From contig NZ_AEDD01000007.1 in assembly GCF_000179615.1 (NCBI RefSeq), positions 1 to 64,000 on the forward strand: DNA of 64,000 bases. The letters are read 5' to 3'. The notes beneath the pieces were generated by a model. The model saw only the letters and a program-made list of their open reading frames with translations, made no database searches and was not told where the DNA came from. The position numbers were made by a program, and so were the translations under genes. Source of the stretch: Paenibacillus curdlanolyticus YK9. GTDB lineage: Bacteria > Bacillota > Bacilli > Paenibacillales > Paenibacillaceae. Shown here one piece after another: positions 1-64,000 of the stretch. Every line of letters starts with the position of its first letter. Position 1 is the first letter of the stretch.

Positions 1-2587
1 CTCCGCCGGCGCTTGCGCCGCCGGCGGCTTGCCGCCATGCTTGCGCGAGTGCGTCGCCGACTCGCGCGATCGCTTCGGCGGCCTGCGCAGCGGCCGCCTT
101 CGCCCATGCAGGCGCGCTGCTAGGCAGCACAGCGCGCGAGCTTGCCGCCTCGGGCCCAGCGTGCTGGCCCGGGGCGATGCCGACGGCATCGGCTGCGGAT
201 AGCGAAGCCGCAGCCGCGCCGGCGAAGCCGGGAGTGGGCTCGAACGATACCCAGCCCACTCCCGCAAAATAAACCTCAACCCACGCATGCGCATCCGAAT
301 CGCGCACAACAAACGTCGATCTTTCGCCTGACGAAGCCTCCGAGACAGAGCGAGCAGACTCCCCCTCAGCCGTCAGAGCTGCATTTTCTAAAGAAATGTT
401 GCTCAATCGCAAACTTTCATTTACACCTTTGCCCACAGTTCCTCTTACACGTTCACTTAGCTTTGTATGGATCTCTCCATCCGCAGCCCGCGCTTCCCCG
501 TCGCCCCCGCTCAGCAGTAAACCCGCTCCGCCGATGCCAGCTTCGGCAGTCGTTACGCCGCCTGCGCTGTTGCTAGGCATGACCGTGCGCTCTCCGGGAG
601 CGTACCCTTTTACCCAACGCGCGGGTATGCCCTGGGTGCGAAGCATCACCACCATCGCAGTTGAAAAATGAACGCAATAGCCTTGCCGCTGCTCGAACAA
701 GAAATCGTCTACGAAATCCGCTCCAGTTGGCGGAACCTTCGATCCTTGCAGCGTATAAGCATAATGGGTTTTCAAATACGATTCGATCGCTGTCACTTTC
801 GCATATCGGCTCGCGTCGGCCGTATCTTCAGCGCTGTCCTTCATGATCTTCGCCGCCAACTCGCCTACCCTCGCCGGCAACGAGTCCGGCAGCTGCGTAT
901 ACTCGGCGATTATTTCTGCCGGATCACCCGGAGACTTAGCCACTGAACTGCCCTGCCCCTCCGCGACTAGCGAGCCGATCCTTTCATCTTCACTCCCGTC
1001 AGCAGCGCTGGTCCCCTTACTCACTGCGTCTCCAGCGATAGCGTTCGCCCTTTCCGAACTGGAACCCGAACCGCCATCGCTGCTGCTTTCACTAGCGCTC
1101 CCGCTCGCCTTTCCGCTTTCACTGGTCCCTTCACTCGCACCCTCATCCGCACCAGCACCCTTCAACGCTTCAACCGCCTTCAGCCGCTCGCCCAGCGCAT
1201 CGCCATCAATAGGCGGCTGCGCCTCAACGGTATAGGATGATATTTTTAGATTATCTCCGGGCGGGAAAAACGTTCCTGTCGCTGCATCCTGCCAATACCG
1301 GAACAGCTGGCGGGAAGGCGCATCGGCCACCAGCTCTTTAATGGTCGCATTCGCCCCACCAATGAACAGCGGCAGTCCCGCTTCCGGCTCTGCCAGCTGG
1401 ATCGTTTGGGTGACGGCAGCGGACTGCAATTCCTCAGCTTCCGTCATTCCCTGCTGCGCAGCGAAATCGCTTCCCCTTTCACCTGCGGCATTGCCTTCAC
1501 GAACCGCATCACCGGCATGCCCCGCAGCGCTTTCTCCCGCCTTTTGGCCTAACGAAATGCTCATCCATGCCATCGGACTGTCCGCCCAGCCCTGACCCGT
1601 ATAGACGGACCTGCTCGTCCCGCGCCAATACATCGCCCTGTCGGACTGAACCGTGAATCGGACAGACGCATTGCTTCCGAGCGATGCCCCCAGCTTGCTG
1701 TCGTCGAACCCATATCCGGTCGAACGGCTCTCCTCCCGCGCATTAGCCGTCTGTGCAGCGTACCGGTCCGCCAACTGCCGAATCGTCCCGTTCCACTGGT
1801 CCGTCCATGCCGTCGTCCAATTCGCCGGTTTGTCCGCCCACGTTCGATTGGAAATGCCGAGCAACGCAGCGCATGCGGCTATCACCACAATAATCGCAGC
1901 ACCGCCTGCCCAAGAGGAGCGCCAGCCCGCGGACCAGCCGATATAGCCATGGTCCGCCCCCTGCCCATATACGCGATGGACGCGCGCAAGCGTCACCGCA
2001 GCAGCCAGAAGCAGCCATTCCAAAGCGGCTCGCATAAGCCCCCACTGCGTATCCATGCCGATCCATTCATGCAGCATAAGCAAATAAACAATCGTGACAA
2101 TGCCTAAACCATGCGCAAATTGTCTAGCCCATATAATTAATTGAAGCGCCGGAACAAGCAGTGCCCAGCCCGCCAGCAAAATAAATGCGCGAAGCTCGCC
2201 CGACATCAGCCACATGCCGCCATCGGACAGCTGGATGATTTGATCAATCAGCCGTGTGGGGGAGTTGACCAGCCAGTTCAGCATCGATTGCCCTTCCGGG
2301 CGATACAGCTGCATAACAGCCGCCATTACGACGAGCAGATTCCACACGAATGCCGCCACCGCGCGAAACCGGAACAGTTCCCCGACCGTAAAGCCTAACA
2401 CCGCAAGCAGCAGAGGCGCTGATCGTATTACCTCGCCATGAGCGCCGCGTGTCCAAGGCCATATCCACTCTAGCAGCAGCCCATACAACAAGAGGCTCGT
2501 CCACATCCGCTGGCCAAATGGAACCGTGTCATGCAAACGCAGCAGCACGTCTGCATCCGAACGCTTCTGCGCCCATCGTTTACCCAT
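1..2587 (-). CDS. TgpA-type membrane transglutaminase-like protein (C-terminus beyond window)
   Basis: The frame is open from an ATG at 2587 through the left edge (862 codons seen), so only the 3' end is missing. The N-terminal ~230 residues hold several hydrophobic segments, as in the DUF3488/TgpA membrane domain. A soluble part follows with a transglutaminase-like core: motif RQGYCVHFSTAM places the catalytic Cys at about residue 638 and DSDAHAWVEVYF places the His at about 767, followed by the usual WVSFEPTPG. A low-complexity Ser/Gly/Glu insert lies at about residues 510-560, and a second insert of about 90 residues separates Cys from His. The start overlaps the DUF58 stop by 8 bp, the normal moxR-DUF58-tgpA operon order. 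Family members are thought to be secreted or membrane cysteine proteases/transglutaminases; the substrate is unknown. Confidence 0.9.
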   Translation of the reverse strand, partial: MGKRWAQKRSDADVLLRLHDTVPFGQRMWTSLLLYGLLLEWIWPWTRGAHGEVIRSAPLLLAVLGFTVGELFRFRAVAAFVWNLLVVMAAVMQLYRPEGQSMLNWLVNSPTRLIDQIIQLSDGGMWLMSGELRAFILLAGWALLVPALQLIIWARQFAHGLGIVTIVYLLMLHEWIGMDTQWGLMRAALEWLLLAAAVTLARVHRVYGQGADHGYIGWSAGWRSSWAGGAAIIVVIAACAALLGISNRTWADKPANWTTAWTDQWNGTIRQLADRYAAQTANAREESRSTGYGFDDSKLGASLGSNASVRFTVQSDRAMYWRGTSRSVYTGQGWADSPMAWMSISLGQKAGESAAGHAGDAVREGNAAGERGSDFAAQQGMTEAEELQSAAVTQTIQLAEPEAGLPLFIGGANATIKELVADAPSRQLFRYWQDAATGTFFPPGDNLKISSYTVEAQPPIDGDALGERLKAVEALKGAGADEGASEGTSESGKASGSASESSSDGGSGSSSERANAIAGDAVSKGTSAADGSEDERIGSLVAEGQGSSVAKSPGDPAEIIAEYTQLPDSLPARVGELAAKIMKDSAEDTADASRYAKVTAIESYLKTHYAYTLQGSKVPPTGADFVDDFLFEQRQGYCVHFSTAMVVMLRTQGIPARWVKGYAPGERTVMPSNSAGGVTTAEAGIGGAGLLLSGGDGEARAADGEIHTKLSERVRGTVGKGVNESLRLSNISLENAALTAEGESARSVSEASSGERSTFVVRDSDAHAWVEVYFAGVGWVSFEPTPGFAGAAAASLSAADAVGIAPGQHAGPEAASSRAVLPSSAPAWAKAAAAQAAEAIARVGDALAQAWRQAAGGASAGG

Positions 2588-4292
2588 GCCGCTCACCGCC
2601 TTCCGCTACAGCCCCAGCTGATTCGGAAGCGGGGTCTGGAAGCGATACCCAAACGACGCGAATGCCCGCACATTCCCAATCGCGCTTTCGCTCCCGCATT
2701 CCCATCGATGGTACGCGCTGCGGGGTTAACACATGAATCTCAACTCGGAAGCCGCTTGTTGATGCAAGCTGAGCCACTCGCTCGCCAAGCTCGCTATTTT
2801 TCCAATCCGCCGTAACGACAACCAAGGAAGCGCCGCGAGGCACATCCGCTAATCGTTGCTCTAACGCAGCATCCGCTCGTCCCTCTCCCTTCGACGGACG
2901 AACACGCCCAAGCTGCTCCAAAATGATACGTTCCTCCGACATTCGTTTTTGCCGCATAGCTCCTCGATCATTGGCAGCTCCATGAAGCATTGCCGCTTCT
3001 TCCGTACTCCACAGCATTCGGAACGGCTTGTCCGCTCTCGCTGCTTGGCGAACGAGCGCCGCCATATAGCCAGCTGCACAGTCAAAAATACGATCATTGC
3101 TCCCATATGCCTCCGCCGATGTATCCAACAGCAGCACGAGCTCAGGCGGCCATTCGGTCCGATCGCGCTTCGTCATCCAAATGCCGCCGCGTGATGCCGC
3201 CCGCCAATCGATGCGCCGGGCATCATCGCCTGGCCGGTAGGGAAGCCGCTGTGCGCCAGATGGATCAACCGCCGTATGCGGCCAAGCAGCAGCCATTCTT
3301 CTCTGCTTGCTCTCAGCCATTCGGGAGTGCCCCCCTGCTGATGGCGCAACGTAGCGTCCATCGCCGGCCTTACTCGCCCGTCCGCCTGCCGAAACAGCAT
3401 CTACCGGACCCGTCCATTCTGGCAGCACGAGCAGCGTCATCCCCGCATCAGCGCTCTGGGAGAGCTGGCTGCCATTCATACTCTTGTCCTGTCGCTTGCT
3501 CCTACGCGTTTTACTCCTATCGCCTGACTTGCGCTTACCGCCAGTCAAGCTTTTGTCGCCAGACATGCTCTTGTCACCCTGCTTGCGCATATCGCCCGCC
3601 GCAGGCTTCGCCAGCTTTCCGCCTGTTTGCCTGCGAGCTGCGAAGCTGCTGCTTACAGCGGTTAACCCCAGCACATCGCCAATCGTCGCCTCGCAATCAA
3701 GAAATCGATAAATGCCCCGCTCTAAGTCCTTCACCGTGTACGAAACCGTCCATTCTTTGCGCCACCATGGCAGCATGATTTGACGAAAGACGACGGTCCG
3801 CTCGTTCGCACCGCTTTCATTCACAATCGTTTCTCGGAACGATAGCCAGACCAATGACAGCGGAATGCGAGAACGAAGCGTGACCGTTACCGTAATCTCC
3901 CCGCCCGCCTGTCCTTCCGGCTGCGATAATGCTCGGGCTGCCTCTAGTCCCGCCAGCGATGCAGCTAACGCAGGGAGCAAGCCGATCATTCCTACTCCGG
4001 TTAATACGAGCGCGACGAACAGCTCTGGCTTTTCCCCGCGCCACACAGCTGCTCCAACCGCAATAGCCCATCCGCTGATGAAGAGCGTCCACAGGAAGCT
4101 GCGCGTCCGATAGCGCGGCGACAACGCTGCTGCGTTTGGCATGCCTGCGCGTCCTTTTGTATCGGTACGGCTGCTGCCAGTACTGGCTTTGCCCGAAATG
4201 CCCGATTCACCAGATTTACTCGGACTCGGATTACTCGGTTTACCTGAACTCCCCGTCTCCCCAAACTGGCCCAGCCCCTGCTTGCCGTTCAT
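2580..4292 (-). CDS. DUF58 domain protein of the MoxR-DUF58-TgpA operon
   Basis: 570 residues from the chosen ATG. A longer frame exists to 4505, but it would lie inside moxR and has no ribosome site, while this ATG overlaps the moxR stop as ATGA and follows GGGAGG. The N-terminal ~50 residues are Ser/Gly/Lys-rich and probably cytosolic. Two hydrophobic segments follow at about 65-110, then a long external or cytosolic part carrying the DUF58 signature (SGAQRLPYRPGDDARRIDWR) and a VWA-like stretch (ELVLLLDTSAEAYG). There is also a Lys/Ser-rich linker between about residues 215 and 270. DUF58 proteins work with a MoxR ATPase, probably in metal insertion or protein remodelling; the exact role here is inferred from context. 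Confidence 0.9.
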   Translation of the reverse strand: MNGKQGLGQFGETGSSGKPSNPSPSKSGESGISGKASTGSSRTDTKGRAGMPNAAALSPRYRTRSFLWTLFISGWAIAVGAAVWRGEKPELFVALVLTGVGMIGLLPALAASLAGLEAARALSQPEGQAGGEITVTVTLRSRIPLSLVWLSFRETIVNESGANERTVVFRQIMLPWWRKEWTVSYTVKDLERGIYRFLDCEATIGDVLGLTAVSSSFAARRQTGGKLAKPAAGDMRKQGDKSMSGDKSLTGGKRKSGDRSKTRRSKRQDKSMNGSQLSQSADAGMTLLVLPEWTGPVDAVSAGGRASKAGDGRYVAPSAGGHSRMAESKQRRMAAAWPHTAVDPSGAQRLPYRPGDDARRIDWRAASRGGIWMTKRDRTEWPPELVLLLDTSAEAYGSNDRIFDCAAGYMAALVRQAARADKPFRMLWSTEEAAMLHGAANDRGAMRQKRMSEERIILEQLGRVRPSKGEGRADAALEQRLADVPRGASLVVVTADWKNSELGERVAQLASTSGFRVEIHVLTPQRVPSMGMRERKRDWECAGIRVVWVSLPDPASESAGAVAEGGERHG

Positions 4293-5326
4293 CGGCGACG
4301 CCTCCCGCTGCTTACAGAAGCAGGCAACGGCGTTTCCCGCATAATGCGCGCCAATACGCTCGCTGCAGTGTGACCGGAAGCCGCATAAGACGGCTGCAGC
4401 GTTAATCGGTGCGCAAGCACATGTTCCGCTACCGCGATTAGATCGTCCGGCAGCACGAATCGCCGCCCTTCCATATAAGCGCACGCTTGCGCCGCGCGCA
4501 GCCAATCGCGCGACGCCCTCGGACTGGCGCCTGCCTCCAGCTCAGCCGCTGAACGCGTCTCGCTCACAATCGCGACCGCATAAGGCAGCAAGTCCGGATG
4601 CACATGCACCGTCTTGCATTCGCGCTGCATCCGGCGCCATTCCTCTACTGCTACGACCGGCTTCATCGCCGCGGGATCGATCATCCGATTATCTGCGAGC
4701 GCGGCTAATAGACGCGTCTCATGCTCGCGCGATGGATACCCAATGGATAACCGCATCATGAAACGGTCAGTCTGCGCCTCCGGCAACGCGAAAGTGCCTT
4801 CATAATCCCATGGATTTTGGGTCGCAATGAGCATGAACGGGTCCGGCAGCCTGCGGCTCTCGCCATCGGTCGTGACACAGCGCTCTTCCATCGCCTCAAG
4901 CAAGGCGGACTGCGTCCGCGGCGGGGTGCGATTCAGCTCATCCGCCAAAACAACGTTCGCCATAATCGGGCCCGGCACGAATAGAAACGATCCGTTTCGG
5001 CCATCCCATACGGAACCGCCCGTCACATCCGCTGGCTGCATATCCGCCGTCAGCTGGATTCGCTTGAATTCCCCGCCGATCACGGCAGCGAATGCCCGTG
5101 CCAGCATCGTTTTGCCAACGCCTGGCACATCCTCAAGCAGGACGTGGCCGCCCGCAAGAAAAGCGACCAGCACGTTCGAAATCACTTCTTCCTTGCCAAA
5201 AAGCACCGTTCCGATCTTATCTCTCATCCGTGCGAGCAGCTGTTCCGGCGGCTCATGCCAGTCCCCGAGCCCGCTCCATCCCCCGTCATCCTCCGGCCAA
5301 CGCTCGTATTTCGTTACGGTCGTCAT
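4289..5326 (-). CDS. MoxR family AAA+ ATPase
   Basis: 345 residues, the usual length for MoxR. It has Walker A (EDVPGVGKTM), Walker B (VVLADELNRTPP), the MoxR motif ALLEAMEERCVT and a sensor 1 region (MLIATQNPWDYEGTFALPEAQ); the C-terminal lid has the SPRASRDWLRAAQ motif. The ATG follows AGGAGGCGG. It is the first gene of a three-gene overlapping operon with the DUF58 and transglutaminase genes, so it is a chaperone-like ATPase likely to act on a von Willebrand/DUF58 partner at the membrane. Confidence 0.95.
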   Translation of the reverse strand: MTTVTKYERWPEDDGGWSGLGDWHEPPEQLLARMRDKIGTVLFGKEEVISNVLVAFLAGGHVLLEDVPGVGKTMLARAFAAVIGGEFKRIQLTADMQPADVTGGSVWDGRNGSFLFVPGPIMANVVLADELNRTPPRTQSALLEAMEERCVTTDGESRRLPDPFMLIATQNPWDYEGTFALPEAQTDRFMMRLSIGYPSREHETRLLAALADNRMIDPAAMKPVVAVEEWRRMQRECKTVHVHPDLLPYAVAIVSETRSAAELEAGASPRASRDWLRAAQACAYMEGRRFVLPDDLIAVAEHVLAHRLTLQPSYAASGHTAASVLARIMRETPLPASVSSGRRRR

Positions 5327-5464
5327 CCCTATTCCGCCTCCTGCTAGATGATAGAAATCTCATCTCGAAATCTCTTTATCTAGCAGTCTCTCCCAAAATA
5401 CGAGCGAATAGACCTGCTAAAGCCCGAACTTTTCCCCTTTCATCGTGAAGCATTCGCCTATCCG

Positions 5465-6901
5465 CTAGGAAACATTCGGTTCCGTCGCGATGCCAAATTG
5501 CTTCAATACAGCCAGCAACGGAGCATACATCACGCCGCCGCGCAGCTCGATTCCAGCTTTGTCGTCTGCGCGCACCTCATATCGCTCGCCATTGGCAAAC
5601 GTTACTCGCGCCGCACGCTGCCCAACATCCCAGCTTACGCTTCCCCCGATCCCCTCTACCAAATTACGAAGCGGCACTTGCCAGTCATCCCCTGCCTTAG
5701 CGAAGCTGTCAGGCGCGAAAACAATGGAGCGTTCGCCTGCAAGCACGACGAGCTCCAGCAGCTGCTGGTCAACCGCCGCTCCCCCTGCTCGCTCTCCCGA
5801 GAATACGAACGGCTCAGCGCCGTGCTCCTGCACAATCCCTCGTCCAACTAGCTCGCGATCGGACGCCGTCGCTTTCGGCCGGCTCCACTTCAGCTTGTCC
5901 GACAAGCGGAACGTGACCGGTTTCACCTGCTCCGATAACGCAGCGAACGAATAGCCTTTGCTCTTATAATAGTGAATGATTTCCGGCAACGCTTTGACCG
6001 ACTCCGCATGGCTTTGGCTGTCATGCAGCAGGACGATCGTTTCATGGGATAGCTTGGATTGATGAACGTTGCTTACAATTTCGGATGCCGGGACGCCAAT
6101 CCGCACCGAATCGCCGCTGTCGACCGTCCAGTCGAACAAGGTGTAGCCCGCACCCTTCATCGCATCAAAATACGACTGGTCGAAGTTGCCGAACGTTCCG
6201 CCCGGCGCTCGCACCAGCTTCGTACGAATGCCTGCCGCTTCCTGCAGCGCTGTTTCCGTCCTGACGATTTGCTTCGCGAATTCGCCGAATCCGCTGTACA
6301 GCTCCTTATACACATGGTCGTACGTATGGTTGCCGACCGTATGCCCTTCCGCCACGATGCGCTTCAACAGCTCCGGATGGGCTTCCACCTGCTCGCCGAG
6401 CACGAAGAAGGTCGCGTGAATGCCGTTCTTTTTCAAAATATCGAGCACTTGCCCCGTCAGCTTGCTCGGTCCGTCATCGAACGTCAAATAGACCGTTTTA
6501 TCCGCGGGCTGCGCCTGCTGCGGCGGCTCCACCACTGTTCCGCCCACCGCCTTAACGCTAACGGTCACTGCGCTAATCTTGCTCCCGCTATTTCTATCGG
6601 ATGAATTCGTCGTCGTTCGCGCTGCTTCGTCAATCGCAATTGGCTCTACGCTATCGCTCGCTGCCTTGATATCTGCCACATTCGCTGCATTCGCTGTACT
6701 CGCTGTATTTGCTGATCCAAGGACATAAGCATCGTTACCATTAGCCGTTGCCGCTGGAGCGCTAAGATAGACTTGCTCCCCCTCGCTCCCGCCAAGCTCG
6801 CCCGACGCTTCCCCTTGATCGACAAACCATCCGCTGAATGCCGCCGCACTCACTGCAATCACCATTGCATACACAGCTCTCACGATCCGACGACGAATCA
6901 T
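5465..6901 (-). CDS. Secreted polysaccharide deacetylase (NodB domain) with C-terminal surface-type domain
   Basis: 478 residues from an ATG preceded by GAGGTGG; the open frame extends 15 bases to a GTG but without a ribosome site. An N-terminal signal or anchor segment (about residues 5-25) is followed by a Ser/Ala/Thr-rich linker to about 130. The NodB homology domain starts with TVYLTFDDGPSKLTG, which supplies the metal-binding Asp pair, followed by HTVGNHTYDHVYK (metal His) and RAPGGTFGNFD. The last ~120 residues resemble a copper-amine-oxidase-N-like module (GGVMYAPLLAVLKQFGI). It probably N-deacetylates peptidoglycan or another cell-wall glycan outside the membrane. The next gene downstream, 139 bases away, is moxR; co-transcription is possible. 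Confidence 0.9.
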   Translation of the reverse strand: MIRRRIVRAVYAMVIAVSAAAFSGWFVDQGEASGELGGSEGEQVYLSAPAATANGNDAYVLGSANTASTANAANVADIKAASDSVEPIAIDEAARTTTNSSDRNSGSKISAVTVSVKAVGGTVVEPPQQAQPADKTVYLTFDDGPSKLTGQVLDILKKNGIHATFFVLGEQVEAHPELLKRIVAEGHTVGNHTYDHVYKELYSGFGEFAKQIVRTETALQEAAGIRTKLVRAPGGTFGNFDQSYFDAMKGAGYTLFDWTVDSGDSVRIGVPASEIVSNVHQSKLSHETIVLLHDSQSHAESVKALPEIIHYYKSKGYSFAALSEQVKPVTFRLSDKLKWSRPKATASDRELVGRGIVQEHGAEPFVFSGERAGGAAVDQQLLELVVLAGERSIVFAPDSFAKAGDDWQVPLRNLVEGIGGSVSWDVGQRAARVTFANGERYEVRADDKAGIELRGGVMYAPLLAVLKQFGIATEPNVS

Positions 6902-7423
6902 ACCCGTCCACCTCACCCTTCATTCCGGTCTTGTCCGCCCGGTTGATAGAGTATATGAGAGACAACTCTAGCAAATGACAATCTATTAAATAGAAAATGT
7001 TCGCTCCACCCTAAACTTGTTCATCATTGCATTCTCTACAATGACAACTACTCGATACTTGGTATTTCTCCTTGCCATTGCAATCTGTACAATGAAAAAC
7101 CCGTAAATGAACGTTTTGACACACTGAATCGTGCTGAGCTCCACTCTCCCGTTGTATGAACTGCAATGGCGGGGCGTTGAGCAACTGCTTTGAGCTTGTC
7201 TCATTGCACAAAATGCAATCGCATAACGTGCACAGCGATCAATGTTGTGTATCAATCAACGTACTCGGCGATCAACATTACGTAGCCCCATCACCGGTGT
7301 ATGACGTTCTACTTAAGCTACGTCCCATGTTGCGTCACGTGCAACTTGCGCAGCAATCAACGGTACGCTGTCAGCAATGGTACGTCACGTTCAACAGCCG
7401 GCCCGGCACGCATTTGATCATGC
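6902..7423. other. Non-coding or decayed stretch with repeated CATTG-N-CAATG elements
   Basis: No convincing gene lies between the deacetylase and the nrdF terminator. The segment looks richer in A+T than its neighbours. It contains near-repeats: CATTGCATTCTCTACAATG near 7025 and CATTGCAATCTGTACAATG near 7076, plus a third form, CATTGCACAAAATGCAATC, near 7203. Further right, variants of GCGATCAA(C/T)ATT and GCAATCAACGGTACG recur. On the minus strand these repeats give a short cysteine-rich open frame (7011 to about 7230) with several CxxC motifs but no ribosome site and an upstream stop. It may be a relic of a zinc-binding reading frame or only a repeat cluster. Confidence 0.4.
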
Positions 7424-7461
7424 AAAAAAAGAGCAGACCCGCAAGCGGCGGTTCTGCTCTT
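7424..7461 (-). terminator. Intrinsic terminator of the nrd operon
   Basis: On the minus strand the stem AGAGCAGAACCGC / GCGGGTCTGCTCT is followed by seven T residues, about 20 bases after the nrdF stop codon. Confidence 0.85.
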
Positions 7462-7478
7462 CTCTTCTACTTTTCTAT

Positions 7479-8435
7479 TTAAAAATCGAAATCCTCGTCG
7501 CGCAGCGTCTCTACGTTCAGCGTACGCACATAGCCGTTGCCCTTCTTCGAGAAGAAGTCATGCTGCTTCGTCCGCGTGCTGATGCCGTTAAACACGATTG
7601 GGTTGATTTCCTCTTCCGGGAAAATCGGGTCCAATCCAAGGTTCATAAGTCCCTTGTTGCAGTTGTAACGAACGTAGGTCAGCACTTCGTCTGCCAGGCC
7701 AACGCCGCTGTAAAGCTCCTTCGTATACACTTCCTCGTTCGCATGCAGGCGATCGATCAGCTCGCGCAGCTCCGTGTCCGCTTCTCCGCGTTCTTCCGGC
7801 GTCAGGTCGCGGTACACCTCTTGCGCCAGCACGCCAACGTACAGGCCGTGGATGCTCTCGTCGCGCAGGATCAGGTCGATGATCTCGCCGCTGCTCGTCA
7901 TTTTGCCTTGGCCAGCCAAGAAGAGCGGATAGAAGAAGCCGCTGTAGAACAAGTAGCTTTCCAGCAGCACGGATGCTGCAAGCGCGAGGTACAAGCTCTT
8001 CGGCGTCGTGATGTTATTATAGTAAACCGAGATCCACTCTGCTTTGTTCTGAAGCTGTGGCTGCGTTTTCACCCATGCGAACACGCCGTCGATCTCTTCG
8101 GTGGATGCCAGCGTCGTGAAGATGCTGCTGTACGACTTGGCGTGGATTTGCTCCATCATGCCCATGAACGACAACACCGCTTTGCGCTGCAGCCCGTCAA
8201 CATGCTCGACAATCTTCGGAATGCCGACGCCGCCTTGAATCGTATCGAGCAGCGTCAAGCCGCCGAGCACCTTCATATATAACTCGCGCTGCGCGTCGCT
8301 TAGCTCGATCCAAGACATTTTGTCATCGGAAAGCGGGATCTCTTCGTCCGTCCAAAATTGCATAATGTTCTGGTTCCAGAACGTCAATGTGAAATCATCG
8401 TCCGGTCGGTTCCAGTTTACAGCTTCCATCGCCAT
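7479..8435 (-). CDS. nrdF: Class Ib ribonucleoside-diphosphate reductase, beta subunit
   Basis: 318 residues, normal for NrdF. The protein houses the dimetal/tyrosyl radical cofactor that starts ribonucleotide reduction by NrdE. It begins with AVNWNRPDDDFTLTFWNQN and has the metal-ligand helices (SFMGMMEQIHAKSYSSIF; DESIHGLYVG). The C-terminal tail ending EDFDF is the peptide that docks on NrdE. It is the last gene of nrdI-nrdE-nrdF, 52 bases after nrdE. The presence of nrdI and the absence of class Ia features point to the manganese- or iron-loaded class Ib enzyme. Confidence 0.97.
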   Translation of the reverse strand: MAMEAVNWNRPDDDFTLTFWNQNIMQFWTDEEIPLSDDKMSWIELSDAQRELYMKVLGGLTLLDTIQGGVGIPKIVEHVDGLQRKAVLSFMGMMEQIHAKSYSSIFTTLASTEEIDGVFAWVKTQPQLQNKAEWISVYYNNITTPKSLYLALAASVLLESYLFYSGFFYPLFLAGQGKMTSSGEIIDLILRDESIHGLYVGVLAQEVYRDLTPEERGEADTELRELIDRLHANEEVYTKELYSGVGLADEVLTYVRYNCNKGLMNLGLDPIFPEEEINPIVFNGISTRTKQHDFFSKKGNGYVRTLNVETLRDEDFDF

Positions 8436-8487
8436 CGTTCATCCGTCCCTCTCGAATCTATATAGGTAGAAGTCGCATCAGCTCGCC

Positions 8488-10572
8488 TTATACGGCGCAG
8501 CTGATGCACTCCTCTACGCTTAAGCGGTTTGTCCGCGTGTAGTAGAGCGATTTAAGCCCTTTTTTGGCAGCATAAATGTAGTAACGGGACAGCTCGCGCG
8601 TCGTAACATCGCTGTTTACGTGCAGAACCGTCGAAATTCCTTGGTCAATATGCTGAGAAATCTCAGCGATCATGTCGATCACTTTGAATTGGTCCATCTG
8701 ATACGCCGATTTGTAGAAGAAGTAGTTATCCTGCGCCAGATAAGGCATTGGATAGTACGTCGTCGAGTTCGCGTACGTGCGCGTCTCGATGTGCTCAACG
8801 ACCGGCATAACGCTCGACGTCGCATTTTGAATATACGAGATGCTTTGCGTCGGCGCGATTGCCAAACGATAAGCGTGATATACGCCATGCTTCATCACTT
8901 GCGCCTTCAGCTCAGCCCAGTCATCCGGAGACGGAATGTGCATCTCGCCGAACAGCTCAAGCGCGCGAGCTGTCTGTGGACGGAAATCCGTCGACAGGTA
9001 GCGGTCGAAATAGTTGCCATTCGCATACTCGGATTGCTCGAATCCTTTGAACGTTTCGCCGCGGTCGCGGGCGATGTGCATGCTCTTCTCCAGCGAGTAG
9101 AAGTTCATCATCATGAAGAACGTACGGGCAAAATCACGCGCCTCTTCGCTCTCATAAGCGATTTTATTCTTCGCCAGATAACCGTTCAGGTTCATTGCGC
9201 CAAGGCCGACGGAATGCAATTCCTCGTTCGCTTTGCGAATGCCCGGTGCGTTTGCGATCTGCGCCATGTCGCTGACGGATGTCAAGCCTTCGATGCCTTC
9301 ATGCACGGATTCTTTAATCTTGCCAAGATCCATGACATTTACAATGTTCATCGATGCCAAATTACAGCTAATGTCGCGGCGGATCACATCGGATTGGCCG
9401 TAATCGTTGATCTCCGACGTCTCCTGCAGCTGGAAGATCTCCGTGCACAGGTTCGACATCTTGATCGCGCCGATGCCCTTGAGCGCATGATCCTTGTTGG
9501 CGTTGCTGCGGTTCATAATATATGGATAGCCCGATTCGAGCTGAATCATCGCGATTTTCACGAGCATTTCCCGCGCGCTCATGATCGATTTCTTCTTCAC
9601 GCGCTCGTCAGCGAGCAGCGTGTCGTACATTTCGTCCAGATCCATGTCGTCCATGTGGACGCCGTATGCTTTATGGATGGAATGCGGTCCGAACACGACG
9701 AGCGGTTTATTTTGCGCTGCCAACTCGTAGAACTTGTTCGGTACGATGAGGCCGATCGACAACGTCTTCAGGCGTGTCTTCTCATCGGCGTTGATTTTCT
9801 TGCTATCGAGGAACTCCATGACGTCCCAGCCGAAAATGTTGTAATAGCCTGCGCCCGAGCCTTTGCGTTGGCCCATTTGGTCCGCGTAGGAGAACGCATC
9901 CTCCATCAGCTTCAGCACCGGCATGATGCCTTTGGCCGCGCCTTCAACGCCTTTGATCGGCTCGCCCCGTCCGCGAAGCTTGGACAGATTGACGGCAACG
10001 CCGCCGCCGATTTTGGACAGCTGCATGCACGTTCCGAGCACGTAGTTGATCGAGTTCAGCGAGTCATCCATCTCCAGCAGGAAGCAGGAAACCATTTCGC
10101 CGCGGCGACTTTTGCCTGCGTTCAGGAACGTCGGCGTTGCCGGCTGTACCCGCTGCTCCATCATGGAAACAGCCAATCGTTTCGCTTTGTCGAAGTCGCC
10201 TTCGCCTAGATGCAGGGCAACCATAGCTACGCGATCCGGATATTTCTCCATATAGACCGTACGATCGTCGCTCTTCATGGCGTAGTCCGTATAGAACTTC
10301 GATGCGGCCATGTACGAGGAGAATTGGAAGTTAAAGCCGTGCGTCGAAGCGAAGATCTCTTCTACCTGCTCCGGCGTATATCGTGCGTACACGTCTTCGT
10401 AGAAGTCGTTTTGAATCATATAAGTGACTTGCTCGGTGAAGCTATTGAAGCGCATGCTCTTCGCAGCGACCTCTTCCATGAATGCAGTTACCGCCTCTTG
10501 ATCTTTCTCTAATCGGAAAAATCCGTCCTCGCCGCGCTGCATCAGTTCATTATTGAGCTCAATATGCCGCAA
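8488..10572 (-). CDS. nrdE: Class Ib ribonucleoside-diphosphate reductase, alpha subunit
   Basis: 694 residues. It is the catalytic subunit that reduces NDPs to dNDPs. Typical motifs are ATPTFLNAGKSRRGEMVSCF (first active-site Cys), SNLCTEIFQL (the Asn-Cys-Glu active site) and the C-terminal redox pair in EECISCAV. There is no N-terminal ATP cone, as expected for class Ib. The start is TTG at 10572 with AAGGAG nine bases upstream; translation begins inside the last codons of nrdI, a 14-bp overlap, so the two are translationally coupled. A 529-codon open frame on the other strand is a codon-bias shadow. Confidence 0.97.
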   Translation of the reverse strand: MRHIELNNELMQRGEDGFFRLEKDQEAVTAFMEEVAAKSMRFNSFTEQVTYMIQNDFYEDVYARYTPEQVEEIFASTHGFNFQFSSYMAASKFYTDYAMKSDDRTVYMEKYPDRVAMVALHLGEGDFDKAKRLAVSMMEQRVQPATPTFLNAGKSRRGEMVSCFLLEMDDSLNSINYVLGTCMQLSKIGGGVAVNLSKLRGRGEPIKGVEGAAKGIMPVLKLMEDAFSYADQMGQRKGSGAGYYNIFGWDVMEFLDSKKINADEKTRLKTLSIGLIVPNKFYELAAQNKPLVVFGPHSIHKAYGVHMDDMDLDEMYDTLLADERVKKKSIMSAREMLVKIAMIQLESGYPYIMNRSNANKDHALKGIGAIKMSNLCTEIFQLQETSEINDYGQSDVIRRDISCNLASMNIVNVMDLGKIKESVHEGIEGLTSVSDMAQIANAPGIRKANEELHSVGLGAMNLNGYLAKNKIAYESEEARDFARTFFMMMNFYSLEKSMHIARDRGETFKGFEQSEYANGNYFDRYLSTDFRPQTARALELFGEMHIPSPDDWAELKAQVMKHGVYHAYRLAIAPTQSISYIQNATSSVMPVVEHIETRTYANSTTYYPMPYLAQDNYFFYKSAYQMDQFKVIDMIAEISQHIDQGISTVLHVNSDVTTRELSRYYIYAAKKGLKSLYYTRTNRLSVEECISCAV

Positions 10573-10924
10573 GCTTATTCACTCCTTGCTGAAATTGATC
10601 GACGTCCCGTCCGGTGCCGGACAGCTCGAATTTATGGATAACCGGCACGTTGTACCGTTTGGAAATATCGTCTGCACTGCGAGCGAATGCATCGCCCCAG
10701 TTGCGATTGCCGCTTGCCGATACGCCTTTAAGCTTGCTAGCATTGCGGCCGAGGAATTTCTCCACGCGATCCGGCACTTGTCCGAACCCTGTTGTAAACG
10801 TAACGAGCACGAAAGGCTCCTCCACCATCATGTCTCCATCATTCTCGATTGAGAGTGATTTCATATTCAATTTTTCGACAAAGCGGCGGACGTTACCCGT
10901 CCTCGAATCGTAGACAACTAGCAT
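10559..10924 (-). CDS. nrdI: NrdI flavodoxin-like activase of NrdF
   Basis: 121 residues. It has the flavodoxin-like phosphate loop (YDSRTGNVRRFVEKL), the family motif TTGFGQVPDRVEKFL and GNRNWGDAFARSAD. NrdI is an FMN protein that supplies the oxidant used to assemble the Mn(III)2-tyrosyl radical in NrdF. First gene of the operon; GGAGGGG stands ahead of the ATG. No nrdH glutaredoxin-like gene is in the operon. Confidence 0.96.
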   Translation of the reverse strand: MLVVYDSRTGNVRRFVEKLNMKSLSIENDGDMMVEEPFVLVTFTTGFGQVPDRVEKFLGRNASKLKGVSASGNRNWGDAFARSADDISKRYNVPVIHKFELSGTGRDVDQFQQGVNKLAAY

Positions 10925-10974
10925 GTTTTAGCCCCTCCAGATCTAGCGTTCCGTTCATGTCCCTAACTCTATTA

Positions 10975-10990
10975 AATCAATATGTAGGAT
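10975..10990. promoter_or_regulatory. NrdR box 2 (degenerate)
   Basis: AATCAATATGTAGGAT matches the NrdR consensus at about 11 of 16 positions and is exactly 32 bases from box 1, i.e. three helical turns, the usual spacing of NrdR box pairs. It lies just downstream of the -10. Confidence 0.6.
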
Positions 10991-11000
10991 GACTGAGACA

Positions 11001-11029
11001 ATGATATAACTATATATTGTGCGTGTCAA
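11001..11029 (-). promoter_or_regulatory. nrd operon promoter
   Basis: On the minus strand TTGACA (11029-11024) and TATCAT (11006-11001) are separated by exactly 17 bases; the spacer holds an NrdR box, so repressor binding would block RNA polymerase. Confidence 0.75.
11007..11022. promoter_or_regulatory. NrdR box 1
   Basis: TAACTATATATTGTGC matches the NrdR box consensus ACACTATATATTGTGT at 13 of 16 positions by eye. It lies between -35 and -10 of the nrd promoter. Confidence 0.75.
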
Positions 11030-11187
11030 TGGTCGACGGCCTGCATTTGGCAACAAAAAGTGCTTGACAGAGGACGAGCCCAATCAGGGCAAGGGCTAGC
11101 GGTTTTGTCTGACTTTTCTGCACATATCCGAACGCTGCTAGAGAGAAATGTCGAATGATGGGGAAGGCTATTTACATGAAAAAACAG

Positions 11188-11231
11188 GCTGTTTTTCATA
11201 ACGCTTCATGCAAACAAGTATGAAAAACAGC
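11188..11231. repeat. 13-bp perfect inverted repeat with 18-base loop
   Basis: GCTGTTTTTCATA at 11188-11200 is exactly reverse-complemented by TATGAAAAACAGC at 11219-11231. It is not followed by a T-run on either side, so it is not an ordinary terminator. It lies next to, but separate from, the terminator at 11235-11279. Confidence 0.7.
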
Positions 11232-11234
11232 GCA

Positions 11235-11279
11235 CAAAAAAAGCCGAACGCAGGCATGAAAGCCTCCCTCGACTTTTTC
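11235..11279 (-). terminator. Intrinsic terminator downstream of czrA
   Basis: On the minus strand AAAAAGTCGA pairs with TCGGCTTTTT, with an inner AGGC/GCCT stem, and ends in seven T residues. It lies about 95 bases after the czrA stop and could act in both directions. Confidence 0.65.
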
Positions 11280-11372
11280 AAATAAACGCAGCTTCCTACA
11301 AAATCATACACGTCCTGCCACTGTTAACATCACGGACGACACATCTCGCGCATACAATTGCCTATACTAGAT

Positions 11373-11726
11373 CTAGTCGTGTTCAAGATGCTGAAGGGTC
11401 AGAACGAACAACTGCTCGATATGGTTATCGTCTAATGAATAATAGACGGTCTTGCCTTCTTTCCGGCGCTTCACGATCCGCAGGTTGCGCAAATACCGCA
11501 ATTGATGCGATACAGCTGACTGCCCCATCCCGAGCACGACCGTCAAATCATGCACATTAAGCTCATGTTGGAGCAGCGCATGAATGATTTTGATCCGCGT
11601 CGGGTCTCCAAGCGCCTTAAACAGCTCCGACATGGACGCAGCCGACCGGTCGTCAAGCAGCCCGTCCTTCACCTGAAGCACGATTTCCGGGCTTCCGCCC
11701 TCATCTGTTATTTCATGCTTGTCCAT
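11373..11726 (-). CDS. czrA: ArsR/SmtB family metal-sensing repressor (CzrA type)
   Basis: 117 residues with a winged-helix core (LFKALGDPTRIKIIHALL; GMGQSAVSHQLRYLRNLRIV; wing RRKEGKTVYYSL). The C-terminal helix carries DNH-x10-HLEH, the DxHx10HxxH zinc/cobalt site of CzrA. The alpha-3 Cys site of CadC/SmtB is absent (NVHDL in place of CVCDL). It is transcribed divergently from the cation diffusion facilitator, the classic pairing. It is expected to repress czcD and to release DNA on zinc binding. Confidence 0.92.
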   Translation of the reverse strand: MDKHEITDEGGSPEIVLQVKDGLLDDRSAASMSELFKALGDPTRIKIIHALLQHELNVHDLTVVLGMGQSAVSHQLRYLRNLRIVKRRKEGKTVYYSLDDNHIEQLFVLTLQHLEHD

Positions 11727-11769
11727 CGGTCACGTCACCACCTTTCCCTATTATAACCGTAAAATAGGC

Positions 11770-11798
11770 TTGTAGGAATGACATCGTACTGCTACAAT
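11770..11798 (+). promoter_or_regulatory. czcD promoter
   Basis: TTGTAG (11770-11775) and TACAAT (11793-11798) are separated by 17 bases, about 50 bases ahead of the czcD start. Confidence 0.65.
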
Positions 11799-11805
11799 AA
11801 AGCTA

Positions 11806-11829
11806 ATATATGAGCACTTATTCATATGT
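11806..11829. promoter_or_regulatory. CzrA-type operator
   Basis: ATATGA (11808-11813) and TCATAT (11822-11827) form an inverted repeat separated by 8 bases, close to the 12-2-12 ArsR-family operator. It lies just downstream of the czcD -10 and before its ribosome site. Confidence 0.7.
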
Positions 11830-11849
11830 TAGTTGAGGGGGTACCAATC

Positions 11850-13052
11850 ATGAGCCATAACCACAACAATCCGACGCAAGCTAACGCAAATCGTACAAAA
11901 AGAAACAACGACCAGCATACAGAGTCGCATGAACGCGGCGATGCAATCGACGAGGGACAGCACGGCCACAGCCATGACTCGCATAGCGGCCACGCTTGCA
12001 CGCATGGTCATGCGCACGATGAGCACAACCACGAGCATGCACATGAAGGACACGAGCATAATCATGGGAATGTCCAAAAACAGGGACGCTCGAAACAGGC
12101 TCACGCTCATTCGCACGACCATGGTCACGCCCATCACCATCACGGACACTCGCACGGGCACTCGCATCATGGCCATTCGCACGGACAAGGCAATCGCCGC
12201 GGGCTCGCCATCGCGCTTGGCATTACGGGCGGCATTATGGTGCTGGAATTCGTCGGCGGGCTGTTGACCAGCAGCTTGGCGCTGCTCAGCGACTCCGGCC
12301 ACATGCTGAGCGATACAGCCGCCATCGCGCTAAGCCTCGTCGCCTTCTGGTTCGCGGCGAGGCCTGCGACCGCGGCCAAAACATACGGATTCCATCGCTT
12401 CGAAATATTAGCGGCGCTCTTCAATGCGTTGACCCTGTTCGTCATCGCCGTCCTGATCGCCGTCGAAGCGTACCATCGCCTCGGAGCTCCGCCGCAAGTC
12501 GCCGGGCTGCCAATGATGCTGATCGCCTCCGTCGGGCTGCTTGCCAACCTGATCAGCGCATGGTCGCTTCATCGCCAAGGCGATGTCGAGCATAACTTGA
12601 ACGTTCGCTCGGCTTACCTGCACATCCTTGGCGATGCATTAGGCTCTGTCGGCGCAATCGTCGCCGGGCTGCTCGTCACCGCATTCGGCTGGAACTGGGC
12701 TGACCCGCTCGTTAGCGTACTCGTTGCGCTTCTCATTCTGCGCGGCGCATGGGGCATCCTGAAGTCCGTCATTCACATCTTGATGGAGGGCTCGCCAGAA
12801 GGCATTGCCTGCGATGACGTGAAGCAAACGCTGCTCGCGATCGAAGGCGTGCGCGACGTGCATGATTTGCACATTTGGACCATTACGTCCGGCTTGCCCG
12901 CCTTAAGCGCCCATCTGCTGATCGATGAGCATCAGGACTGCCAGCTGGTGCTGCAGGAAGCGCTGAAGCAGCTCGCTGACGAATATGGCTTGGAGCATGC
13001 AACGCTGCAGCTGGAGAAGTCAGATACGCTTCATAGCCCGTTATCGATTTAG
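11850..13052 (+). CDS. czcD: Cation diffusion facilitator, zinc/cobalt/cadmium efflux
   Basis: 400 residues. The ATG at 11850 follows GAGGGGG by 8 bases; an upstream ATG at 11826 lies inside the operator and has no ribosome site. The first ~110 residues are extremely rich in His, Gly and Asp (repeated HGHSH runs), probably a metal-binding cytosolic tail. Six membrane segments follow, with the transport-site motifs [11 protein letters not shown] in segment 2 and [10 protein letters not shown] in segment 5. The C-terminal ~90 residues form the ferredoxin-like cytosolic domain ([15 protein letters not shown]). The protein exchanges Zn2+ for protons across the membrane. Divergent czrA supplies the control. 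Confidence 0.96.
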
Positions 13053-13076
13053 TGCATTACGCCTACCCGTCTAATC

Positions 13077-13137
13077 AAAAAAGCCCGAACAACCAGCCTT
13101 CCGCCTCGTCGCGAAGAATGATTGTTCGGGCTTTCTT
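13077..13137. terminator. Bidirectional terminator between czcD and bcp
   Basis: AAAAAAGCCCGAACAA and TTGTTCGGGCTTTCTTT form a stem with a loop of about 30 bases; it serves the convergent czcD and bcp genes. Confidence 0.85.
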
Positions 13138-13157
13138 TCCTATGCTTCAAATATGCG

Positions 13158-13655
13158 TTACACCTTGGCCGACTCGGCTGCCGCAATCGCGGCAACGACG
13201 TTGTCTACATGCCCTTTAACCTTCAAGTTGCGCCACTCCTGCACGAGCACGCCCTGCTCGTCAATCAGGAACGTGGAACGAACGATCCCCATATATTCAC
13301 GGCCATACAGCTTCTTTAGCTGCCAGACGCCGTACAGCTCGCATACGGCATGCTCGGCATCCGTCAGCAGCTCGTACGGCAAATCGTACTTGGCGATAAA
13401 TTTACCATGCCGCGCCGTATCGTCCATGCTGATGCCTAGAATGACCGTATTACGCCCCTTCAGCGCAACATGCGCATCGCGGAAATCGCAAGCCTCCTGC
13501 GTGCACGCCGTTGTCATATCCTTCGGATAGAAAAACAGAATAACCTTTTTTCCGATATAATCGCCGAGCGAAACCGGCTTGCCGCCCGAGCCTTCCAATG
13601 TAAACGCCGGCGCCGGCTTGCCCACTTCGGCTGTTGATTGCTTCTTTGTCGCCAT
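13158..13655 (-). CDS. bcp: Thioredoxin-dependent thiol peroxidase (peroxiredoxin Q / Bcp)
   Basis: 165 residues starting at the ATG behind GGAGGGA; the frame extends 21 bases further without a ribosome site. The peroxidatic Cys and the resolving Cys five residues later are in TTACTQEACDFRDAH, typical of atypical 2-Cys Bcp. FFYPKDMT precedes it. It reduces hydrogen and organic peroxides using thioredoxin in the cytosol. It is a single gene between two terminators. Confidence 0.95.
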   Translation of the reverse strand: MATKKQSTAEVGKPAPAFTLEGSGGKPVSLGDYIGKKVILFFYPKDMTTACTQEACDFRDAHVALKGRNTVILGISMDDTARHGKFIAKYDLPYELLTDAEHAVCELYGVWQLKKLYGREYMGIVRSTFLIDEQGVLVQEWRNLKVKGHVDNVVAAIAAAESAKV

Positions 13656-13705
13656 TTCTGGTCTCTCCCTCCGCACTCCTTTATTCCTGTTTCTACATTA
13701 TACGT

Positions 13706-13749
13706 CAAAAAGCCCTCCCTCGCAGCCTCTATAAGCCGCAGGGAGAGCT
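13706..13749 (-). terminator. Terminator of the MMPL transporter gene
   Basis: On the minus strand AGCTCTCCCTGCG pairs with GCGAGGGAGGGCT and is followed by TTTTT, 15 bases after the stop codon. Confidence 0.75.
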
Positions 13750-13764
13750 ATCAATTATTCCGTG

Positions 13765-15996
13765 TTAGGCCTGACGCGATGCCAACGGCTCTTCCGCTTC
13801 AGCTATCTCCACATGCTTGCCTGGCCAAAATGCCGCACGGCCCAGCAGCGCCGTTATCGCAGGCACGAGGAACGGTCGCACGATAAACGTATCGAGCAGG
13901 ACGCCAACGGCCGTCACGATCCCGAATTGGACGAGCACCTGGATCGGTAGCGAAGCCAACACAGCGAACGTGCCTGCCAGAATCACGCCCGCGGACGTGA
14001 TGACCGACCCAGTCTCGCTCACGCCTTCGCTGATCGCGCGGCGAAGCGGCATCCGTTTTCTTTTGTCCCAAATACTCGAAATCATAAAAATGTTGTAATC
14101 TTCGCCCAGCGCGACGAGGAATACGAACGAATAAAGCGGTATCGAACCCGCAATGGCGTCCGCGCCTAGCCCGTAATGAATGATAAGCCAGCCGAGACCC
14201 AGCGCCGAGAAGTAAGAGAGAATGACGGTGCCGATCAAATAGGCGGTCGCTACGACGGAGCGCAGGTAACCGAGCAGCAGCAGCGTAATAAGCCCGATGA
14301 CGACAGGGATAATAATCGACGTATCGCGGTCGCCCGCTTCCTTGGTATCGTATTGGTCCGCCGTCTGTCCGCCGATCCAAACGCGATCCTTAGCGTCATC
14401 GCCCGCTGCATGCAGCGCCGACTGCGCCTTCTCGCGAAGCTGAGGAATCAGCTCCATCGCTTCTAGCGAATAAGGGTTCATCGTCAATGACACGTCGACA
14501 GCAATGATGTTCGGATCGTGCTGGCCTTGCTGCGGCTCCGATACTTGCGCGACGTACGGCAGCTTCGAGAGCTGGCTTTTGAGATCGATGGCCTCGCCTT
14601 TCGTATCGACGATGACCTGCACCGGCGCAAGCTCGCCCGGGGAGAACTGCTCGCCTATAAGGGCGAAGCCTTCACGCGACTCCATGTCTTTCGGGAAGGA
14701 AGACAAAATATCATACGTCACTTCAATTCGCGACGAAAATCCTGCAAGCGTTCCGAGTACGATAAGCGTCGTGATCACAACCGTCCAAGGGCGCCGAACG
14801 ACAATTCGGCCAGTAAAGCCTTGACGTGTTGGCTTCGCGGGAGGAGCCGCTTTGCCTTTCTTACGAGCGCGCTCTGCGATCATCTCCGGCGTGCGCGGCA
14901 CGAATGGATAGAAAGAAGCCCGGCCGATGATCGCCAGCAGCGCTGGTACGAGCGTAAGGCTCGCAACCGCCATGATGAGAATCGACAAGCTGAACGGCAC
15001 AGCAAAGCGATGGTACGCGCCGTATTGCGCTAGCAGCAGCGATAGCAGCGACAGCACGACAGTAAGTCCGCTCATGGCGATGGCGCCGGATGATCCGAAT
15101 ATGGCAAGCCGTAATGCTTTGCCTTTATCCCTCTCCGTGCTAAGCAGCTGACGGAAGCGTGAGATTAAGAAGAGGCAGTAATCCGTTCCAGCTCCGAATA
15201 ATAGTACAGTCATAATCGAAATGCCTTGCGAGTCAACCGTTATCCAGCCTTCTCGCGCCATCCAGCCGAGAATCGGCCCGACGACCATATAGGCGAAGCC
15301 GACTGCGATTAATGGAATGAACGCCAGCACAGGCGAGCGATAAATGAAGAGCAAAATAATGAGAACGAGCAGGACCGTCGCCAGAAGCAGCGAAACGTCC
15401 GCATTTTTGAACAGACCGGTTGCATCGACTTGAATGCCTACAGGTCCGGTTATACGTGCGCTGATGGCATCCTCAGCTCCACGAGCTGATGGGTCAAACA
15501 GGTCGCCATTGAACGTTTTGTTCATATCTGCGCGCAAGCGATCGAGGCTTTCCTTCAACTGATCCGTGTCAGCCTCTTTGCTAAAAAGGACCGGCGTTAC
15601 AATGGTGCTGCCATCCTTGGATAACTGCTGCTGAAGCGCAGGCATCGGCAGCTTATGCAGCGGCGGGATGCTCGTTTGGTACGGCAGCGGATTCGCCTCC
15701 CACTGAGCCGTCAGCTGCTGGAGCTTTTCTAAGTCAGCAGGCTGTAGGCTCCCCTCCCGATGCAGCACTAATAGCGCAGGCACGCTGCTGCCGCTTGGAA
15801 ACTCTTTATCCGCAATCGCAGCAGCCTGTACGGATGGCTTGGCGTCGCTCAAGTTCGCCGCGTTGTTGTTCTCTTGATCTCCCACAGCTGGCAACGCCAG
15901 CGTAAGGACAACCGCGATGGCCAGCCATACGAGCAGCGTAACCCAACGGCCTCTTTTGCCAGTTACATAACGGCCTAGCCCTTTATTCACGTCCAT
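13765..15996 (-). CDS. MMPL/RND family membrane transporter
   Basis: 743 residues from the ATG behind GAGGAG. The architecture is the usual MMPL duplication: one membrane segment at residues 15-35, an external loop domain to about 185, five to six membrane helices, then a second copy with an external domain (about 395-545) and six more helices. Motifs include GAGTDYCLFLISRFRQ in the first half and ALGEDYNIFMISSIWDKRK in the second, both with the membrane Asp-Tyr pair used for proton coupling. The divergent tetR gene and shared operator suggest a drug- or lipid-responsive exporter; the substrate cannot be told. Confidence 0.93.
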   Translation of the reverse strand: MDVNKGLGRYVTGKRGRWVTLLVWLAIAVVLTLALPAVGDQENNNAANLSDAKPSVQAAAIADKEFPSGSSVPALLVLHREGSLQPADLEKLQQLTAQWEANPLPYQTSIPPLHKLPMPALQQQLSKDGSTIVTPVLFSKEADTDQLKESLDRLRADMNKTFNGDLFDPSARGAEDAISARITGPVGIQVDATGLFKNADVSLLLATVLLVLIILLFIYRSPVLAFIPLIAVGFAYMVVGPILGWMAREGWITVDSQGISIMTVLLFGAGTDYCLFLISRFRQLLSTERDKGKALRLAIFGSSGAIAMSGLTVVLSLLSLLLAQYGAYHRFAVPFSLSILIMAVASLTLVPALLAIIGRASFYPFVPRTPEMIAERARKKGKAAPPAKPTRQGFTGRIVVRRPWTVVITTLIVLGTLAGFSSRIEVTYDILSSFPKDMESREGFALIGEQFSPGELAPVQVIVDTKGEAIDLKSQLSKLPYVAQVSEPQQGQHDPNIIAVDVSLTMNPYSLEAMELIPQLREKAQSALHAAGDDAKDRVWIGGQTADQYDTKEAGDRDTSIIIPVVIGLITLLLLGYLRSVVATAYLIGTVILSYFSALGLGWLIIHYGLGADAIAGSIPLYSFVFLVALGEDYNIFMISSIWDKRKRMPLRRAISEGVSETGSVITSAGVILAGTFAVLASLPIQVLVQFGIVTAVGVLLDTFIVRPFLVPAITALLGRAAFWPGKHVEIAEAEEPLASRQA

Positions 15997-16144
15997 GATC
16001 GCTCTCTCCTCTGCCGCTCCCGGTGTGTTCATCCATCGGATAAACCTGTGCGCTTACAATTGCCATATCGCGGGAACGATACTACAATGGTACGTGCTAC
16101 GATCGGGTAACGGTTGTATAATAATGATAGCCAACATAATTATA

Positions 16145-16160
16145 TATACCGTACGGTTAA
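16145..16160. promoter_or_regulatory. TetR-type operator between the MMPL and tetR genes
   Basis: ACCGTACGGT (16148-16157) is a perfect palindrome with A/T flanks (TATACCGTACGGTTAA) and lies in the divergent intergenic region, about 65 bases ahead of the tetR start. Confidence 0.7.
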
Positions 16161-16223
16161 TTAATCAATGTCTAAATTTCAAACATTTCATTTCATAACT
16201 ATCTCATATAGAAGGTGTTCATC

Positions 16224-16850
16224 ATGACCCCACCGCGTACAGCCAAATCGGCTAAATCGCTAGGCAGACCCAAACGCGCTGACCAGAGCGCCCCTACGAA
16301 CGATACGATCATACGAACGGCCTCCAAGCTGTTTATGGAGCACGGCTACGAGCCGATTTCACTGAACCAAATTGCGCAGCTATGCAATGTAACGAAAGCA
16401 TCGCTTTATTACCATTTTGCAAATAAGGCTGTGTTATTCACGGAATCGCTCATTTGGATGCTCACGGTTTCGCGAGTCAATACCGAGAAGCTGCTTGAGC
16501 AAGCGGCAGATATTCGCAGCGGACTCGAAAAGCTGGCGCTAATCAAGATGTCGACGCCTCACATGGATTTTGAGTCCATGATGCGCGATGCTGTGCCCCA
16601 TCTGTCCGAGGAGCAGCTGGCGCGCATCCGCGCAGCTGAGGAAGCGATTCACGATGTGCTCGCGCATTACTTCCGCCAAGCGATAGCCGCTGGTCAAATT
16701 CGCCCCGCGAACCCGCTGCTGCTGTCGCACACGCTTAGCGCTCTCCTCATGCTCGGCAACCGCCGCCACCCCGCCGACCTGTTCCAATCGACCCCCGAGC
16801 TCGCCAAAGCGATGGTCGATTTGTTCTGGAACGGGGTTGCACCGGAGTAA
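16224..16850 (+). CDS. TetR family transcriptional regulator
   Basis: 208 residues from the ATG that follows AGAAGGTG; an upstream in-frame GTG at 16215 overlaps this site and is unlikely. The N-terminal TetR DNA-binding domain is clear (LFMEHGYEPISLNQIAQLCNVTKASLYYHFANKAVLF). The C-terminal ~140 residues are the ligand-binding part and are not diagnostic. It is divergent from the MMPL transporter, which it very likely represses. Confidence 0.93.
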   Translation: MTPPRTAKSAKSLGRPKRADQSAPTNDTIIRTASKLFMEHGYEPISLNQIAQLCNVTKASLYYHFANKAVLFTESLIWMLTVSRVNTEKLLEQAADIRSGLEKLALIKMSTPHMDFESMMRDAVPHLSEEQLARIRAAEEAIHDVLAHYFRQAIAAGQIRPANPLLLSHTLSALLMLGNRRHPADLFQSTPELAKAMVDLFWNGVAPE

Positions 16851-16879
16851 GGGCGGGGCGCTCGGTCGCTTTCACGCCC

Positions 16880-17466
16880 AATAGGGCAGGTTTTTATTCC
16901 CTATTCGCACGCTTGCATGCTTCCACACCTAATAGGGCAGGTTTTTATTCCCTATTCGCACGCTCGCATGCTTCCACACCTAATAGGGCAGGTTTTTATT
17001 CCCTATTCGCACGCTTGCATGCTTTCACGCCCAATAGGGCAGGTTTTTATTCCCTATTCGCACGCTCGCATGCTTCCACACCTAATAGGGCAGGTTTTTA
17101 TTCCCTATCCGCACGCTTGTACGCTTTCACACTCAATAGGGCAGGTTTTTATTCCCTATCCGCACACTTGCACGCTTTCACGCCCAATAGGGCAGGTTTT
17201 TATTCCCTATTCGCACGCTCGCACGCTTTCACACTCAATAGGGCAGGTTTTTATTCCCTATTCGCACACTTGCACGCTTTCACACTCAATAGGGCAGGTT
17301 TTTATTCCCTATTCGCACGCTCGCACGCTTTCACACCCAATAGGGCAGGTTTTTATTCCCTATTCGCACGCTTGTACGCTTTCACACTCAATAGGGCAGG
17401 TTTTTATTCCCTATTCGCACGCTCGCACGCTTCCACACCTAATAGGGCAGATAAATCTGCCCTATA
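16880..17466. repeat. Tandem array of 11 copies of a 51-bp repeat plus a divergent end copy
   Basis: Copies start at 16880, 16931, 16982 and so on every 51 bases to 17390; a shortened copy begins at 17441. Each has an invariant core (AATAGGGCAGGTTTTTATTC then CCTAT) that can fold as AATAGGG...CCCTATT. The remaining ~25 bases (CGCACGCTTGCATGCTTCCAC type) vary at about seven positions. The end copy changes to TAGGGCAGAT-AA-ATCTGCCCTA, a perfect palindrome. Because 51 is divisible by three, all frames stay open and give spurious repetitive proteins; changes hit all codon positions and no ribosome site is present. Confidence 0.95.
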
Positions 17467-17474
17467 CTTACAAC

Positions 17475-17516
17475 GAAAGCCTCCAGCATCACTGACATGC
17501 AGTGGCTGGAGGCTTC
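17475..17516. terminator. Terminator downstream of the DUF990 permease operon
   Basis: GAAAGCCTCCAGC...GCTGGAGGCTTCC forms a strong stem; it follows the minus-strand permease stop and may work both ways. Confidence 0.7.
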
Positions 17517-17559
17517 CTTCTTTATTCTATGTTTGCAGCGCAGCAAGCGCGGCACACCT

Positions 17560-18351
17560 CTACGAGCCTGCCCCCCGATACCGCTTCACGCCGCGGTTCC
17601 ACACCGTAAGCCCAATCGCAAAAGCGATCACGCCGACGACTGGCGTCAGAAGCGCCAGCGACGAGATATCGTCCCCTTTGCGCTCGAGGAAATACGATGC
17701 CGGGATGACGCCGACAAACGCGAATGGCAGCACCCATGTGAGCACGAAACGAATGATCTTGTTGTAGATGTTGATCGGGTAACGCCCGTAATTCTGGATG
17801 TTGTACATGAGCGGCAAAATGCCCGTCGGCGCATCCGAGTAGAACGAAATCGCCGTGAGCGCCGTGTACATGCCTGCATAGATCAGTACGGCTCCGAGTA
17901 TAAGCAATACCATCATCGGAATTTGCACCCAATCGAACGCAAGCCCGAGCTCGCCCCAGCTGATCGCCATGATGATTACCCCGACGAGGGAGCCAATGAG
18001 CGCCGGCGGGTCCATATTTTCAAGCGTAACTTGGAACAGGTTATGGGCCGGCCGCGTCAAAATGCGGTCCATTTCGCCTTTGGCAATATAACGGTCGCCG
18101 AAGTTCCATAGACTGAAAAACGTCCCGAAGATGCCATAGGGCACCATGAAAAATCCGTAAACGAACACAACCTCTGATTCCGACCAGCCCCCGAGCGACG
18201 GCGTATGCTGGAACACAATCAGAATAAAGATCAGGTTCAGCCCTTGGAACATCAAATCCGACAGCACTTCAATCCAGAAATCGGCGCGATAGGTGAGCTT
18301 TGTTTTGGCGTAGTTTTTGAGATATTCCCAAAATAATGACAAATATAGCAT
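17560..18351 (-). CDS. ABC-2 type transporter permease (DUF990 family), second subunit
   Basis: 263 residues with six hydrophobic segments. The start follows GGAGG. The sequence type (LKNYAKTKLTYRADFWIEVLSDL; VPYGIFGTFFSLWNFGDRYI; ILTRPAHNLFQV) fits the DUF990 permeases that come in pairs with a NatA-like ATPase. It is the last gene of an ATPase-permease-permease operon, seven bases after the first permease. Probably an exporter; the substrate is unknown. Confidence 0.88.
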   Translation of the reverse strand: MLYLSLFWEYLKNYAKTKLTYRADFWIEVLSDLMFQGLNLIFILIVFQHTPSLGGWSESEVVFVYGFFMVPYGIFGTFFSLWNFGDRYIAKGEMDRILTRPAHNLFQVTLENMDPPALIGSLVGVIIMAISWGELGLAFDWVQIPMMVLLILGAVLIYAGMYTALTAISFYSDAPTGILPLMYNIQNYGRYPINIYNKIIRFVLTWVLPFAFVGVIPASYFLERKGDDISSLALLTPVVGVIAFAIGLTVWNRGVKRYRGAGS

Positions 18352-18358
18352 CGCTGCA

Positions 18359-19153
18359 TTAACCTCCTTGCACGAACAGCCGATTACGCGCTGCGCGCCA
18401 TGTGAGCGCCATCGGCACGAGCAGCACGACGAACCAGATCGCCTGCAGGCCTAGCACCTGCCCAGCCTCCGACAGCGGCGTACGCCCCGTGAATACCGAG
18501 CTCGGCAAATACGTAATCGCTTGGAACGGCAGCCATTTCATCGTAACCGACAGCCATCCCGGGAAGAACGCGATCGGCACGACGACGCCCGAGAACAAGT
18601 CGACGATGACGCGCTTCATGCGCATCATGCCCTCGTTATTTTCGACGAAGAACGCGAACAAGCCCGTTAGCATATTGATCTGCGTATTAATTAAGAAAGC
18701 GAACAGCAGCATCACAAGATAAATGCCCCATACGGCTGGATCGGTCGGCAGCCTCACCGGGAACAGCAGGCAGACGATGACCATGCCCGGCGCCATGAAC
18801 AGGAATAGGCGGAAGATGCCTTCGCCGAAGCCCTGCATCATTTTGACCGCAAGATAGGAATAGGGCCTGATGAGCTGAATCGCTACGCTGCCGTCCCTGA
18901 TTTCATTCGCGATCTCACGATCCAAGTTGTTAAAATAAAACGCCCGCGCCATCCAGGAGACGGCGACGTACGTCGTCATCTGCGAAATGGTAAACCCGGC
19001 CAGCGTCTTCTGATCGCCATAGATGGCCTCCCATAGGAAGTAATACGCGCCAATGTTGATCGCATAGATCACGATGCCGCTATAATAGTTGACCCGATAA
19101 GCCAGCATCATCAGAAATCGTATGCGGATAAAATCGATATACGCGCTCATCAT
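18359..19153 (-). CDS. ABC-2 type transporter permease (DUF990 family), first subunit
   Basis: 264 residues with about six hydrophobic segments. It shares with its neighbour the layout and motifs of this family (FIRIRFLMMLAYRVNYYSGI; LIRPYSYLAVKMMQGFGEG). The ATG overlaps the ATPase stop, so the two are translationally coupled. Together the two permeases probably form a heterodimeric channel. Confidence 0.88.
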   Translation of the reverse strand: MMSAYIDFIRIRFLMMLAYRVNYYSGIVIYAINIGAYYFLWEAIYGDQKTLAGFTISQMTTYVAVSWMARAFYFNNLDREIANEIRDGSVAIQLIRPYSYLAVKMMQGFGEGIFRLFLFMAPGMVIVCLLFPVRLPTDPAVWGIYLVMLLFAFLINTQINMLTGLFAFFVENNEGMMRMKRVIVDLFSGVVVPIAFFPGWLSVTMKWLPFQAITYLPSSVFTGRTPLSEAGQVLGLQAIWFVVLLVPMALTWRAARNRLFVQGG

Positions 19154-20229
19154 GGCCGCGTCGACTCCTTCTCTTCCGTGTCAGCTGGCGCTTCCAGCGC
19201 AGCAGCCGTAGCGGCCTTCGTTTCCGCGCTGCCCGACTGATAAATTTCGCGAACGATCTCATCCGTATTCGTTTCGTTAATCTTGATGTCGCGGATATCC
19301 GCGGACGAGCCTACGACACGCGCCAGCGCATCGGACACGTTAACCGCATGCGGCAACCACATGCCCGCTTCAACGTCGTTGTCCATCGTCCACGTCACGC
19401 CCAGCCCCTCTGTCATGTCCCGCAGCCGATCAAGGCTGATCGCCGAACCGAATTGGAACTTGATCTCCCGTCCCTTGCTCCATCGCGTCTTGAGCTCTTC
19501 CAATCCGCCATCATAAATAATTCGGCCATCATCCAGCATGATGACGCGGGAGCATAACGCTTCAATATCTTGCAGGTCATGCGTCGTCAGCAGGATCGTC
19601 GTGCCATGCTCGCGATTCATTTCCTTCAGGAACTCGCGAATTTCCGTTTTTACAATGATATCAAGACCGATCGTCGGCTCGTCCAAGAACAGAATCGACG
19701 GGTTATGCAGCAGCGATGCCACGAGCTCGCAGCGCATCCGCTGGCCTAAGCTAAGCTTGCGCACCGGACGATTCAGCAGTTCGCCGAGCTGCAGCCGTTC
19801 AACCAGCTCATCCAGCCGCTTGCGGAAATCCGCCTCAGGCACGCGATACACCTTGCGGAGCAGCTGGAAAGACTCAATGACGCCGATATCCCACCATAGC
19901 TGCGAGCGCTGGCCGAATACGACCCCGATTTCCTTGACGAATTTCTCGCGTTCCTTATGCGGAACATATCCATTAACGCGCAGCATGCCTGAAGTCGGAA
20001 CAAGAATGCCGGTCAGCATTTTGATCGTGGTCGACTTGCCCGCGCCATTCTCGCCGATATAGCCGCAAATCTCGCCATGCGGAATTTGGAACGTGATGTC
20101 CTTTACCGCCGCAACCTCGCGGTATTCGCGCTTGAACAGGTCGCGAATAGCACCGCCAAGCCCTGTACGATTGTTCTGTACCTTGAACTGTTTTCTTAGA
20201 TCGCGTACATCTATTGCTAGTTGTGTCAC
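19150..20229 (-). CDS. ABC transporter ATP-binding protein of the DUF990 exporter
   Basis: 359 residues starting at GTG behind GGGAG. Walker A is GENGAGKST, the signature is LSLGQRMRCELVASLL and Walker B is SILFLDEPTIGLD, followed by TTILLTTHDL (H-loop). The extra C-terminal ~120 residues are usual for this NatA-like group. First gene of the three-gene exporter operon, divergent from the LCP gene. Confidence 0.94.
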   Translation of the reverse strand: MTQLAIDVRDLRKQFKVQNNRTGLGGAIRDLFKREYREVAAVKDITFQIPHGEICGYIGENGAGKSTTIKMLTGILVPTSGMLRVNGYVPHKEREKFVKEIGVVFGQRSQLWWDIGVIESFQLLRKVYRVPEADFRKRLDELVERLQLGELLNRPVRKLSLGQRMRCELVASLLHNPSILFLDEPTIGLDIIVKTEIREFLKEMNREHGTTILLTTHDLQDIEALCSRVIMLDDGRIIYDGGLEELKTRWSKGREIKFQFGSAISLDRLRDMTEGLGVTWTMDNDVEAGMWLPHAVNVSDALARVVGSSADIRDIKINETNTDEIVREIYQSGSAETKAATAAALEAPADTEEKESTRP

Positions 20230-20400
20230 CGAACTTAACTCCCTTCAACATCGACAAATATCGATAAAGTCGCTGTCCATTCATGCATTTTGTATAAGAC
20301 TTGATTCGAACCGACATTCCATCTTATAATTTTATGATATGTAATCATACAATATCTTATGGACAAGTGAAAAGCATACTCCAAAAAGGAGCGACATTCA

Positions 20401-21489
20401 ATGGAAGCGCGTCAAAAACGTAAACGCAGGAAGCCGTGGTGGTTGTGGATTTTATTCGGCTTATTAGTTATTATAGCCGCTGTTTTTATCTGGCTGTTCA
20501 CCGTCTACAATGCAGTAGGCAATCTGCATAAGACCGGCGAAGACTCGAAGTTCAGCCAATTCAAGGACGACAATACGACAGCAGAGCCTCCCAAGTGGGA
20601 AGGCACAGAGCGCGTTAACATATTGCTTATGGGCGGCGACGGCCGCGGTCTTGAGAAAAATCAGGTTGCACGCTCCGACTCCATGATCGTGCTGTCCGTC
20701 GATCCGGCAACCAAGAAGGGACATGTATTCTCCGTCCTTCGCGATACCTACGTCGAGATCCCAGGACATGGCTCGGGCCGCATCAATACGGCAGTTACGC
20801 TTGGCGGCGAGCGTCTTGCTCGTACGACGATTGGCGAGCTGCTCGGCCTCGACATTCAATATTATGTGTATACCGAGTTTGAAGGCTTCAAGTCGCTGGT
20901 CGATGCGATCGGCGGCGTAGACTTCTATGTCGAAAAGGATATGAACTACGTCGACAATGCGGATAAGAATAAGTATGACATTCATCTCAAAAAAGGTCAG
21001 CAGCATCTCGACGGCGACAAAGCGCTTCAATACGTACGCTTCCGCCATGACCAGATGAGCGACTTTACGCGGACAGGACGCCAGCGCGAATTCCTGTCGG
21101 CTGTAGCCCATAAAGTATTAAGCGGCTGGAACATCCTTCGGATGACTAATATTATCAACAGCGTCAGCGAAGATATTGAGACAAACTTGTCAGTCGAGGA
21201 TATGCTGAAGCTCGGACAATTAGGACTCAGCATCGATATGGCCGGCTCTGATCAGGTGCCTCCGATGGACCTTATCTCATCTGATAAAGTGGGCGGCGCA
21301 GCCGTCATTGGCATAAGCGACGAGGGCAAGCTTCGCCAGTTCGTTCAAGACTCGCTGGCTAAAGACAACACGCCAGGAACGGGTACCGGTACGGACGACA
21401 CAAGCACGGACGGCACTTCGACCACGAACAGCACGGACGGCACAGACGGCAGCTCTGGCAGCAGCAGTTCATCCGATACATCGAACTAG
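20401..21489 (+). CDS. LytR-CpsA-Psr (LCP) family cell-wall glycopolymer ligase
   Basis: 362 residues. The start follows AAGGAG. A basic N-terminus and a single membrane segment (about 14-36) put the enzyme outside the cell. The LCP domain has VNILLMGGDGR, ARSDSMIVLSVDP, the Arg/Asp lipid-phosphate site around SVLRDTYVEIPGHG and RINTAVTLGG, and YVRFRHDQMSDFTRTGRQREFL. The last ~40 residues are a Thr/Ser/Gly/Asp-rich tail. LCP proteins transfer teichoic acids or other glycopolymers from a lipid carrier to peptidoglycan. A terminator follows directly. Confidence 0.95.
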   Translation: MEARQKRKRRKPWWLWILFGLLVIIAAVFIWLFTVYNAVGNLHKTGEDSKFSQFKDDNTTAEPPKWEGTERVNILLMGGDGRGLEKNQVARSDSMIVLSVDPATKKGHVFSVLRDTYVEIPGHGSGRINTAVTLGGERLARTTIGELLGLDIQYYVYTEFEGFKSLVDAIGGVDFYVEKDMNYVDNADKNKYDIHLKKGQQHLDGDKALQYVRFRHDQMSDFTRTGRQREFLSAVAHKVLSGWNILRMTNIINSVSEDIETNLSVEDMLKLGQLGLSIDMAGSDQVPPMDLISSDKVGGAAVIGISDEGKLRQFVQDSLAKDNTPGTGTGTDDTSTDGTSTTNSTDGTDGSSGSSSSSDTSN

Positions 21490-21502
21490 AACCCAAATCA
21501 GT

Positions 21503-21538
21503 ACGCTCTTCCCAGCCGGCGGGAAGAGCGTTTTTATT
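21503..21538 (+). terminator. Terminator of the LCP gene
   Basis: ACGCTCTTCCC-AGCCGGC-GGGAAGAGCGT followed by TTTTATTTG, 13 bases after the stop. Confidence 0.9.
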
Positions 21539-21643
21539 TGCATCGCCCAAGCTTTTGTTACCATGCATCATACCAAAATAGCCCGTACGCCTACCTTTTT
21601 GCTATAATACTCAGGAAGCAGCTATAACGGAGGGTAATGAACT

Positions 21644-22960
21644 ATGACGATGAATCGCACGCGTTCTGCACAATTATACGAAGAAGCCTTACAGCATATC
21701 GTCGGCGGGGTCAACAGCCCCTCGCGATCGTTCAAAGCCGTCGGAGGCGGCGCTCCTGTATTCATGGAACGGGCCAATGGCGCTTATTTCTGGGATGTGG
21801 ACGGCAACCGCTTCACCGACTATCTGGCAGCCTACGGCCCTATCATTACCGGACACGCCCACCCTCATATAACGGAAGCTATCGTGCGGGCGGCAACGAA
21901 CGGCACGCTGTACGGCACGCCGACCGAGCTTGAGATCAAGCTGGCCCGCATGCTGAAGGCATCCATTCCATCGCTCGATAAAGTCCGGTTCGTCAATTCC
22001 GGCACCGAAGCCGTCATGTCGACGATCCGCGTCGCACGCGCTTACACTAAGAAAAGCAAAATCATCAAATTCGCCGGCTGCTACCACGGCCATTCCGATC
22101 TTGTGCTCGTCGCAGCCGGCTCCGGCCCATCAACGCTTGGCATTCCAGACAGCGCGGGCATCCCGACCAGCATCGCACATGAAGTGATCACGGTGCCGTT
22201 CAATGATATCGCTGCGCTGCGCGAAGCGTTGGACCGTTGGGGCAGCGACACCGCGGCCGTTATGGTTGAACCGATCGTCGGCAACTTCGGCATGGTCATG
22301 CCCAAGCCCGGCTATCTGGAAGAGCTGTGCAAGCTGACACGCGAAGCTGGCGCGCTTGTCATTTATGACGAAGTCATCAGCGCCTTCCGCTTCCACTACG
22401 GCAGCACGCAAACGTACCACGTGTTTCCGGACCAAGCAGCAGTGGAGCCGGACTTAACCGCACTGGGCAAAATCATCGGCGGCGGCCTGCCGATCGGCGC
22501 CTATGGCGGCCGCAAGGAAATCATGGAGCAGGTTGCTCCGCTCGGCCCAGCCTACCAGGCAGGAACGATGGCCGGCAACCCTGCATCGATCTCCGCGGGC
22601 ATTGCATGCCTTGAGGTGCTTGGCGCCCCTGGCGTTTACGAGGAGATGGAGCGACTAGCTATCCGCCTCGCGGACGGCATCGGCGCTGCCGCTGTCAAGC
22701 ACGGCGTGCCTCTGACGATCAACCGCATTCGCGGCGCGTTCTCCACGCACTTCTGCGACCATCCGGTCACGAACTACGAGGAAGCGCAGGATACGGATGG
22801 CGAGCAATTCGCCCGCTTCTTCCGCGGACTGCTTGAGGAAGGCGTCGTGATCGCGCCATCCAAATACGAAGCATGGTTCCTGACGACGGCGCATACGGAC
22901 GCGGATGTCGATGCAACGATTGAAGCCGCGGACCGCGCGCTGAGGAACGTGCTTATTTAA
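21644..22960 (+). CDS. hemL: Glutamate-1-semialdehyde 2,1-aminomutase
   Basis: 438 residues; the ATG follows GGAGGG by 9 bases, and a -10-like TATAAT stands at 21603. It is a class III PLP aminotransferase-fold enzyme that converts glutamate-1-semialdehyde to 5-aminolevulinate for heme synthesis. Motifs: [35 protein letters not shown], the PLP Asp in [12 protein letters not shown] and the PLP Lys in [17 protein letters not shown]. It stands alone, not with hemAXCDB, so it may be a second GsaB-type copy in this genome; that cannot be told from the window. Confidence 0.95.
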
Positions 22961-22974
22961 AGCTCTCTTAAACG

Positions 22975-23022
22975 ATGACCGAATACCGCTTGCCGTAGGC
23001 AGCGGGTATTCGGTCATTTTTT
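22975..23022 (+). terminator. Terminator of hemL
   Basis: ATGACCGAATACCGCT...AGCGGGTATTCGGTCAT stem followed by TTTTTT. Confidence 0.9.
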
Positions 23023-23086
23023 GCCCATGTCCAATGGTCGAGAATACGTTATACTGGGGTTTCAAGGCAATCACCAGGAGGAACTT

Positions 23087-24583
23087 ATGAAGCCGGACGT
23101 CTACCGCATGTTTTTGAAGCAACTGATTCGCAACTATTTAATCGGCTCGGGTGCAGCTGTACTGGGTGTCGGAAGCATACTTATCTTCACAACGCTGGAC
23201 GTGCCTGTCAAGGAGCTGCTTCGACTAGCTTCCATCTTGATTGGGAGCCTCATCATCATGGCTGCCGCGGAGCTCCTCTTATTCCGGCGGCACATTGCAC
23301 CGATTCGTTCGTTGTTTCAAGAAGCGTTCCCTACACCCGAGATGATGAAAGCGGCTTATTATCGCGTCCATAAGTTTCCCTTACTCGCTGTTCGGCGCAT
23401 ATTGGGACCGCATCTGCTCGGACTATCCATACCGAGCATTACGGTATCGCTACTTATGATCCACGCCGGCGCTTTGTCTGTACCGTACTATTACGTAGGG
23501 TTGGCCTGCATGGGCGCGGTGCTCATTGCAAGCTTGCATGCGATGATCGAATTCTTCTTAACGAATCAGGCGATTCGGCCATTATTAATGCATATTCAGC
23601 AAACATACGCTTCACGATTTGCAACGGATTTGATGCTTAACGGAAAGGTGCTCGTGCCCATCCAACGCAAGTTTCAATGGAGCGCCTTCCTCCTTGGCAC
23701 CTTCCCGATCCTCATATTCAGCATGGCTACGCAAATCAGGTTGGGCGCACATGCCGAACAAGCAGCGGCCGATTATTCGCGGTGGGCTGCCGTCGTCGTC
23801 GTCATGTGCATTCTCTTCTCATCGCTCGGCGCTTGGCTGCTGGCTCGTGACATCGTCCATCCCATTCAAGGATTGTTCCAAGCCCAGCAAAACGTCCGCG
23901 ACGGCGACTTCAGCACGCAAGCGCCCGATCTGTATGCGGACGAATTTTCAAGACTTGTATCCGGGTTCAATCATATGCTCGAAGGTCTTCAGATTCGGGA
24001 ACGCATGAACAAGCAGCTCATTCAAAGCTATTTCACCACGCTCGCAGCCGCACTCGACGCCCGAGATCCTTATACTGCCGGCCATTCCTTGCGCGTTGCC
24101 GACTTTTCCGTCCGCATCGGCCGTCTCTTTTCATTATCCGAAAAGGAGCTCGATGTGATTCGGCGTTCCGCACTGCTTCATGATATCGGCAAAATCGGCA
24201 TACGCGACACCGTACTGCTGAAGGAGGGCCGGCTTACCGATGAAGAGTTTACTGCAATTAAGCAGCATCCGGTGCTTGGCGTCAACATTTTGAAGCAAAT
24301 CGATCCGGCAGAGGCCGTCGCCGACATTCTGCCCGGCGTCCGATCGCATCATGAGCAGTATAACGGTGGCGGCTATCCTGATGGGCTCGCTGGCGAGGAC
24401 ATTCCGCTGCTAGGACGCATTATTGCCATTGCAGACGCTTATGATGCCATGACGTCAGACCGTCCGTACCGCAAAGGGATGAATCGCGAAAAAGCCTTGT
24501 CCATTCTTGAAGAAGGACAAGGCTTGCAGTGGGACCCTAAACTCGTCCCGTTATTCGTTCGCGCTATGCGCGAGGAGGTTTAA
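23087..24583 (+). CDS. Membrane HD-GYP domain protein with HAMP domain (putative c-di-GMP phosphodiesterase)
   Basis: 498 residues from the ATG behind AGGAGG; the frame extends 66 bases upstream without a ribosome site. The N-terminal ~250 residues hold about six hydrophobic segments. A HAMP-like linker follows (ARDIVHPIQGLFQAQQNVRDGDFS), then the HD-GYP domain with LLHDIGKIGI (the HD pair), HPVLGVNIL, RSHHEQYNGGGYPDGLAG and IAIADAYDAMTSDRPYR. The His/Asp metal residues and the GYP motif are all present, so hydrolysis of c-di-GMP is likely. The membrane part gives the sensor input; the ligand is unknown. Confidence 0.93.
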   Translation: MKPDVYRMFLKQLIRNYLIGSGAAVLGVGSILIFTTLDVPVKELLRLASILIGSLIIMAAAELLLFRRHIAPIRSLFQEAFPTPEMMKAAYYRVHKFPLLAVRRILGPHLLGLSIPSITVSLLMIHAGALSVPYYYVGLACMGAVLIASLHAMIEFFLTNQAIRPLLMHIQQTYASRFATDLMLNGKVLVPIQRKFQWSAFLLGTFPILIFSMATQIRLGAHAEQAAADYSRWAAVVVVMCILFSSLGAWLLARDIVHPIQGLFQAQQNVRDGDFSTQAPDLYADEFSRLVSGFNHMLEGLQIRERMNKQLIQSYFTTLAAALDARDPYTAGHSLRVADFSVRIGRLFSLSEKELDVIRRSALLHDIGKIGIRDTVLLKEGRLTDEEFTAIKQHPVLGVNILKQIDPAEAVADILPGVRSHHEQYNGGGYPDGLAGEDIPLLGRIIAIADAYDAMTSDRPYRKGMNREKALSILEEGQGLQWDPKLVPLFVRAMREEV

Positions 24584-24600
24584 GCAACTGCTAAACATTA

Positions 24601-25335
24601 TTAAGCGTTATTAGCCAGCTTGACGATCGCGCCAAGCGCCGCAGCAATCTCCCGCTCTACTGCTTCCGCTACAGCGTTCGTGTGCGGGTCGTACTCGGCG
24701 GCGAGGTCCGCGTCGGCATAACCGTCGAGCGCGACAATCGCGCCTGCACGCGCGCCCCGGAGCGAAGCGATGACGTACAAGGCCGATATCTCCATCTCGA
24801 CAGCAAGAGCGCCCGCCGCTTTCAGTTTCTTATGAGGGAATTCCTCTACGCCATTGAAAAACACGTCCAGCGTCACGGTCATGCCCTTGCCAACGACGCC
24901 TGCGCCTTCCGTCTCCAGGGCAGCAGCGTATATCGCGTTCACCACATCGCTGTCGGCAACCGCCGGGAAGCCGTCGGGTACGAGCTGCCGCGTCAAGCCG
25001 TCCGTCCGAATCGCCGCCGTGCTAACGATCAAGCTGCCTGCCGGATAGTCCGCTGAGTACGAGCCTGCCGTCCCAACGCGGATAAGCGTCTTTACGCCCG
25101 CGCGAATCAGCTCCTCAAAGCAAACCGCCGCGCCTGGGCAGCCGACGCCATGGCTCACGACAGCAAGCTTCACCCCTTGGTATTCGCCGACAAACGTCCG
25201 ATACTCCCGGGCAAACGCCAGCTCTTCCGCGCCCTCCAGCTTCTCGGCGATGGCCGCTGCCCGTCTAGGGTCGCCGCATACGATCGCATATTCCGGAATT
25301 TGTTCCGAATCCACCTGTAAAATAGGCATTAACAT
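24601..25335 (-). CDS. Nucleoside phosphorylase (uridine/purine phosphorylase family)
   Basis: 244 residues from the ATG behind AGAGGAG; the frame extends 51 bases upstream into the terminator of the preceding gene. It shows the PNP/UDP fold signatures: phosphate loop VCGDPRRA, SHGVGCPGAAVCFEEL, IRVGTAGSY and the ribose-binding VEMEISALYVIA. It splits a nucleoside into base and ribose-1-phosphate. The short form and the Val-Glu-Met-Glu motif fit the hexameric NP-I class; uridine versus purine preference is not decided. Confidence 0.88.
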   Translation of the reverse strand: MLMPILQVDSEQIPEYAIVCGDPRRAAAIAEKLEGAEELAFAREYRTFVGEYQGVKLAVVSHGVGCPGAAVCFEELIRAGVKTLIRVGTAGSYSADYPAGSLIVSTAAIRTDGLTRQLVPDGFPAVADSDVVNAIYAAALETEGAGVVGKGMTVTLDVFFNGVEEFPHKKLKAAGALAVEMEISALYVIASLRGARAGAIVALDGYADADLAAEYDPHTNAVAEAVEREIAAALGAIVKLANNA

Positions 25336-25368
25336 CGTTTCGCACTCCTCTCGTCTCCTACATCTATC

Positions 25369-25405
25369 AAAATAAGCCCCCGGCATGCGCCGAGCGGCTT
25401 ATTTT
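25369..25405. terminator. Terminator between the inositol monophosphatase family gene and the nucleoside phosphorylase gene
   Basis: AAAATAAGCC and GGCTTATTTT form a 10-bp perfect stem, 16 bases after the minus-strand stop at 25421. Confidence 0.85.
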
Positions 25406-25420
25406 CGAGCAATCGGCTGG

Positions 25421-26284
25421 CTAGCCCTCCGTTCGGGAAGCCGCCCCTGCCTTTTTCAATTCATCAACGAAGCTATCATGAATCCGTCCATTCGTCGCTG
25501 CCACATGCCGTACGCCCAGATGGTACGGTTCGCCTGCCATATCGCTAACTCGACCGCCGGATTCCTTAATAAGCAGATAACCTGCCGCCAGATCCCACGC
25601 GTTCAGCCCCTGCTCCCAGAAGCCGCTCAGTCGTCCTGCCGCCACATAAGCCATATGTAACGCGGCTGAACCGCCGGAGCGAATATTTCTTACTTGCGGC
25701 GCAATCGCCTGCAATTGCTGCAGGTTTGGTTGCAGCATAAGCGGGTCCGCCGGGAACCCTGTTGCAACCAAGCTTTCGCGCAGATCAGCCTCTTCGGATA
25801 CCGACATCCGTTGGCCATGCACATAAGCGCCTTTCCCCTTCTCCGCGACGAACAGCTCGTCTCGCATCGGGTCGTATACAATGCCTACAATAACTTCGCC
25901 CTTATGCGCCAGCGCTATAGATACCGAGAAGAACGGGAACCCATGCACGAAGTTCGTCGTCCCGTCCACCGGATCAACGATCCACAAATACTCTTCATCC
26001 TGCACGTTGCTCAGTGCGCGCTCGGAAGCTTCCGGACCTGGCTGGACACCTTCCTCTCCTAGGAATGAATGATGAGGGAAATGGGTCATAATCAGATTGC
26101 GAATCATCGTCTCAGCGCCCTTGTCTACCTCGGTCACAAGGTCCTGCGCCGAATATTTCAGATTAAGCGTCGTGTGCTTACCGAGCTTCGTCTTAATCCA
26201 TTCTCCTGCCTTCGCTGCGCTGTTAATCGCGACAGCCGTGAAGCTTTTGCCCCCGATTGCGGGAACGTCTCGCTGTTCACTCAC
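25421..26284 (-). CDS. Inositol monophosphatase family protein
   Basis: 287 residues starting at GTG; the ribosome site is weak. Metal and substrate motifs are LGEEGV, IVDPVDGTTNFVHGFP and NAWDLAAGYLLIKESGG, typical of IMPase/SuhB-type phosphatases that need Mg2+ and are inhibited by Li+. Natural substrates in Firmicutes may include inositol phosphates, 3'-phosphoadenosine compounds or NADP; the sequence alone does not decide. Confidence 0.92.
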   Translation of the reverse strand: MSEQRDVPAIGGKSFTAVAINSAAKAGEWIKTKLGKHTTLNLKYSAQDLVTEVDKGAETMIRNLIMTHFPHHSFLGEEGVQPGPEASERALSNVQDEEYLWIVDPVDGTTNFVHGFPFFSVSIALAHKGEVIVGIVYDPMRDELFVAEKGKGAYVHGQRMSVSEEADLRESLVATGFPADPLMLQPNLQQLQAIAPQVRNIRSGGSAALHMAYVAAGRLSGFWEQGLNAWDLAAGYLLIKESGGRVSDMAGEPYHLGVRHVAATNGRIHDSFVDELKKAGAASRTEG

Positions 26285-26402
26285 TTTCGATCACGCTACC
26301 TTCCTATTGTTCGGGTTGCTTACTACAATACGCCTCGCACCCTGCAAAGTTTCGCCCCTTTGCGTTAATCGGTCAACAATCCGCGATTGATAGCTGTGCA
26401 AT

Positions 26403-27224
26403 TTAGGTCGCAGACAAACCTTCCGTAATGAGCTGCGCCGCCATGAGGACCAACGTAATTCGAAGCACCCAGAGCAGCGCCTTGCCCGTCATCCGCGATG
26501 CGATCCACGCTCCTGCCTTGCCTCCTAGCCATGCGCCTGGCGCAAGCACCAGCACAATCCACCAGTTCGTTTCGCCTAGCCATGCATGCACGCCCGTTCC
26601 CAGCGTAGACGATAAAAAGATGACGAACATCGAGGTTGCCGTAGCCACATGCGGCGGGAATCGGAACAGCAGCACCATGACCGGTACGAACAGCGATCCG
26701 CCGCCGATTCCGAATAAGCCCGATATAAGCCCTACAGCAAAGCCAACCAGCAATGCCGGCAATACAGCGTACCCATAATGATGCTGCTCGCCCTTGTCAT
26801 CGGTATATGTACGAACGACAGGCCACTGTCGGCTTATCGGCTTCATATAGTCGCGCGCCACGAGCAATCCGGCCATAAGAAGCATAAAAATGCCAAATGA
26901 TAATTGGAAAGGGCCGTTGCTCATATGCCCTGTCAGCGCGGAACCGATCATTGCCGCAGGCCCGCTCGTCATAAATAACAGCCAGCCGCTGCGCCAGTCT
27001 ACGCGCTTCTTCTTGGAATAAGCCATCGTCGACGCTAGCGCGGTTACGATCAGCACGGCCAATGAAGTTCCAACAGCTGTCGCATGGTCGATCTCAGAAC
27101 CAACCAATTGCGGTCCGAGCAGCGTCAGCGCCGGGACGATAATAATGCCGCCGCCTAGCCCAACGATACTCCCGAATATGGCTGAAATGAGTCCAAGCAA
27201 TGCCAGCAGAACGATCTCTAGCAA
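26403..27224 (-). CDS. TauE/SafE family sulfite/anion exporter
   Basis: 273 residues starting at TTG behind GAAGGGA. About eight hydrophobic segments in two halves, each with the family Gly-rich motif (GSIVGLGGGIIIVPAL; GLISGLFGIGGGSLFVPVM). Proteins of this family export sulfite, sulfoacetate or other organosulfur anions. No sulfur gene is adjacent, so the substrate is open. Confidence 0.92.
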   Translation of the reverse strand: MLEIVLLALLGLISAIFGSIVGLGGGIIIVPALTLLGPQLVGSEIDHATAVGTSLAVLIVTALASTMAYSKKKRVDWRSGWLLFMTSGPAAMIGSALTGHMSNGPFQLSFGIFMLLMAGLLVARDYMKPISRQWPVVRTYTDDKGEQHHYGYAVLPALLVGFAVGLISGLFGIGGGSLFVPVMVLLFRFPPHVATATSMFVIFLSSTLGTGVHAWLGETNWWIVLVLAPGAWLGGKAGAWIASRMTGKALLWVLRITLVLMAAQLITEGLSAT

Positions 27225-27271
27225 TATATTTCCCTTCTTTCGTTCGCATGCCTAGCCAAGCTGTTTACGTG

Positions 27272-27300
27272 CAAAAGCCGCCATAATCCCCGATGGCGGC
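27272..27300 (-). terminator. Terminator of uvsE
   Basis: On the minus strand GCCGCCAT-CGGGGATT-ATGGCGGC is followed by TTTTGC. Confidence 0.8.
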
Positions 27301-27305
27301 CCCTC

Positions 27306-28421
27306 TTACAGCTCGATCGCCGATTCGCTGATCACGCGGAAGCCCTCTCCTCGCGCCTCCAGCTCGCGCAGCTCATCCATCAGCCGCAGCAGCGCGTCGT
27401 CCTTTCGCTTCGCCTCCAGCATACAGTCGACAGCAGCGACAGATCCGGCGATTGACCGCAGAAAGTGGAGCAGCGGGCCCGTTTCCACATAATCAGCGTG
27501 ACTTCGCGGATCTGTCGGGCTCTTGGGACTCGAGGCGTGAATTTTGGGCGGAAGCCATAACGATGAGCCATTAGCAGGCTCCGTACCGAATGCGGCATCC
27601 AGCATGATGCATGCATCATCTGTCCCAGCAGCGTCGCCATCCGTAATGGCATGTCCCTGATTCGCGCCTGCTTCAGCCAATCGCATGTTCTCCTGCTCCC
27701 AAGTGCGTACGATCCGCGGCCACAAGTCGCCGTGCAGTGAGCGATCGCTCTCTCCGCCGTCATTCACCGCATGATGATGAATATCAAGCACCATCGGCAC
27801 GCCAACCGCCTCGGCGATGCCCAGCGTCTCTCGGACGTTAAAGGTCTTGTCATCATTCTCGAGCGAAATCCGGTTTCGGTAACGCGCATCCGTCTCACCG
27901 AACTGTTGAATGAATCTAGCGCCCGACACTTCCTTGTTGCCGTAAGCGCCGCCTACGTGAATATTATTTTTGAACGCTTCGTTCAGCCCCATTGCCTCTA
28001 GCATCCGAACATGATAGTCCACATCCTCGCGAGACTTGGCCAGCACCTCCGGCCGTGGCGTGCTGAACACGCAAAAGTGGTCCGGATGAAACGATACGCG
28101 CATGTTGTTGTCCCGTACGAAAGCCCCGATTTCGGCAAACTTATCCGCGAGCGCAGGAAACGGGTTCCAATCCGCCAACGCATCATGCGTCGCCAGTGGA
28201 ATGAGCTTGGAAGAAAACCGATACACCTGAATGCCGTTGCCGCGGCAATGCTTCAGCATCCGCAGCGTATTGGTCAGGTTTTCCTCTGCTATCCGTTCCA
28301 GCTTCCTCAGGCCCGCTTCCCGATCCTCAAGCTTCGAGAAGCTCGCGAACGTCATCGTTTTGGAGGGCGATGCATTCTCCAACAACATGCTCATCGCTAC
28401 GAATCCGAACCGGACAATCAT
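27306..28421 (-). CDS. uvsE: UV DNA damage endonuclease
   Basis: 371 residues. It is a TIM-barrel endonuclease that nicks DNA 5' to UV photoproducts. Typical sequence: RFGFVAMSMLLENASPSKTMTF, LKHCRGNGIQVYRFSSKLIPL, RVSFHPDHFCVFSTP and the metal His cluster VPMVLDIHHHAV. It is about 50 residues longer than the common form, with an insertion at about residues 230-290 (rich in Ala/Asp/Gly, then Ser/Pro). The start overlaps the upstream gene stop by 4 bases (ATGA). Confidence 0.94.
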   Translation of the reverse strand: MIVRFGFVAMSMLLENASPSKTMTFASFSKLEDREAGLRKLERIAEENLTNTLRMLKHCRGNGIQVYRFSSKLIPLATHDALADWNPFPALADKFAEIGAFVRDNNMRVSFHPDHFCVFSTPRPEVLAKSREDVDYHVRMLEAMGLNEAFKNNIHVGGAYGNKEVSGARFIQQFGETDARYRNRISLENDDKTFNVRETLGIAEAVGVPMVLDIHHHAVNDGGESDRSLHGDLWPRIVRTWEQENMRLAEAGANQGHAITDGDAAGTDDACIMLDAAFGTEPANGSSLWLPPKIHASSPKSPTDPRSHADYVETGPLLHFLRSIAGSVAAVDCMLEAKRKDDALLRLMDELRELEARGEGFRVISESAIEL

Positions 28422-28738
28422 GCGCTATGCTCTCCGAAAAACATTTCATGCGCAAGCGCCGTCTGCACGTTCGCTTCTTCCTCCGTCAACTTCCGAACGA
28501 GCACCATTTCAACCTCAGTCACTTCATCGCCTTGGAAATTGATTTCCGCAATCGATGCAACGATGCGCACAATCGCAATCGCTTGATTGGTCGGCGAGTA
28601 GGCAATGACCTTCTGGCCTGTCGGGAATACGCGGAATCCGCTTTTCACCATTTTGCCGCGGCCGTACTCCAGCAGCTCATACAGCTCCTGCTCGGACTTG
28701 AATTTGCATACGGAATTGAATTCGGTTTGAAAGCCCAT
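28418..28738 (-). CDS. Small conserved protein, DUF2584-like (tentative)
   Basis: 106 residues from the ATG behind GAGGAGG; a longer frame to 28798 would run through the promoter or terminator region of ddl. The sequence has no signal peptide or membrane segment. It begins MGFQTEFNSVCKF and has a GYR-like VFPTGQKV stretch, which reminds me of the short DUF2584 proteins of Bacillus, but I cannot verify the match. It lies between ddl and uvsE and is coupled to uvsE by a 4-base overlap. No function is proposed. Confidence 0.75.
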   Translation of the reverse strand: MGFQTEFNSVCKFKSEQELYELLEYGRGKMVKSGFRVFPTGQKVIAYSPTNQAIAIVRIVASIAEINFQGDEVTEVEMVLVRKLTEEEANVQTALAHEMFFGEHSA

Positions 28739-28807
28739 TGAACCTTGCCTCCTCTGGCGAATATATTGTATAGGCTTGTCCTTTGTATAAAAGGGCAAGC
28801 GGTCCCA

Positions 28808-29941
28808 TTAAAGAGGGGAACCGCCGCCGTAATCAATGCGTTGCTTGTCGGCATGCCGCTGCAGCGCCAGCTCGATTAGCGTATCCAGAAGCTCGCGATA
28901 CGGGAGCCCCGTTTCTTGCCACATGAGCGGGTACATGCTGAATGGCGTAAAGCCCGGCATCGTATTCACTTCGTTAATGAACAGCTCGCCATCGGATTTG
29001 CGCATGAAGAAGTCGACGCGAGACAGCCCGGAGCCGTCAATCGCTTGGTATGCGCGAATTGCCATCTCGCGAACAGCCTCTGATGTAAGCGCCGGGATGT
29101 TCGCTGGGATTTCCATGACGGAGGTCCCATCAATATACTTTGCTTTATAATCGTAAAAATCATTCGATGGCCGAATCTCACCAGGCACAGATGCCTTCGG
29201 CTCATCATTGCCCAGCACGCTCACCTCGATCTCGCGCGCATCGACGAACTCCTCGACGATGACTTTGCGGTCGTAACGGAATGCGTAATTGATCGCTTCG
29301 ATCAGCTCCTCGCGATTTTTCGCTTTGGAGATCCCGACGCTGGAGCCAAGGTTGGCCGGTTTAATGAAGCACGGGTATCCGAGCGACACTTCGATCTCTG
29401 TCACATAGTAATCCGTTTCTTTGTCCCACTGCGTCCGGTTGAAATAACGGAACATGCACTGCGGCAGCCCTTCGTGCGCGAATACCTTCTTCATCATCAC
29501 CTTATCCATGCCGACAGCCGAAGCAAGCACGCCTGCACCTACATAAGGAATGTTCGCCATCTCAAGCAGACCTTGAATCGTGCCGTCCTCGCCGAATGTG
29601 CCATGCAGCAATGGGAAAATGACATCAACTGCGCCATTCCCCCCATGGCTTGCCGATCCAGCTTGCAGCCCTTGGAAGACAGGAGCGAGCGCCCCGCCCG
29701 AGCCGATCGCAGCCGCGTCCGCTTGCTCAGCGCCGCCCAGACGAAGCGCAGCCACGTCCGCTGGAGGCGCGAGCAGCACATCCGCCGTGCGCCATTGGCC
29801 GTCCGTCGTAATATAGAAAGGCTTCACTTCATACCGGCTAAAGTCAAATTCGCCCATGACCGCAAGCGCTGTGCGCAGCGAAACCTCGTGTTCCCCTGAT
29901 TTTCCCCCGTAAATAAGACCTACGCGAACCTTCTCGCCCAT
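28808..29941 (-). CDS. ddl: D-alanine--D-alanine ligase
   Basis: 377 residues. It has the ATP-grasp ligase signatures: VGLIYGGKSGEHEVSLRTA, LHGTFGEDGTIQGLLE, KPANLGSSVGISKAKN and NEVNTMPGFTPFSMYP. It makes D-Ala-D-Ala for the peptidoglycan stem peptide in the cytosol. The usual companion murF is not adjacent. The Met-Tyr-Pro loop is as in plain D-Ala ligases; nothing indicates a D-Ala-D-lactate enzyme. A hairpin (GCGGTTCCC/GGGACCGC) overlaps the 3' end and may act as a weak terminator. Confidence 0.95.
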   Translation of the reverse strand: MGEKVRVGLIYGGKSGEHEVSLRTALAVMGEFDFSRYEVKPFYITTDGQWRTADVLLAPPADVAALRLGGAEQADAAAIGSGGALAPVFQGLQAGSASHGGNGAVDVIFPLLHGTFGEDGTIQGLLEMANIPYVGAGVLASAVGMDKVMMKKVFAHEGLPQCMFRYFNRTQWDKETDYYVTEIEVSLGYPCFIKPANLGSSVGISKAKNREELIEAINYAFRYDRKVIVEEFVDAREIEVSVLGNDEPKASVPGEIRPSNDFYDYKAKYIDGTSVMEIPANIPALTSEAVREMAIRAYQAIDGSGLSRVDFFMRKSDGELFINEVNTMPGFTPFSMYPLMWQETGLPYRELLDTLIELALQRHADKQRIDYGGGSPL

Positions 29942-29986
29942 TTTGATTAATCCTCCGAACGTTTATAATTGGTGGCTATGAACATG

Positions 29987-31120
29987 TCAAAATTGATCGG
30001 CTATATGATACAAACGATATCTCGTTCGTTCCGTCCAGGCGTAGGAGTCTTTATAATCCCAATAGCGGTGACGGCTCGCTACCGTATTCGCATTCACGAG
30101 CGGCATGCCGTCCGCATCGAACGCCGTAACCACTGTACTATGCTGAAAGCGGTAATCGCCGTTCCAGTCATACAAAATAACATCGCCCAGCTGCAGCTGA
30201 TCCGCCGATTCAACAACCGTGGCTCGCATGCCGCTGTTGCGGCCCGATGCCAAATTGGACTGCAGCGCGTTGGCAACCGCCCAGCTGTAGCTCCACATTT
30301 CGCGCCCGCCGGACCGACCTTGATACCACCAGCCGCTTTCCCTTTTACCAGTATAGTTCATTGGGGCATGGCCTGCAAAGATGCACTGGGACACGTAATT
30401 CGTGCAATTTACCTCGAAATTCTCATAAGCCGGATTCGGTTCATTCCACCATCGGTCCGCGTACGCTGCCACAAGGTCCCTTCGATATATTTGTTTGGCG
30501 CGATGTTTGATTTCGGGCAAAATATCATAATTTAAGAACGGCGCTGAAGGCGGACGAGCTTTCCGCTGGGATCCATCGGATAGATCGCTGCCTTCCTCTG
30601 ACAGCAGGCTGAGCTCGCTGGTGCCAAAACGCGGCCTCCGCTCGGATACGACCGGCTCAATCCGAGTGATTGCCCAGCTCCCGCCTTCCCGGGCGAGCCA
30701 AATTCGCTCATGCTCGAATCGTTCCTCCGTATAGGAACGGCTCTTCTGCTCCATAATGCGTTTTATGCGCAGCTTCAATAATACCGTCGTCTCGGAAACG
30801 GATTCGTTCACTCGCACGATCTCGGCCTTCGTCTCGCTTCGCGACGACAGGACGCCTCGAAGCAGCTCCCGCTCGCGAAGCCGCTCTAATCGGGAATCGA
30901 GGCGCAGCAGATGGTCCCGATCGGCAACCAGCCCCTCGAACACCGAGGAATGCTGATCGACCTCTGCTTGATTAAAGCAATGAATGTACGCATGGACGCC
31001 GGTTTTCCAGCCTTCGGCGACAGGCTGCTGCGGTTGAAGCTGCAGCGATTGACGCTGCTGCGGTACCCGCGGCGCGATGCCGCCGCGTTTTCCAGCCCCA
31101 CGATTCGCCGAACGCGGCAT
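29987..31120 (-). CDS. Amidase-domain protein (Amidase_6 type, NlpC/P60-like fold)
   Basis: 377 residues from the ATG behind TAGGAG; the 9-base longer TTG form is unlikely. The N-terminal ~210 residues are charged and helical without a clear signal peptide. The C-terminal ~165 residues match the putative amidase domain: RDLVAAYADRWWNEPNPAYENF, Cys in NCTNYVSQCIFAG, GDVILYDWNGD and His in QHSTVVTAFD. The Cys-His pair suggests a cysteine hydrolase acting on peptide or cell-wall bonds. The absence of an obvious signal peptide is notable for a wall hydrolase. Confidence 0.87.
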   Translation of the reverse strand: MPRSANRGAGKRGGIAPRVPQQRQSLQLQPQQPVAEGWKTGVHAYIHCFNQAEVDQHSSVFEGLVADRDHLLRLDSRLERLRERELLRGVLSSRSETKAEIVRVNESVSETTVLLKLRIKRIMEQKSRSYTEERFEHERIWLAREGGSWAITRIEPVVSERRPRFGTSELSLLSEEGSDLSDGSQRKARPPSAPFLNYDILPEIKHRAKQIYRRDLVAAYADRWWNEPNPAYENFEVNCTNYVSQCIFAGHAPMNYTGKRESGWWYQGRSGGREMWSYSWAVANALQSNLASGRNSGMRATVVESADQLQLGDVILYDWNGDYRFQHSTVVTAFDADGMPLVNANTVASRHRYWDYKDSYAWTERTRYRLYHIADQF

Positions 31121-31273
31121 AACGATCAACTCCTACCGTTTGCTCCATCCGAGGATGGGCTTCGAGTGAGCGACAAAACGATCGGCAGTCCGATCGCCAG
31201 AACGATACGCTTCATCATATGAGCGAATGCGCGCATTCATGTAAATTGCAAGTCGAAATGATCGTTTACGGGC

Positions 31274-31303
31274 TTTACGTGAACCCTATAAAAACGATAT
31301 AAT
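31274..31303 (+). promoter_or_regulatory. Aconitase promoter
   Basis: TTTACG (31274-31279) and TATAAT (31298-31303) are separated by 18 bases, about 100 bases ahead of the acnA start. Confidence 0.65.
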
Positions 31304-31329
31304 GAACACATAAGCCTTTTTTGAAATCG

Positions 31330-31348
31330 TGTTTCATAGAGTGAAACA
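31330..31348. promoter_or_regulatory. Operator-like palindrome in the acnA leader
   Basis: TGTTTCA-TAGAG-TGAAACA is a perfect inverted repeat placed 27 bases downstream of the -10, where a bound repressor would block transcription. The GTTTC-N7-GAAAC core is the same as a site upstream of the iclR gene at 38214. Confidence 0.55.
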
Positions 31349-31400
31349 TGAGCATTTATTGCATTGTTTTCTTGAACCCATTAAGGAGGCGTTTTTGTTT

Positions 31401-34112
31401 ATGGCAAAGCAAGACCAATACGGCGTCCGCTCGACGCTGGAATCCGGCGGCAAATCGTACGCTTACTACAACCTGCCAGCCCTTGAGAAACAAGGACTCG
31501 GCAACATTTCCAAACTTCCTTTCTCCATCAAAGTGCTGCTCGAGGCGGCGGTTCGCCAATTCGACGGACGCGGCATCACGGCTGATCACGTTAAACAGCT
31601 CGCAACTTGGGCTGACGGACGTTCGGAGAAAGAAATTCCGTTCATCCCTGCTCGTATCGTGCTGCAAGACTTCACTGGCGTTCCGGTTGTCGTTGACTTG
31701 GCAGCAATGCGCGACACGGTGAAAAAAGCAGGCGGCGATCCAAAACGGATCAACCCGCTCGTGCCCGTTGACCTCGTAATTGACCACTCGGTCATGGTCG
31801 ACGCTTTCGGTACGCCGGACGCTCTCGAAACGAACATGAAAATCGAGTTCGAGCGTAATGCTGAACGTTACAAATTCCTTCGCTGGGCACAAACGGCGTT
31901 CGATAACTTCCGCGCGGTTCCACCAGCAACGGGTATCGTTCACCAAGTTAACCTTGAATATCTCGCATCCGTAGCAGCAACGAAAACGGTAGACGGCGAA
32001 ACGGTCGTATATCCGGACTCGCTCGTAGGCACGGACTCCCATACAACGATGATCAACGGTCTTGGCGTAGTCGGCTGGGGCGTTGGCGGCATCGAGGCGG
32101 AAGCCGGCATGCTCGGACAACCGCTGTACTTCGTCATGCCAGAAGTTATCGGCTTCAAGCTGACGGGCAGCCTGCCAGAAGGCTCGACGGCAACTGACCT
32201 CGCGCTGACAGTAACGCAAATGCTTCGTAAAAAAGGCGTAGTCGGCAAATTCGTCGAGTTCTACGGTCCTGGCCTTTCCAACATCAGCCTTGCTGACCGT
32301 GCAACGGTTGCCAACATGGCTCCTGAGTACGGCGCAACAATCGGCTTCTTCCCTGTCGACGACGAGGCGCTCGCGTTCCTCCGTTCGACTGGCCGCGAAG
32401 AAGAGCAAATCGCTCTCGTTGAAGCTTACTACAAAGAACAAGGCATGTTCCGTACGGACGATCTGGCTGATCCAGTATTCTCCGACGTGATCGAGCTCGA
32501 CATGTCGACGGTTGTTCCATCGCTCGCAGGTCCTAAGCGTCCGCAAGACCGCGTAGAGCTGACAGCGATGAAAGAAGCGTTCAACAGCATCATCCGCACG
32601 CCGATCGACAAAGGCGGCTACGGCCTGTCCGAAGAGAAGATCGAGCAAAAAGTAGACGTGAAGCACCCAAGCGGCGACGCTAGCGTAATGGGCACTGGCG
32701 CTGTCGTTATCGCAGCAATCACGTCTTGCACGAATACGTCCAACCCGAGCGTAATGGTCGGCGCAGGTATCGTGGCGAAGAAAGCAGTCGCTCGCGGCCT
32801 GACGAAGCCAGGTTACGTCAAATCGTCCCTGACGCCAGGTTCCCTCGTCGTTACGGAATATCTCAAAAACGCTGGCCTGATCGAGCCGCTCGAAGCAATC
32901 GGCTTCCACGTTGCAGGTTATGGCTGCGCTACTTGTATCGGTAACTCCGGTCCGCTTCCAGACGAAGTTGGTCAAGCAATCGCTGACAACGACATGACGG
33001 TAGCAGCTGTACTGTCCGGTAACCGTAACTTCGAAGGCCGCGTCCATGCGCAAGTAAAAGCCAACTACCTGGCTTCGCCGCCGCTGGTTGTTGCATACGC
33101 GCTGGCTGGTACGGTTAACATCGACCTGGCTAACGATCCAATCGGTTACGACAATGACAACCAACCGGTTTACCTGAAAGACATCTGGCCTACGAAAGCG
33201 GAAATCCAAGAAGCAATCAGCACGGCGATGAGCCCGCAAATTTTCCGCGACAAATATGCCAACGTCTTCACGCAAAACGAGCGTTGGAACGCAATCGACG
33301 TGCCGCAAGGCGAAAGCTACGAGTGGGATGACGCTTCGACGTACATCGCGAACCCGCCGTTCTTCTCCAACCTTGGCGCTGAAGTTGGCGACATCGCTGA
33401 CATCAATGGCTCGAACGTGCTTGCCCTGCTCGGCGACTCCGTAACGACGGACCATATCTCGCCAGCCGGCAACATCAAAGCCGACAGCCCGGCAGGCAAA
33501 TACCTGATCGAGCATGGCGTAAAACGCGAAGACTTCAACTCGTACGGCTCGCGCCGCGGCCATCACGAAGTGATGATGCGCGGTACGTTCGCTAACATCC
33601 GCATCCGGAACCAAGTGGCTCCAGGCACGGAAGGCGGCGTAACGAAATACCTGCCTACAGACGAAGTCATGTCGATCTACGACGCTTCGATGAAATACCA
33701 AGCTGAAGGCAAAAACCTCGTCGTAATCGCAGGCAAAGAGTACGGTACAGGCAGCTCGCGCGACTGGGCAGCTAAAGGTACGTTCCTGCTCGGCGTTAAA
33801 GCGGTTATCGCTGAAAGCTTCGAGCGTATTCACCGCTCCAACCTCGTTGGCATGGGCGTTCTCCCGCTCCAATTCCAACCAGGTCAAAGCTGGTCGTCGC
33901 TCGGCATTACGGGACGCGAAACGTTCGACATCGTCGGCCTCAGCAATAACGTGCAACCGGGACAACTGGTTACGGTTAACGCGAAGCGCGAAGACGGCTC
34001 GACGTTCGAGTTCCAAGCCATCGTCCGCCTCGACTCCCTCGTGGACGTCGACTACTACCGCAACAGCGGTATCCTGCAGACGGTACTTCGTCAAATGATC
34101 GCAAGCATGTAA
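31401..34112 (+). CDS. acnA: Aconitate hydratase
   Basis: 903 residues from the ATG behind GGAGG; the open frame begins 72 bases earlier inside the leader. It is the monomeric AcnA/IRP-type enzyme of the TCA cycle, isomerising citrate to isocitrate through a 4Fe-4S cluster. Cluster cysteines are in [11 protein letters not shown] and [42 protein letters not shown] is the C-terminal substrate motif. Codon use is strongly biased, as for a highly expressed gene, which also leaves the opposite strand open for 927 codons. It stands alone between promoter and terminator. Confidence 0.97.
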
Positions 34113-34131
34113 TGCTGTGATGAAGTCAAAC

Positions 34132-34168
34132 AGCCCCATCGACCGTTAGGTTGATGGGGCTATTTTTT
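34132..34168 (+). terminator. Terminator of acnA
   Basis: AGCCCCATC-GACCGTTAGGTT-GATGGGGCT followed by ATTTTTT. Confidence 0.9.
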
Positions 34169-34213
34169 ATTTTCGACGATCTAACGTATTGACACTCTGA
34201 AAGCGCCATCCGA

Positions 34214-34561
34214 TCAATCCTTCAACTCAATGCGATTGCCCTCTGGATCAATAATGACCCCAACCGTCCCCCAATGAAACCGCCTTACATCCACTGGAAC
34301 CCCTCTTGAAACCAGTTGCGCTGCTGTCGAGTCAACGTCATGAACATTAAACCGGATAACTACCGCATTTTGTGATCTCGTTTTCTCATTTGCTGAAGCA
34401 ATACCGCCATTTTCGATCATCAGATAGCTGCCGCCGAACTCCAATATCGCTAGCTCGTCTCCTCGCTGTCGGACAGGTAGGCCCAGTTTCTCCTCGTAGA
34501 ACTTCAATACCAATTCATAGTCCTCGCAAAATAAGATGATGCCTGTTTCCTTAATCTCCAC
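34214..34561 (-). CDS. VOC family (glyoxalase/dioxygenase-like) protein
   Basis: 115 residues, a single beta-alpha-beta-beta-beta pair typical of small VOC proteins. GIILFCEDYELVLKFYEEKLGLPVRQRG is the usual start, and GTVGVIIDPEGNRIEL is the C-terminal metal or substrate strand. No neighbour suggests a substrate. A+T content is a little higher than in flanking genes. Confidence 0.88.
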   Translation of the reverse strand: MEIKETGIILFCEDYELVLKFYEEKLGLPVRQRGDELAILEFGGSYLMIENGGIASANEKTRSQNAVVIRFNVHDVDSTAAQLVSRGVPVDVRRFHWGTVGVIIDPEGNRIELKD

Positions 34562-34684
34562 TTTAAATCCCCCACTTGTTTGTGAAGTAATACTTGTGAA
34601 GACATTATATCCAGATATTACTAACGAGTCCTCAGCACAAGGCAGTAGCTCACTCCCGCCACCTATACTTCTTTAGTCGTATGC

Positions 34685-34874
34685 GCTAACGGACCCCAGA
34701 GCCGTTATTCGGTCTGGATATGGCCTTTTGCGATTGTAACGGACTCAGAAGTCCTTATTTGCCGATAAACGCCTTCCAAACCCAACAAAAACATGAAATA
34801 GCGTCACTGAGGTCCGTTACACGCCAAACGATGAGGTTTTACGCCGTATAACGGCATTACGGTCCGTTAGAGCT
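34685..34874 (+). repeat. MITE-like repeat, copy A (~190 bp)
   Basis: It starts CTAACGGACC and ends GGTCCGTTAG, a perfect 10-bp terminal inverted repeat. A nested second pair (TAACGGACTCAG / CTGAGGTCCGTTA) lies inside. Most of the sequence recurs at 37132-37319 in the same orientation. No open frame. No clear target-site duplication. Confidence 0.85.
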
Positions 34875-35090
34875 AAGTAGCGGATGAACGCTACAGTGTG
34901 CTAGACGGGGCGTGGGCTGGTCAGTGCTAGGGCCTTACGGAATGCGAAGCGTCTCCTGCTCGACCTCAAGACCCACTGCTCCAATTTCAAGTGAGCCTGC
35001 GCTAGTCTTCGCGCCCTCATTGCGGGACGCAAAGCGTTTGCGGCGTTGTCACCATCGTCACCAGCTTGCGAACCATTTGCTCGCCATGCG
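34875..35090. other. Intergenic stretch downstream of the lysR gene
   Basis: No gene is supported. A 37-codon minus-strand open frame ends at 34935 and is too short to call. Confidence 0.4.
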
Positions 35091-35972
35091 CTATTCCGGC
35101 TCATGCTCCTTCAAAAGCTCAATAAATTGCCTCAGTGCGTGCGATTTCCACTTTTTCGGGTGCATGGCCAGCAGCAGCTCCAAACAAAGTTCCGGCTGAT
35201 GCAGCGGCAGCTCTGCCAGTTCGCCTCGCCTAATTTCCTCTTGAACCGCCATATAAGGCAATATCGCAATGCCTGAACCGGCTTTGACGCATCGTTTGAT
35301 CGCTTCCGGATTGCCCAGCTCAAGCCCGATATGATAGGAAATCCCCTGCGATCGCAATAGCTTTTCGAGCATAATCCGATAGTTGCAGCTCTCCTCCGTC
35401 ATCATCCATTCCGCTCCATCCAAATCGGCAAGCTTCATGTTCCGCACCGCCAACAATGCGTGGTCGGGACGCGCGACGATAACAAGCGGCTCCTGACGAA
35501 TCGTGATCCACGCCAACGACGTATCCGCCGGCTTAATATCCAGCAGCAAGCCCATATCGATCTCGCCTTCACGCACCTTGTTTAGAATCGTCGGTTCATG
35601 GTCTGGTTGCAGCCGAATGGATAACTCGGGCTGAGCCTCTCGAATACGCTGGATGAAGGGCGGGAGATAGTACGAGGCCAAGGAGTCAATCGTTCCGATC
35701 GCAAGCGTCCCCCCGCCCTGCTTAGCCAATTTCTCTTGCGATTCCTGATACAAATCGAGCATCTGAACCGCAATTCTCAGCAGCTCCTCTCCGGCTGACG
35801 TCAGGCGCAGCCCTTTCCCATATCGTTCAAACAGCTGAACGTCATACGCCTTCTCCAGCTTCTGAATCTGTGTCGTCACGCTAGACTGCGCATAGCCGAG
35901 CGCCTCCGCTGCTCGCGTAATGCTTTGACGGACGGCGACTTCGCGAAAGGTTTGGAAATAGGTAAGGTCCAT
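35091..35972 (-). CDS. LysR family transcriptional regulator
   Basis: 293 residues. The N-terminal winged helix is clear (YFQTFREVAVRQSITRAAEALGYAQSSVTTQIQKLE), followed by the periplasmic-binding-like effector domain (GTLAIGTIDSLASYYLPPFI; GIAILPYMAVQEEI). The ATG follows GAGGTGAT. It is divergent from the dapA-like gene, with an inverted repeat between them, so it probably regulates that gene in response to a small metabolite. Confidence 0.94.
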   Translation of the reverse strand: MDLTYFQTFREVAVRQSITRAAEALGYAQSSVTTQIQKLEKAYDVQLFERYGKGLRLTSAGEELLRIAVQMLDLYQESQEKLAKQGGGTLAIGTIDSLASYYLPPFIQRIREAQPELSIRLQPDHEPTILNKVREGEIDMGLLLDIKPADTSLAWITIRQEPLVIVARPDHALLAVRNMKLADLDGAEWMMTEESCNYRIMLEKLLRSQGISYHIGLELGNPEAIKRCVKAGSGIAILPYMAVQEEIRRGELAELPLHQPELCLELLLAMHPKKWKSHALRQFIELLKEHEPE

Positions 35973-35996
35973 CCTATCACCTCATCAAAATTATTG

Positions 35997-36014
35997 ATAT
36001 TCATCATCGAATAT
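35997..36014. promoter_or_regulatory. Candidate LysR operator
   Basis: ATATTC-ATCATC-GAATAT is a perfect inverted repeat midway in the 110-bp divergent region between lysR and the dapA-like gene, as expected for a LysR regulatory site. Confidence 0.55.
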
Positions 36015-36082
36015 TATAGATAACACCGATGCATTATTCCATGCTAAAGTAAAGCCATTCCAAATTGCCAGGAGGCGTTACG

Positions 36083-36961
36083 ATGCTAAAAGAACATGAA
36101 CTGCGCGGAATCTATGTCCCTGTTGTCACCCCTTTTATGCCGGGCGGAGAGCTCGATATTACATCCTATCACCAACATCTGGGCGGATTGCTGCGCCATG
36201 ATATTCAAGGTCTCGTCTTAAATGGTACGACTGGCGAATCGCCCACGGTTGCTTGGGAAGAGGTTTCACGTCTTATGCAAGCGACCTTGCTGTGCATGAA
36301 CCAGCATCAAAGGAAAATCCCAGTTGTCATCGGGACAGGAACGAACGATACAGCCTCATCCGTCAGAAGGACGGCGCAGGCAGGCGAACTCGGCGCCGAT
36401 GCGGTTCTCGTCGTTGTCCCGTACTACAGCCGTCCTTCGCTGGAGGGCATCATCGCGCATTACCGAGCGGTCGCGCAGGTCGGCGTTCCCGTCATCGTCT
36501 ATGAGATTCCAGCTCGAACTGGCGTGCGGATCGACGCCCACACGATGCGCACCCTTCTGGATATTGACGGCGTAATCGGCCTCAAAGACTGCTCCGGCGG
36601 CATCGAGCTCGTCTCCGACTTAACCACAAACAAGGATTGCAAGCCGATTATGTGCGGAGAGGACCAATACTTCCACGCGATGCTATGCGAAGGAGCAAGC
36701 GGCGGCATGCTGGCCTCAGCAAATGTCGATACGGATGCCTTCGTGCAGGTTTACCGCCTTGCCGCCGAAGGGCAGCTCCATCAGGCGCAGGCCGCATTTG
36801 ACCGGCTGCTGCCGCTCATTCATTCGTTATTCAAAGAATCCAATCCCGCACCTCTAAAATGGCTGCTAGCCCAGCGGGGCATTCTCTCCTCCGATACGCT
36901 CCGTCTTCCGATGATGCCGATCTCCGGAACGCTTCAGTCCGAAATGTCAGCGCTGCTCTGA
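36083..36961 (+). CDS. Dihydrodipicolinate synthase family aldolase
   Basis: 292 residues from the ATG behind AGGAGG (seven bases). It is a class I aldolase TIM barrel. Active-site elements are NGTTGESP (Thr-Thr pair), YEIPARTGVRI (Tyr and Arg) and the Schiff-base Lys in IGLKDCSGG. The conserved Arg in PARTG fits true 4-hydroxy-tetrahydrodipicolinate synthase, but a divergent LysR regulator and isolation from other lysine genes are more typical of catabolic family members (sugar-acid or N-acetylneuraminate lyases). I leave the reaction open. Confidence 0.88.
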   Translation: MLKEHELRGIYVPVVTPFMPGGELDITSYHQHLGGLLRHDIQGLVLNGTTGESPTVAWEEVSRLMQATLLCMNQHQRKIPVVIGTGTNDTASSVRRTAQAGELGADAVLVVVPYYSRPSLEGIIAHYRAVAQVGVPVIVYEIPARTGVRIDAHTMRTLLDIDGVIGLKDCSGGIELVSDLTTNKDCKPIMCGEDQYFHAMLCEGASGGMLASANVDTDAFVQVYRLAAEGQLHQAQAAFDRLLPLIHSLFKESNPAPLKWLLAQRGILSSDTLRLPMMPISGTLQSEMSALL

Positions 36962-37131
36962 ATCTAAGACAGCATGCTTTCAGTTCCAGCACTTGCTTCA
37001 AGTTTCGCCCCCACAGGCGCGACAATCACTATTTCGCCATGCGGTTGCCGGCTGGTTACCACATGGACATAACAAAGTAACAGCCCTCCGTATTTACTAG
37101 TGCAGTGCAACCCCTTCTCTCGTCGCATATT

Positions 37132-37319
37132 CTAACGGACACCAGAGCCGCTATTTGGCCGAAAAGAGGCCTTTTAAAATTCTAACGGACACAGGAGACC
37201 TTATTTCCCGATAAACACCTTCCAAACCCAGCAAAAACATGAAATAGCGTCACTGGGGTCCGTTACACGCCACATACCGAGGTTTTGCACCCTATAACGG
37301 CGCTACTGTCCGTTAGAGC
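37132..37319 (+). repeat. MITE-like repeat, copy B (~188 bp)
   Basis: It starts CTAACGGAC and ends GTCCGTTAG (9-bp terminal inverted repeat). Long blocks are identical to copy A, for example AAAAACATGAAATAGCGTCA and GTCCGTTACACGCCA. Both copies have the same orientation. The rest of 36962-37366 shows no gene. Confidence 0.85.
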
Positions 37320-37366
37320 GGAAAACACCTGCTGCCGACACTCCACTCCAGCAGACGGATTCCTAA

Positions 37367-37413
37367 CAAAAAAACGTCCCACCGACCGGATGGTCGAGAG
37401 CGAGACGTTTTCC
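37367..37413 (-). terminator. Terminator of the iclR gene
   Basis: On the minus strand AAAACGTCTCG...GTGGGACGTTTTTTT forms a stem with an inner CGACC/GGTCG arm; it ends six bases before the stop codon is reached from below. Confidence 0.75.
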
Positions 37414-37418
37414 TTATA

Positions 37419-38180
37419 TTATCGCGCCATCGTTCCCATACGGGCGGCAGCCTCGATGACGGTCGGCGCGATTTCCTTCATCCGGTCCAGCGTAAGACGG
37501 CTGGACGGTCCCGATATCGACAAGGCGGCGACAAGCCGTCCATGGCGGTCAAAAATCGGTGCGGATACCGCCGCCGCGCCCGGCTCCCGTTCCTCCATGC
37601 TCGTGGCGTAGCCATGATGGCGAATCTCATTCATTTGGCATTCGAACATATGCTTGTTAACGACAGTTGGCTGAATCGACTCCAGCTCTCCCCATATTTC
37701 CGCTTGCGTCGCTTCGTCCGCGAAGGCAATGAGCACCTTGCTCGATGCGCCGACATACAACGGCAGCCTTGCCCCTACGGTTGCTACCCGTCGAACGGCC
37801 TGATTGCTCTGCACCGCTTGAATCCGAATCCGTTCCCCACCGTCGCGTACATATAGGCTCACCGTCTCGCCCAGCACATTACGCAGCCGCTCCATCTCCG
37901 GAAGCCAGATGACGGCCGGATCATCCGATGAGGTTAAATGCGCGGATAGCTCCCATACCCGGAAACCAAGCCGATATCGCTCCGTCGCGGGATCCCGCTC
38001 TACGAAGCCGCGATCCTCCAGCGTCGACAGCATGCGGTGAACCGTGCTTTTGTGTAAGCCGACGCGATCGGCGATTTCCGTCATTCCGAAGTCCGTTCCC
38101 GCTGTAAAACACTGCAAAATATCAAGCGCGCGCTCCACCGCGCGAACGGTCGATTTGCCCTCCTCTGCCACCTCGCACAC
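37419..38180 (-). CDS. IclR family transcriptional regulator
   Basis: 253 residues from a GTG at 38180; a GTG nine bases further in (38171) is better spaced from GGGAG and may be the real start. The N-terminal winged helix is clear (VERALDILQCFTAG; VGLHKSTVHRMLSTLEDRGFV), and the C-terminal effector domain ends with AALSISGPSSRLTLDRM. No catabolic gene is adjacent, so the target is unknown. An operator-like palindrome lies just upstream (38214) and also in the acnA leader. Confidence 0.92.
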   Translation of the reverse strand: MCEVAEEGKSTVRAVERALDILQCFTAGTDFGMTEIADRVGLHKSTVHRMLSTLEDRGFVERDPATERYRLGFRVWELSAHLTSSDDPAVIWLPEMERLRNVLGETVSLYVRDGGERIRIQAVQSNQAVRRVATVGARLPLYVGASSKVLIAFADEATQAEIWGELESIQPTVVNKHMFECQMNEIRHHGYATSMEEREPGAAAVSAPIFDRHGRLVAALSISGPSSRLTLDRMKEIAPTVIEAAARMGTMAR

Positions 38181-38213
38181 ACTCCCTTTTCCACCGATTG
38201 GCTGAAGACTGTA

Positions 38214-38230
38214 GTTTCGTACAATGAAAC
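38214..38230. promoter_or_regulatory. Operator-like palindrome upstream of iclR
   Basis: GTTTC-GTACAAT-GAAAC, 33 bases upstream of the iclR start. Probably an autoregulatory site; same GTTTC-N7-GAAAC form as in the acnA leader. Confidence 0.5.
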
Positions 38231-38328
38231 CTCATTGCACTTAGTATAACTAAGATTACGGCTAGCGTAAAGAAGATGGCCCTATTTTACAGCTATATTA
38301 CAAAGCGTTAACAAGTCGTCGACATCGA

Positions 38329-38357
38329 TTGACACTCTCGTACGAGGGTCATACGAT
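38329..38357 (+). promoter_or_regulatory. Promoter of the alpha/beta hydrolase gene
   Basis: TTGACA (38329-38334) and TACGAT (38352-38357) with a 17-base spacer, 48 bases ahead of the chosen start. Confidence 0.65.
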
Positions 38358-38405
38358 GGTAGTACCAATTTACTAAAGCGCTTCCATTGAGAGGGGATGT
38401 TCCGG

Positions 38406-39503
38406 ATGAGCAGCACCATTATTACGACACCATTGTCTGTCCCGAATCCGTTGGTTCCCGCCGTCCGTCCCGTTCCTCAGCACCAATCGCGTACGAGACA
38501 AGGGCGCCGCAGACACGCGCTGTTCGCTTCGCTGACTTCCATCGTCGCGTTATGCGTGCTAGCGGTCGTCGCATTCCACGGCTATATCGCCTGGATGCTG
38601 GCTCATCCCTACGTCGCCCCTCTCTATTCGAATCCTAAGGAGGCTGTCGGCCTCTCTTATGAAAATGTAAGCTTCCCAAGCCATAGCAACCGTACAACCG
38701 TCGGCGGTTGGTTCATTCCATCCGGCAAAGATGACGGCGACTCCTTCGGCGCCGTTGCGCAAACGGCTGCTGCGGAAACGCCGGCCATCGAGTCGAAGCG
38801 CACCGTTATTTTCAGCCACGGCTATGGCGCCAACCGCGAGGAAACATGGGTGCCCATGTATGACTTGGCAACCCTGCTGCATCGTTTGAACTACAATGTG
38901 TTCATGTTCGACTACGGCTATGCGTCCACGGACTACAAAGCGCCGGCAACAGGCGGTTATGAGGAATCCCAACAGCTTCTCGCTGCTGTCGATTATGTTA
39001 AATCCCGCGGTGCCGACGAGATCGTCGTCTGGGGCTTCTCGATGGGCGCCGGCACAGCGCTTCAAGCAGGGCTGCAAACCGATAAAATCGATGCGATGAT
39101 TCTCGACAGCCTGTTCCTTCCAAGTCCGGACACGCTGTTCCATAACGTAAAACAAATCCTGCCGCTGCCCAAATATCCGTCGCTGCCGCTCATCGAGCTT
39201 ATGCTTCCGGCTTTCACCGGCACATCGCTTAGCGGCATTCCAGCGAAGCAGGTGCTCTCGAAGGATTATCCGATCCCGCTGTTTATTATGCACGGGACGA
39301 ATGATGCCAAAGCGCCTTACGAAATTGCGGAGCACATCGCTGCCAAGCAAACGAACCCCCTATCCCGGGAATGGATTGTAGAAGGCGGCAAGCATGAACT
39401 GCTGTTCCAAGTCCATGCGAAGGAATATATTCAACGCGCGGCTTTATTCCTAGGCCAAGTGCATCAGCAGCATGTCGATGAAACGAGCTCGATTGTCCTT
39501 TAG
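38406..39503 (+). CDS. Membrane-anchored alpha/beta hydrolase
   Basis: 365 residues from the ATG nine bases after GAGAGGGG; the ATG at 38397 touches the ribosome site. A basic N-terminus and one membrane segment (about 37-60) anchor the enzyme facing outward. The hydrolase fold shows VIFSHGYGANREE (oxyanion region), the nucleophile elbow WGFSMGAGTALQAG, Asp in MHGTNDAKAPY and His in EGGKHELLF. It resembles the YqkD-like serine hydrolases; the substrate is unknown. Confidence 0.9.
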   Translation: MSSTIITTPLSVPNPLVPAVRPVPQHQSRTRQGRRRHALFASLTSIVALCVLAVVAFHGYIAWMLAHPYVAPLYSNPKEAVGLSYENVSFPSHSNRTTVGGWFIPSGKDDGDSFGAVAQTAAAETPAIESKRTVIFSHGYGANREETWVPMYDLATLLHRLNYNVFMFDYGYASTDYKAPATGGYEESQQLLAAVDYVKSRGADEIVVWGFSMGAGTALQAGLQTDKIDAMILDSLFLPSPDTLFHNVKQILPLPKYPSLPLIELMLPAFTGTSLSGIPAKQVLSKDYPIPLFIMHGTNDAKAPYEIAEHIAAKQTNPLSREWIVEGGKHELLFQVHAKEYIQRAALFLGQVHQQHVDETSSIVL

Positions 39504-39580
39504 TGCCATAAGCACGACATAGCGCCACGTTCTAGCGAATACATCTTAAGAGATGTTCATTGAACGAGGAGGCTGATGTC

Positions 39581-40789
39581 GTGCTTTTTGTATATGGTCC
39601 CCAAACGCCGATTCGCCTGCTAGAGGAAATTCGCGATTGGAAAAGGCAAGAAATCGAGCATGCAGCGATGATCCGCCGCTTCACGCCCACGCTGGAGCCC
39701 GAATTCAAGTGGCTGCTGAACGAATGGGAGCAGCCGCTGCGCGCAGCGGAACGCGTCGCTGACCGCTGCCTCAACGAAGCGCTGACGCGCAGCGATAACG
39801 CCGGCGACGGCTCTAGCTCCGCCATGACGCAGGCACAAGCCGATCTGCTGCTGCAGGCTTCTGCCTATCAATCGCAGAAGCTCGTCGAGCATCTGCTCCA
39901 CCTGATGGAGCGAAGCGCTTCGCTCGCCTCCGCGCCTGCCGCAAGGTCTTTCATCCTGCATGCCGTGCGAGAATCCAACGGCTTCTTAGGCTTACAGGAA
40001 ACGTACCGCTACTCGTATTCGCCTGAACAGGCGCTCGCGCAATCTGCAGAAGCGCTGAGAAACGCCGACAGGAGCAGCCATGCGGGCACGCAAGACATCG
40101 CTAATGCTGGGGATGACCCTCAGGGCGGTTCCGATGCAGATGCGGACCGGGCGCCAGTCGCCCAAGTGCCAATCGGCGGTCACAGGCTTCCTCCGCTGCC
40201 GTATCCGTACAACGCGCTTGAGCCTTATATCGATGAGAAAACGATGCGCATCCACCATGACAAGCATCATCAAAGCTACGTCGACGGCTTAAACAAAGCC
40301 GAGCGCGAGCTTGAGGAGGCACGCCGCTCCGGCAACTTTGACCTCGTCAAGCACTGGGAGCGCGAGCTTGCGTTCAATGGCGCCGGCCACTATTTGCATA
40401 CGCTGTTCTGGAACGTTATGGCCCCGCATGCAGGAGGTCCCGCGATCGGTCCTCTCGGCGCGCAAATCAAGCATGATTTTGGCAGCTTTGAGGCGTTCAA
40501 GAAGCAGTTTTCCGAAGCGGCAGCCAAGGTCGAGGGCAGCGGCTGGGCCATCTTGGTATGGAGCCCGCGCAGCCGCCGCCTTGAAATTTTGACCGCCGAG
40601 AAGCATCAGAATTTGTCCCAATGGGATGTCGTGCCGATCCTGCTGTTAGATGTTTGGGAGCATGCGTACTATCTCAAGCATCAAAACAACCGTGCCGACT
40701 ACATTAAGGATTGGTGGAACGTCGTAAACTGGCCTTATGCGAATGAGCGGTTCGAGAAAGCAAGCAAGCTTGTCTGGGAGCCGTTCTAA
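39581..40789 (+). CDS. Fe/Mn superoxide dismutase with long N-terminal extension
   Basis: 402 residues starting at GTG eight bases after GAGGAGG. The longer TTG form at 39560 contains the ribosome site itself and is wrong. Residues about 1-135 form a predicted helical bundle (EIRDWKRQEIEHAAMIRRF; QSQKLVEHLLHLMERS), DUF2935-like in appearance. A low-complexity Asp/Gly/Ala linker (about 150-185) leads to a complete SOD domain with the four metal ligands ([29 protein letters not shown]). Extended SODs of this kind occur in Bacillus (SodF). It is convergent with asbF. A second, ordinary SOD is at 63073. Confidence 0.92.
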   Translation: MLFVYGPQTPIRLLEEIRDWKRQEIEHAAMIRRFTPTLEPEFKWLLNEWEQPLRAAERVADRCLNEALTRSDNAGDGSSSAMTQAQADLLLQASAYQSQKLVEHLLHLMERSASLASAPAARSFILHAVRESNGFLGLQETYRYSYSPEQALAQSAEALRNADRSSHAGTQDIANAGDDPQGGSDADADRAPVAQVPIGGHRLPPLPYPYNALEPYIDEKTMRIHHDKHHQSYVDGLNKAERELEEARRSGNFDLVKHWERELAFNGAGHYLHTLFWNVMAPHAGGPAIGPLGAQIKHDFGSFEAFKKQFSEAAAKVEGSGWAILVWSPRSRRLEILTAEKHQNLSQWDVVPILLLDVWEHAYYLKHQNNRADYIKDWWNVVNWPYANERFEKASKLVWEPF

Positions 40790-40857
40790 CCCTACACGCA
40801 CGCGCGCAGCGCGCAGGGTGTACGCGACAACCTTGCCTGAATCCGAACGAAACAACG

Positions 40858-40907
40858 AGCGGCTTCGACGCCTACTCCGCCAACGGACGGATAGCGCCAA
40901 AGCCGCT
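40858..40907. terminator. Hairpin between convergent sod and asbF genes
   Basis: AGCGGCTT (40858) pairs with AAGCCGCT (40900), with GACGCC/GGCGC inside. T-runs are weak on both sides, so termination is only likely. Confidence 0.4.
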
Positions 40908-40967
40908 ATTTATGATGCCTCTTCTCAGTCCTCGCAAATTGCACATGCATATGCAATTGCTTATCGC

Positions 40968-41867
40968 TTATTCAGAAACCGACGCGGGCTGCAATCGCCC
41001 TTCATTCGTACTCGACTGATCGCCGTTGCCATCGCCGTCGACCGTTAACTGGCGGAGCCATGCAGCGTCCGCCGCCAGCGTCTCGAACGGCTGCGCGCCG
41101 AACCATTCCAGCGAGCTGTAAAGCTCGCTATCGCCGATCGCGGCGATGATAGGCCGGAAGTCAAGCGCTCCGTCAGACAATGGAACCATGCCGGTTCGAT
41201 CGCTTCCCGACGCGTACACCTGAGCAGGCTCGAACACGTAGAGACGGTCAGCGGACGATACATTTTTGAGATGAAAATGATGCACCCATGGCTGCAGCTC
41301 CGCATACGCGGCAAGAACGTCATCGCCCGCCTCCCACAGATGCAGGAAATCGAGGTTGATGCCGAATGCGCCATGCCCGACCTCATCGATGAGCGTGCGA
41401 GCTGAAGCAAGATCATCCGACAACGTGCCAGGATGCGTCTCGGCGAGCAGCGTAACGCCATACTGCGCGCAAATATCGCTAAGCGCCCGAAGCCGCTTCA
41501 CGTACTCCCGCCGCATGTCGGGCGAAACCTTGCAGCTTGGCAGAGGGCCAGCGAACGTACGCAGGCGCGTCGTGCCATACCAGCGCGCGAGCGCCGCCAG
41601 CCGATGCGCTTTCGCCTGCGTTGCTGCGAAGCGCTCCTCCGTGGCGATGTCGAAGTAATCGCTAATCATCGCAATCCGCAGGCCATGCCCATGCATGAGC
41701 CGCAGCTGCTCCTTCGTCGCTTCGCGTTCCTCAGCCGTAGCCAGCCACTCGGCGTGTGCGCCCCACAGCTCAATGCCGTCGAATCGTTCGCGCAGCGCGA
41801 ATCGCACGATCGTTGCGAACGAGACGAGCGAGTGGCGGAACGAAATCGTGCACAAGCTTATTTTCAT
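40968..41867 (-). CDS. asbF: 3-dehydroshikimate dehydratase for 3,4-dihydroxybenzoate (AsbF)
   Basis: 299 residues; ATG behind GGAGG. It is a xylose-isomerase-like TIM barrel. Sequence such as MKISLCTISFRHSLVSF, FDGIELWGAHAEWL, LAETHPGTLSDDL, HHFHLKN and SLEWFGAQPF gives the metal Glu/His/Asp set. AsbF converts 3-dehydroshikimate to 3,4-dihydroxybenzoate (protocatechuate), the catechol of petrobactin. Last gene of the operon, 45 bases after asbE. The C-terminal ~20 residues are a polar tail not usual in the family. Confidence 0.92.
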   Translation of the reverse strand: MKISLCTISFRHSLVSFATIVRFALRERFDGIELWGAHAEWLATAEEREATKEQLRLMHGHGLRIAMISDYFDIATEERFAATQAKAHRLAALARWYGTTRLRTFAGPLPSCKVSPDMRREYVKRLRALSDICAQYGVTLLAETHPGTLSDDLASARTLIDEVGHGAFGINLDFLHLWEAGDDVLAAYAELQPWVHHFHLKNVSSADRLYVFEPAQVYASGSDRTGMVPLSDGALDFRPIIAAIGDSELYSSLEWFGAQPFETLAADAAWLRQLTVDGDGNGDQSSTNEGRLQPASVSE

Positions 41868-41912
41868 GCCAGCTGCCTCCTTCGGCTCTTCGACTCTTCG
41901 ATGCTCGGCTGC

Positions 41913-42914
41913 TTACGCCTGCCCGACAACGGTCCGAATCCGTTCGCCGGGCGCCAATTCCGCCTGCTTCCACATCCGGTACTGCCGGTCGATCTCGCTC
42001 TTAATCGAGAACTCGATTGCATCCGCCCGGTCCAAATGCCCGAGAATGTCCGGCAGCAGCGCCAGATCCTTCGTCATCGACAGCTTTACGCACATATATT
42101 GCACCGTGTGGAAAGCCTGCACGAGATCGCGAATCTCTTGGCACCACCGCTCGTAATTGTCTTCGGACAAGCCCAGCCGATCGCGGAAGAACATTAGCGC
42201 GTAATCGTAGCTGTATTTTCGGATAACGAGAATATTCAACTGCTGAACAGCAGACAGCAGCGTATCGAGCGTGCGCCCGCCGCGCCCCTCCGCCATGCTC
42301 ACGACGATGTCCCGCAGGCGCGAGACAAGCTCATTCTCATCCTTGCGCATCGTCGCTTCGTACAAGCCCGCAATCACATCAGGCGATGGATTTTCGATGC
42401 GTCCCGCATCGATCACATACCCGCCGCCATATTCATTGTGCAGGAACGCTTCCTTAATCCGTTCCTTAGGCAGATTGCCCTCCCACCGGAAATCCGGATC
42501 GAACATAAACCATTCGTCCTCATTGTCCGTCTTCGACAGCATCAGGAAATGCGGAAACGGCTTCGCTGCGAACTTGTTTTCACGCTCCGGCAGCATCGAC
42601 ATATCAATCTGGACGACGACATATTGGTCCTCCGTCTTGTTGTCCAGCAGGTTCAGCAGCAGCTGCCAGTTATGCTCCGCATTCCGGGTGAAATCGTACC
42701 ACTCTCGAATGCCGACCCCGAAGAACGCCCGATACCAATCGACAAAATGGTCATGGTCAGTGCGCGCCGAATAGTACGTGATGCGCCCTTCCTCCGTGAC
42801 ATCAAAATCAGAGTCCCACACGCCAAAATAAAACGGGCGATGATCGGCGCGTCCGCCCGCACGCCGCTTAATGATTTCGCAGAAGCAGCTGACGAGGCAA
42901 TGTACCTTAATCAT
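41913..42914 (-). CDS. asbE: AsbE-type 3,4-dihydroxybenzoyl transferase
   Basis: 333 residues, matching the petrobactin protein AsbE in length and in the N-terminal pattern KVHCLVSCFCEIIKRR followed by DHRPFYFGVWDSDF. AsbE moves 3,4-dihydroxybenzoate from holo-AsbD to a primary amine (spermidine or a citryl-spermidine in Bacillus). A Cys pair in the first 15 residues is present as in the family. The ATG overlaps the asbD stop by 4 bases. The amine accepted here is open because a diaminopropane pathway is encoded in the same operon. Confidence 0.9.
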   Translation of the reverse strand: MIKVHCLVSCFCEIIKRRAGGRADHRPFYFGVWDSDFDVTEEGRITYYSARTDHDHFVDWYRAFFGVGIREWYDFTRNAEHNWQLLLNLLDNKTEDQYVVVQIDMSMLPERENKFAAKPFPHFLMLSKTDNEDEWFMFDPDFRWEGNLPKERIKEAFLHNEYGGGYVIDAGRIENPSPDVIAGLYEATMRKDENELVSRLRDIVVSMAEGRGGRTLDTLLSAVQQLNILVIRKYSYDYALMFFRDRLGLSEDNYERWCQEIRDLVQAFHTVQYMCVKLSMTKDLALLPDILGHLDRADAIEFSIKSEIDRQYRMWKQAELAPGERIRTVVGQA

Positions 42915-43180
42915 GCGGCGCCTCCGTCCAACGGCTCCAGCCGCTCGATGAAATCAAGCAGCGAGCCTACTGTCGCAAATGCGCGCGCATCGACCTCTTG
43001 CTCCGGCACCCGCAGCGCGAGCTCACGCTCAAGCAATACGATCAACTGCAGCATCATAATGGAATCGATGCGCAGATCCTCATTCAGCCGGAGCGATTCC
43101 TCCAGCGCACCTGCCAGCTGCAGCTGCAGCTTGTCGCGCAGGAGCCTCTCTACTTGCTGTAACACCACGATCCGTTCCAT
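42911..43180 (-). CDS. asbD: Aryl carrier protein AsbD
   Basis: 89 residues. It has the carrier-protein site RIDSIMMLQLIVLLE with the Ser that takes the phosphopantetheine arm (about residue 39). Its small size, acidic helix pattern and place between the adenylating enzyme and the transferase fit AsbD. It carries 3,4-dihydroxybenzoate as a thioester. No phosphopantetheinyl transferase lies in the window. Confidence 0.92.
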   Translation of the reverse strand: MERIVVLQQVERLLRDKLQLQLAGALEESLRLNEDLRIDSIMMLQLIVLLERELALRVPEQEVDARAFATVGSLLDFIERLEPLDGGAA

Positions 43181-43185
43181 CTATG

Positions 43186-44508
43186 TTAAGCCTCGCTTTC
43201 TTGTTCCCTTGCCAGCATCGCACGGCTTACTTTGCCTGTTGCATTGCGTGGAATCGCGTCCACAATCCGTATTTCTGACGGCACTTTATAAGGAGGGAGC
43301 CCTTCCGCGCACCATGCCCGAATGTCGCTAGGCGTTAACCGATCCTGCTCGGCAGCATCAATCGTCACGAGCGCCAATGCCCGTTCCCCCATGATCGGAT
43401 GGCGGCCGCGGAAGACTACCGCTTCCTTCACGCCATTGCACTCGACCAGCCGCTCCTCCACTTCAAGTGGAAATACGTTTAATCCGCCTACGTTAATGAC
43501 ATCATCCAGCCGGGACATAAAATGCAGCCTTCCCTGCTCATCGGCATAGCCGAGATCGCCTGTTGCGATGCGGCGGCCAGTGCCGGCCACCTCTACGAAC
43601 AGCTCTTCCGCCGCAGCTTGGCCGCGGCCTGCCGTCACCGTCATATGCGACAGCGGCAACCCGAGGTCGCCGCAATGCTGCATCTGCGCAGCCAGCGAGA
43701 TGCATCCCGCTTCCGAGCAGCCATACTGTTGCATAACAGCAGCCGAAACGCTCGAAAGCCGCTCCAGCAGCGCGCCAGTCATCGGCGCGCCGGAGCTCAT
43801 CAGCCGATGGAATCGGAAGTCTTGCGGCGCCAGCGAGGAGATCACATGCAGCAGCAGCGGCACGCCATACACGAGATGCTCCGGCGTGTCGCGAATAATG
43901 CCCAGCGTCAGCTTCGGATTGGTCGCAGTTACGACGATTGGAGCCTTGCCGCGCGCGAATGCCGACAATACGCCGCTAATCAGCCCGTAAGCATGCGAGA
44001 CAGGCGCTAATACGATAGGCGAAGCATTCGCAGCTTCTCCCAACGATTCGTTATACGCCTTAACCTCGGCATCGACCTCTTCCCATGCCCGCTGGATGAG
44101 CTTTGGCGCACCCGTCGTGCCTGAGCTGAATTGAAGCAGCGACGGCTCAGCGGACACAGGCCCGCGCTCCCAGCCATTCGCCAGCTTGCCAGCAGCTTCG
44201 GACCAGTTGCCCGACACCTGCTCGGCAAGGCTGATGTAACCGTCCGCGCTTCCATAAAGCAGCACTTCACAGCCAGCATCGATCGCTCGCTGCCTCGCGG
44301 TCGCCTCCGGCGTCTCCGCATGCAGCAGCAGCGCAGATGCCCCCTGCTCCTTCACAATGAGCACCGCCCCGATCATGTCGATCGGATCTTGCAAGCAAAT
44401 CGCTAGGCGTTTGCCAGCGCACGCGCGAAGCGCGTTCGACTTGCGCAGCAGCGCCAAGCGGGCTTCGAACGAGCCTACTTGAACAGGCTCCCGGTTTATT
44501 GTAATCAT
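43186..44508 (-). CDS. asbC: 3,4-dihydroxybenzoate-AMP ligase AsbC
   Basis: 440 residues. It is an ANL-family adenylating enzyme: P-loop QFSSGTTGAPKLI, MQQYGCSEAG, GDLGYADEQG and the hinge SRLDDVINVGGLNVFP; the C-terminal catalytic Lys is in NATGKVSRAML. AsbC activates 3,4-dihydroxybenzoate and loads it on AsbD. The start overlaps the asbB stop by 4 bases. The choice of 3,4- rather than 2,3-dihydroxybenzoate rests on the neighbouring asbF. Confidence 0.92.
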   Translation of the reverse strand: MITINREPVQVGSFEARLALLRKSNALRACAGKRLAICLQDPIDMIGAVLIVKEQGASALLLHAETPEATARQRAIDAGCEVLLYGSADGYISLAEQVSGNWSEAAGKLANGWERGPVSAEPSLLQFSSGTTGAPKLIQRAWEEVDAEVKAYNESLGEAANASPIVLAPVSHAYGLISGVLSAFARGKAPIVVTATNPKLTLGIIRDTPEHLVYGVPLLLHVISSLAPQDFRFHRLMSSGAPMTGALLERLSSVSAAVMQQYGCSEAGCISLAAQMQHCGDLGLPLSHMTVTAGRGQAAAEELFVEVAGTGRRIATGDLGYADEQGRLHFMSRLDDVINVGGLNVFPLEVEERLVECNGVKEAVVFRGRHPIMGERALALVTIDAAEQDRLTPSDIRAWCAEGLPPYKVPSEIRIVDAIPRNATGKVSRAMLAREQESEA

Positions 44509-46418
44509 ATGGATAACTCCTTCTGTGCCGAGACGAGATGCAGCGGATTCGATACTTCGTGCATGAACGATCCGGCTGGAGCGCCTTCCGCCAGCTTAAC
44601 GAGCCGTTTCCTCGTCAGCTGCTCCAATTTTGTCGTCGGGCCGAATAGGTCGAGCTGGTCGAATCGCTCCCTCAGCTGAGGGTAACGCTGCAGATGCGTT
44701 TCAATCGCTTCTGCCGCCAGCGTCCAGAATCGGCGCTCTTCGAACCGATAGCGGTCGGCAAGCATCATCGCAAGCTCCGCCAAATTAATGCAATACAGCG
44801 CGCCGAGCAGCATATAGCGCAGCGGAGCGAGCGATTCGCATTCTCTTCCTTGGCGCGGATCATGGAATTTGCGATGCGCCTGCGTGAAATCCGGGCATGA
44901 TGCCGCGGCTTCCTTGCTTAGGAAGGGACGATAGTACATGGCATCCTCGTGAAAATCTTTAAGCGCTGCCCGTACCGGCCTGCCGTCGCGATGGACGAGC
45001 GCCATGTTCTGGGCATGCGATTCCAGCGCAATGCCATGCGCGCCGAGCAGATGCACGACAGGCATGACAGCAGCCTCGAACAGCTGCGACAGCCATTTTT
45101 CAATCCCGTACTGCTGCAGCCACGGCTCGATGAACGGCGTACCGTCGATATCGATCGCGCTCAATGCATGGAAGGGCACAGCCCGCTCGCCAGATTTCAG
45201 ATGAGGCTCTAGACTTTCCCGCCAAATACAGCTCAATGCGCCTTCATCGCCAACCTTCAATGCAGTGGCAGCCGCTCCCAGCCTGACTTCTACTCTGGCT
45301 TCCGAAGAACCGGCGCCCGCTTGCGCGGACGACGGATCGTAAGCAACCGCCGCGTACTCCGCCAACAGAATCGTGCCGGATTCCATGAGATATGCGTCGC
45401 TGCTTACTACCTGCTTGAGCCAAGCGGAAACGTATGGAGCAGCAACAGCATCATGCGGCTCGATATGCCGATACGACGACGTATTCAACAGGCTCATCGC
45501 CAGCTTGATTGACGACTTGGCTGGCGTGGTAGCATTGGACATCGTGCGAATGGACTGCTGCGGGCGATAAGCATCGTCCGATTGGCCCAACGGCACAATC
45601 TCCCCATCGCGAATCGCCGGGGACAGCTGGAATGCGAGGTTGCGCCATTGCCACGGATGGACCGGAAGCAGCGCCCACTGCACAGGCGTTTCCTCGACTG
45701 CAGCTGATTCCTTCGCTAAAGCCGACATAAACCGGTCATACTGCGCTTGACCCAGCTCCTGCTTCCAAAGCGATTCGAAAGAGCGTCCCTTCTCGATTGC
45801 CATCGCCGCATCGGATTGGCGAATCGCCAGCCATACCGGCCGAACCTCTGGCGCGAATTCCGGACCGAAAGCCGCTTGATCGGTCAGCGTAAAGCCAATT
45901 CGCGACTTGTAGCACGGGTGATACGGATGCCCGTCCATCGCCGCCGTCTCAAGCTCGCCAAAGCTGGATGCGGCAGTCAGGCTTAGCCCCGTCTCCCGCC
46001 GATACCGCTGCGCAATCGCGTCATTGGCCAGCGTTGCCTCCAGCTCCTTGACGAACGCATTCCGCTTGCTTTTGTCCGCTGCGTCCGCGCCAAGCACCTC
46101 TTGGAGAAACATTCGATAATCATCCGCCTCCCGGCGGCCTTCCTTCGCGATGCGGAGCGGCGGCGAATCGCTTAATCGAATCCGCCCGAACGACAATCGT
46201 TTGCCGCCCTTGACGTTGTATGTAATCGGTACGCCATCCTTGTCGCGGCCATGAATCAAAAACAGCGTTTCCTTGCCGAGCTGAACCGTTTCCGCAGAAA
46301 CAATCCGCTCGTACAGCATCGACTCGATCAGCTGCCGGAACACCCGCCGCCTTACTTGAACGTATACATCCGACTGAATCGCTTCCGCCAGCTGCATGTC
46401 GAACGGCTGCGCCTTCAT
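44505..46418 (-). CDS. asbB: NIS siderophore synthetase, IucA/IucC family, AsbB-like (second condensation)
   Basis: 637 residues from the ATG behind AGGGGGA; the longer frame to 46502 runs into the hydroxylase gene and has no ribosome site. IucA/IucC signatures are HPYHPCYKSRIGF, LPVHPWQW and SIRTMSNATTPAKSSIKLAMS (nucleotide-binding part), and LESHAQNMALV; a ferric-reductase-like Cys region is absent. The enzyme adenylates a citrate carboxylate and joins it to an amine. Its position directly before asbCDEF fits AsbB of petrobactin, but RhbF of rhizobactin would also sit after the hydroxylase, so the lineage needs a phylogeny. Confidence 0.88.
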   Translation of the reverse strand: MKAQPFDMQLAEAIQSDVYVQVRRRVFRQLIESMLYERIVSAETVQLGKETLFLIHGRDKDGVPITYNVKGGKRLSFGRIRLSDSPPLRIAKEGRREADDYRMFLQEVLGADAADKSKRNAFVKELEATLANDAIAQRYRRETGLSLTAASSFGELETAAMDGHPYHPCYKSRIGFTLTDQAAFGPEFAPEVRPVWLAIRQSDAAMAIEKGRSFESLWKQELGQAQYDRFMSALAKESAAVEETPVQWALLPVHPWQWRNLAFQLSPAIRDGEIVPLGQSDDAYRPQQSIRTMSNATTPAKSSIKLAMSLLNTSSYRHIEPHDAVAAPYVSAWLKQVVSSDAYLMESGTILLAEYAAVAYDPSSAQAGAGSSEARVEVRLGAAATALKVGDEGALSCIWRESLEPHLKSGERAVPFHALSAIDIDGTPFIEPWLQQYGIEKWLSQLFEAAVMPVVHLLGAHGIALESHAQNMALVHRDGRPVRAALKDFHEDAMYYRPFLSKEAAASCPDFTQAHRKFHDPRQGRECESLAPLRYMLLGALYCINLAELAMMLADRYRFEERRFWTLAAEAIETHLQRYPQLRERFDQLDLFGPTTKLEQLTRKRLVKLAEGAPAGSFMHEVSNPLHLVSAQKELSI

Positions 46419-46458
46419 CACCCGATTCCCCCTCGTCCCACCGTTTTTCGTTTGCGTC

Positions 46459-47775
46459 CTATTCGCCTTGCACGCCGAACTGCTGGAATACGTTGCGCTC
46501 ACGCGTCTTGTACACCTCGCGGCCAGCCAATCCGTTCACGATCAAGCTGCTGCGATGCGCGCCCAATCCAAGGTCCGGCGCACCGATGCCATGCGTGTGG
46601 AGCTCGCCATTTTGGACAAAAATCCGGCCTCCGGCATTCTCCGCCAGCTTTACGCGATAATCCTGATCGATCAGCAAACGCCCCTGCTCGTCATACTGGA
46701 TGAGCCCGCTAAGCGGTTCAATGCATGCGGGCAGCGGATGATCATAGCCGGTAGCCATAATCACAACATCCGCTTGCCGCTCGAATGCGGCTTGCTGCTC
46801 CACATGGCGGACGTTCAGTCGATAGCCATCTCCATCGCCCTGCGGCGCGATCTCGACGACATCCGCATGCGCAAGCAGCCGCACCGGCGGTTTTTGTCCG
46901 CCAACGCTAGCGTCGTACAACGCATCATAGATGTCGCCGATCGTCGTTGCGCTGATCCCCTTATACAGCAAATGCTGCTTGCTTCGCACCTTATCCTTGG
47001 TCGCCTGCGGCAGCCCATAGAAGTATTCGGTATAGTCCGGGGAGAAGTGCTCCAGCCCCAGCTTCGAATATTCCATCGGGAAGAAGCCGGACGAACGCGT
47101 CAGCCAATCCAACCGATAGCCATGCTCGCCCTGTTCGCCAAGCAGCTTCAGGAACACTTCAGCCGCGCTCTGGCCCGAGCCAATGACTGTAATGGATTTC
47201 GCTTCACGGCACCGCGGCAGCCGATCCATGAAGGAAGCCGAATGGAACACGTCCTCTGTAGGCAGCCCTCTAAACTGCGGCAGCACATTCGGCACGCTTC
47301 CGACGCCAAGCACGAGGTCACGCGCATAATGGACGGCCACTGCGCCGCTAGCTGCGTCACGCGTCTCAACGGCATACAGCGCACCATCAGGTCCTTCTTC
47401 CTGTCGAATCGCGACGACATCCGTACCGAATCGGCAGGACGACAGCTGCTCCGCCGCCCATCGGCAGTAATCGTTGTATTCGCGGCGAGGGATGTGAAAC
47501 TTCTCCAGGAAGTAGAAGTGATACAGCCGTCCCTGCTCATGCAAATAGTTCAAATAACTAAGCCGATGCGTCGGGTCCGCCATCGTCACCAAGTCAGCGA
47601 AGAACGGCACCTGCAGCGTCGTGCCTTCGATGAGCATGCCAGCATGCCATTCGAACGACGGCTTCCGGTCGAAGAAGACCGCGTCCACCTCCGGCGCCGC
47701 TTCGAGCAGTGCCGCCAAGCTAAGATTGAACGGGCCGATGCCGACGCCAATGACATCATGAATTCGGTTAGTCAA
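46459..47775 (-). CDS. rhbE: Diamine N-hydroxylase (IucD/RhbE family flavin monooxygenase)
   Basis: 438 residues. FAD motif GVGIGPFNLSLAALL, NADPH motif ITVIGSGQSAAEVFLKLL and the ATGY motif in VVIMATGYDHPLP are all present, as in lysine/ornithine N-hydroxylases. In the rhizobactin/schizokinen pathways this enzyme hydroxylates 1,3-diaminopropane. The ATG overlaps the acetyltransferase stop by 8 bases. The substrate is inferred from the diaminopropane genes in the same operon. Confidence 0.92.
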   Translation of the reverse strand: MTNRIHDVIGVGIGPFNLSLAALLEAAPEVDAVFFDRKPSFEWHAGMLIEGTTLQVPFFADLVTMADPTHRLSYLNYLHEQGRLYHFYFLEKFHIPRREYNDYCRWAAEQLSSCRFGTDVVAIRQEEGPDGALYAVETRDAASGAVAVHYARDLVLGVGSVPNVLPQFRGLPTEDVFHSASFMDRLPRCREAKSITVIGSGQSAAEVFLKLLGEQGEHGYRLDWLTRSSGFFPMEYSKLGLEHFSPDYTEYFYGLPQATKDKVRSKQHLLYKGISATTIGDIYDALYDASVGGQKPPVRLLAHADVVEIAPQGDGDGYRLNVRHVEQQAAFERQADVVIMATGYDHPLPACIEPLSGLIQYDEQGRLLIDQDYRVKLAENAGGRIFVQNGELHTHGIGAPDLGLGAHRSSLIVNGLAGREVYKTRERNVFQQFGVQGE

Positions 47776-48388
47776 GATATCCGCCCCCCATCAACCGTTC
47801 GCGGCTCGCGAACATCAAAGCGCCCGTCTTATCCGGCAGCTCGACATCCTGTGACCATTCAAAGCCGCAGCGGCTGAAAATGTGAATCATTTTATCGTTG
47901 CGCACATCCGGCTCTGCAACCAGCTTCTCGGTGCCGCCATGCTGCAGCAGCATGCGCATCATCGTCTGCAGCAGCGGGGCCGCATAGCCGCGTCCAAGAT
48001 AGGAAGGCTCGCCGATCAACAGATGAATGCCTTGGTCCTCCGGATGCGGCTCGTAGTAGCGGCCGATAATATCCCGATTCGCCCAATAGGCTTCAAAGTA
48101 GCTCATCGGCTCGCCATCGAGCAGTCCGATATAAAGCGTCTGATGATCATCCGCCAGAAACGCTGTCAAATGGTCCCGATAAGCCTGCTCCGAAATATTC
48201 AGCTTCCAGAAGGGAATAACATGCGGTTCATGCTGCCAGCGAAGCAGCCGATCAAAGTCCAGCTCCATGGACACGGGGCGGAATCCGATCATCCGCCCAA
48301 TGCCTGCATGGTAGCTCTCGTAGGTAGCGCCGCCCAATCCGTTACCGGACAGCTGCGGCCGATTGTGCTCCGTTTGCGTTGACGCCAT
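47768..48388 (-). CDS. rhbD: Hydroxylamine N-acetyltransferase (IucB/RhbD family GNAT)
   Basis: 206 residues with a strong AGGAGG site. It shows the siderophore acetyltransferase pattern: RPVSMELDFDRLLRWQHEPHVIPFWKLN, SYFEAYWANRDIIGRYYE, HLLIGEPSYLGRGYAAPL (acetyl-CoA loop) and EPDVRNDKMIHIFSRCGF. It would acetylate the hydroxylamine made by the hydroxylase and so finish the hydroxamate. The start lies 47 bases inside the rhbC frame, an unusually long overlap that the ribosome site supports. Confidence 0.93.
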   Translation of the reverse strand: MASTQTEHNRPQLSGNGLGGATYESYHAGIGRMIGFRPVSMELDFDRLLRWQHEPHVIPFWKLNISEQAYRDHLTAFLADDHQTLYIGLLDGEPMSYFEAYWANRDIIGRYYEPHPEDQGIHLLIGEPSYLGRGYAAPLLQTMMRMLLQHGGTEKLVAEPDVRNDKMIHIFSRCGFEWSQDVELPDKTGALMFASRERLMGGGYLD

Positions 48389-50294
48389 GCTCCGTCACCT
48401 CCTCCACAAGCGGATTCGGTACTTGCACATAGACCGATTGCGTATCGAGCGAGCCCACCAGCTCATCCATATCATGCAGACGGGTAAGTAGGTTAGCTTT
48501 GCACGGCAGCGTCCGTTCATTCAGCAGCGAATGCAGGAAAACAGACGGCTCGCGGTTAACCGGCAGGAATGCTGCCAGCGCGGCCCGCAGCTTGCCCAGC
48601 AGCACCCGCTCATCGATGAGGCCCGCTGTGCCAAACCCGTTAATAAGCCCGAACATATGATTGAAAATCAAATAATAGCGGAACCGCTCATCCGCAATCG
48701 CGTCCTCGCATACCGTTTCGCTCCGCTCCCCGATGCCTGGCAGCTGAGCATTCAGCAGCGATTCCGTCGATTTGCAGAAGTAATACCCTTGATTGTCCCG
48801 ATAGTGGAACTTCGCCGGATAACCGTCAGCCAGGCTGACTACGCTGTTCTGCTGATGCGCTTCCAGTGCAATGCCCCACTGCATATAGAGCGAGACCATC
48901 GGCTTCAGCGACAGCTCCAAATACCGGTCGAACCAGTCGGCGCTTACATCCGCCGTCGTGCGGCCTTCGCGCTGCGCCAGCTCCTCGATAATGACGCCAA
49001 GGCGCGACTTGTACCCTGGCAGCGCGTCCTGTACGAGCGATGCGACTGGCGTCGCCTCCTCAGCGCCGTCGCCGGCACGGAACAGGTTATCGCGCAGCAC
49101 CAGCTCGAAGCCGGTCTCGCGAATGCCTTCCGCCCCGCCCAATCGCAGCGTAATGAATGCAGGATCGGTCACGATGCCGAAGCCTTCATATTGCGCGCGA
49201 ACGTCGCCGATCGGCGTTTCCAGCAGGCGGCTTACCTCAACGCCGCGTTCCAGCTCTTTATACAAGTTAACGCGCAGCGAATTCGTTACTTTAACAGGCA
49301 CGGAGCATTTATACATGAATCGCGACTCCGGATGATAAACCGTTCGCAGCGAGGAAGTCGCCGCATAGGCGCGCCCTTGCGGTCCCAAATCGTACAGCAA
49401 TCCGGCACGGATCGCTTCTTGCACATAAGAGCGGTCCTTCAGCCAGTTCGCTTGCAGCGGATGGACCGGAAGGAGCGACCATTCTTCATCAGCCGCAGCA
49501 TACGCAGCCTTCCATTCAGCCGGTACGCTTGCATCCTCGCGCAGCTCCTGCTTCACGAGCTCCGTCGCGCTAGCCTCTACCGAGGAATCCTCCACGACGA
49601 TCGAACGATGCGCACGATAGTAGTGCAGCTGGAACTCGCCCTTGAGCTCTGGCGAATAATCCGCTTGGCGCTCTTCCGGCACGCCTTGCCGGCTCTTCGG
49701 CGTAGGATGGAGCAGGTGGCCGAACACTAGCGCCTGCTCCTGCTTGATAAAGCTCGAGTCGAACGCATAGAGCGCATCCGCATCGACGGCACGCGCTTCA
49801 ACGAACTGCGCAACGTTCGCCGTGCTCTGAATGATGCGAAGCATCAGCTCCTCCGAGCCTGCGCCAGGAGCTGAACCCTCGCGCACAGCTGTCCCCGACG
49901 ACCGCCCTGCTTGCTTCGCCGCCTGTTCGGCAGCAAGCGTCAACTCTTTGGTCAGCAACGCCGCAACCGTCAAGTAATCAGCCTCTACAACCCGATCTGC
50001 GGCCCCGCCGTACTGGATCACCATCGGGAACCGGAACAGATGCCGCCCCGTAGCCGAACGATAGTTGACGCCAATTAGCAGAACAGCGCCTTGCTCTGGC
50101 AGGGAGCAGACAACCAGCCCATCCGGCCCTTGAATCGCTTCCGCCGCTTTACGCCCGCCGGAGGTCAGCCCGCTCGGCGCTTCCCCGGCCTTCAGCCATT
50201 CGCCAGCGCCCGTCTCGCGCAAATAACAGTTCATCAGCCCTTGCAAGGCCGCTTCATTTGCAATAGCTCTTGCTTTGCTTGTCGTCATTACCAT
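48342..50294 (-). CDS. rhbC: NIS siderophore synthetase, IucA/IucC family, RhbC/IucA-like (first condensation)
   Basis: 650 residues; GGGAGG stands 11 bases before the ATG, and a second ATG follows two codons later. Signatures are LLPVHPLQANWL, SSLRTVYHPESRFMYKCSVPVKVT and ALEAHQQNSVV, typical of citrate-adenylating type A enzymes. It should couple the first diamine arm to a citrate carboxylate. It follows the decarboxylase gene by 52 bases and overlaps rhbD. Confidence 0.9.
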   Translation of the reverse strand: MVMTTSKARAIANEAALQGLMNCYLRETGAGEWLKAGEAPSGLTSGGRKAAEAIQGPDGLVVCSLPEQGAVLLIGVNYRSATGRHLFRFPMVIQYGGAADRVVEADYLTVAALLTKELTLAAEQAAKQAGRSSGTAVREGSAPGAGSEELMLRIIQSTANVAQFVEARAVDADALYAFDSSFIKQEQALVFGHLLHPTPKSRQGVPEERQADYSPELKGEFQLHYYRAHRSIVVEDSSVEASATELVKQELREDASVPAEWKAAYAAADEEWSLLPVHPLQANWLKDRSYVQEAIRAGLLYDLGPQGRAYAATSSLRTVYHPESRFMYKCSVPVKVTNSLRVNLYKELERGVEVSRLLETPIGDVRAQYEGFGIVTDPAFITLRLGGAEGIRETGFELVLRDNLFRAGDGAEEATPVASLVQDALPGYKSRLGVIIEELAQREGRTTADVSADWFDRYLELSLKPMVSLYMQWGIALEAHQQNSVVSLADGYPAKFHYRDNQGYYFCKSTESLLNAQLPGIGERSETVCEDAIADERFRYYLIFNHMFGLINGFGTAGLIDERVLLGKLRAALAAFLPVNREPSVFLHSLLNERTLPCKANLLTRLHDMDELVGSLDTQSVYVQVPNPLVEEVTEHGVNANGAQSAAAVR

Positions 50295-50346
50295 GAAAGT
50301 CCGTTCCTCCCAATCGATTCAAAAAAACGATCCGCGCTGCCGGAAA

Positions 50347-51915
50347 TTATCCCGCTTGTTGCTCCGTCTCCAGCGCGAGCCCCGCCTCTACAATTTTTCG
50401 TATAATAATTGCCGTATGCGCTGACTCCGTCAGCGGATTTAGCAGCGTCATCTTCAAGCATTGCCGTCCCCATACTCTCGTGCGGGCCAGTACCGCCCAA
50501 CCGTCGGCAAGCAGCCGGTCCCGAATGCGCGCATTCAGCTCATCCGCCCAATGCAGCGAATTGTCATCATTCAGCTCCCGGCTAACCGGCATGTAACGGA
50601 ACACAACCGTTCCCAGTTCCGGCTCGGCAAGCAGCGCGAGCCTCGGTTCCGCTTTGATCAGCACAGCCGTATCTTGGGCCAATCGAACCGTATGGTCCAC
50701 CATCTCGCCGAACTTGCGGCCGCCGACATGCTGAAGCGACAGATACAGCTTCAGCGCATCGAACCGGCGCGTCGTTTGGATCGACTTCACGACCAGATTC
50801 GGCACGCCTGCCTCCTCGTCCGATTCGGGATTCAAATAATCGGCGCTCATGCGGATCGATTGGAACGTTTCCTTGTCTCGGACAAGGAAAGCGCCGCAGC
50901 TAATCGGCTGATAGAACCCCTTATGAAAATCGACGGTTACAGAATCCGCTTCCTCGATTCCCCGAAGCCTTGCCCGCTGCGATTCGCTCATCGCCAGAGC
51001 TCCGCCGTATGCTGCATCAACGTGGAACCACATGCCGTTCTGCCGCGCTATTGCAGCCAGCTCTTCCAGCGGATCGATTGCGCCGAAGTCCGTCGTGCCC
51101 GCCGTCGCGACAAGCGCGAACGGGAGCAAGCCGCTCCCCTTCAGTTCCTTCAGCTTCAGCAGCAAATCATCCTTGCGCATCCGATGGCGAGAATCAGTCT
51201 TGATCGTTACGACCGCCTGCTCCCCTAAACCGAGCAGCGCCGCCGATTGCTTCACGGTAAAATGCGCTTCCTCCGAGCAAAGAATGCGAAGGCGGCAGCT
51301 GGCTGCCGGCAATCCTCGCTGCTGAACATTCCAATTCCAGCGGACCGCAGCATAGTGGTTGCGCGCCAGCAGCAATCCCATCAGGTTCGACTGCGTGCCG
51401 CCGCTCGTGAAGACGCCATCGCCAGTTTCCGCCAGCCCGTACAGTCCGCAGAGCCATGCCATCACATGCTCTTCCAGCATCGTCCCTGCCATGCTCTGGT
51501 CCCATGAATCCATCGATTGGTTCGAAGCCGCAATCCACGCTTCTGCTGCCAGAGAGGCCATAAGCGGCGGACAGTGCAGATGCGCGACGCATGCGGGATG
51601 CGTCACCACGGCCGAATGCCGCAGCATATCCGCACCGAGTCGGTTCAGCAGCTCGGACATCGTTTCGGACGGCTCCTCGGGACATACCGGCTGCCGTTCT
51701 AACGCAGCCAGCAGCGACTCTGGAGCCGCCCCGCTGTATGGCTTAGCCGAAGCGGCGAACTCGCGAATCAGCACCTCGGTCGCCGTATTGATCATACTCC
51801 GATAGGCATCCTGGCTCGCGAGCTCCGGTCCGAGGAACAAGTCCCCGAACAACTCGCCTGCCGACGCTCTCCGCTGCTCCACAGTTTGCTCCTGAACGTC
51901 CGCCCCAACCGTCAT
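50347..51915 (-). CDS. rhbB: L-2,4-diaminobutyrate decarboxylase
   Basis: 522 residues from the ATG that overlaps the aminotransferase stop (ATGA); the longer frame to 51945 has no ribosome site. It is a group II PLP decarboxylase: HLHCPPLMASLAAEAWIAA, FTSGGTQSNLMGLLLAR, WFHVDAAYGGALAMSE (PLP Asp) and the PLP Lys in SVTVDFHKGFYQP. It converts 2,4-diaminobutyrate to 1,3-diaminopropane, the amine backbone of rhizobactin 1021 and schizokinen arms. Confidence 0.93.
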   Translation of the reverse strand: MTVGADVQEQTVEQRRASAGELFGDLFLGPELASQDAYRSMINTATEVLIREFAASAKPYSGAAPESLLAALERQPVCPEEPSETMSELLNRLGADMLRHSAVVTHPACVAHLHCPPLMASLAAEAWIAASNQSMDSWDQSMAGTMLEEHVMAWLCGLYGLAETGDGVFTSGGTQSNLMGLLLARNHYAAVRWNWNVQQRGLPAASCRLRILCSEEAHFTVKQSAALLGLGEQAVVTIKTDSRHRMRKDDLLLKLKELKGSGLLPFALVATAGTTDFGAIDPLEELAAIARQNGMWFHVDAAYGGALAMSESQRARLRGIEEADSVTVDFHKGFYQPISCGAFLVRDKETFQSIRMSADYLNPESDEEAGVPNLVVKSIQTTRRFDALKLYLSLQHVGGRKFGEMVDHTVRLAQDTAVLIKAEPRLALLAEPELGTVVFRYMPVSRELNDDNSLHWADELNARIRDRLLADGWAVLARTRVWGRQCLKMTLLNPLTESAHTAIIIRKIVEAGLALETEQQAG

Positions 51916-53276
51916 GCCCGCACCTCTTCCCGCACGCCGCTGCACGCAAGCTCTGCCGCACGCACTGCATCATGGAACCTCGAAGCAACCTCATCCGCCT
52001 GCTCCGGCGTTATGATAAGCGGCGGCAGGAACCTGACGACGCTGCCATGCCTTCCGCCAAGCTCCAAAATCAGTCCCCGCGCCAGGCAGGCTTGCTGAAT
52101 CGCACGCGCCAGCCCCGGACGCGCGGGGTAAGCGCCTAAGCGATCAGGCTCTGCATCGGATTGGACGATCTCGACGCCAATCATCAGTCCCTTGCCGCGC
52201 ACTTCGCCGATGCAGGAAACATCTGCTTGGATGCGGCGCAGCGCCTCCTGAAGACGCTCCCCTATAGCGGCTGCATGCGTCTCAAGCCGGTTATCGCGAA
52301 TAAACTTCAGCGTAGCTGCACCGGCAGCCATCGCCATTTGATTGCCGCGGAACGTTCCCGCATGCGCGCCAGGCTGCCACACGTCCAGCGACTCGTCGTA
52401 AACGACGACTGCCAGCGGCAAGCTTCCCCCGATCGCCTTCGATAGCACGATGACATCCGGTACGATATCGGCATGCTCGAACGCGAACATTTTGCCCGTA
52501 CGACCGATTCCCGCTTGAACCTCGTCCATAATGAGCGGGATGCCGCGCGCCGCTGTCATGGCACGCATCTCCTTCAGCCAACCGTCCGGAGAAGGAATGA
52601 CGCCGCCCTCGCCTTGTACGGCTTCCATGATCATCCCCGCGGGCTGCACGATGCCGCTCTCTGGATCAGCCAGCATCCGCTCCGCATATCGCGCAGCTAC
52701 CTGCCAGCCTTGCTCGCCTCCAAGCTCGAACGGGCAGCGGTAGCTGTACGGGTAAGGCAGAAAATGAACATCGCTCATCAGCGGGCCAACGGCCCCTTTG
52801 GGACCAAGATTGCCTGTCAGCCCGAGTGCGCCGTGCGTCATCCCATGATAACCGCCGTGGAACGACAGCATCGTTCGTCTGCCGGTTGCCGTCTTCACCA
52901 GCTTGAGCGCCGCCTCTACGGCGTCAGCGCCCGAAGGGCCGCAAAACTGTACTTTAGCTCGCGCCGCGAATGCTGGAGGCAGCGAAGCGAACAATTCGTC
53001 GACGAAATGCTCTTTCACCGGTGTCGTAAGATCCAGCGTGTGCAGCGGGAGTCCCGTATCCAGCACGCCTCGAATCGCTTCGATGACGACAGGGTGATTG
53101 TGTCCCAGCGCCAGCGTGCCAGCACCTGCGAGACAATCAAAGTACCAGTTGCCATCTGCATCCTTCACTTTCATCCCTGCTGCTTCAGTCAGTGCGACGG
53201 GCAGCTTTCGCGGATAGGAGCGTGCGTTGGACTCCCTCCGTTGTTGACTTTCCAAGTAAAAGCCGTTTCCCGGCAT
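51912..53276 (-). CDS. rhbA: Diaminobutyrate--2-oxoglutarate aminotransferase
   Basis: 454 residues from the ATG at 53276; a TTG at 53288 touches the AAAGGAG site, so the ATG is preferred, although its spacing is long (about 12 bases). It is a class III PLP aminotransferase: CLAGAGTLALGHNHP, FCGPSGADAVEAALKL, FHGGYHGMTHGALGLTG, IMDEVQAGIGRTG and the PLP Lys in VIVLSKAIGG. It makes 2,4-diaminobutyrate from aspartate semialdehyde and glutamate. First gene of the ten-gene siderophore operon, preceded by two Fur boxes. Confidence 0.93.
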   Translation of the reverse strand: MPGNGFYLESQQRRESNARSYPRKLPVALTEAAGMKVKDADGNWYFDCLAGAGTLALGHNHPVVIEAIRGVLDTGLPLHTLDLTTPVKEHFVDELFASLPPAFAARAKVQFCGPSGADAVEAALKLVKTATGRRTMLSFHGGYHGMTHGALGLTGNLGPKGAVGPLMSDVHFLPYPYSYRCPFELGGEQGWQVAARYAERMLADPESGIVQPAGMIMEAVQGEGGVIPSPDGWLKEMRAMTAARGIPLIMDEVQAGIGRTGKMFAFEHADIVPDVIVLSKAIGGSLPLAVVVYDESLDVWQPGAHAGTFRGNQMAMAAGAATLKFIRDNRLETHAAAIGERLQEALRRIQADVSCIGEVRGKGLMIGVEIVQSDAEPDRLGAYPARPGLARAIQQACLARGLILELGGRHGSVVRFLPPLIITPEQADEVASRFHDAVRAAELACSGVREEVRA

Positions 53277-53348
53277 TCCACCATTCAACTCCTTTTCTCC
53301 CTTTACTCTAATGACCGCAAGAGGATTATTCTCATTATGCTCGTTAAG

Positions 53349-53363
53349 TGATAATGATTATCA
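53349..53363. promoter_or_regulatory. Fur box 1 of the biosynthetic operon
   Basis: TGATAAT-G-ATTATCA is a perfect 7-1-7 Fur box, 73 bases upstream of the rhbA start. A degenerate third site (AGAGGATTATTCTCA) is at 53320-53334. Confidence 0.9.
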
Positions 53364-53390
53364 GTATCGTTTATTCTTCGTTATTGTAAA

Positions 53391-53405
53391 TGATTATTAT
53401 TATCA
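53391..53405. promoter_or_regulatory. Fur box 2 of the biosynthetic operon
   Basis: TGATTAT-T-ATTATCA matches the 7-1-7 Fur consensus in 13 of the 14 arm bases. A candidate minus-strand -35, TTTACA (53390-53385), lies directly next to it. No gene lies in 53277-53568. Confidence 0.85.
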
Positions 53406-53568
53406 ACACAAGCGTAAAAATGGATCAGGCTTCCTGACTTGTCATTCCCGTGTACCATGCTGGCGGAGGCTGCCCTCGTCCCGCTGCGGCATTCCAAGCA
53501 TAATTGTGCAGCCCCTGCCTGAATAACCTGTCTGCGGTCAAGGGACAGCCTGCCCCCCTTTCGTTCGG

Positions 53569-54459
53569 CTAAGCCGAATTGGACTCCACGGTCGGCGCCG
53601 CTTCTTCGCGCCCCCATACATGATGCGCTACACGCCCGCGTCCGCGAGGCACGCACAACGGCGTGCCAAAGAACGGATCAGGCAGCAGCTCGCAGTCCAT
53701 GCCGAACACATCCTTCACCAGCGCTTGGCTAACGATCGTTTCAGGCGCCCCTTGCGCATAGATCCCTCTGTCCCGGACGGCAATCAAATGATGCGCATAC
53801 CGGCATGCCAAGTTCAGGTCATGAAGCACCATCACGATCGTGCTGCCCTTGTTTTCGTTCAGCTCAAACAGCAGATCCAGCACATCAACCTGATGCGCCA
53901 TATCCAGATACGTCGTTGGCTCGTCGAGCAGTATCGTGTTCGTTCCCTGCGCCAGCGTCATCGCAATCCACGCACGCTGCCGCTGGCCGCCCGATAACGA
54001 GTCGACCTGCCGATCCGCCAGCGCCTCCAGCTTCGTCGCAGCCAGCGCCTCGCCGACCATCCGCTCATCCTCGCGCGACCATTGATTCAGCCAGCTCTGA
54101 TGCGGATATCGCCCTTGCTTGACCAGTTGATACACCGTCAAGCCTTCCGGCGCAGTCGGCCCTTGCGGAAGAATAGCGAGACGCTTCGCCACATCCTTCG
54201 TCGATTGCTTGGCGATATCGTGCCCATCCAGCAGTACTGCGCCAGACAACGGCTTCAGCAGCCGCGCCATCGAACGCAGCAGCGTCGATTTGCCGCATCC
54301 GTTCGGACCGATCAGCACGCTGATTCGGGATTGCGGAATGGCCAAATCGAGGCTGTCGATGATACGGTCTCCCCCGTAAGAGAGCGACAGCTGATTCGTT
54401 TCGAGTTGACCTGCACCTGCGCCTATTACGCTCGGCCCTTTACCCACGCTCATGCTCAT
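53569..54459 (-). CDS. Ferric-siderophore ABC transporter ATPase (FecE/FhuC family)
   Basis: 296 residues. Walker [13 protein letters not shown]-loop AILPQGP, signature [19 protein letters not shown], Walker [16 protein letters not shown] and H-loop VLHDLNLA are typical of the FecE group. Last gene of the uptake operon, 18 bases after the second permease. The C-terminal ~25 residues are a polar tail. Confidence 0.95.
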
Positions 54460-54477
54460 CTTTCGTTCATCCTCCCG

Positions 54478-55530
54478 TCATCGCGCATTGCGCGTTCGAA
54501 ATAGCAAATAAATAAAGAACGGCGCGCCTATCGCTGCCGTAAATACGCCTGCTGGCACGTCGTGCGGCAAAAACAACGTGCGCCCGACCAGGTCGGCCCC
54601 CATGAGAATGCAGGCGCCAATCAAGGCCGAAGCCGGAATAAGTCCGCCTGCGGAAGCGCCTACAAGACGCCTTGCCATATGCGGCGCGATCAAGCCGACA
54701 AAGCCGATCGTCCCGACCATCGATACGGCAGAGCCCGCAAGGCCGACCGCAAGCAGCAGCAGCCACAGCCTTTGCCGTTGAACGGCGCTGCCTGCCCCGG
54801 CCGCTATATCATCGCCTAGCTGTTGAATGTTAAGCGCGCGCGCGCCTGCCAGCCATGCAAGAATAAGCAGCGGAACCATCCACGGCAGCAGCGTTCGGAC
54901 ATTGTCCCAGTTCGCCCCGTAGACCGTGCCTGTCAGCCAAATATAAGCCGAGGACGCCGAGTAGGTTGAAGGCGCCATAATGAGCAGCATCGAAACAAGC
55001 GCCGACAATACCGATGCGATGCCAATGCCGACAAGCACAAGGCGAACGGTAGAGACGCCTTTTTTCCAAGCAAGCGCATAGACCACGAGCGCTGCGATTA
55101 GCGCACCGGCCATTGCAGTGATAGGAAGCAAGCGAATATCATATAGGCCTGGCAGCTGCGTAATGAAGAAGACTGCCCCTACGGAAGCGCCGCCTGTTAC
55201 GCCTACCACATCGGGCGCTGCTAGCGGGTTCCGCACGACGCATTGCAAAATCGTGCCGGCGGCAGCCAAGCCTGCGCCCGCCAGCATGCTGATGAGGATG
55301 CGCGGCAGCCGCAGCGTTTGCACCACAAGCAGCTGCTCCTCCGTTCCGGTTCCGCGTATCGCGCGCAGCACGTCCATTGGCATGATCCGATAATCGCCGA
55401 GGCCAGCGCTTACTAGCGCGAGCACGACAACAGCAGCCGTCAGCGATGCAATGATGCTAGCTGTTCGGCGATGGATTTGAACGGATACAGGAAGCGCAGG
55501 AATACGAATCGTCAGGTATGATTTATTCAT
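54478..55530 (-). CDS. FecCD family ferric-siderophore permease, second subunit
   Basis: 350 residues with about ten hydrophobic segments. Family motifs are LRLPRILISMLAGAGLAAAG, NPLAAPDVVGVTGGASVGAV and IGFVGLIAPHMARRLVG. It overlaps the first permease by 4 bases. The pair should form the membrane channel for the ferri-siderophore. Confidence 0.95.
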   Translation of the reverse strand: MNKSYLTIRIPALPVSVQIHRRTASIIASLTAAVVVLALVSAGLGDYRIMPMDVLRAIRGTGTEEQLLVVQTLRLPRILISMLAGAGLAAAGTILQCVVRNPLAAPDVVGVTGGASVGAVFFITQLPGLYDIRLLPITAMAGALIAALVVYALAWKKGVSTVRLVLVGIGIASVLSALVSMLLIMAPSTYSASSAYIWLTGTVYGANWDNVRTLLPWMVPLLILAWLAGARALNIQQLGDDIAAGAGSAVQRQRLWLLLLAVGLAGSAVSMVGTIGFVGLIAPHMARRLVGASAGGLIPASALIGACILMGADLVGRTLFLPHDVPAGVFTAAIGAPFFIYLLFRTRNAR

Positions 55531-56558
55531 CGTTTGCGCTCCCTCCTCGCAATAGCGATGAAGAACGGCACGCCGATAATCGCTGTCATGATGCCTACCG
55601 GCAGCTCTTGCGGCATAATGATGAATCTTGCAATCAGGTCTGCTAACAGCAGCAGAATGGCGCCCAGCACGCCGCTGAAGGGAATGACCCAGCGATAGTC
55701 GATGCCGCCTAGATAACGGGACAGATGCGGAATGACGATGCCGACGAAGCCAATCGGTCCGGCAACGGCAACCGAGCTGCCTGCAAGGAGCACGATGACG
55801 ATCCCGCCTACGATTTTGACCGCAGCCGTTCGCTGCCCCAGACCCGTTGCCGCATCCTCGCCCATGATCAGTACGTTAATCGGCCGTCCGAGGAATAGCG
55901 CTGCAACCCAGCTAATCGCCAAATAAGGCAGTACAGCCGTCAAAGCCGAGAGATCCTTGCCAGAAACAGAGCCCGTCAGCCAATACAGCACATCGTTCAG
56001 CCCATTCTCATTCATAACTAGCAGCCCTTGCGTCACAGATGCAAACAAGGCTGTCATGGCGGCGCCTGCCAATACGATGCGCAGCGGCGATAAGCCATCC
56101 CTGCCCAGCGACCCTAGCAGATAGACCGTTATCGCCCCAAAGGCCGCGCCGCCAAAGGCGATCCATATTAGCGCATTCATCCCGCCGATTCCGAGTACCG
56201 TGATGGCGAAGACGACGAACGCCGCAGCGCCCGCATTAATGCCAAGCACCGTCGGCGAAGCGAGGGGATTGCCCGTAATCGCCTGCATCAGTGCCCCTGC
56301 AATGGCAAGGCTCGCGCCAATCGCGGCAGAAATAAGCACACGCGGAATCCGAGTCGTCCTCACGATAATTTGCTCGTTAGAGCTGTCGTCATATTGCGTA
56401 ATTGCCCCGATTGCGTCGTGCACGCCAATTCGCGTTGCCCCCAGCGTCGTGCTGGCACCGAGGCAAATAAGCAGCAGGACGAAGCCGGCTAGCAGCACTA
56501 CTGCTCTCGCGCGAGCGCTGGTCAAGCCTTGTGCGATCACAAATGTCCTTCCTCTCAT
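55527..56558 (-). CDS. FecCD family ferric-siderophore permease, first subunit
   Basis: 343 residues with about ten hydrophobic segments; motifs TRIPRVLISAAIGASLAIAG, GNPLASPTVLGINAGAA and GPIGFVGIVIPHLSRYLGG. It lies 86 bases after the binding-protein gene and is coupled to the second permease. Confidence 0.95.
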   Translation of the reverse strand: MRGRTFVIAQGLTSARARAVVLLAGFVLLLICLGASTTLGATRIGVHDAIGAITQYDDSSNEQIIVRTTRIPRVLISAAIGASLAIAGALMQAITGNPLASPTVLGINAGAAAFVVFAITVLGIGGMNALIWIAFGGAAFGAITVYLLGSLGRDGLSPLRIVLAGAAMTALFASVTQGLLVMNENGLNDVLYWLTGSVSGKDLSALTAVLPYLAISWVAALFLGRPINVLIMGEDAATGLGQRTAAVKIVGGIVIVLLAGSSVAVAGPIGFVGIVIPHLSRYLGGIDYRWVIPFSGVLGAILLLLADLIARFIIMPQELPVGIMTAIIGVPFFIAIARRERKR

Positions 56559-56644
56559 GACGTACGCGCGAAAGAAGAACAGGACATGCGCCCATTCTTC
56601 TTATCGTTGCGTCGCTATTTTTCAGTTTGTCGCCAAACTGCGTT

Positions 56645-57937
56645 CTATTCCAGATCGAAGTAGAAGTACAGATCGTCAAGCATTGCTTTGGCTGCCATTG
56701 GACCTGCCGAGTAGTTCCACGTGATCACGTTAACTTTGTAGTATTTGCCGTTCTTAACGGCGTCAAGGTTTTTCCAAAGCGCGCTGGACGTCCAGTCCTT
56801 CTGCACTTTGTACACGCCGCCGTCGCCTACCCAGTCCGTCGTGAAGTCGAAGATGTAGTCGGCATCAAGCAATTTCGTTTGCTCTTGATTCGTAACCGTC
56901 ACAACCGTCGATTCGCCAACACGTGCTTTCAGCTGCGCTTGCGTCAGCTTGAAGCCAAGCTCTTTAAGGATGTTAATCGCGAAGCCGTCCAAGTATGCAC
57001 GGGAGCTGCCGTCCGGGTTGAAGCGGATAACCGATACTTCTGTGCTTTTCGCTTTGGAGCCGATTTCTTTCTTAAACGCTGCAACTTTGCTGTTCCAGGA
57101 TGCCAAGAAAGCATCTGCTTTCGTTTCTTTGTTCAATGCTTTTGCTTCAAGCGCCAGCGTGCTTTTGAACGAGAATACGTCTTCTGTCATCAGCGTCGGC
57201 GCGATCGCTTTCAGCTGGCTGTAGATTTTTTCGTGACGCATTTTGGAGCCGATGATGAGGTCAGGCTTCAGTTTAACGATTGCTTCCAGGTTCGGCTGCG
57301 TTTCGTCACCCAGATTTTTAACGCCCGTCATGCCGCTGCGAAGGAATGCGTACCAAGGCTGCTCCGAGTACGACTCAACTGCGCCTACCGGCTTAATGCC
57401 GAGGTAAACGGATGCGTCAACCAAACCGTTCGTCAGAACAACAACACGTTGCGGTACCGATGTCAGCGTTGTCGAACCCATTGCGTGCGAGATCGTTCTT
57501 TTCGTTTCCAGAGCAACTGTCGACGTTGCCGCTTTCCAGTTCACCCAGATGCCGAGGGACTCGCCAAGGAAGCGCAGCGGCACGAGCGTCGTGCCGTTTT
57601 TAACCGTCGGTACAGCGTCCAGCTTAACGGACTTGCCGTTTACCGTTGCCGTTTTGCTGCCTACCGTCAGAACGACCGTTTTCGTGCCTTTCGTTACCGT
57701 TACCTTTTGCGTTTGTTTATTCCAGCCAACCTTCGCATTCAATTTCTCAGCGATTGTGCGGTAAGGCACCAGCGTTGTTCCGTCTTTAATGACCGGGCTC
57801 GTTTCAAAAGAAAGCTTACTTCCGTTCAACGTAACGGATACGGCGCCTGCTGCGTTAGCCGTAAAAGGCACGACGGCAACGGAGATCGCCAGAATGAGCA
57901 TGAGTGCGATGAAGCGCGATTTGAATGTAGCATGCAT
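56645..57937 (-). CDS. Ferric-siderophore-binding protein with N-terminal copper-amine-oxidase-N-like domain, no lipobox
   Basis: 430 residues from the ATG at 57937. A cleavable signal peptide ends at about residue 29 (TANAAG) and there is no Cys at the cleavage site, so it is not a lipoprotein. Residues about 30-145 hold two copper-amine-oxidase-N-like units (TTLVPYRTIAEKLNAKVGWN; TTLVPLRFLGESLGIWVNWK). Residues about 150-430 are a FepB/FecB-type binding domain (PQRVVVLTNGLVDASVYLGI; KPDLIIGSKMRHEKIYSQLKAI). This is an unusual layout for a Gram-positive siderophore receptor, which is normally a lipid-anchored protein. Operon with the FecCD permeases and ATPase. Confidence 0.92.
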   Translation of the reverse strand: MHATFKSRFIALMLILAISVAVVPFTANAAGAVSVTLNGSKLSFETSPVIKDGTTLVPYRTIAEKLNAKVGWNKQTQKVTVTKGTKTVVLTVGSKTATVNGKSVKLDAVPTVKNGTTLVPLRFLGESLGIWVNWKAATSTVALETKRTISHAMGSTTLTSVPQRVVVLTNGLVDASVYLGIKPVGAVESYSEQPWYAFLRSGMTGVKNLGDETQPNLEAIVKLKPDLIIGSKMRHEKIYSQLKAIAPTLMTEDVFSFKSTLALEAKALNKETKADAFLASWNSKVAAFKKEIGSKAKSTEVSVIRFNPDGSSRAYLDGFAINILKELGFKLTQAQLKARVGESTVVTVTNQEQTKLLDADYIFDFTTDWVGDGGVYKVQKDWTSSALWKNLDAVKNGKYYKVNVITWNYSAGPMAAKAMLDDLYFYFDLE

Positions 57938-58043
57938 GATAAGTTCAATCACCTTTCCATTATGAGAATTACGATGCCTTTATGCCTGTTCTTGGTGCAA
58001 GACGTGTACGACGGTACAACATATCACACGATGCAGCCTAACG

Positions 58044-58508
58044 TTAGTTCCCTTCCAATGCCTTGGACAGATCCCGGAACCGCTGATAGAGCTGGTAGGC
58101 TTGCTGAATGGCAGCCTCATTGTCGGGCTTCTCGCCGCTGAACAAACCTAGAAAGCTCGCTAGATCCTGCTCCAGCTGCGGGTAAAGCTCCGCATTCTTC
58201 GACTGCGCCTCCTGCTTGACGGCTTCCCAGACGCCTGCGATTTCTGCTGCGATTCGCTTCGGTTCCTCTTCGCTGCCGGATTCGACCGCTTGCTTGAATT
58301 GCTTGGTCAAGTCGCGGAGCTGAGACACGCCTGAAGGATAATCGGCCACTTCAACCTTAGCCGGTGCAATCGTCGAAGTTTTAGCCTCTTCTTTCTTCCC
58401 CTGTCCCTGAATGGATGCCGTTTCACTTCCGCCGCCGGACGAACCGCATCCGCTCAGCAGTAGGGCGACTGCAAGCGCGATCGCACTTGCCTTGAATAAC
58501 CTTGTCAT
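58044..58508 (-). CDS. Orphan Fur-regulated lipoprotein heading the siderophore uptake operon
   Basis: 154 residues; ATG behind GGGAGG. The signal peptide ends in the lipobox LLLSGCGSSGGG (lipidated Cys at about residue 21). A Gly/Ser/Lys-rich linker leads to about 95 residues of predicted helix (LRDLTKQFKQAVESG; VWEAVKQEAQ; LYPQLEQDLASFL; AAIQQAYQLYQRFRDLSKALE), possibly a small four-helix bundle. I do not recognise the family. It is first in the uptake operon behind two Fur boxes, so it probably acts in iron or siderophore handling at the outer face of the membrane. Confidence 0.85.
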   Translation of the reverse strand: MTRLFKASAIALAVALLLSGCGSSGGGSETASIQGQGKKEEAKTSTIAPAKVEVADYPSGVSQLRDLTKQFKQAVESGSEEEPKRIAAEIAGVWEAVKQEAQSKNAELYPQLEQDLASFLGLFSGEKPDNEAAIQQAYQLYQRFRDLSKALEGN

Positions 58509-58532
58509 GTTAACCTCCCAAGCCGTTTGCAT

Positions 58533-58547
58533 TGATAATGATAATCA
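58533..58547. promoter_or_regulatory. Fur box 3 (uptake operon, proximal)
   Basis: TGATAAT-G-ATAATCA, one mismatch to the perfect 7-1-7 box, 25 bases ahead of the lipoprotein start. Confidence 0.85.
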
Positions 58548-58565
58548 TTCACTTGCCCGCTTACT

Positions 58566-58594
58566 ATGATAATGATTATCATTATAGTTGTCAA
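58566..58594 (-). promoter_or_regulatory. Promoter of the siderophore uptake operon
   Basis: On the minus strand TTGACA (58594-58589) and TATCAT (58571-58566) are separated by 17 bases; the spacer is occupied by Fur box 4. Confidence 0.8.
58567..58581. promoter_or_regulatory. Fur box 4 (uptake operon, in the promoter)
   Basis: TGATAAT-G-ATTATCA, a perfect 7-1-7 box, lying between -35 and -10 of the uptake promoter. Confidence 0.92.
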
Positions 58595-58651
58595 TATTTG
58601 TTCAAAAATATTTTCTGATGACATTTCTGTGACAATTGCATCCAAAAGTAC

Positions 58652-58700
58652 AAAAAAAAGAGCGCGCACCGCACCCCGAAGGGTTTGGACGTGCTCTTTC
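58652..58700 (-). terminator. Terminator of folE
   Basis: On the minus strand AAGAGCACGTCC...GCGCGCTCTT forms a stem capped by CCC-TTCG-GGG and ends in eight T residues. Confidence 0.85.
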
Positions 58701-58721
58701 TACTGCATTATTTCGATTCCA

Positions 58722-59315
58722 TTAATCTCTAATTAATGCCATAAACTCTGCTCGCGCTGCGGCGTTGCGATGGAACTGGCCGCGTACGGCAGACGTAATC
58801 GTCTTGCTGCCCGGCTTCTTCACGCCACGTGCGCACATGCACAGATGCTCGCCTTCCACTACGACCATTACGCCATGAGGCGAAAGCGTCTCAGCTAGAA
58901 TATCCGCGATTTGCGACGTAATGCGTTCCTGCACCTGAAGCTTGCGCGTCACCGCCTCGACAAGCCTCGCCAGCTTGCTTAAGCCTGCGATTTTGCCGCT
59001 AGGGATGTAGCCGATATGCACTTTGCCGAAAAACGGCGCCATATGGTGCTCGCATTGGCTATAAAAAACGATGTCCTTCACAATAACGAGCTCCTCGTGC
59101 TGTTCATCGAACGTCACGCCAAGCACGTCACGCGGGTCCACCTCGTAACCGGCAAATATTTCCTCATACATGCGCGCGACTCGCGCCGGCGTCTCGAGCA
59201 AACCTTCCCGCTCGACATCCTCGCCAATCAGCTTCAAAATTTCCTTCACATGAAACTCAATCTGTTCGCGGTTGCTGCCAACTGCAGCATTCACATAGTC
59301 CTTCATGCCCGCCAT
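58722..59315 (-). CDS. folE: GTP cyclohydrolase I
   Basis: 197 residues; start behind AAGGAGGAG. Zinc and substrate motifs: [23 protein letters not shown] and [17 protein letters not shown]. It makes 7,8-dihydroneopterin triphosphate, the first step of folate and, in many bacteria, of queuosine synthesis. It sits 39 bases after the yneF-like gene; queG, a queuosine gene, is nearby but separated. Confidence 0.96.
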
Positions 59316-59354
59316 CCGATCTCCTCCTTCCGGACGCGCAGAAACTGCCGTTTC

Positions 59355-59567
59355 CTAACGCTTAAACTTCTGATTTTTCATCATTTGCTGCGCTTTTTGC
59401 ATTTGCTGTTTATTCATGTTATAGCCCATTTGCTGCGCCATTTTTTGCAGCATTGCGGGGTCGTTTTGCATCCGCTCCAGCTGTTTGCGCAAGTAGAATA
59501 CCCCTGCAAAAAATCCGCCGGCAGCGCCGACGATTAAAGCCACGATGGCTGTAATTGTAATCCACAT
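59355..59567 (-). CDS. YneF family small membrane protein (UPF0154)
   Basis: 70 residues. One N-terminal membrane segment with the Gly-rich GAAGGFFAGVFYLRKQLE, then a Gln/Met/Lys-rich helical tail with NDPAMLQKMAQQMGYNMNKQ, the YneF signature. Function is unknown in the family. Probably co-transcribed with folE. Confidence 0.92.
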   Translation of the reverse strand: MWITITAIVALIVGAAGGFFAGVFYLRKQLERMQNDPAMLQKMAQQMGYNMNKQQMQKAQQMMKNQKFKR

Positions 59568-59773
59568 ATCGTAGGGTCACCTGTCCTTATCCTATTTAAT
59601 GATGCTAATTTCATTAAGAATAATGCAATTAATGATAGCATGTTAACTTTTCGTGCGCAAACGACGATTTTTCCAATCGTGGCTGGGCTTGCACATTCTG
59701 ATTCGTCATTCGGCCCCGCGTTGAAGCTATCGAGTCGAAGCTGCCGGAATCCCCTCGATTTCCCAACGATTGA

Positions 59774-60967
59774 CTAGACTTCGACATCATGTTCCGACTG
59801 CAATGAAAGCGCAATCATTGCCCGGGCAATTTCTGCTGTCGCTTCCTCATCTGTTTCGACGGCTTGCGCCTGTCGAAGCGCTTCCTCAGCAGCATCTCCC
59901 CCGATTCGACCAAGCGCCCATGCCGCCGTTCCTCGCATAACAGGCCTTGGATCGGTGCCCAGCACGTCCGCTAATGCTGGGACAGCTGCTCGTTCTCGGA
60001 AGTTGCCCAGCGCGATAATCGCGTTGCGCTGGATCGGCTTTTTGCCCCGCCATGCGCCAGAAACCGTACCGAACTGCTCCTTGAATTCCCGATTCCCAAT
60101 CTTCAGCAAAGGCAGCAGCAGCGGCTTCGCCTGCTCTGGCTCCGGCTGCAGTTCAGGATGATGCGTCCAGTTTTTCCCGCGGTTAGCGGGACATACGATC
60201 TGACACGTATCGCAGCCGTACAGACGATTGCCGATTTTGCGCATATATTCATCCGACAGCATTCCCTTCGTCTGCGTTAAAAACGAGACGCATTTGCTCG
60301 AATCCAGTTGGCCGGGACCAACCAACGCGCCTGTCGGGCAAGCGTCGATGCATTTGGTGCATTCTCCGCAATTTTCCGTCACTGGCGTATCCGGCGGAAG
60401 CGGCAGGTTCGTAATGATTTCGCCCAAGTAAATCCATGATCCGAGCTTAGGCGAAATGATCGAGCAATTGTGCCCGCTCCAGCCGATGCCCGCCCGCTCC
60501 GCAACCGCACGGTCGGATAATGCACCCGTATCCACCATGCTCTCCATCCGCACGCCCGGCACCCTCGCATACAGCCATTCTTCGAGCTTAGCCAGCCGAT
60601 TGCGCAGCGCTGTATGATAATCAATGCCCCATGATGCTCTAGCGAAAATGCCGCGCCTTGCGCCAGGCTCTGACTTCGGCGGGTCCGGCAGCTTCGACGG
60701 ATACGCGACGGCGATTGCGATAATCGATTTGGGGCGATCGAATAGCAGGGAAGGATTCGTTCGTTTGTCGAGATCCGGCTCCTCAAAGCCCGATTCCCGC
60801 CCCTGCTCCCGATGTCGAATAAGCCGATCCTTCAATTCGGTGAAGGGATCAGCTGAGGCAATGCCAATATCATCTATTCCAAGCGATGCTGCTGCCAGCT
60901 TCATCTCCGCTTTCAGCGCATGCCAATCCAATTCCGGCAACCCGTCGCCCTGCTCCATTCGTTCCAT
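59774..60967 (-). CDS. queG: Epoxyqueuosine reductase with C-terminal HEAT-like repeats
   Basis: 397 residues from the ATG behind GAGGAGG; the open frame starts earlier, inside the signal peptidase gene. The N-terminal part binds cobalamin; two 4Fe-4S clusters are held by CGECTKCIDACPTGAL and GCDTCQIVCPANRG. Active-site region: MVDTGALSDRAVAERAGIGW. The last ~90 residues have HEAT-like repeats (AIIALGNFRERAAVPALADVL; AAWALGRIGGDAAEEAL). It performs the last step of queuosine synthesis on tRNA. It lies 74 bases after the signal peptidase gene. Confidence 0.95.
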   Translation of the reverse strand: MERMEQGDGLPELDWHALKAEMKLAAASLGIDDIGIASADPFTELKDRLIRHREQGRESGFEEPDLDKRTNPSLLFDRPKSIIAIAVAYPSKLPDPPKSEPGARRGIFARASWGIDYHTALRNRLAKLEEWLYARVPGVRMESMVDTGALSDRAVAERAGIGWSGHNCSIISPKLGSWIYLGEIITNLPLPPDTPVTENCGECTKCIDACPTGALVGPGQLDSSKCVSFLTQTKGMLSDEYMRKIGNRLYGCDTCQIVCPANRGKNWTHHPELQPEPEQAKPLLLPLLKIGNREFKEQFGTVSGAWRGKKPIQRNAIIALGNFRERAAVPALADVLGTDPRPVMRGTAAWALGRIGGDAAEEALRQAQAVETDEEATAEIARAMIALSLQSEHDVEV

Positions 60968-61041
60968 CGATGTCTTTACCTCCTCGCCGGATATTGCGTA
61001 AGGGTCAGGAGGCTTCGCGCAGCCACGCGCGCAGCTTGCTC

Positions 61042-61608
61042 CTACAGCCCATTCATCTCTTTCATCGGCCATACGATCCAATCGGCACGACCATTGATTC
61101 GCTCCCTCTCGACAGGCCCGAACGATCGACTGTCCCGGCTTGCCCTTGAATGGCGATTGTCGCCCATTACGAAATAAAAGCCTTCCGGCACCGTGTAAGG
61201 ACCATAATCGAAATCCTCAATCGCTGTGTCGACATAAGGCTCTTCCACTTGAACGCCATTACGGAAAAGCACCTTCTGTCGAATTTCGATCTTGTCGCCC
61301 GGAACGCCGACGACTCTTTTGACGAGCAGCCTTTTGTCAGGATCATCTGTCGGATCTCGCAAAATAACGACTTCATCCAGCTTAGGATTCCGAAGCAAAT
61401 AAACCAGCTTGTTCACAAACAGCCAGTCTCGGTCATGCAGCGTCGGCTCCATCGAATGCCCTTCTACCTTGGACAGGTGAAAAACAAAAGCATGAAGCAA
61501 CAGCACGACCGTTAGAGCAATCGATACTGTCTTGATCCAACCTATCCATTCAAAGGAAGGCCGTTGCTTGGCTGCGCCTGTGCGCACGTCCTGCTCCAAA
61601 TCAGACAT
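61042..61608 (-). CDS. sipS: Type I signal peptidase
   Basis: 188 residues from the ATG behind TAGGAG. One N-terminal membrane segment (about 22-42), then the Ser/Lys catalytic dyad in EGHSMEPTL and KRLLVKRVVGVPGD, and the box E motif VMGDNRHSRASRDSR. It removes signal peptides outside the membrane. Its frame extends upstream into the DUF402 gene, but the ribosome site fixes the start. Confidence 0.95.
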   Translation of the reverse strand: MSDLEQDVRTGAAKQRPSFEWIGWIKTVSIALTVVLLLHAFVFHLSKVEGHSMEPTLHDRDWLFVNKLVYLLRNPKLDEVVILRDPTDDPDKRLLVKRVVGVPGDKIEIRQKVLFRNGVQVEEPYVDTAIEDFDYGPYTVPEGFYFVMGDNRHSRASRDSRSFGPVERERINGRADWIVWPMKEMNGL

Positions 61609-61619
61609 CGAATCAGCTC

Positions 61620-62180
61620 CTAACTTAAGTTCCCCATAGACATCTCGCGCGCCCAATCCTCATAGTAGCCGTACACGATCTCATCATTAAATGGCGCTTC
61701 TGAAGCTCTGACGCGGCGGAGCAGCGCCTTCAAGCCCGTCTCCGCTTTATCGATGACGATGTCGGAATAATGATAGATCACTTTGTGGCGCTCAAACTCG
61801 TCCCGATCCACGACATGAATGCCGCCATCGATCGTTCGAATGACATCCAGGTCATAATCAATATAAGTAAAAACATTGTCGTTCAGCGTAATGGGAGAAG
61901 CAACATTGCAATAATATCTGATGCCCGAATCTTCAAGGAGGGCAACAACATTAAACCACTCTCCGGGAATGAAAAACGATACAGCCGGCACACGGCTTGT
62001 CCATAGCTTCCCGTCCGCTTCCTGAATTGGCGTCTGACGGTTGATCAATACGCTCATCGATTGCGCTGCATGCACAGGCGCAAGACGCTCTTCGGGTATA
62101 AGCCAATTGCGATGCCAAAACCGGTGCAAGCGGCCATTGTGCTTAAAGCTTTTAATCATGCAGGGCCGATAATTGTTCAT
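61620..62180 (-). CDS. DUF402 domain protein (YgaC-like nucleoside phosphatase)
   Basis: 186 residues; start behind CAGGAG. It has the DUF402/FomD-like barrel pattern: AVSFFIPGEWFNVVALLED, YYCNVASPITLNDNVFTYIDYDLDVI and ALLRRVRASEAPFND. Characterised Gram-positive relatives hydrolyse nucleoside di- and triphosphates. The stop is 11 bases ahead of sipS, so they are probably co-transcribed. Confidence 0.9.
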   Translation of the reverse strand: MNNYRPCMIKSFKHNGRLHRFWHRNWLIPEERLAPVHAAQSMSVLINRQTPIQEADGKLWTSRVPAVSFFIPGEWFNVVALLEDSGIRYYCNVASPITLNDNVFTYIDYDLDVIRTIDGGIHVVDRDEFERHKVIYHYSDIVIDKAETGLKALLRRVRASEAPFNDEIVYGYYEDWAREMSMGNLS

Positions 62181-62221
62181 ACGTTCTCCTGACTACTTGC
62201 GTTCTTTCCCTAATTATATAA

Positions 62222-62270
62222 GAAAAGCATATCCGCCCGCCAAATGCAATGGCATGTCGGATATGCTTTC
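62222..62270 (-). terminator. Terminator of the GNAT gene
   Basis: AAAGCATATCCG and CGGATATGCTTTT form a 12-bp stem with a further CATGCC/GGCG inner arm. Confidence 0.8.
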
Positions 62271-62316
62271 AATAACCGGGACCATACGTCTCGGATAATC
62301 GTCTTAGTAAGTACAT

Positions 62317-62739
62317 TTAGCCTGCGACGATGCTAAGCTTCTGGAACGATCGGAAGAAGTCCCCTGTTGCATAGCCTAGTTTCTCATACAGAGGCAAAAC
62401 CTTCTCGTTAAACTCATCTGCAGTGATCATGATTTTGGTCACATTACGTTGTTCGAATCGTTGCTTAAGTCCTTGAATCAGAGTTTGGCCAATTCCTTGG
62501 CGTTGATACTCTGGCATTACGGCTACTCGGTAGTAGTATCCCTTATTGTTGTCAATCGTGCCGATAATCATGCCTACGATTTCGTTTTGTTCGACTGCAA
62601 CGAGCACCAAATCGCTATCCCATGACAATTGCCGCGCAAATGCGCCCATTGTCAGTTCGTAGCAATCTTCCGACAACACATCCTCCAACAACGCCGTCAC
62701 TGGGCCGTAGTCAGATAACTGGAAGGAACGAACGTACAT
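62317..62739 (-). CDS. GNAT family N-acetyltransferase
   Basis: 140 residues; start behind GAGGAG. The acetyl-CoA loop is VAVMPEYQRQGIGQTLIQGL, with the C-terminal EKLGYATGDFFRSFQKL. The acceptor is unknown. Lower GC than most of the window. Divergent from sodA with 333 bases between. Confidence 0.9.
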   Translation of the reverse strand: MYVRSFQLSDYGPVTALLEDVLSEDCYELTMGAFARQLSWDSDLVLVAVEQNEIVGMIIGTIDNNKGYYYRVAVMPEYQRQGIGQTLIQGLKQRFEQRNVTKIMITADEFNEKVLPLYEKLGYATGDFFRSFQKLSIVAG

Positions 62740-62866
62740 GTGTTACAACTCCTCGATCGATGTCATAGTACAAGCTTATCGTATTAAAATACGACAAAAA
62801 AGAGTCAAATCCTTCTGAAATCTTTAAAAAAACTTTAAATTATTTAATATTTCGCCGATTTTCTGC

Positions 62867-62894
62867 TGAAAGCGCTTAAATTTAAGCGCTTTCA
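62867..62894. promoter_or_regulatory. Perfect 28-bp palindrome made of two cre-like halves
   Basis: Each arm reads TGAAAGCGCTTAAA, close to the catabolite-responsive element TGWAARCGYTWNCA, and the two arms are exact reverse complements. It lies about 110 bases upstream of the sodA -35 and about 130 bases from the GNAT start. The rest of 62740-63004 is A/T-rich and shows no gene. Confidence 0.6.
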
Positions 62895-63004
62895 TGAATT
62901 TGAGGCAGATTATCTCGGCTTTTCTCGAAATTCCGACATAAATCTCTCGTTCTCGAGCCATCCTATGGCCGTTATGGCGGAATTCGACTTTTGCAACAAC
63001 AATG

Positions 63005-63033
63005 TTGATTTATTCACCTGAATAAGGGATAAT
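63005..63033 (+). promoter_or_regulatory. sodA promoter
   Basis: TTGATT (63005-63010) and GATAAT (63028-63033) with a 17-base spacer, 40 bases before the start codon. Confidence 0.7.
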
Positions 63034-63072
63034 GATCCTGAATCAACACATATTAACGGGAGGTAATTCACA

Positions 63073-63687
63073 ATGGCTCATCAACTGCCTGCTTTGCCTT
63101 ATGCTAACAATGCGCTCGAACCGCATTTTGACGAAACAACGATGGAGATCCACCACGACCGTCACCACAACGCTTATGTAACGAACCTTAACGCTGCTCT
63201 CGAATCCGCTCCAGAGCTGCAAAGCAAATCGATCGAAGATCTGATTGCTGATCTGAACAGCGTTCCAGAAGCAATCCGCACAGCTGTTCGCAACAACGGC
63301 GGCGGCCATGCGAACCACTCCCTCTTCTGGGAAACGATCGGCCCTAACGGCGGCGGCGCTCCTACGGGCAAGCTTGCTGACGCAATCGCAAGCGAGCTGG
63401 GCGGCTTCGACAAGTTCAAAGAAGATTTCGCTAAAGCAGGCGCTACGCGTTTCGGCTCCGGCTGGGCATGGCTTGCGCTTGGACAAGACGGCAAACTGAA
63501 AGTATACAGCCTGCCAAACCAAGACAGCCCGATCATGGAAGGCGACACGCCGCTCCTCGGTCTGGACGTTTGGGAGCATGCTTATTACCTCAAATATCAA
63601 AACAAACGCCCTGACTACATCGCAGCATTCTGGAATGTAGTAAACTGGGAAGCTGTTGGCCAACGTTACGAGGCAGCAGCGAAGTAA
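63073..63687 (+). CDS. sodA: Superoxide dismutase [Mn/Fe]
   Basis: 204 residues, normal length; start behind GGGAGG. Metal ligands are in [23 protein letters not shown] and [30 protein letters not shown] and strong codon bias fit the abundant Mn-type housekeeping enzyme. It removes superoxide in the cytosol. The window also has an extended SOD at 39581. Confidence 0.97.
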
Positions 63688-63711
63688 TTCATTCTCGGAC
63701 AAGCTTACAAA

Positions 63712-63745
63712 GACCGTCGTTCCTACATGGAACGGCGGTTTTTTG
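63712..63745 (+). terminator. Terminator of sodA
   Basis: ACCGTCGTTCC-TACAT-GGAACGGCGGT followed by TTTTTG. Confidence 0.9.
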
Positions 63746-63824
63746 TTTAGGCAAGCGAACATGCCCTCCCCGCATAGACTTAACCTGAACATACGCTGTC
63801 AGCAGAAGGAGGTTAAATATACCG

Positions 63825-64000
63825 ATGTACCCGAGCTACTACGGTTATGGATACCCGTATGGTTATCCTTACGACTACGGTGGTTACGATCAAGGCTATG
63901 GATACGACCCGAACGGGCAGCCGGCAGACGCAGGCGCGCTTCCGGAAGGCGAGTATGGCGTCTACTACGACCCGAGAGGGCTCATGCCTTTCCCGATGGG
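63825..64000 (+). CDS. Tyr/Gly/Pro-rich small protein, N-terminal part
   Basis: The ATG at 63825 follows AAGGAGG and the frame is open to the right edge (58 codons). The first ~28 residues are repeats of Tyr, Gly and Pro (MYPSYYGYGYPYGYPYDYGG), then a more ordinary acidic part (ALPEGEYGVYYDPRGLMPF). It resembles low-complexity surface or spore-coat-like proteins of Bacilli, but no family is recognised. No signal peptide is visible. Confidence 0.7.
   Translation, partial: MYPSYYGYGYPYGYPYDYGGYDQGYGYDPNGQPADAGALPEGEYGVYYDPRGLMPFPM

What the first reader, a model, noticed from the sequence alone, without database searches (positions are those of the whole stretch)
40968..53276. Hybrid siderophore operon: rhbABCDE joined to asbBCDEF
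Seen: ten tightly packed minus-strand genes, mostly overlapping or a few tens of bases apart, whose order is the rhizobactin 1021 order (aminotransferase, decarboxylase, NIS synthetase, acetyltransferase, hydroxylase) followed by the petrobactin order (NIS synthetase, AMP ligase, carrier protein, AsbE transferase, dehydroshikimate dehydratase). Known: the first set makes N-acetyl-N-hydroxy-diaminopropane arms on citrate; the second makes 3,4-dihydroxybenzoyl arms. Inference: with only two NIS synthetases, the likely product is a citrate siderophore with one hydroxamate arm and one 3,4-catecholate arm, which I do not know as a described compound. The alternative is a locus that makes both schizokinen-like and catecholate products.
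Basis: partly seen in the sequence, partly recalled or inferred. Interest (0 to 1): 0.93.

Follow-up and report, generated by a model that had tools for sequence, protein, structure and literature searches.

The report
Hybrid hydroxamate-catechol citrate siderophore operon
A Paenibacillus-like bacterium carries one set of ten genes, apparently controlled by iron, that joins two known recipes for iron-grabbing molecules, and the same set occurs in at least 21 related genomes, which suggests a mixed and probably new molecule with one arm of each kind on a citrate core.

Summary
Ten open minus-strand genes (40968-53288; spacings -47 to +52 bases) read rhbABCDE-asbBCDEF behind a Fur-box-like site. 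I found the order in 22 genomes: the window, 17 named, 4 unnamed; all Paenibacillus or its order, plus one Brevibacillus MAG. Ten genes were seen in 18, nine in 4. In 17 of 18 hybrid genomes searched, the operon's two IucA/IucC synthetases are the only ones; one genome has three more. NIS-1 is of RhbC ancestry, NIS-2 is an AsbB. The likeliest product is a citrate siderophore with one N-acetyl-N-hydroxy-diaminopropane arm and one 3,4-dihydroxybenzoyl-polyamine arm (p about 0.62). Rivals: a promiscuous mixture with symmetric products, or petrobactin made by AsbB alone. There is no mass evidence, and the polyamine is unsettled. Ten full-text searches of an open-licence library listed no paper on the operon or compound. 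Second result: with paralogue rooting, petrobactin AsbA nests inside the RhbC radiation, and two genomes have rhbABCDE with an AsbB-like synthetase but no asbCDEF beside it, so hydroxamate and petrobactin operons look continuous. Direction is not resolved.

The parts
51912..53288 (-). RhbA-like diaminobutyrate--2-oxoglutarate aminotransferase (TTG at 53288, ATG at 53276)
   Evidence: 61% to S. meliloti and 67% to PCC 7002
50347..51945 (-). RhbB-like diaminobutyrate decarboxylase
   Evidence: NF052646 443 bits, under its cut-off of 900
48342..50294 (-). NIS-1, IucA-side IucA/IucC synthetase in the rhbC position
   Evidence: trees
47768..48388 (-). RhbD-like GNAT acetyltransferase (Acetyltransf_8)
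46459..47775 (-). RhbE-like N-monooxygenase
44505..46502 (-). NIS-2, AsbB-like IucA/IucC synthetase (start codon not settled)
   Evidence: AsbB 3to3, 502 bits; trees
43186..44508 (-). AsbC-like AMP ligase
42911..43180 (-). AsbD-like aryl carrier protein, DSI serine motif read by eye
   Evidence: NF005798, 100.2 bits, cut-off 100
41913..42914 (-). AsbE-like protein (DUF6005), DHB transferase by homology
   Evidence: PF19468, 469 bits
40968..41867 (-). AsbF-like 3-dehydroshikimate dehydratase
   Evidence: 3dx5, E 9e-81
53350..53404 (-). Fur-box-like sites before rhbA (exact 13-mer at 53350-53362, one-mismatch site at 53392-53404)
   Evidence: a site with at most 2 mismatches lies within 300 bases before rhbA in 17 of 17 other hybrid genomes whose upstream DNA was held (no shuffle control for those)
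53569..54459 (-). ABC transporter ATPase of the neighbouring uptake genes
54478..55530 (-). FecCD permease
55527..56558 (-). FecCD permease
56645..57952 (-). Siderophore-binding protein with Cu_amine_oxidN1 domain; nearest solved relatives SirA (223 bits) and YfiY (220 bits), YclQ far behind (41 bits)
58534..58586 (-). Cluster of Fur-box-like sites about 580 bases before the binding-protein gene; that they serve the uptake genes is inference

Best explanation
The operon makes one mixed-ligand citrate siderophore. RhbA and RhbB make 1,3-diaminopropane; RhbE and RhbD turn it into N-acetyl-N-hydroxy-diaminopropane; NIS-1 (rhbC position) joins this arm to citrate. AsbF makes 3,4-dihydroxybenzoate; AsbC loads it on AsbD; AsbE moves it to a polyamine (spermidine, or the diaminopropane the operon makes itself); AsbB joins this second arm to the citryl monoamide. 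Hydroxamate, catechol and the citrate hydroxy-acid then give six oxygen ligands. Transcription is probably Fur-controlled, and the neighbouring YfiY/SirA-like ABC importer probably takes the ferric complex back. Shown: genes, order, conservation, relatives, Fur-like sites. Inferred: every reaction, the substrates of the two NIS enzymes, the product.
For: Same operon in 22 genomes. No IucA_IucC genes beyond this pair in 17 of 18 hybrid genomes searched. dN/dS 0.035-0.116 in all ten genes against one near relative, L077, so neither half looks decaying. Both halves diverge in step: Mantel r 0.94 over 15 loci. Hybrids are one clade for rhbABDE (19 rows, 100/99) and for asbCEF (15 rows, 100/96). 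All 22 hybrid NIS-1 rows have the schizokinen-type residue at both columns that separate 10 schizokinen-type from 27 petrobactin-type enzymes; hybrid NIS-2 is petrobactin-type at 22 of 27 columns that separate petrobactin-type from RhbF and RhbF-type at none. Genes lie at most 52 bases apart. AdoMet decarboxylase is present in 18 of 18 hybrid genomes and two spermidine-synthase-family matches in the window's genome, so spermidine should be available.
Against: No mass or expression data. An AsbB-like NIS sits beside rhbABCDE in two genomes (G236, G287), and G236 has no AsbE match anywhere, so this enzyme lineage can probably also add a hydroxamate arm; at the 27 RhbF/petrobactin columns these two are petrobactin-like at 24, so those columns do not tell catechol use. 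AsbB is reported redundant for AsbA (PMC5596346 passage). Co-located pathways have given separate products: dhb plus an aerobactin-like NIS cluster in Kushneria gave enterobactin and aerobactin (PMC13251462 passages). Only 2 columns separate the NIS-1 groups, and none was mapped to an active site. A two-mismatch Fur-like site inside rhbE (46656) and chance-level promoter matches leave a second, internal promoter possible.
Confidence: 0.62

Rival explanations
1. A promiscuous locus: the same two NIS enzymes make a family of products (schizokinen, mixed, and bis-catechol) whose ratio follows arm supply.
For: AsbB redundant for AsbA (PMC5596346 passage); AsbB-like NIS with rhbABCDE and no AsbE in G236; combinatorial polyamine siderophores are known in Serratia (PMC7962358 passages).
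Against: Both halves are kept in all 22 hybrids and co-diverge; a locus with separable products should lose one half now and then. The two G236/G287-type loci could be such losses, but the rhbABDE tree puts them beside the hybrids, not inside.
Confidence: 0.25
2. AsbB alone makes petrobactin (both condensations) from the asb half, while the rhb half with NIS-1 makes a hydroxamate-citrate product or intermediate: two products, one operon.
For: Reported redundancy of AsbB; co-located clusters with separate products (PMC13251462 passages).
Against: A full schizokinen needs a second condensation, and 17 of 18 hybrid genomes have no third NIS gene. The uptake protein next door is YfiY/SirA-like rather than YclQ-like.
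Confidence: 0.08
3. The operon is fused but part of it is silent or non-functional.
For: No expression data.
Against: All ten frames open, dN/dS at most 0.116 in every gene against L077, conserved in 22 genomes.
Confidence: 0.03

Closest known systems
Schizokinen / synechobactin / rhizobactin 1021 clusters (rhbABCDEF)
   Same: RhbA-B-C-D-E order and the enzymes for the N-acetyl-N-hydroxy-diaminopropane arm; in 15 of 21 other hybrids the 1.1-1.6 kb gap between RhbE and NIS-2 holds an ORF of 405-471 aa, the one tested is MFS_1, and that slot holds an MFS gene in PCC 7002 and a relative of it in G251
   Different: NIS-2 is AsbB-like, not RhbF-like; asbCDEF follows it; the window has no such MFS gene in the operon and its genome only a 23% relative, E 7e-7
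Petrobactin cluster asbABCDEF
   Same: AsbB-C-D-E-F order; AsbB and AsbF relatives of known structure
   Different: rhbAB and rhbDE flank the first synthetase; NIS-1 has the RhbC-type residues at the two separating columns; an importer with binding protein lies next door, whereas petrobactin clusters were reported to lack a binding-protein gene (PMC13293324 passage)
Rhodopetrobactin / methylolanthanin / roseobactin loci
   Same: asb-type aryl arms on citrate, with an added acetyltransferase in the methylolanthanin and rhodopetrobactin loci (PMC11317620 passages)
   Different: no diaminobutyrate pathway or N-hydroxylase is named in the passages I saw
SCH2 loci (G236, G287; this work)
   Same: rhbABCDE plus AsbB-like NIS
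   Different: no asbCDEF next to it; G236 has no AsbE match at all, G287 has a separate asb locus

Membership tests
Petrobactin-type (asb) biosynthesis | AsbB, AsbC, AsbD, AsbE, AsbF homologues in one operon | tested here: met
Petrobactin-type (asb) biosynthesis | AsbA-clade first synthetase | tested here: inconclusive
   NIS-1 sits beside, not inside, the petrobactin rows; deep order unresolved
Petrobactin-type (asb) biosynthesis | bis-catecholate spermidine product | not testable with these tools
   needs mass spectrometry
Schizokinen/rhizobactin-type (rhb) biosynthesis | RhbA, RhbB, first synthetase, RhbD, RhbE in that order | tested here: met
Schizokinen/rhizobactin-type (rhb) biosynthesis | RhbF-type second synthetase | tested here: not met
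   NIS-2 falls with AsbB, apart from RhbF rows; 0 of 27 separating columns RhbF-like in the hybrids
NRPS-independent siderophore (NIS) biosynthesis | synthetases with IucA_IucC and FhuF domains | tested here: met
   both proteins over the Pfam cut-offs
Fur regulon | Fur-box-like site before the first gene | tested here: met
   protein binding itself not tested

The most novel reading that the evidence does not exclude
This conserved operon makes the first citrate siderophore that pairs an N-acetyl-hydroxamate arm with a 3,4-catecholate arm, and it preserves the gene order through which petrobactin biosynthesis grew out of a schizokinen operon: an AsbB-like NIS took the rhbF place, asbCDEF was added, and the petrobactin line then lost rhbABDE while its RhbC became AsbA.
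Probability: 0.3. Interest if true: 0.82.

Novelty: new variant of a known kind. Interest (0 to 1): 0.66.

Why it matters
It would be a new siderophore chemotype predicted from sequence, with three kinds of iron ligand on one citrate, held by 9 of 295 genomes drawn from the family and 15 of 392 drawn from the order, in eight genera and two families. It gives natural pairs of NIS synthetases of opposite arm ancestry, which makes the question of NIS amine selectivity directly testable. It also links two siderophore families that are usually described apart.

Tried and rejected
Viral contigs: the AsbE scan found nothing. Plasmid collection by DNA for asbB-asbD: 15 records, short weak matches only, those listed lying at IucA/IucC genes or unannotated. 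Rooting NIS-2 with NIS-1 paralogues put the root among long petrobactin branches; I treat it as an artefact and draw no direction from NIS-2. With Bacillaceae-type rows at the root, the asbCEF hybrids lie among Paenibacillaceae petrobactin rows and one Caldalkalibacillus row, which speaks for the opposite direction (petrobactin genes captured by a rhb operon); I leave direction open. NIS-1 hybrids are one side of a branch in the first quick tree (support 71) but not in the combined tree, and in only 15% of bootstrap trees of the careful one, so single origin rests on rhbABDE, asbCEF and NIS-2. Searches are quick trees without bootstrap.

Rows dropped: one search took 28 of the 63 other named loci as petrobactin-type rows (27 gave a usable NIS-1); one search left out 11 loci on both sides (99 of 121 rows kept); one search left out nine rows (51 of 60 kept), among them S. 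meliloti and the long branches L152 and L155; one search used 19 and one search used 15 of the 22 hybrids; one search thinned 22 to 15. Some rhb rows lack RhbA where the 10 kb flank ended first. The Fur-site search gave none for five such records because their rhbA runs off the record; longer stretches of four of these genomes show sites, the fifth (L082) was not held. Among comparison loci without asbCDEF, L205 and L206 have a site, L177 a two-mismatch one, L175 and L176 none. A consensus promoter and terminator scan of 40800-53600 found 7 and 9 sites against 5.5 and 10.5 in shuffles, so it decides nothing; two minus-strand promoter-like matches overlap the Fur-like sites. The uptake protein was typed by sequence only. 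No structure prediction was run.
Full report
OBSERVATION. The window (contig C33 of a 5.4 Mb genome, 99.99% complete, 0.05% contaminated) holds ten minus-strand genes between 53288 and 40968. Neighbours overlap or lie at most 52 bases apart. The nearest relative found is Paenibacillus sp. MMS18-CY102 (L077), 87-95% identical over the ten proteins, so the organism is Paenibacillus-like by inference; the genome itself is unnamed.

REGULATION AND SURROUNDINGS. A scan for GATAATNATTATC with up to two mismatches finds ten sites in the window against 1.83 expected; none of 100 shuffles reached ten. One exact site lies at 53350-53362, just before rhbA. In 17 of 17 other hybrid genomes whose upstream DNA I held, such a site lies within 300 bases before rhbA. 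One two-mismatch site lies inside rhbE (46656), so an internal promoter is not excluded; a consensus promoter scan was at chance level. Upstream lie an ABC ATPase, two FecCD permeases and a binding protein, with a cluster of sites at 58534-58586. The binding protein is nearest to SirA (223 bits) and YfiY (220 bits), far from YclQ (41 bits). YfiY is listed as the schizokinen receptor and YclQ as a petrobactin receptor in PMC13293324 (passages); a reference title there ties SirA to staphyloferrin B.

HOW COMMON. AsbE (PF19468) matches in 50 of 295 family genomes. I fetched 40 stretches around these matches: 8 carry the rhbABCDE-asbBCDEF order. A scan of genome contigs confirmed 211 relatives of AsbE and kept the best 80; 17 of the 80 are hybrids, 16 labelled Paenibacillus and one a Brevibacillus MAG. 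The RhbB model finds 14 of 295 family genomes at E 1e-60, 17 of 392 order genomes at E 1e-100 and 4 of 299 phylum genomes at E 1e-60. Of the 14, nine are hybrids, two are SCH2 (G236, G287), one is rhbABCDE-rhbF (G251), and two carry only RhbA- or RhbB-related genes in the stretch fetched (G246, G293); of the 17, fifteen are hybrids and two rhbABCDE-rhbF. Matching contig lengths between the lists gives 22 distinct hybrids: the window, 17 named, and G094, G683, G630 and G613. All ten genes were seen in 18 (in L082 RhbA, and in G683 AsbF, are cut by the end of the stretch). In G641/L099 no AsbD was detected, and in L079, L083 and L084 RhbA was not seen, its place lying at or beyond the end of the fetched flank.

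SYNTHETASES. NIS-2 matches AsbB 3to3 at 502 bits, NIS-1 matches IucA best at 175 bits. With at least 80% agreement in each group, 2 NIS-1 columns separate schizokinen-type (10) from petrobactin-type (27), and all 22 hybrid rows have the schizokinen-type residue at both; 27 NIS-2 columns separate RhbF-type (9) from petrobactin-type (28), and the hybrids are petrobactin-like at 22, mixed at 5 and RhbF-like at none; the two SCH2 rows are petrobactin-like at 24. Ten NIS-2 columns separate SCH2 from petrobactin-type; the hybrids are petrobactin-like at 4, SCH2-like at 1, mixed at 5. The labels schizokinen-type and petrobactin-type rest on gene content, not on tested products.

EVOLUTION. The rhbABDE genes of 19 hybrids form one clade (100/99) with SCH2 beside it (96/99). 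The asbCEF genes of 15 hybrids form one clade (100/96). NIS-2 of 18 hybrids forms one clade at SH-aLRT 96, and of 16 hybrids at 91 in the combined tree. Rooted with the NIS-2 paralogues, petrobactin AsbA, hybrid NIS-1 and SCH2 NIS-1 nest inside the RhbC radiation (98 for 41 rows, 85 for 40). So AsbA seems to descend from an RhbC-like enzyme. In SCH2 genomes the AsbB-like NIS precedes rhbABCDE and a relative of the MFS gene follows rhbE. In 15 of 21 other hybrids an ORF of 405-471 aa fills the gap between rhbE and asbB; the one tested is MFS_1. Two histories fit: a schizokinen operon that gained asbCDEF and later gave rise to petrobactin operons by loss of rhbABDE, or capture of petrobactin genes by a rhb operon. 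leans to the second, gene order and to the first.

CO-RETENTION. dN/dS against L077, a single pair, is 0.035-0.116 in all ten genes (RhbA over 340 codons because L077 ends in it). Pairwise distances of rhbBDE and asbCDEF correlate at r 0.94 over 15 thinned hybrids (permutation p 0.0001). Shared ancestry alone gives such a correlation; it shows joint descent, not joint function.

MECHANISM. A pathway for the hydroxamate arm was proposed for Haloferax: from aspartate through diaminobutyrate and diaminopropane, N-hydroxylation and acetylation, then two condensations on citrate to schizokinen (PMC7407949, passages). [quoted passage not shown] AsbF also PMC11317620). That AsbC charges AsbD and AsbE transfers to the polyamine is recalled. 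Type A synthetases use citrate and type C use citryl monoamides (PMC10700112 passages). Putting these together, NIS-1 adds the hydroxamate arm and AsbB the catechol arm. The polyamine may be spermidine (AdoMet decarboxylase in 18 of 18 hybrids; two spermidine-synthase-family matches in the window's genome) or the operon's own diaminopropane, which catecholate pathways can use (serratiochelins, PMC7962358 passages).

CAUTIONS. Kushneria has dhb genes beside an aerobactin-like NIS cluster, was predicted to make a mixed product, and made two (PMC13251462, passages). Here the sharing of the only two synthetases makes two full products harder but not impossible.

LITERATURE. Ten full-text searches of the open-licence library listed, by title and start of abstract, no paper on this operon or on a citrate siderophore with one hydroxamate and one 3,4-catecholate arm. 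I saw passages of nine papers and read none whole. Most subscription papers and bioRxiv are not in the library.

VERDICT. The finding is real, conserved and, by its upstream sites, probably iron-controlled. A mixed product is the best reading at about 0.62. It is a new variant of NIS siderophore biosynthesis, not a new kind of system.

Noticed in passing
This hints at a glycosylated product in that branch.
   Followed up: partly
G287 (L047 and L177): One genome carries a petrobactin-type asb locus and, about 213 kb away on the same contig, a rhbABCDE locus led by an AsbB-like NIS.
   Followed up: partly
G096 C4:35519-42024: Three further IucA/IucC genes outside the hybrid operon.
   Followed up: no
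G641 C59 (L201): A second RhbA-RhbB pair (70% and 54%) without other genes matched by these queries, perhaps a diaminopropane supply.
   Followed up: no
L058-L072: AsbC, AsbD and a distant AsbE (21-36%), in three with AsbF, without a match to the window's two NIS genes in the fetched stretch: 15 of the 40 stretches. AsbE relatives seem to serve outside petrobactin clusters too.
   Followed up: no
window 39560-40789: A DUF2935 domain fused to an Fe/Mn superoxide dismutase, next to the siderophore operon on the other strand; a second SOD-like ORF lies at 63073-63687 (named by eye).
   Followed up: no
window 56645-57952: The siderophore-binding protein carries an N-terminal Cu_amine_oxidN1 domain before the Peripla_BP_2 domain; by eye its leader has no lipoprotein cysteine.
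   Followed up: no
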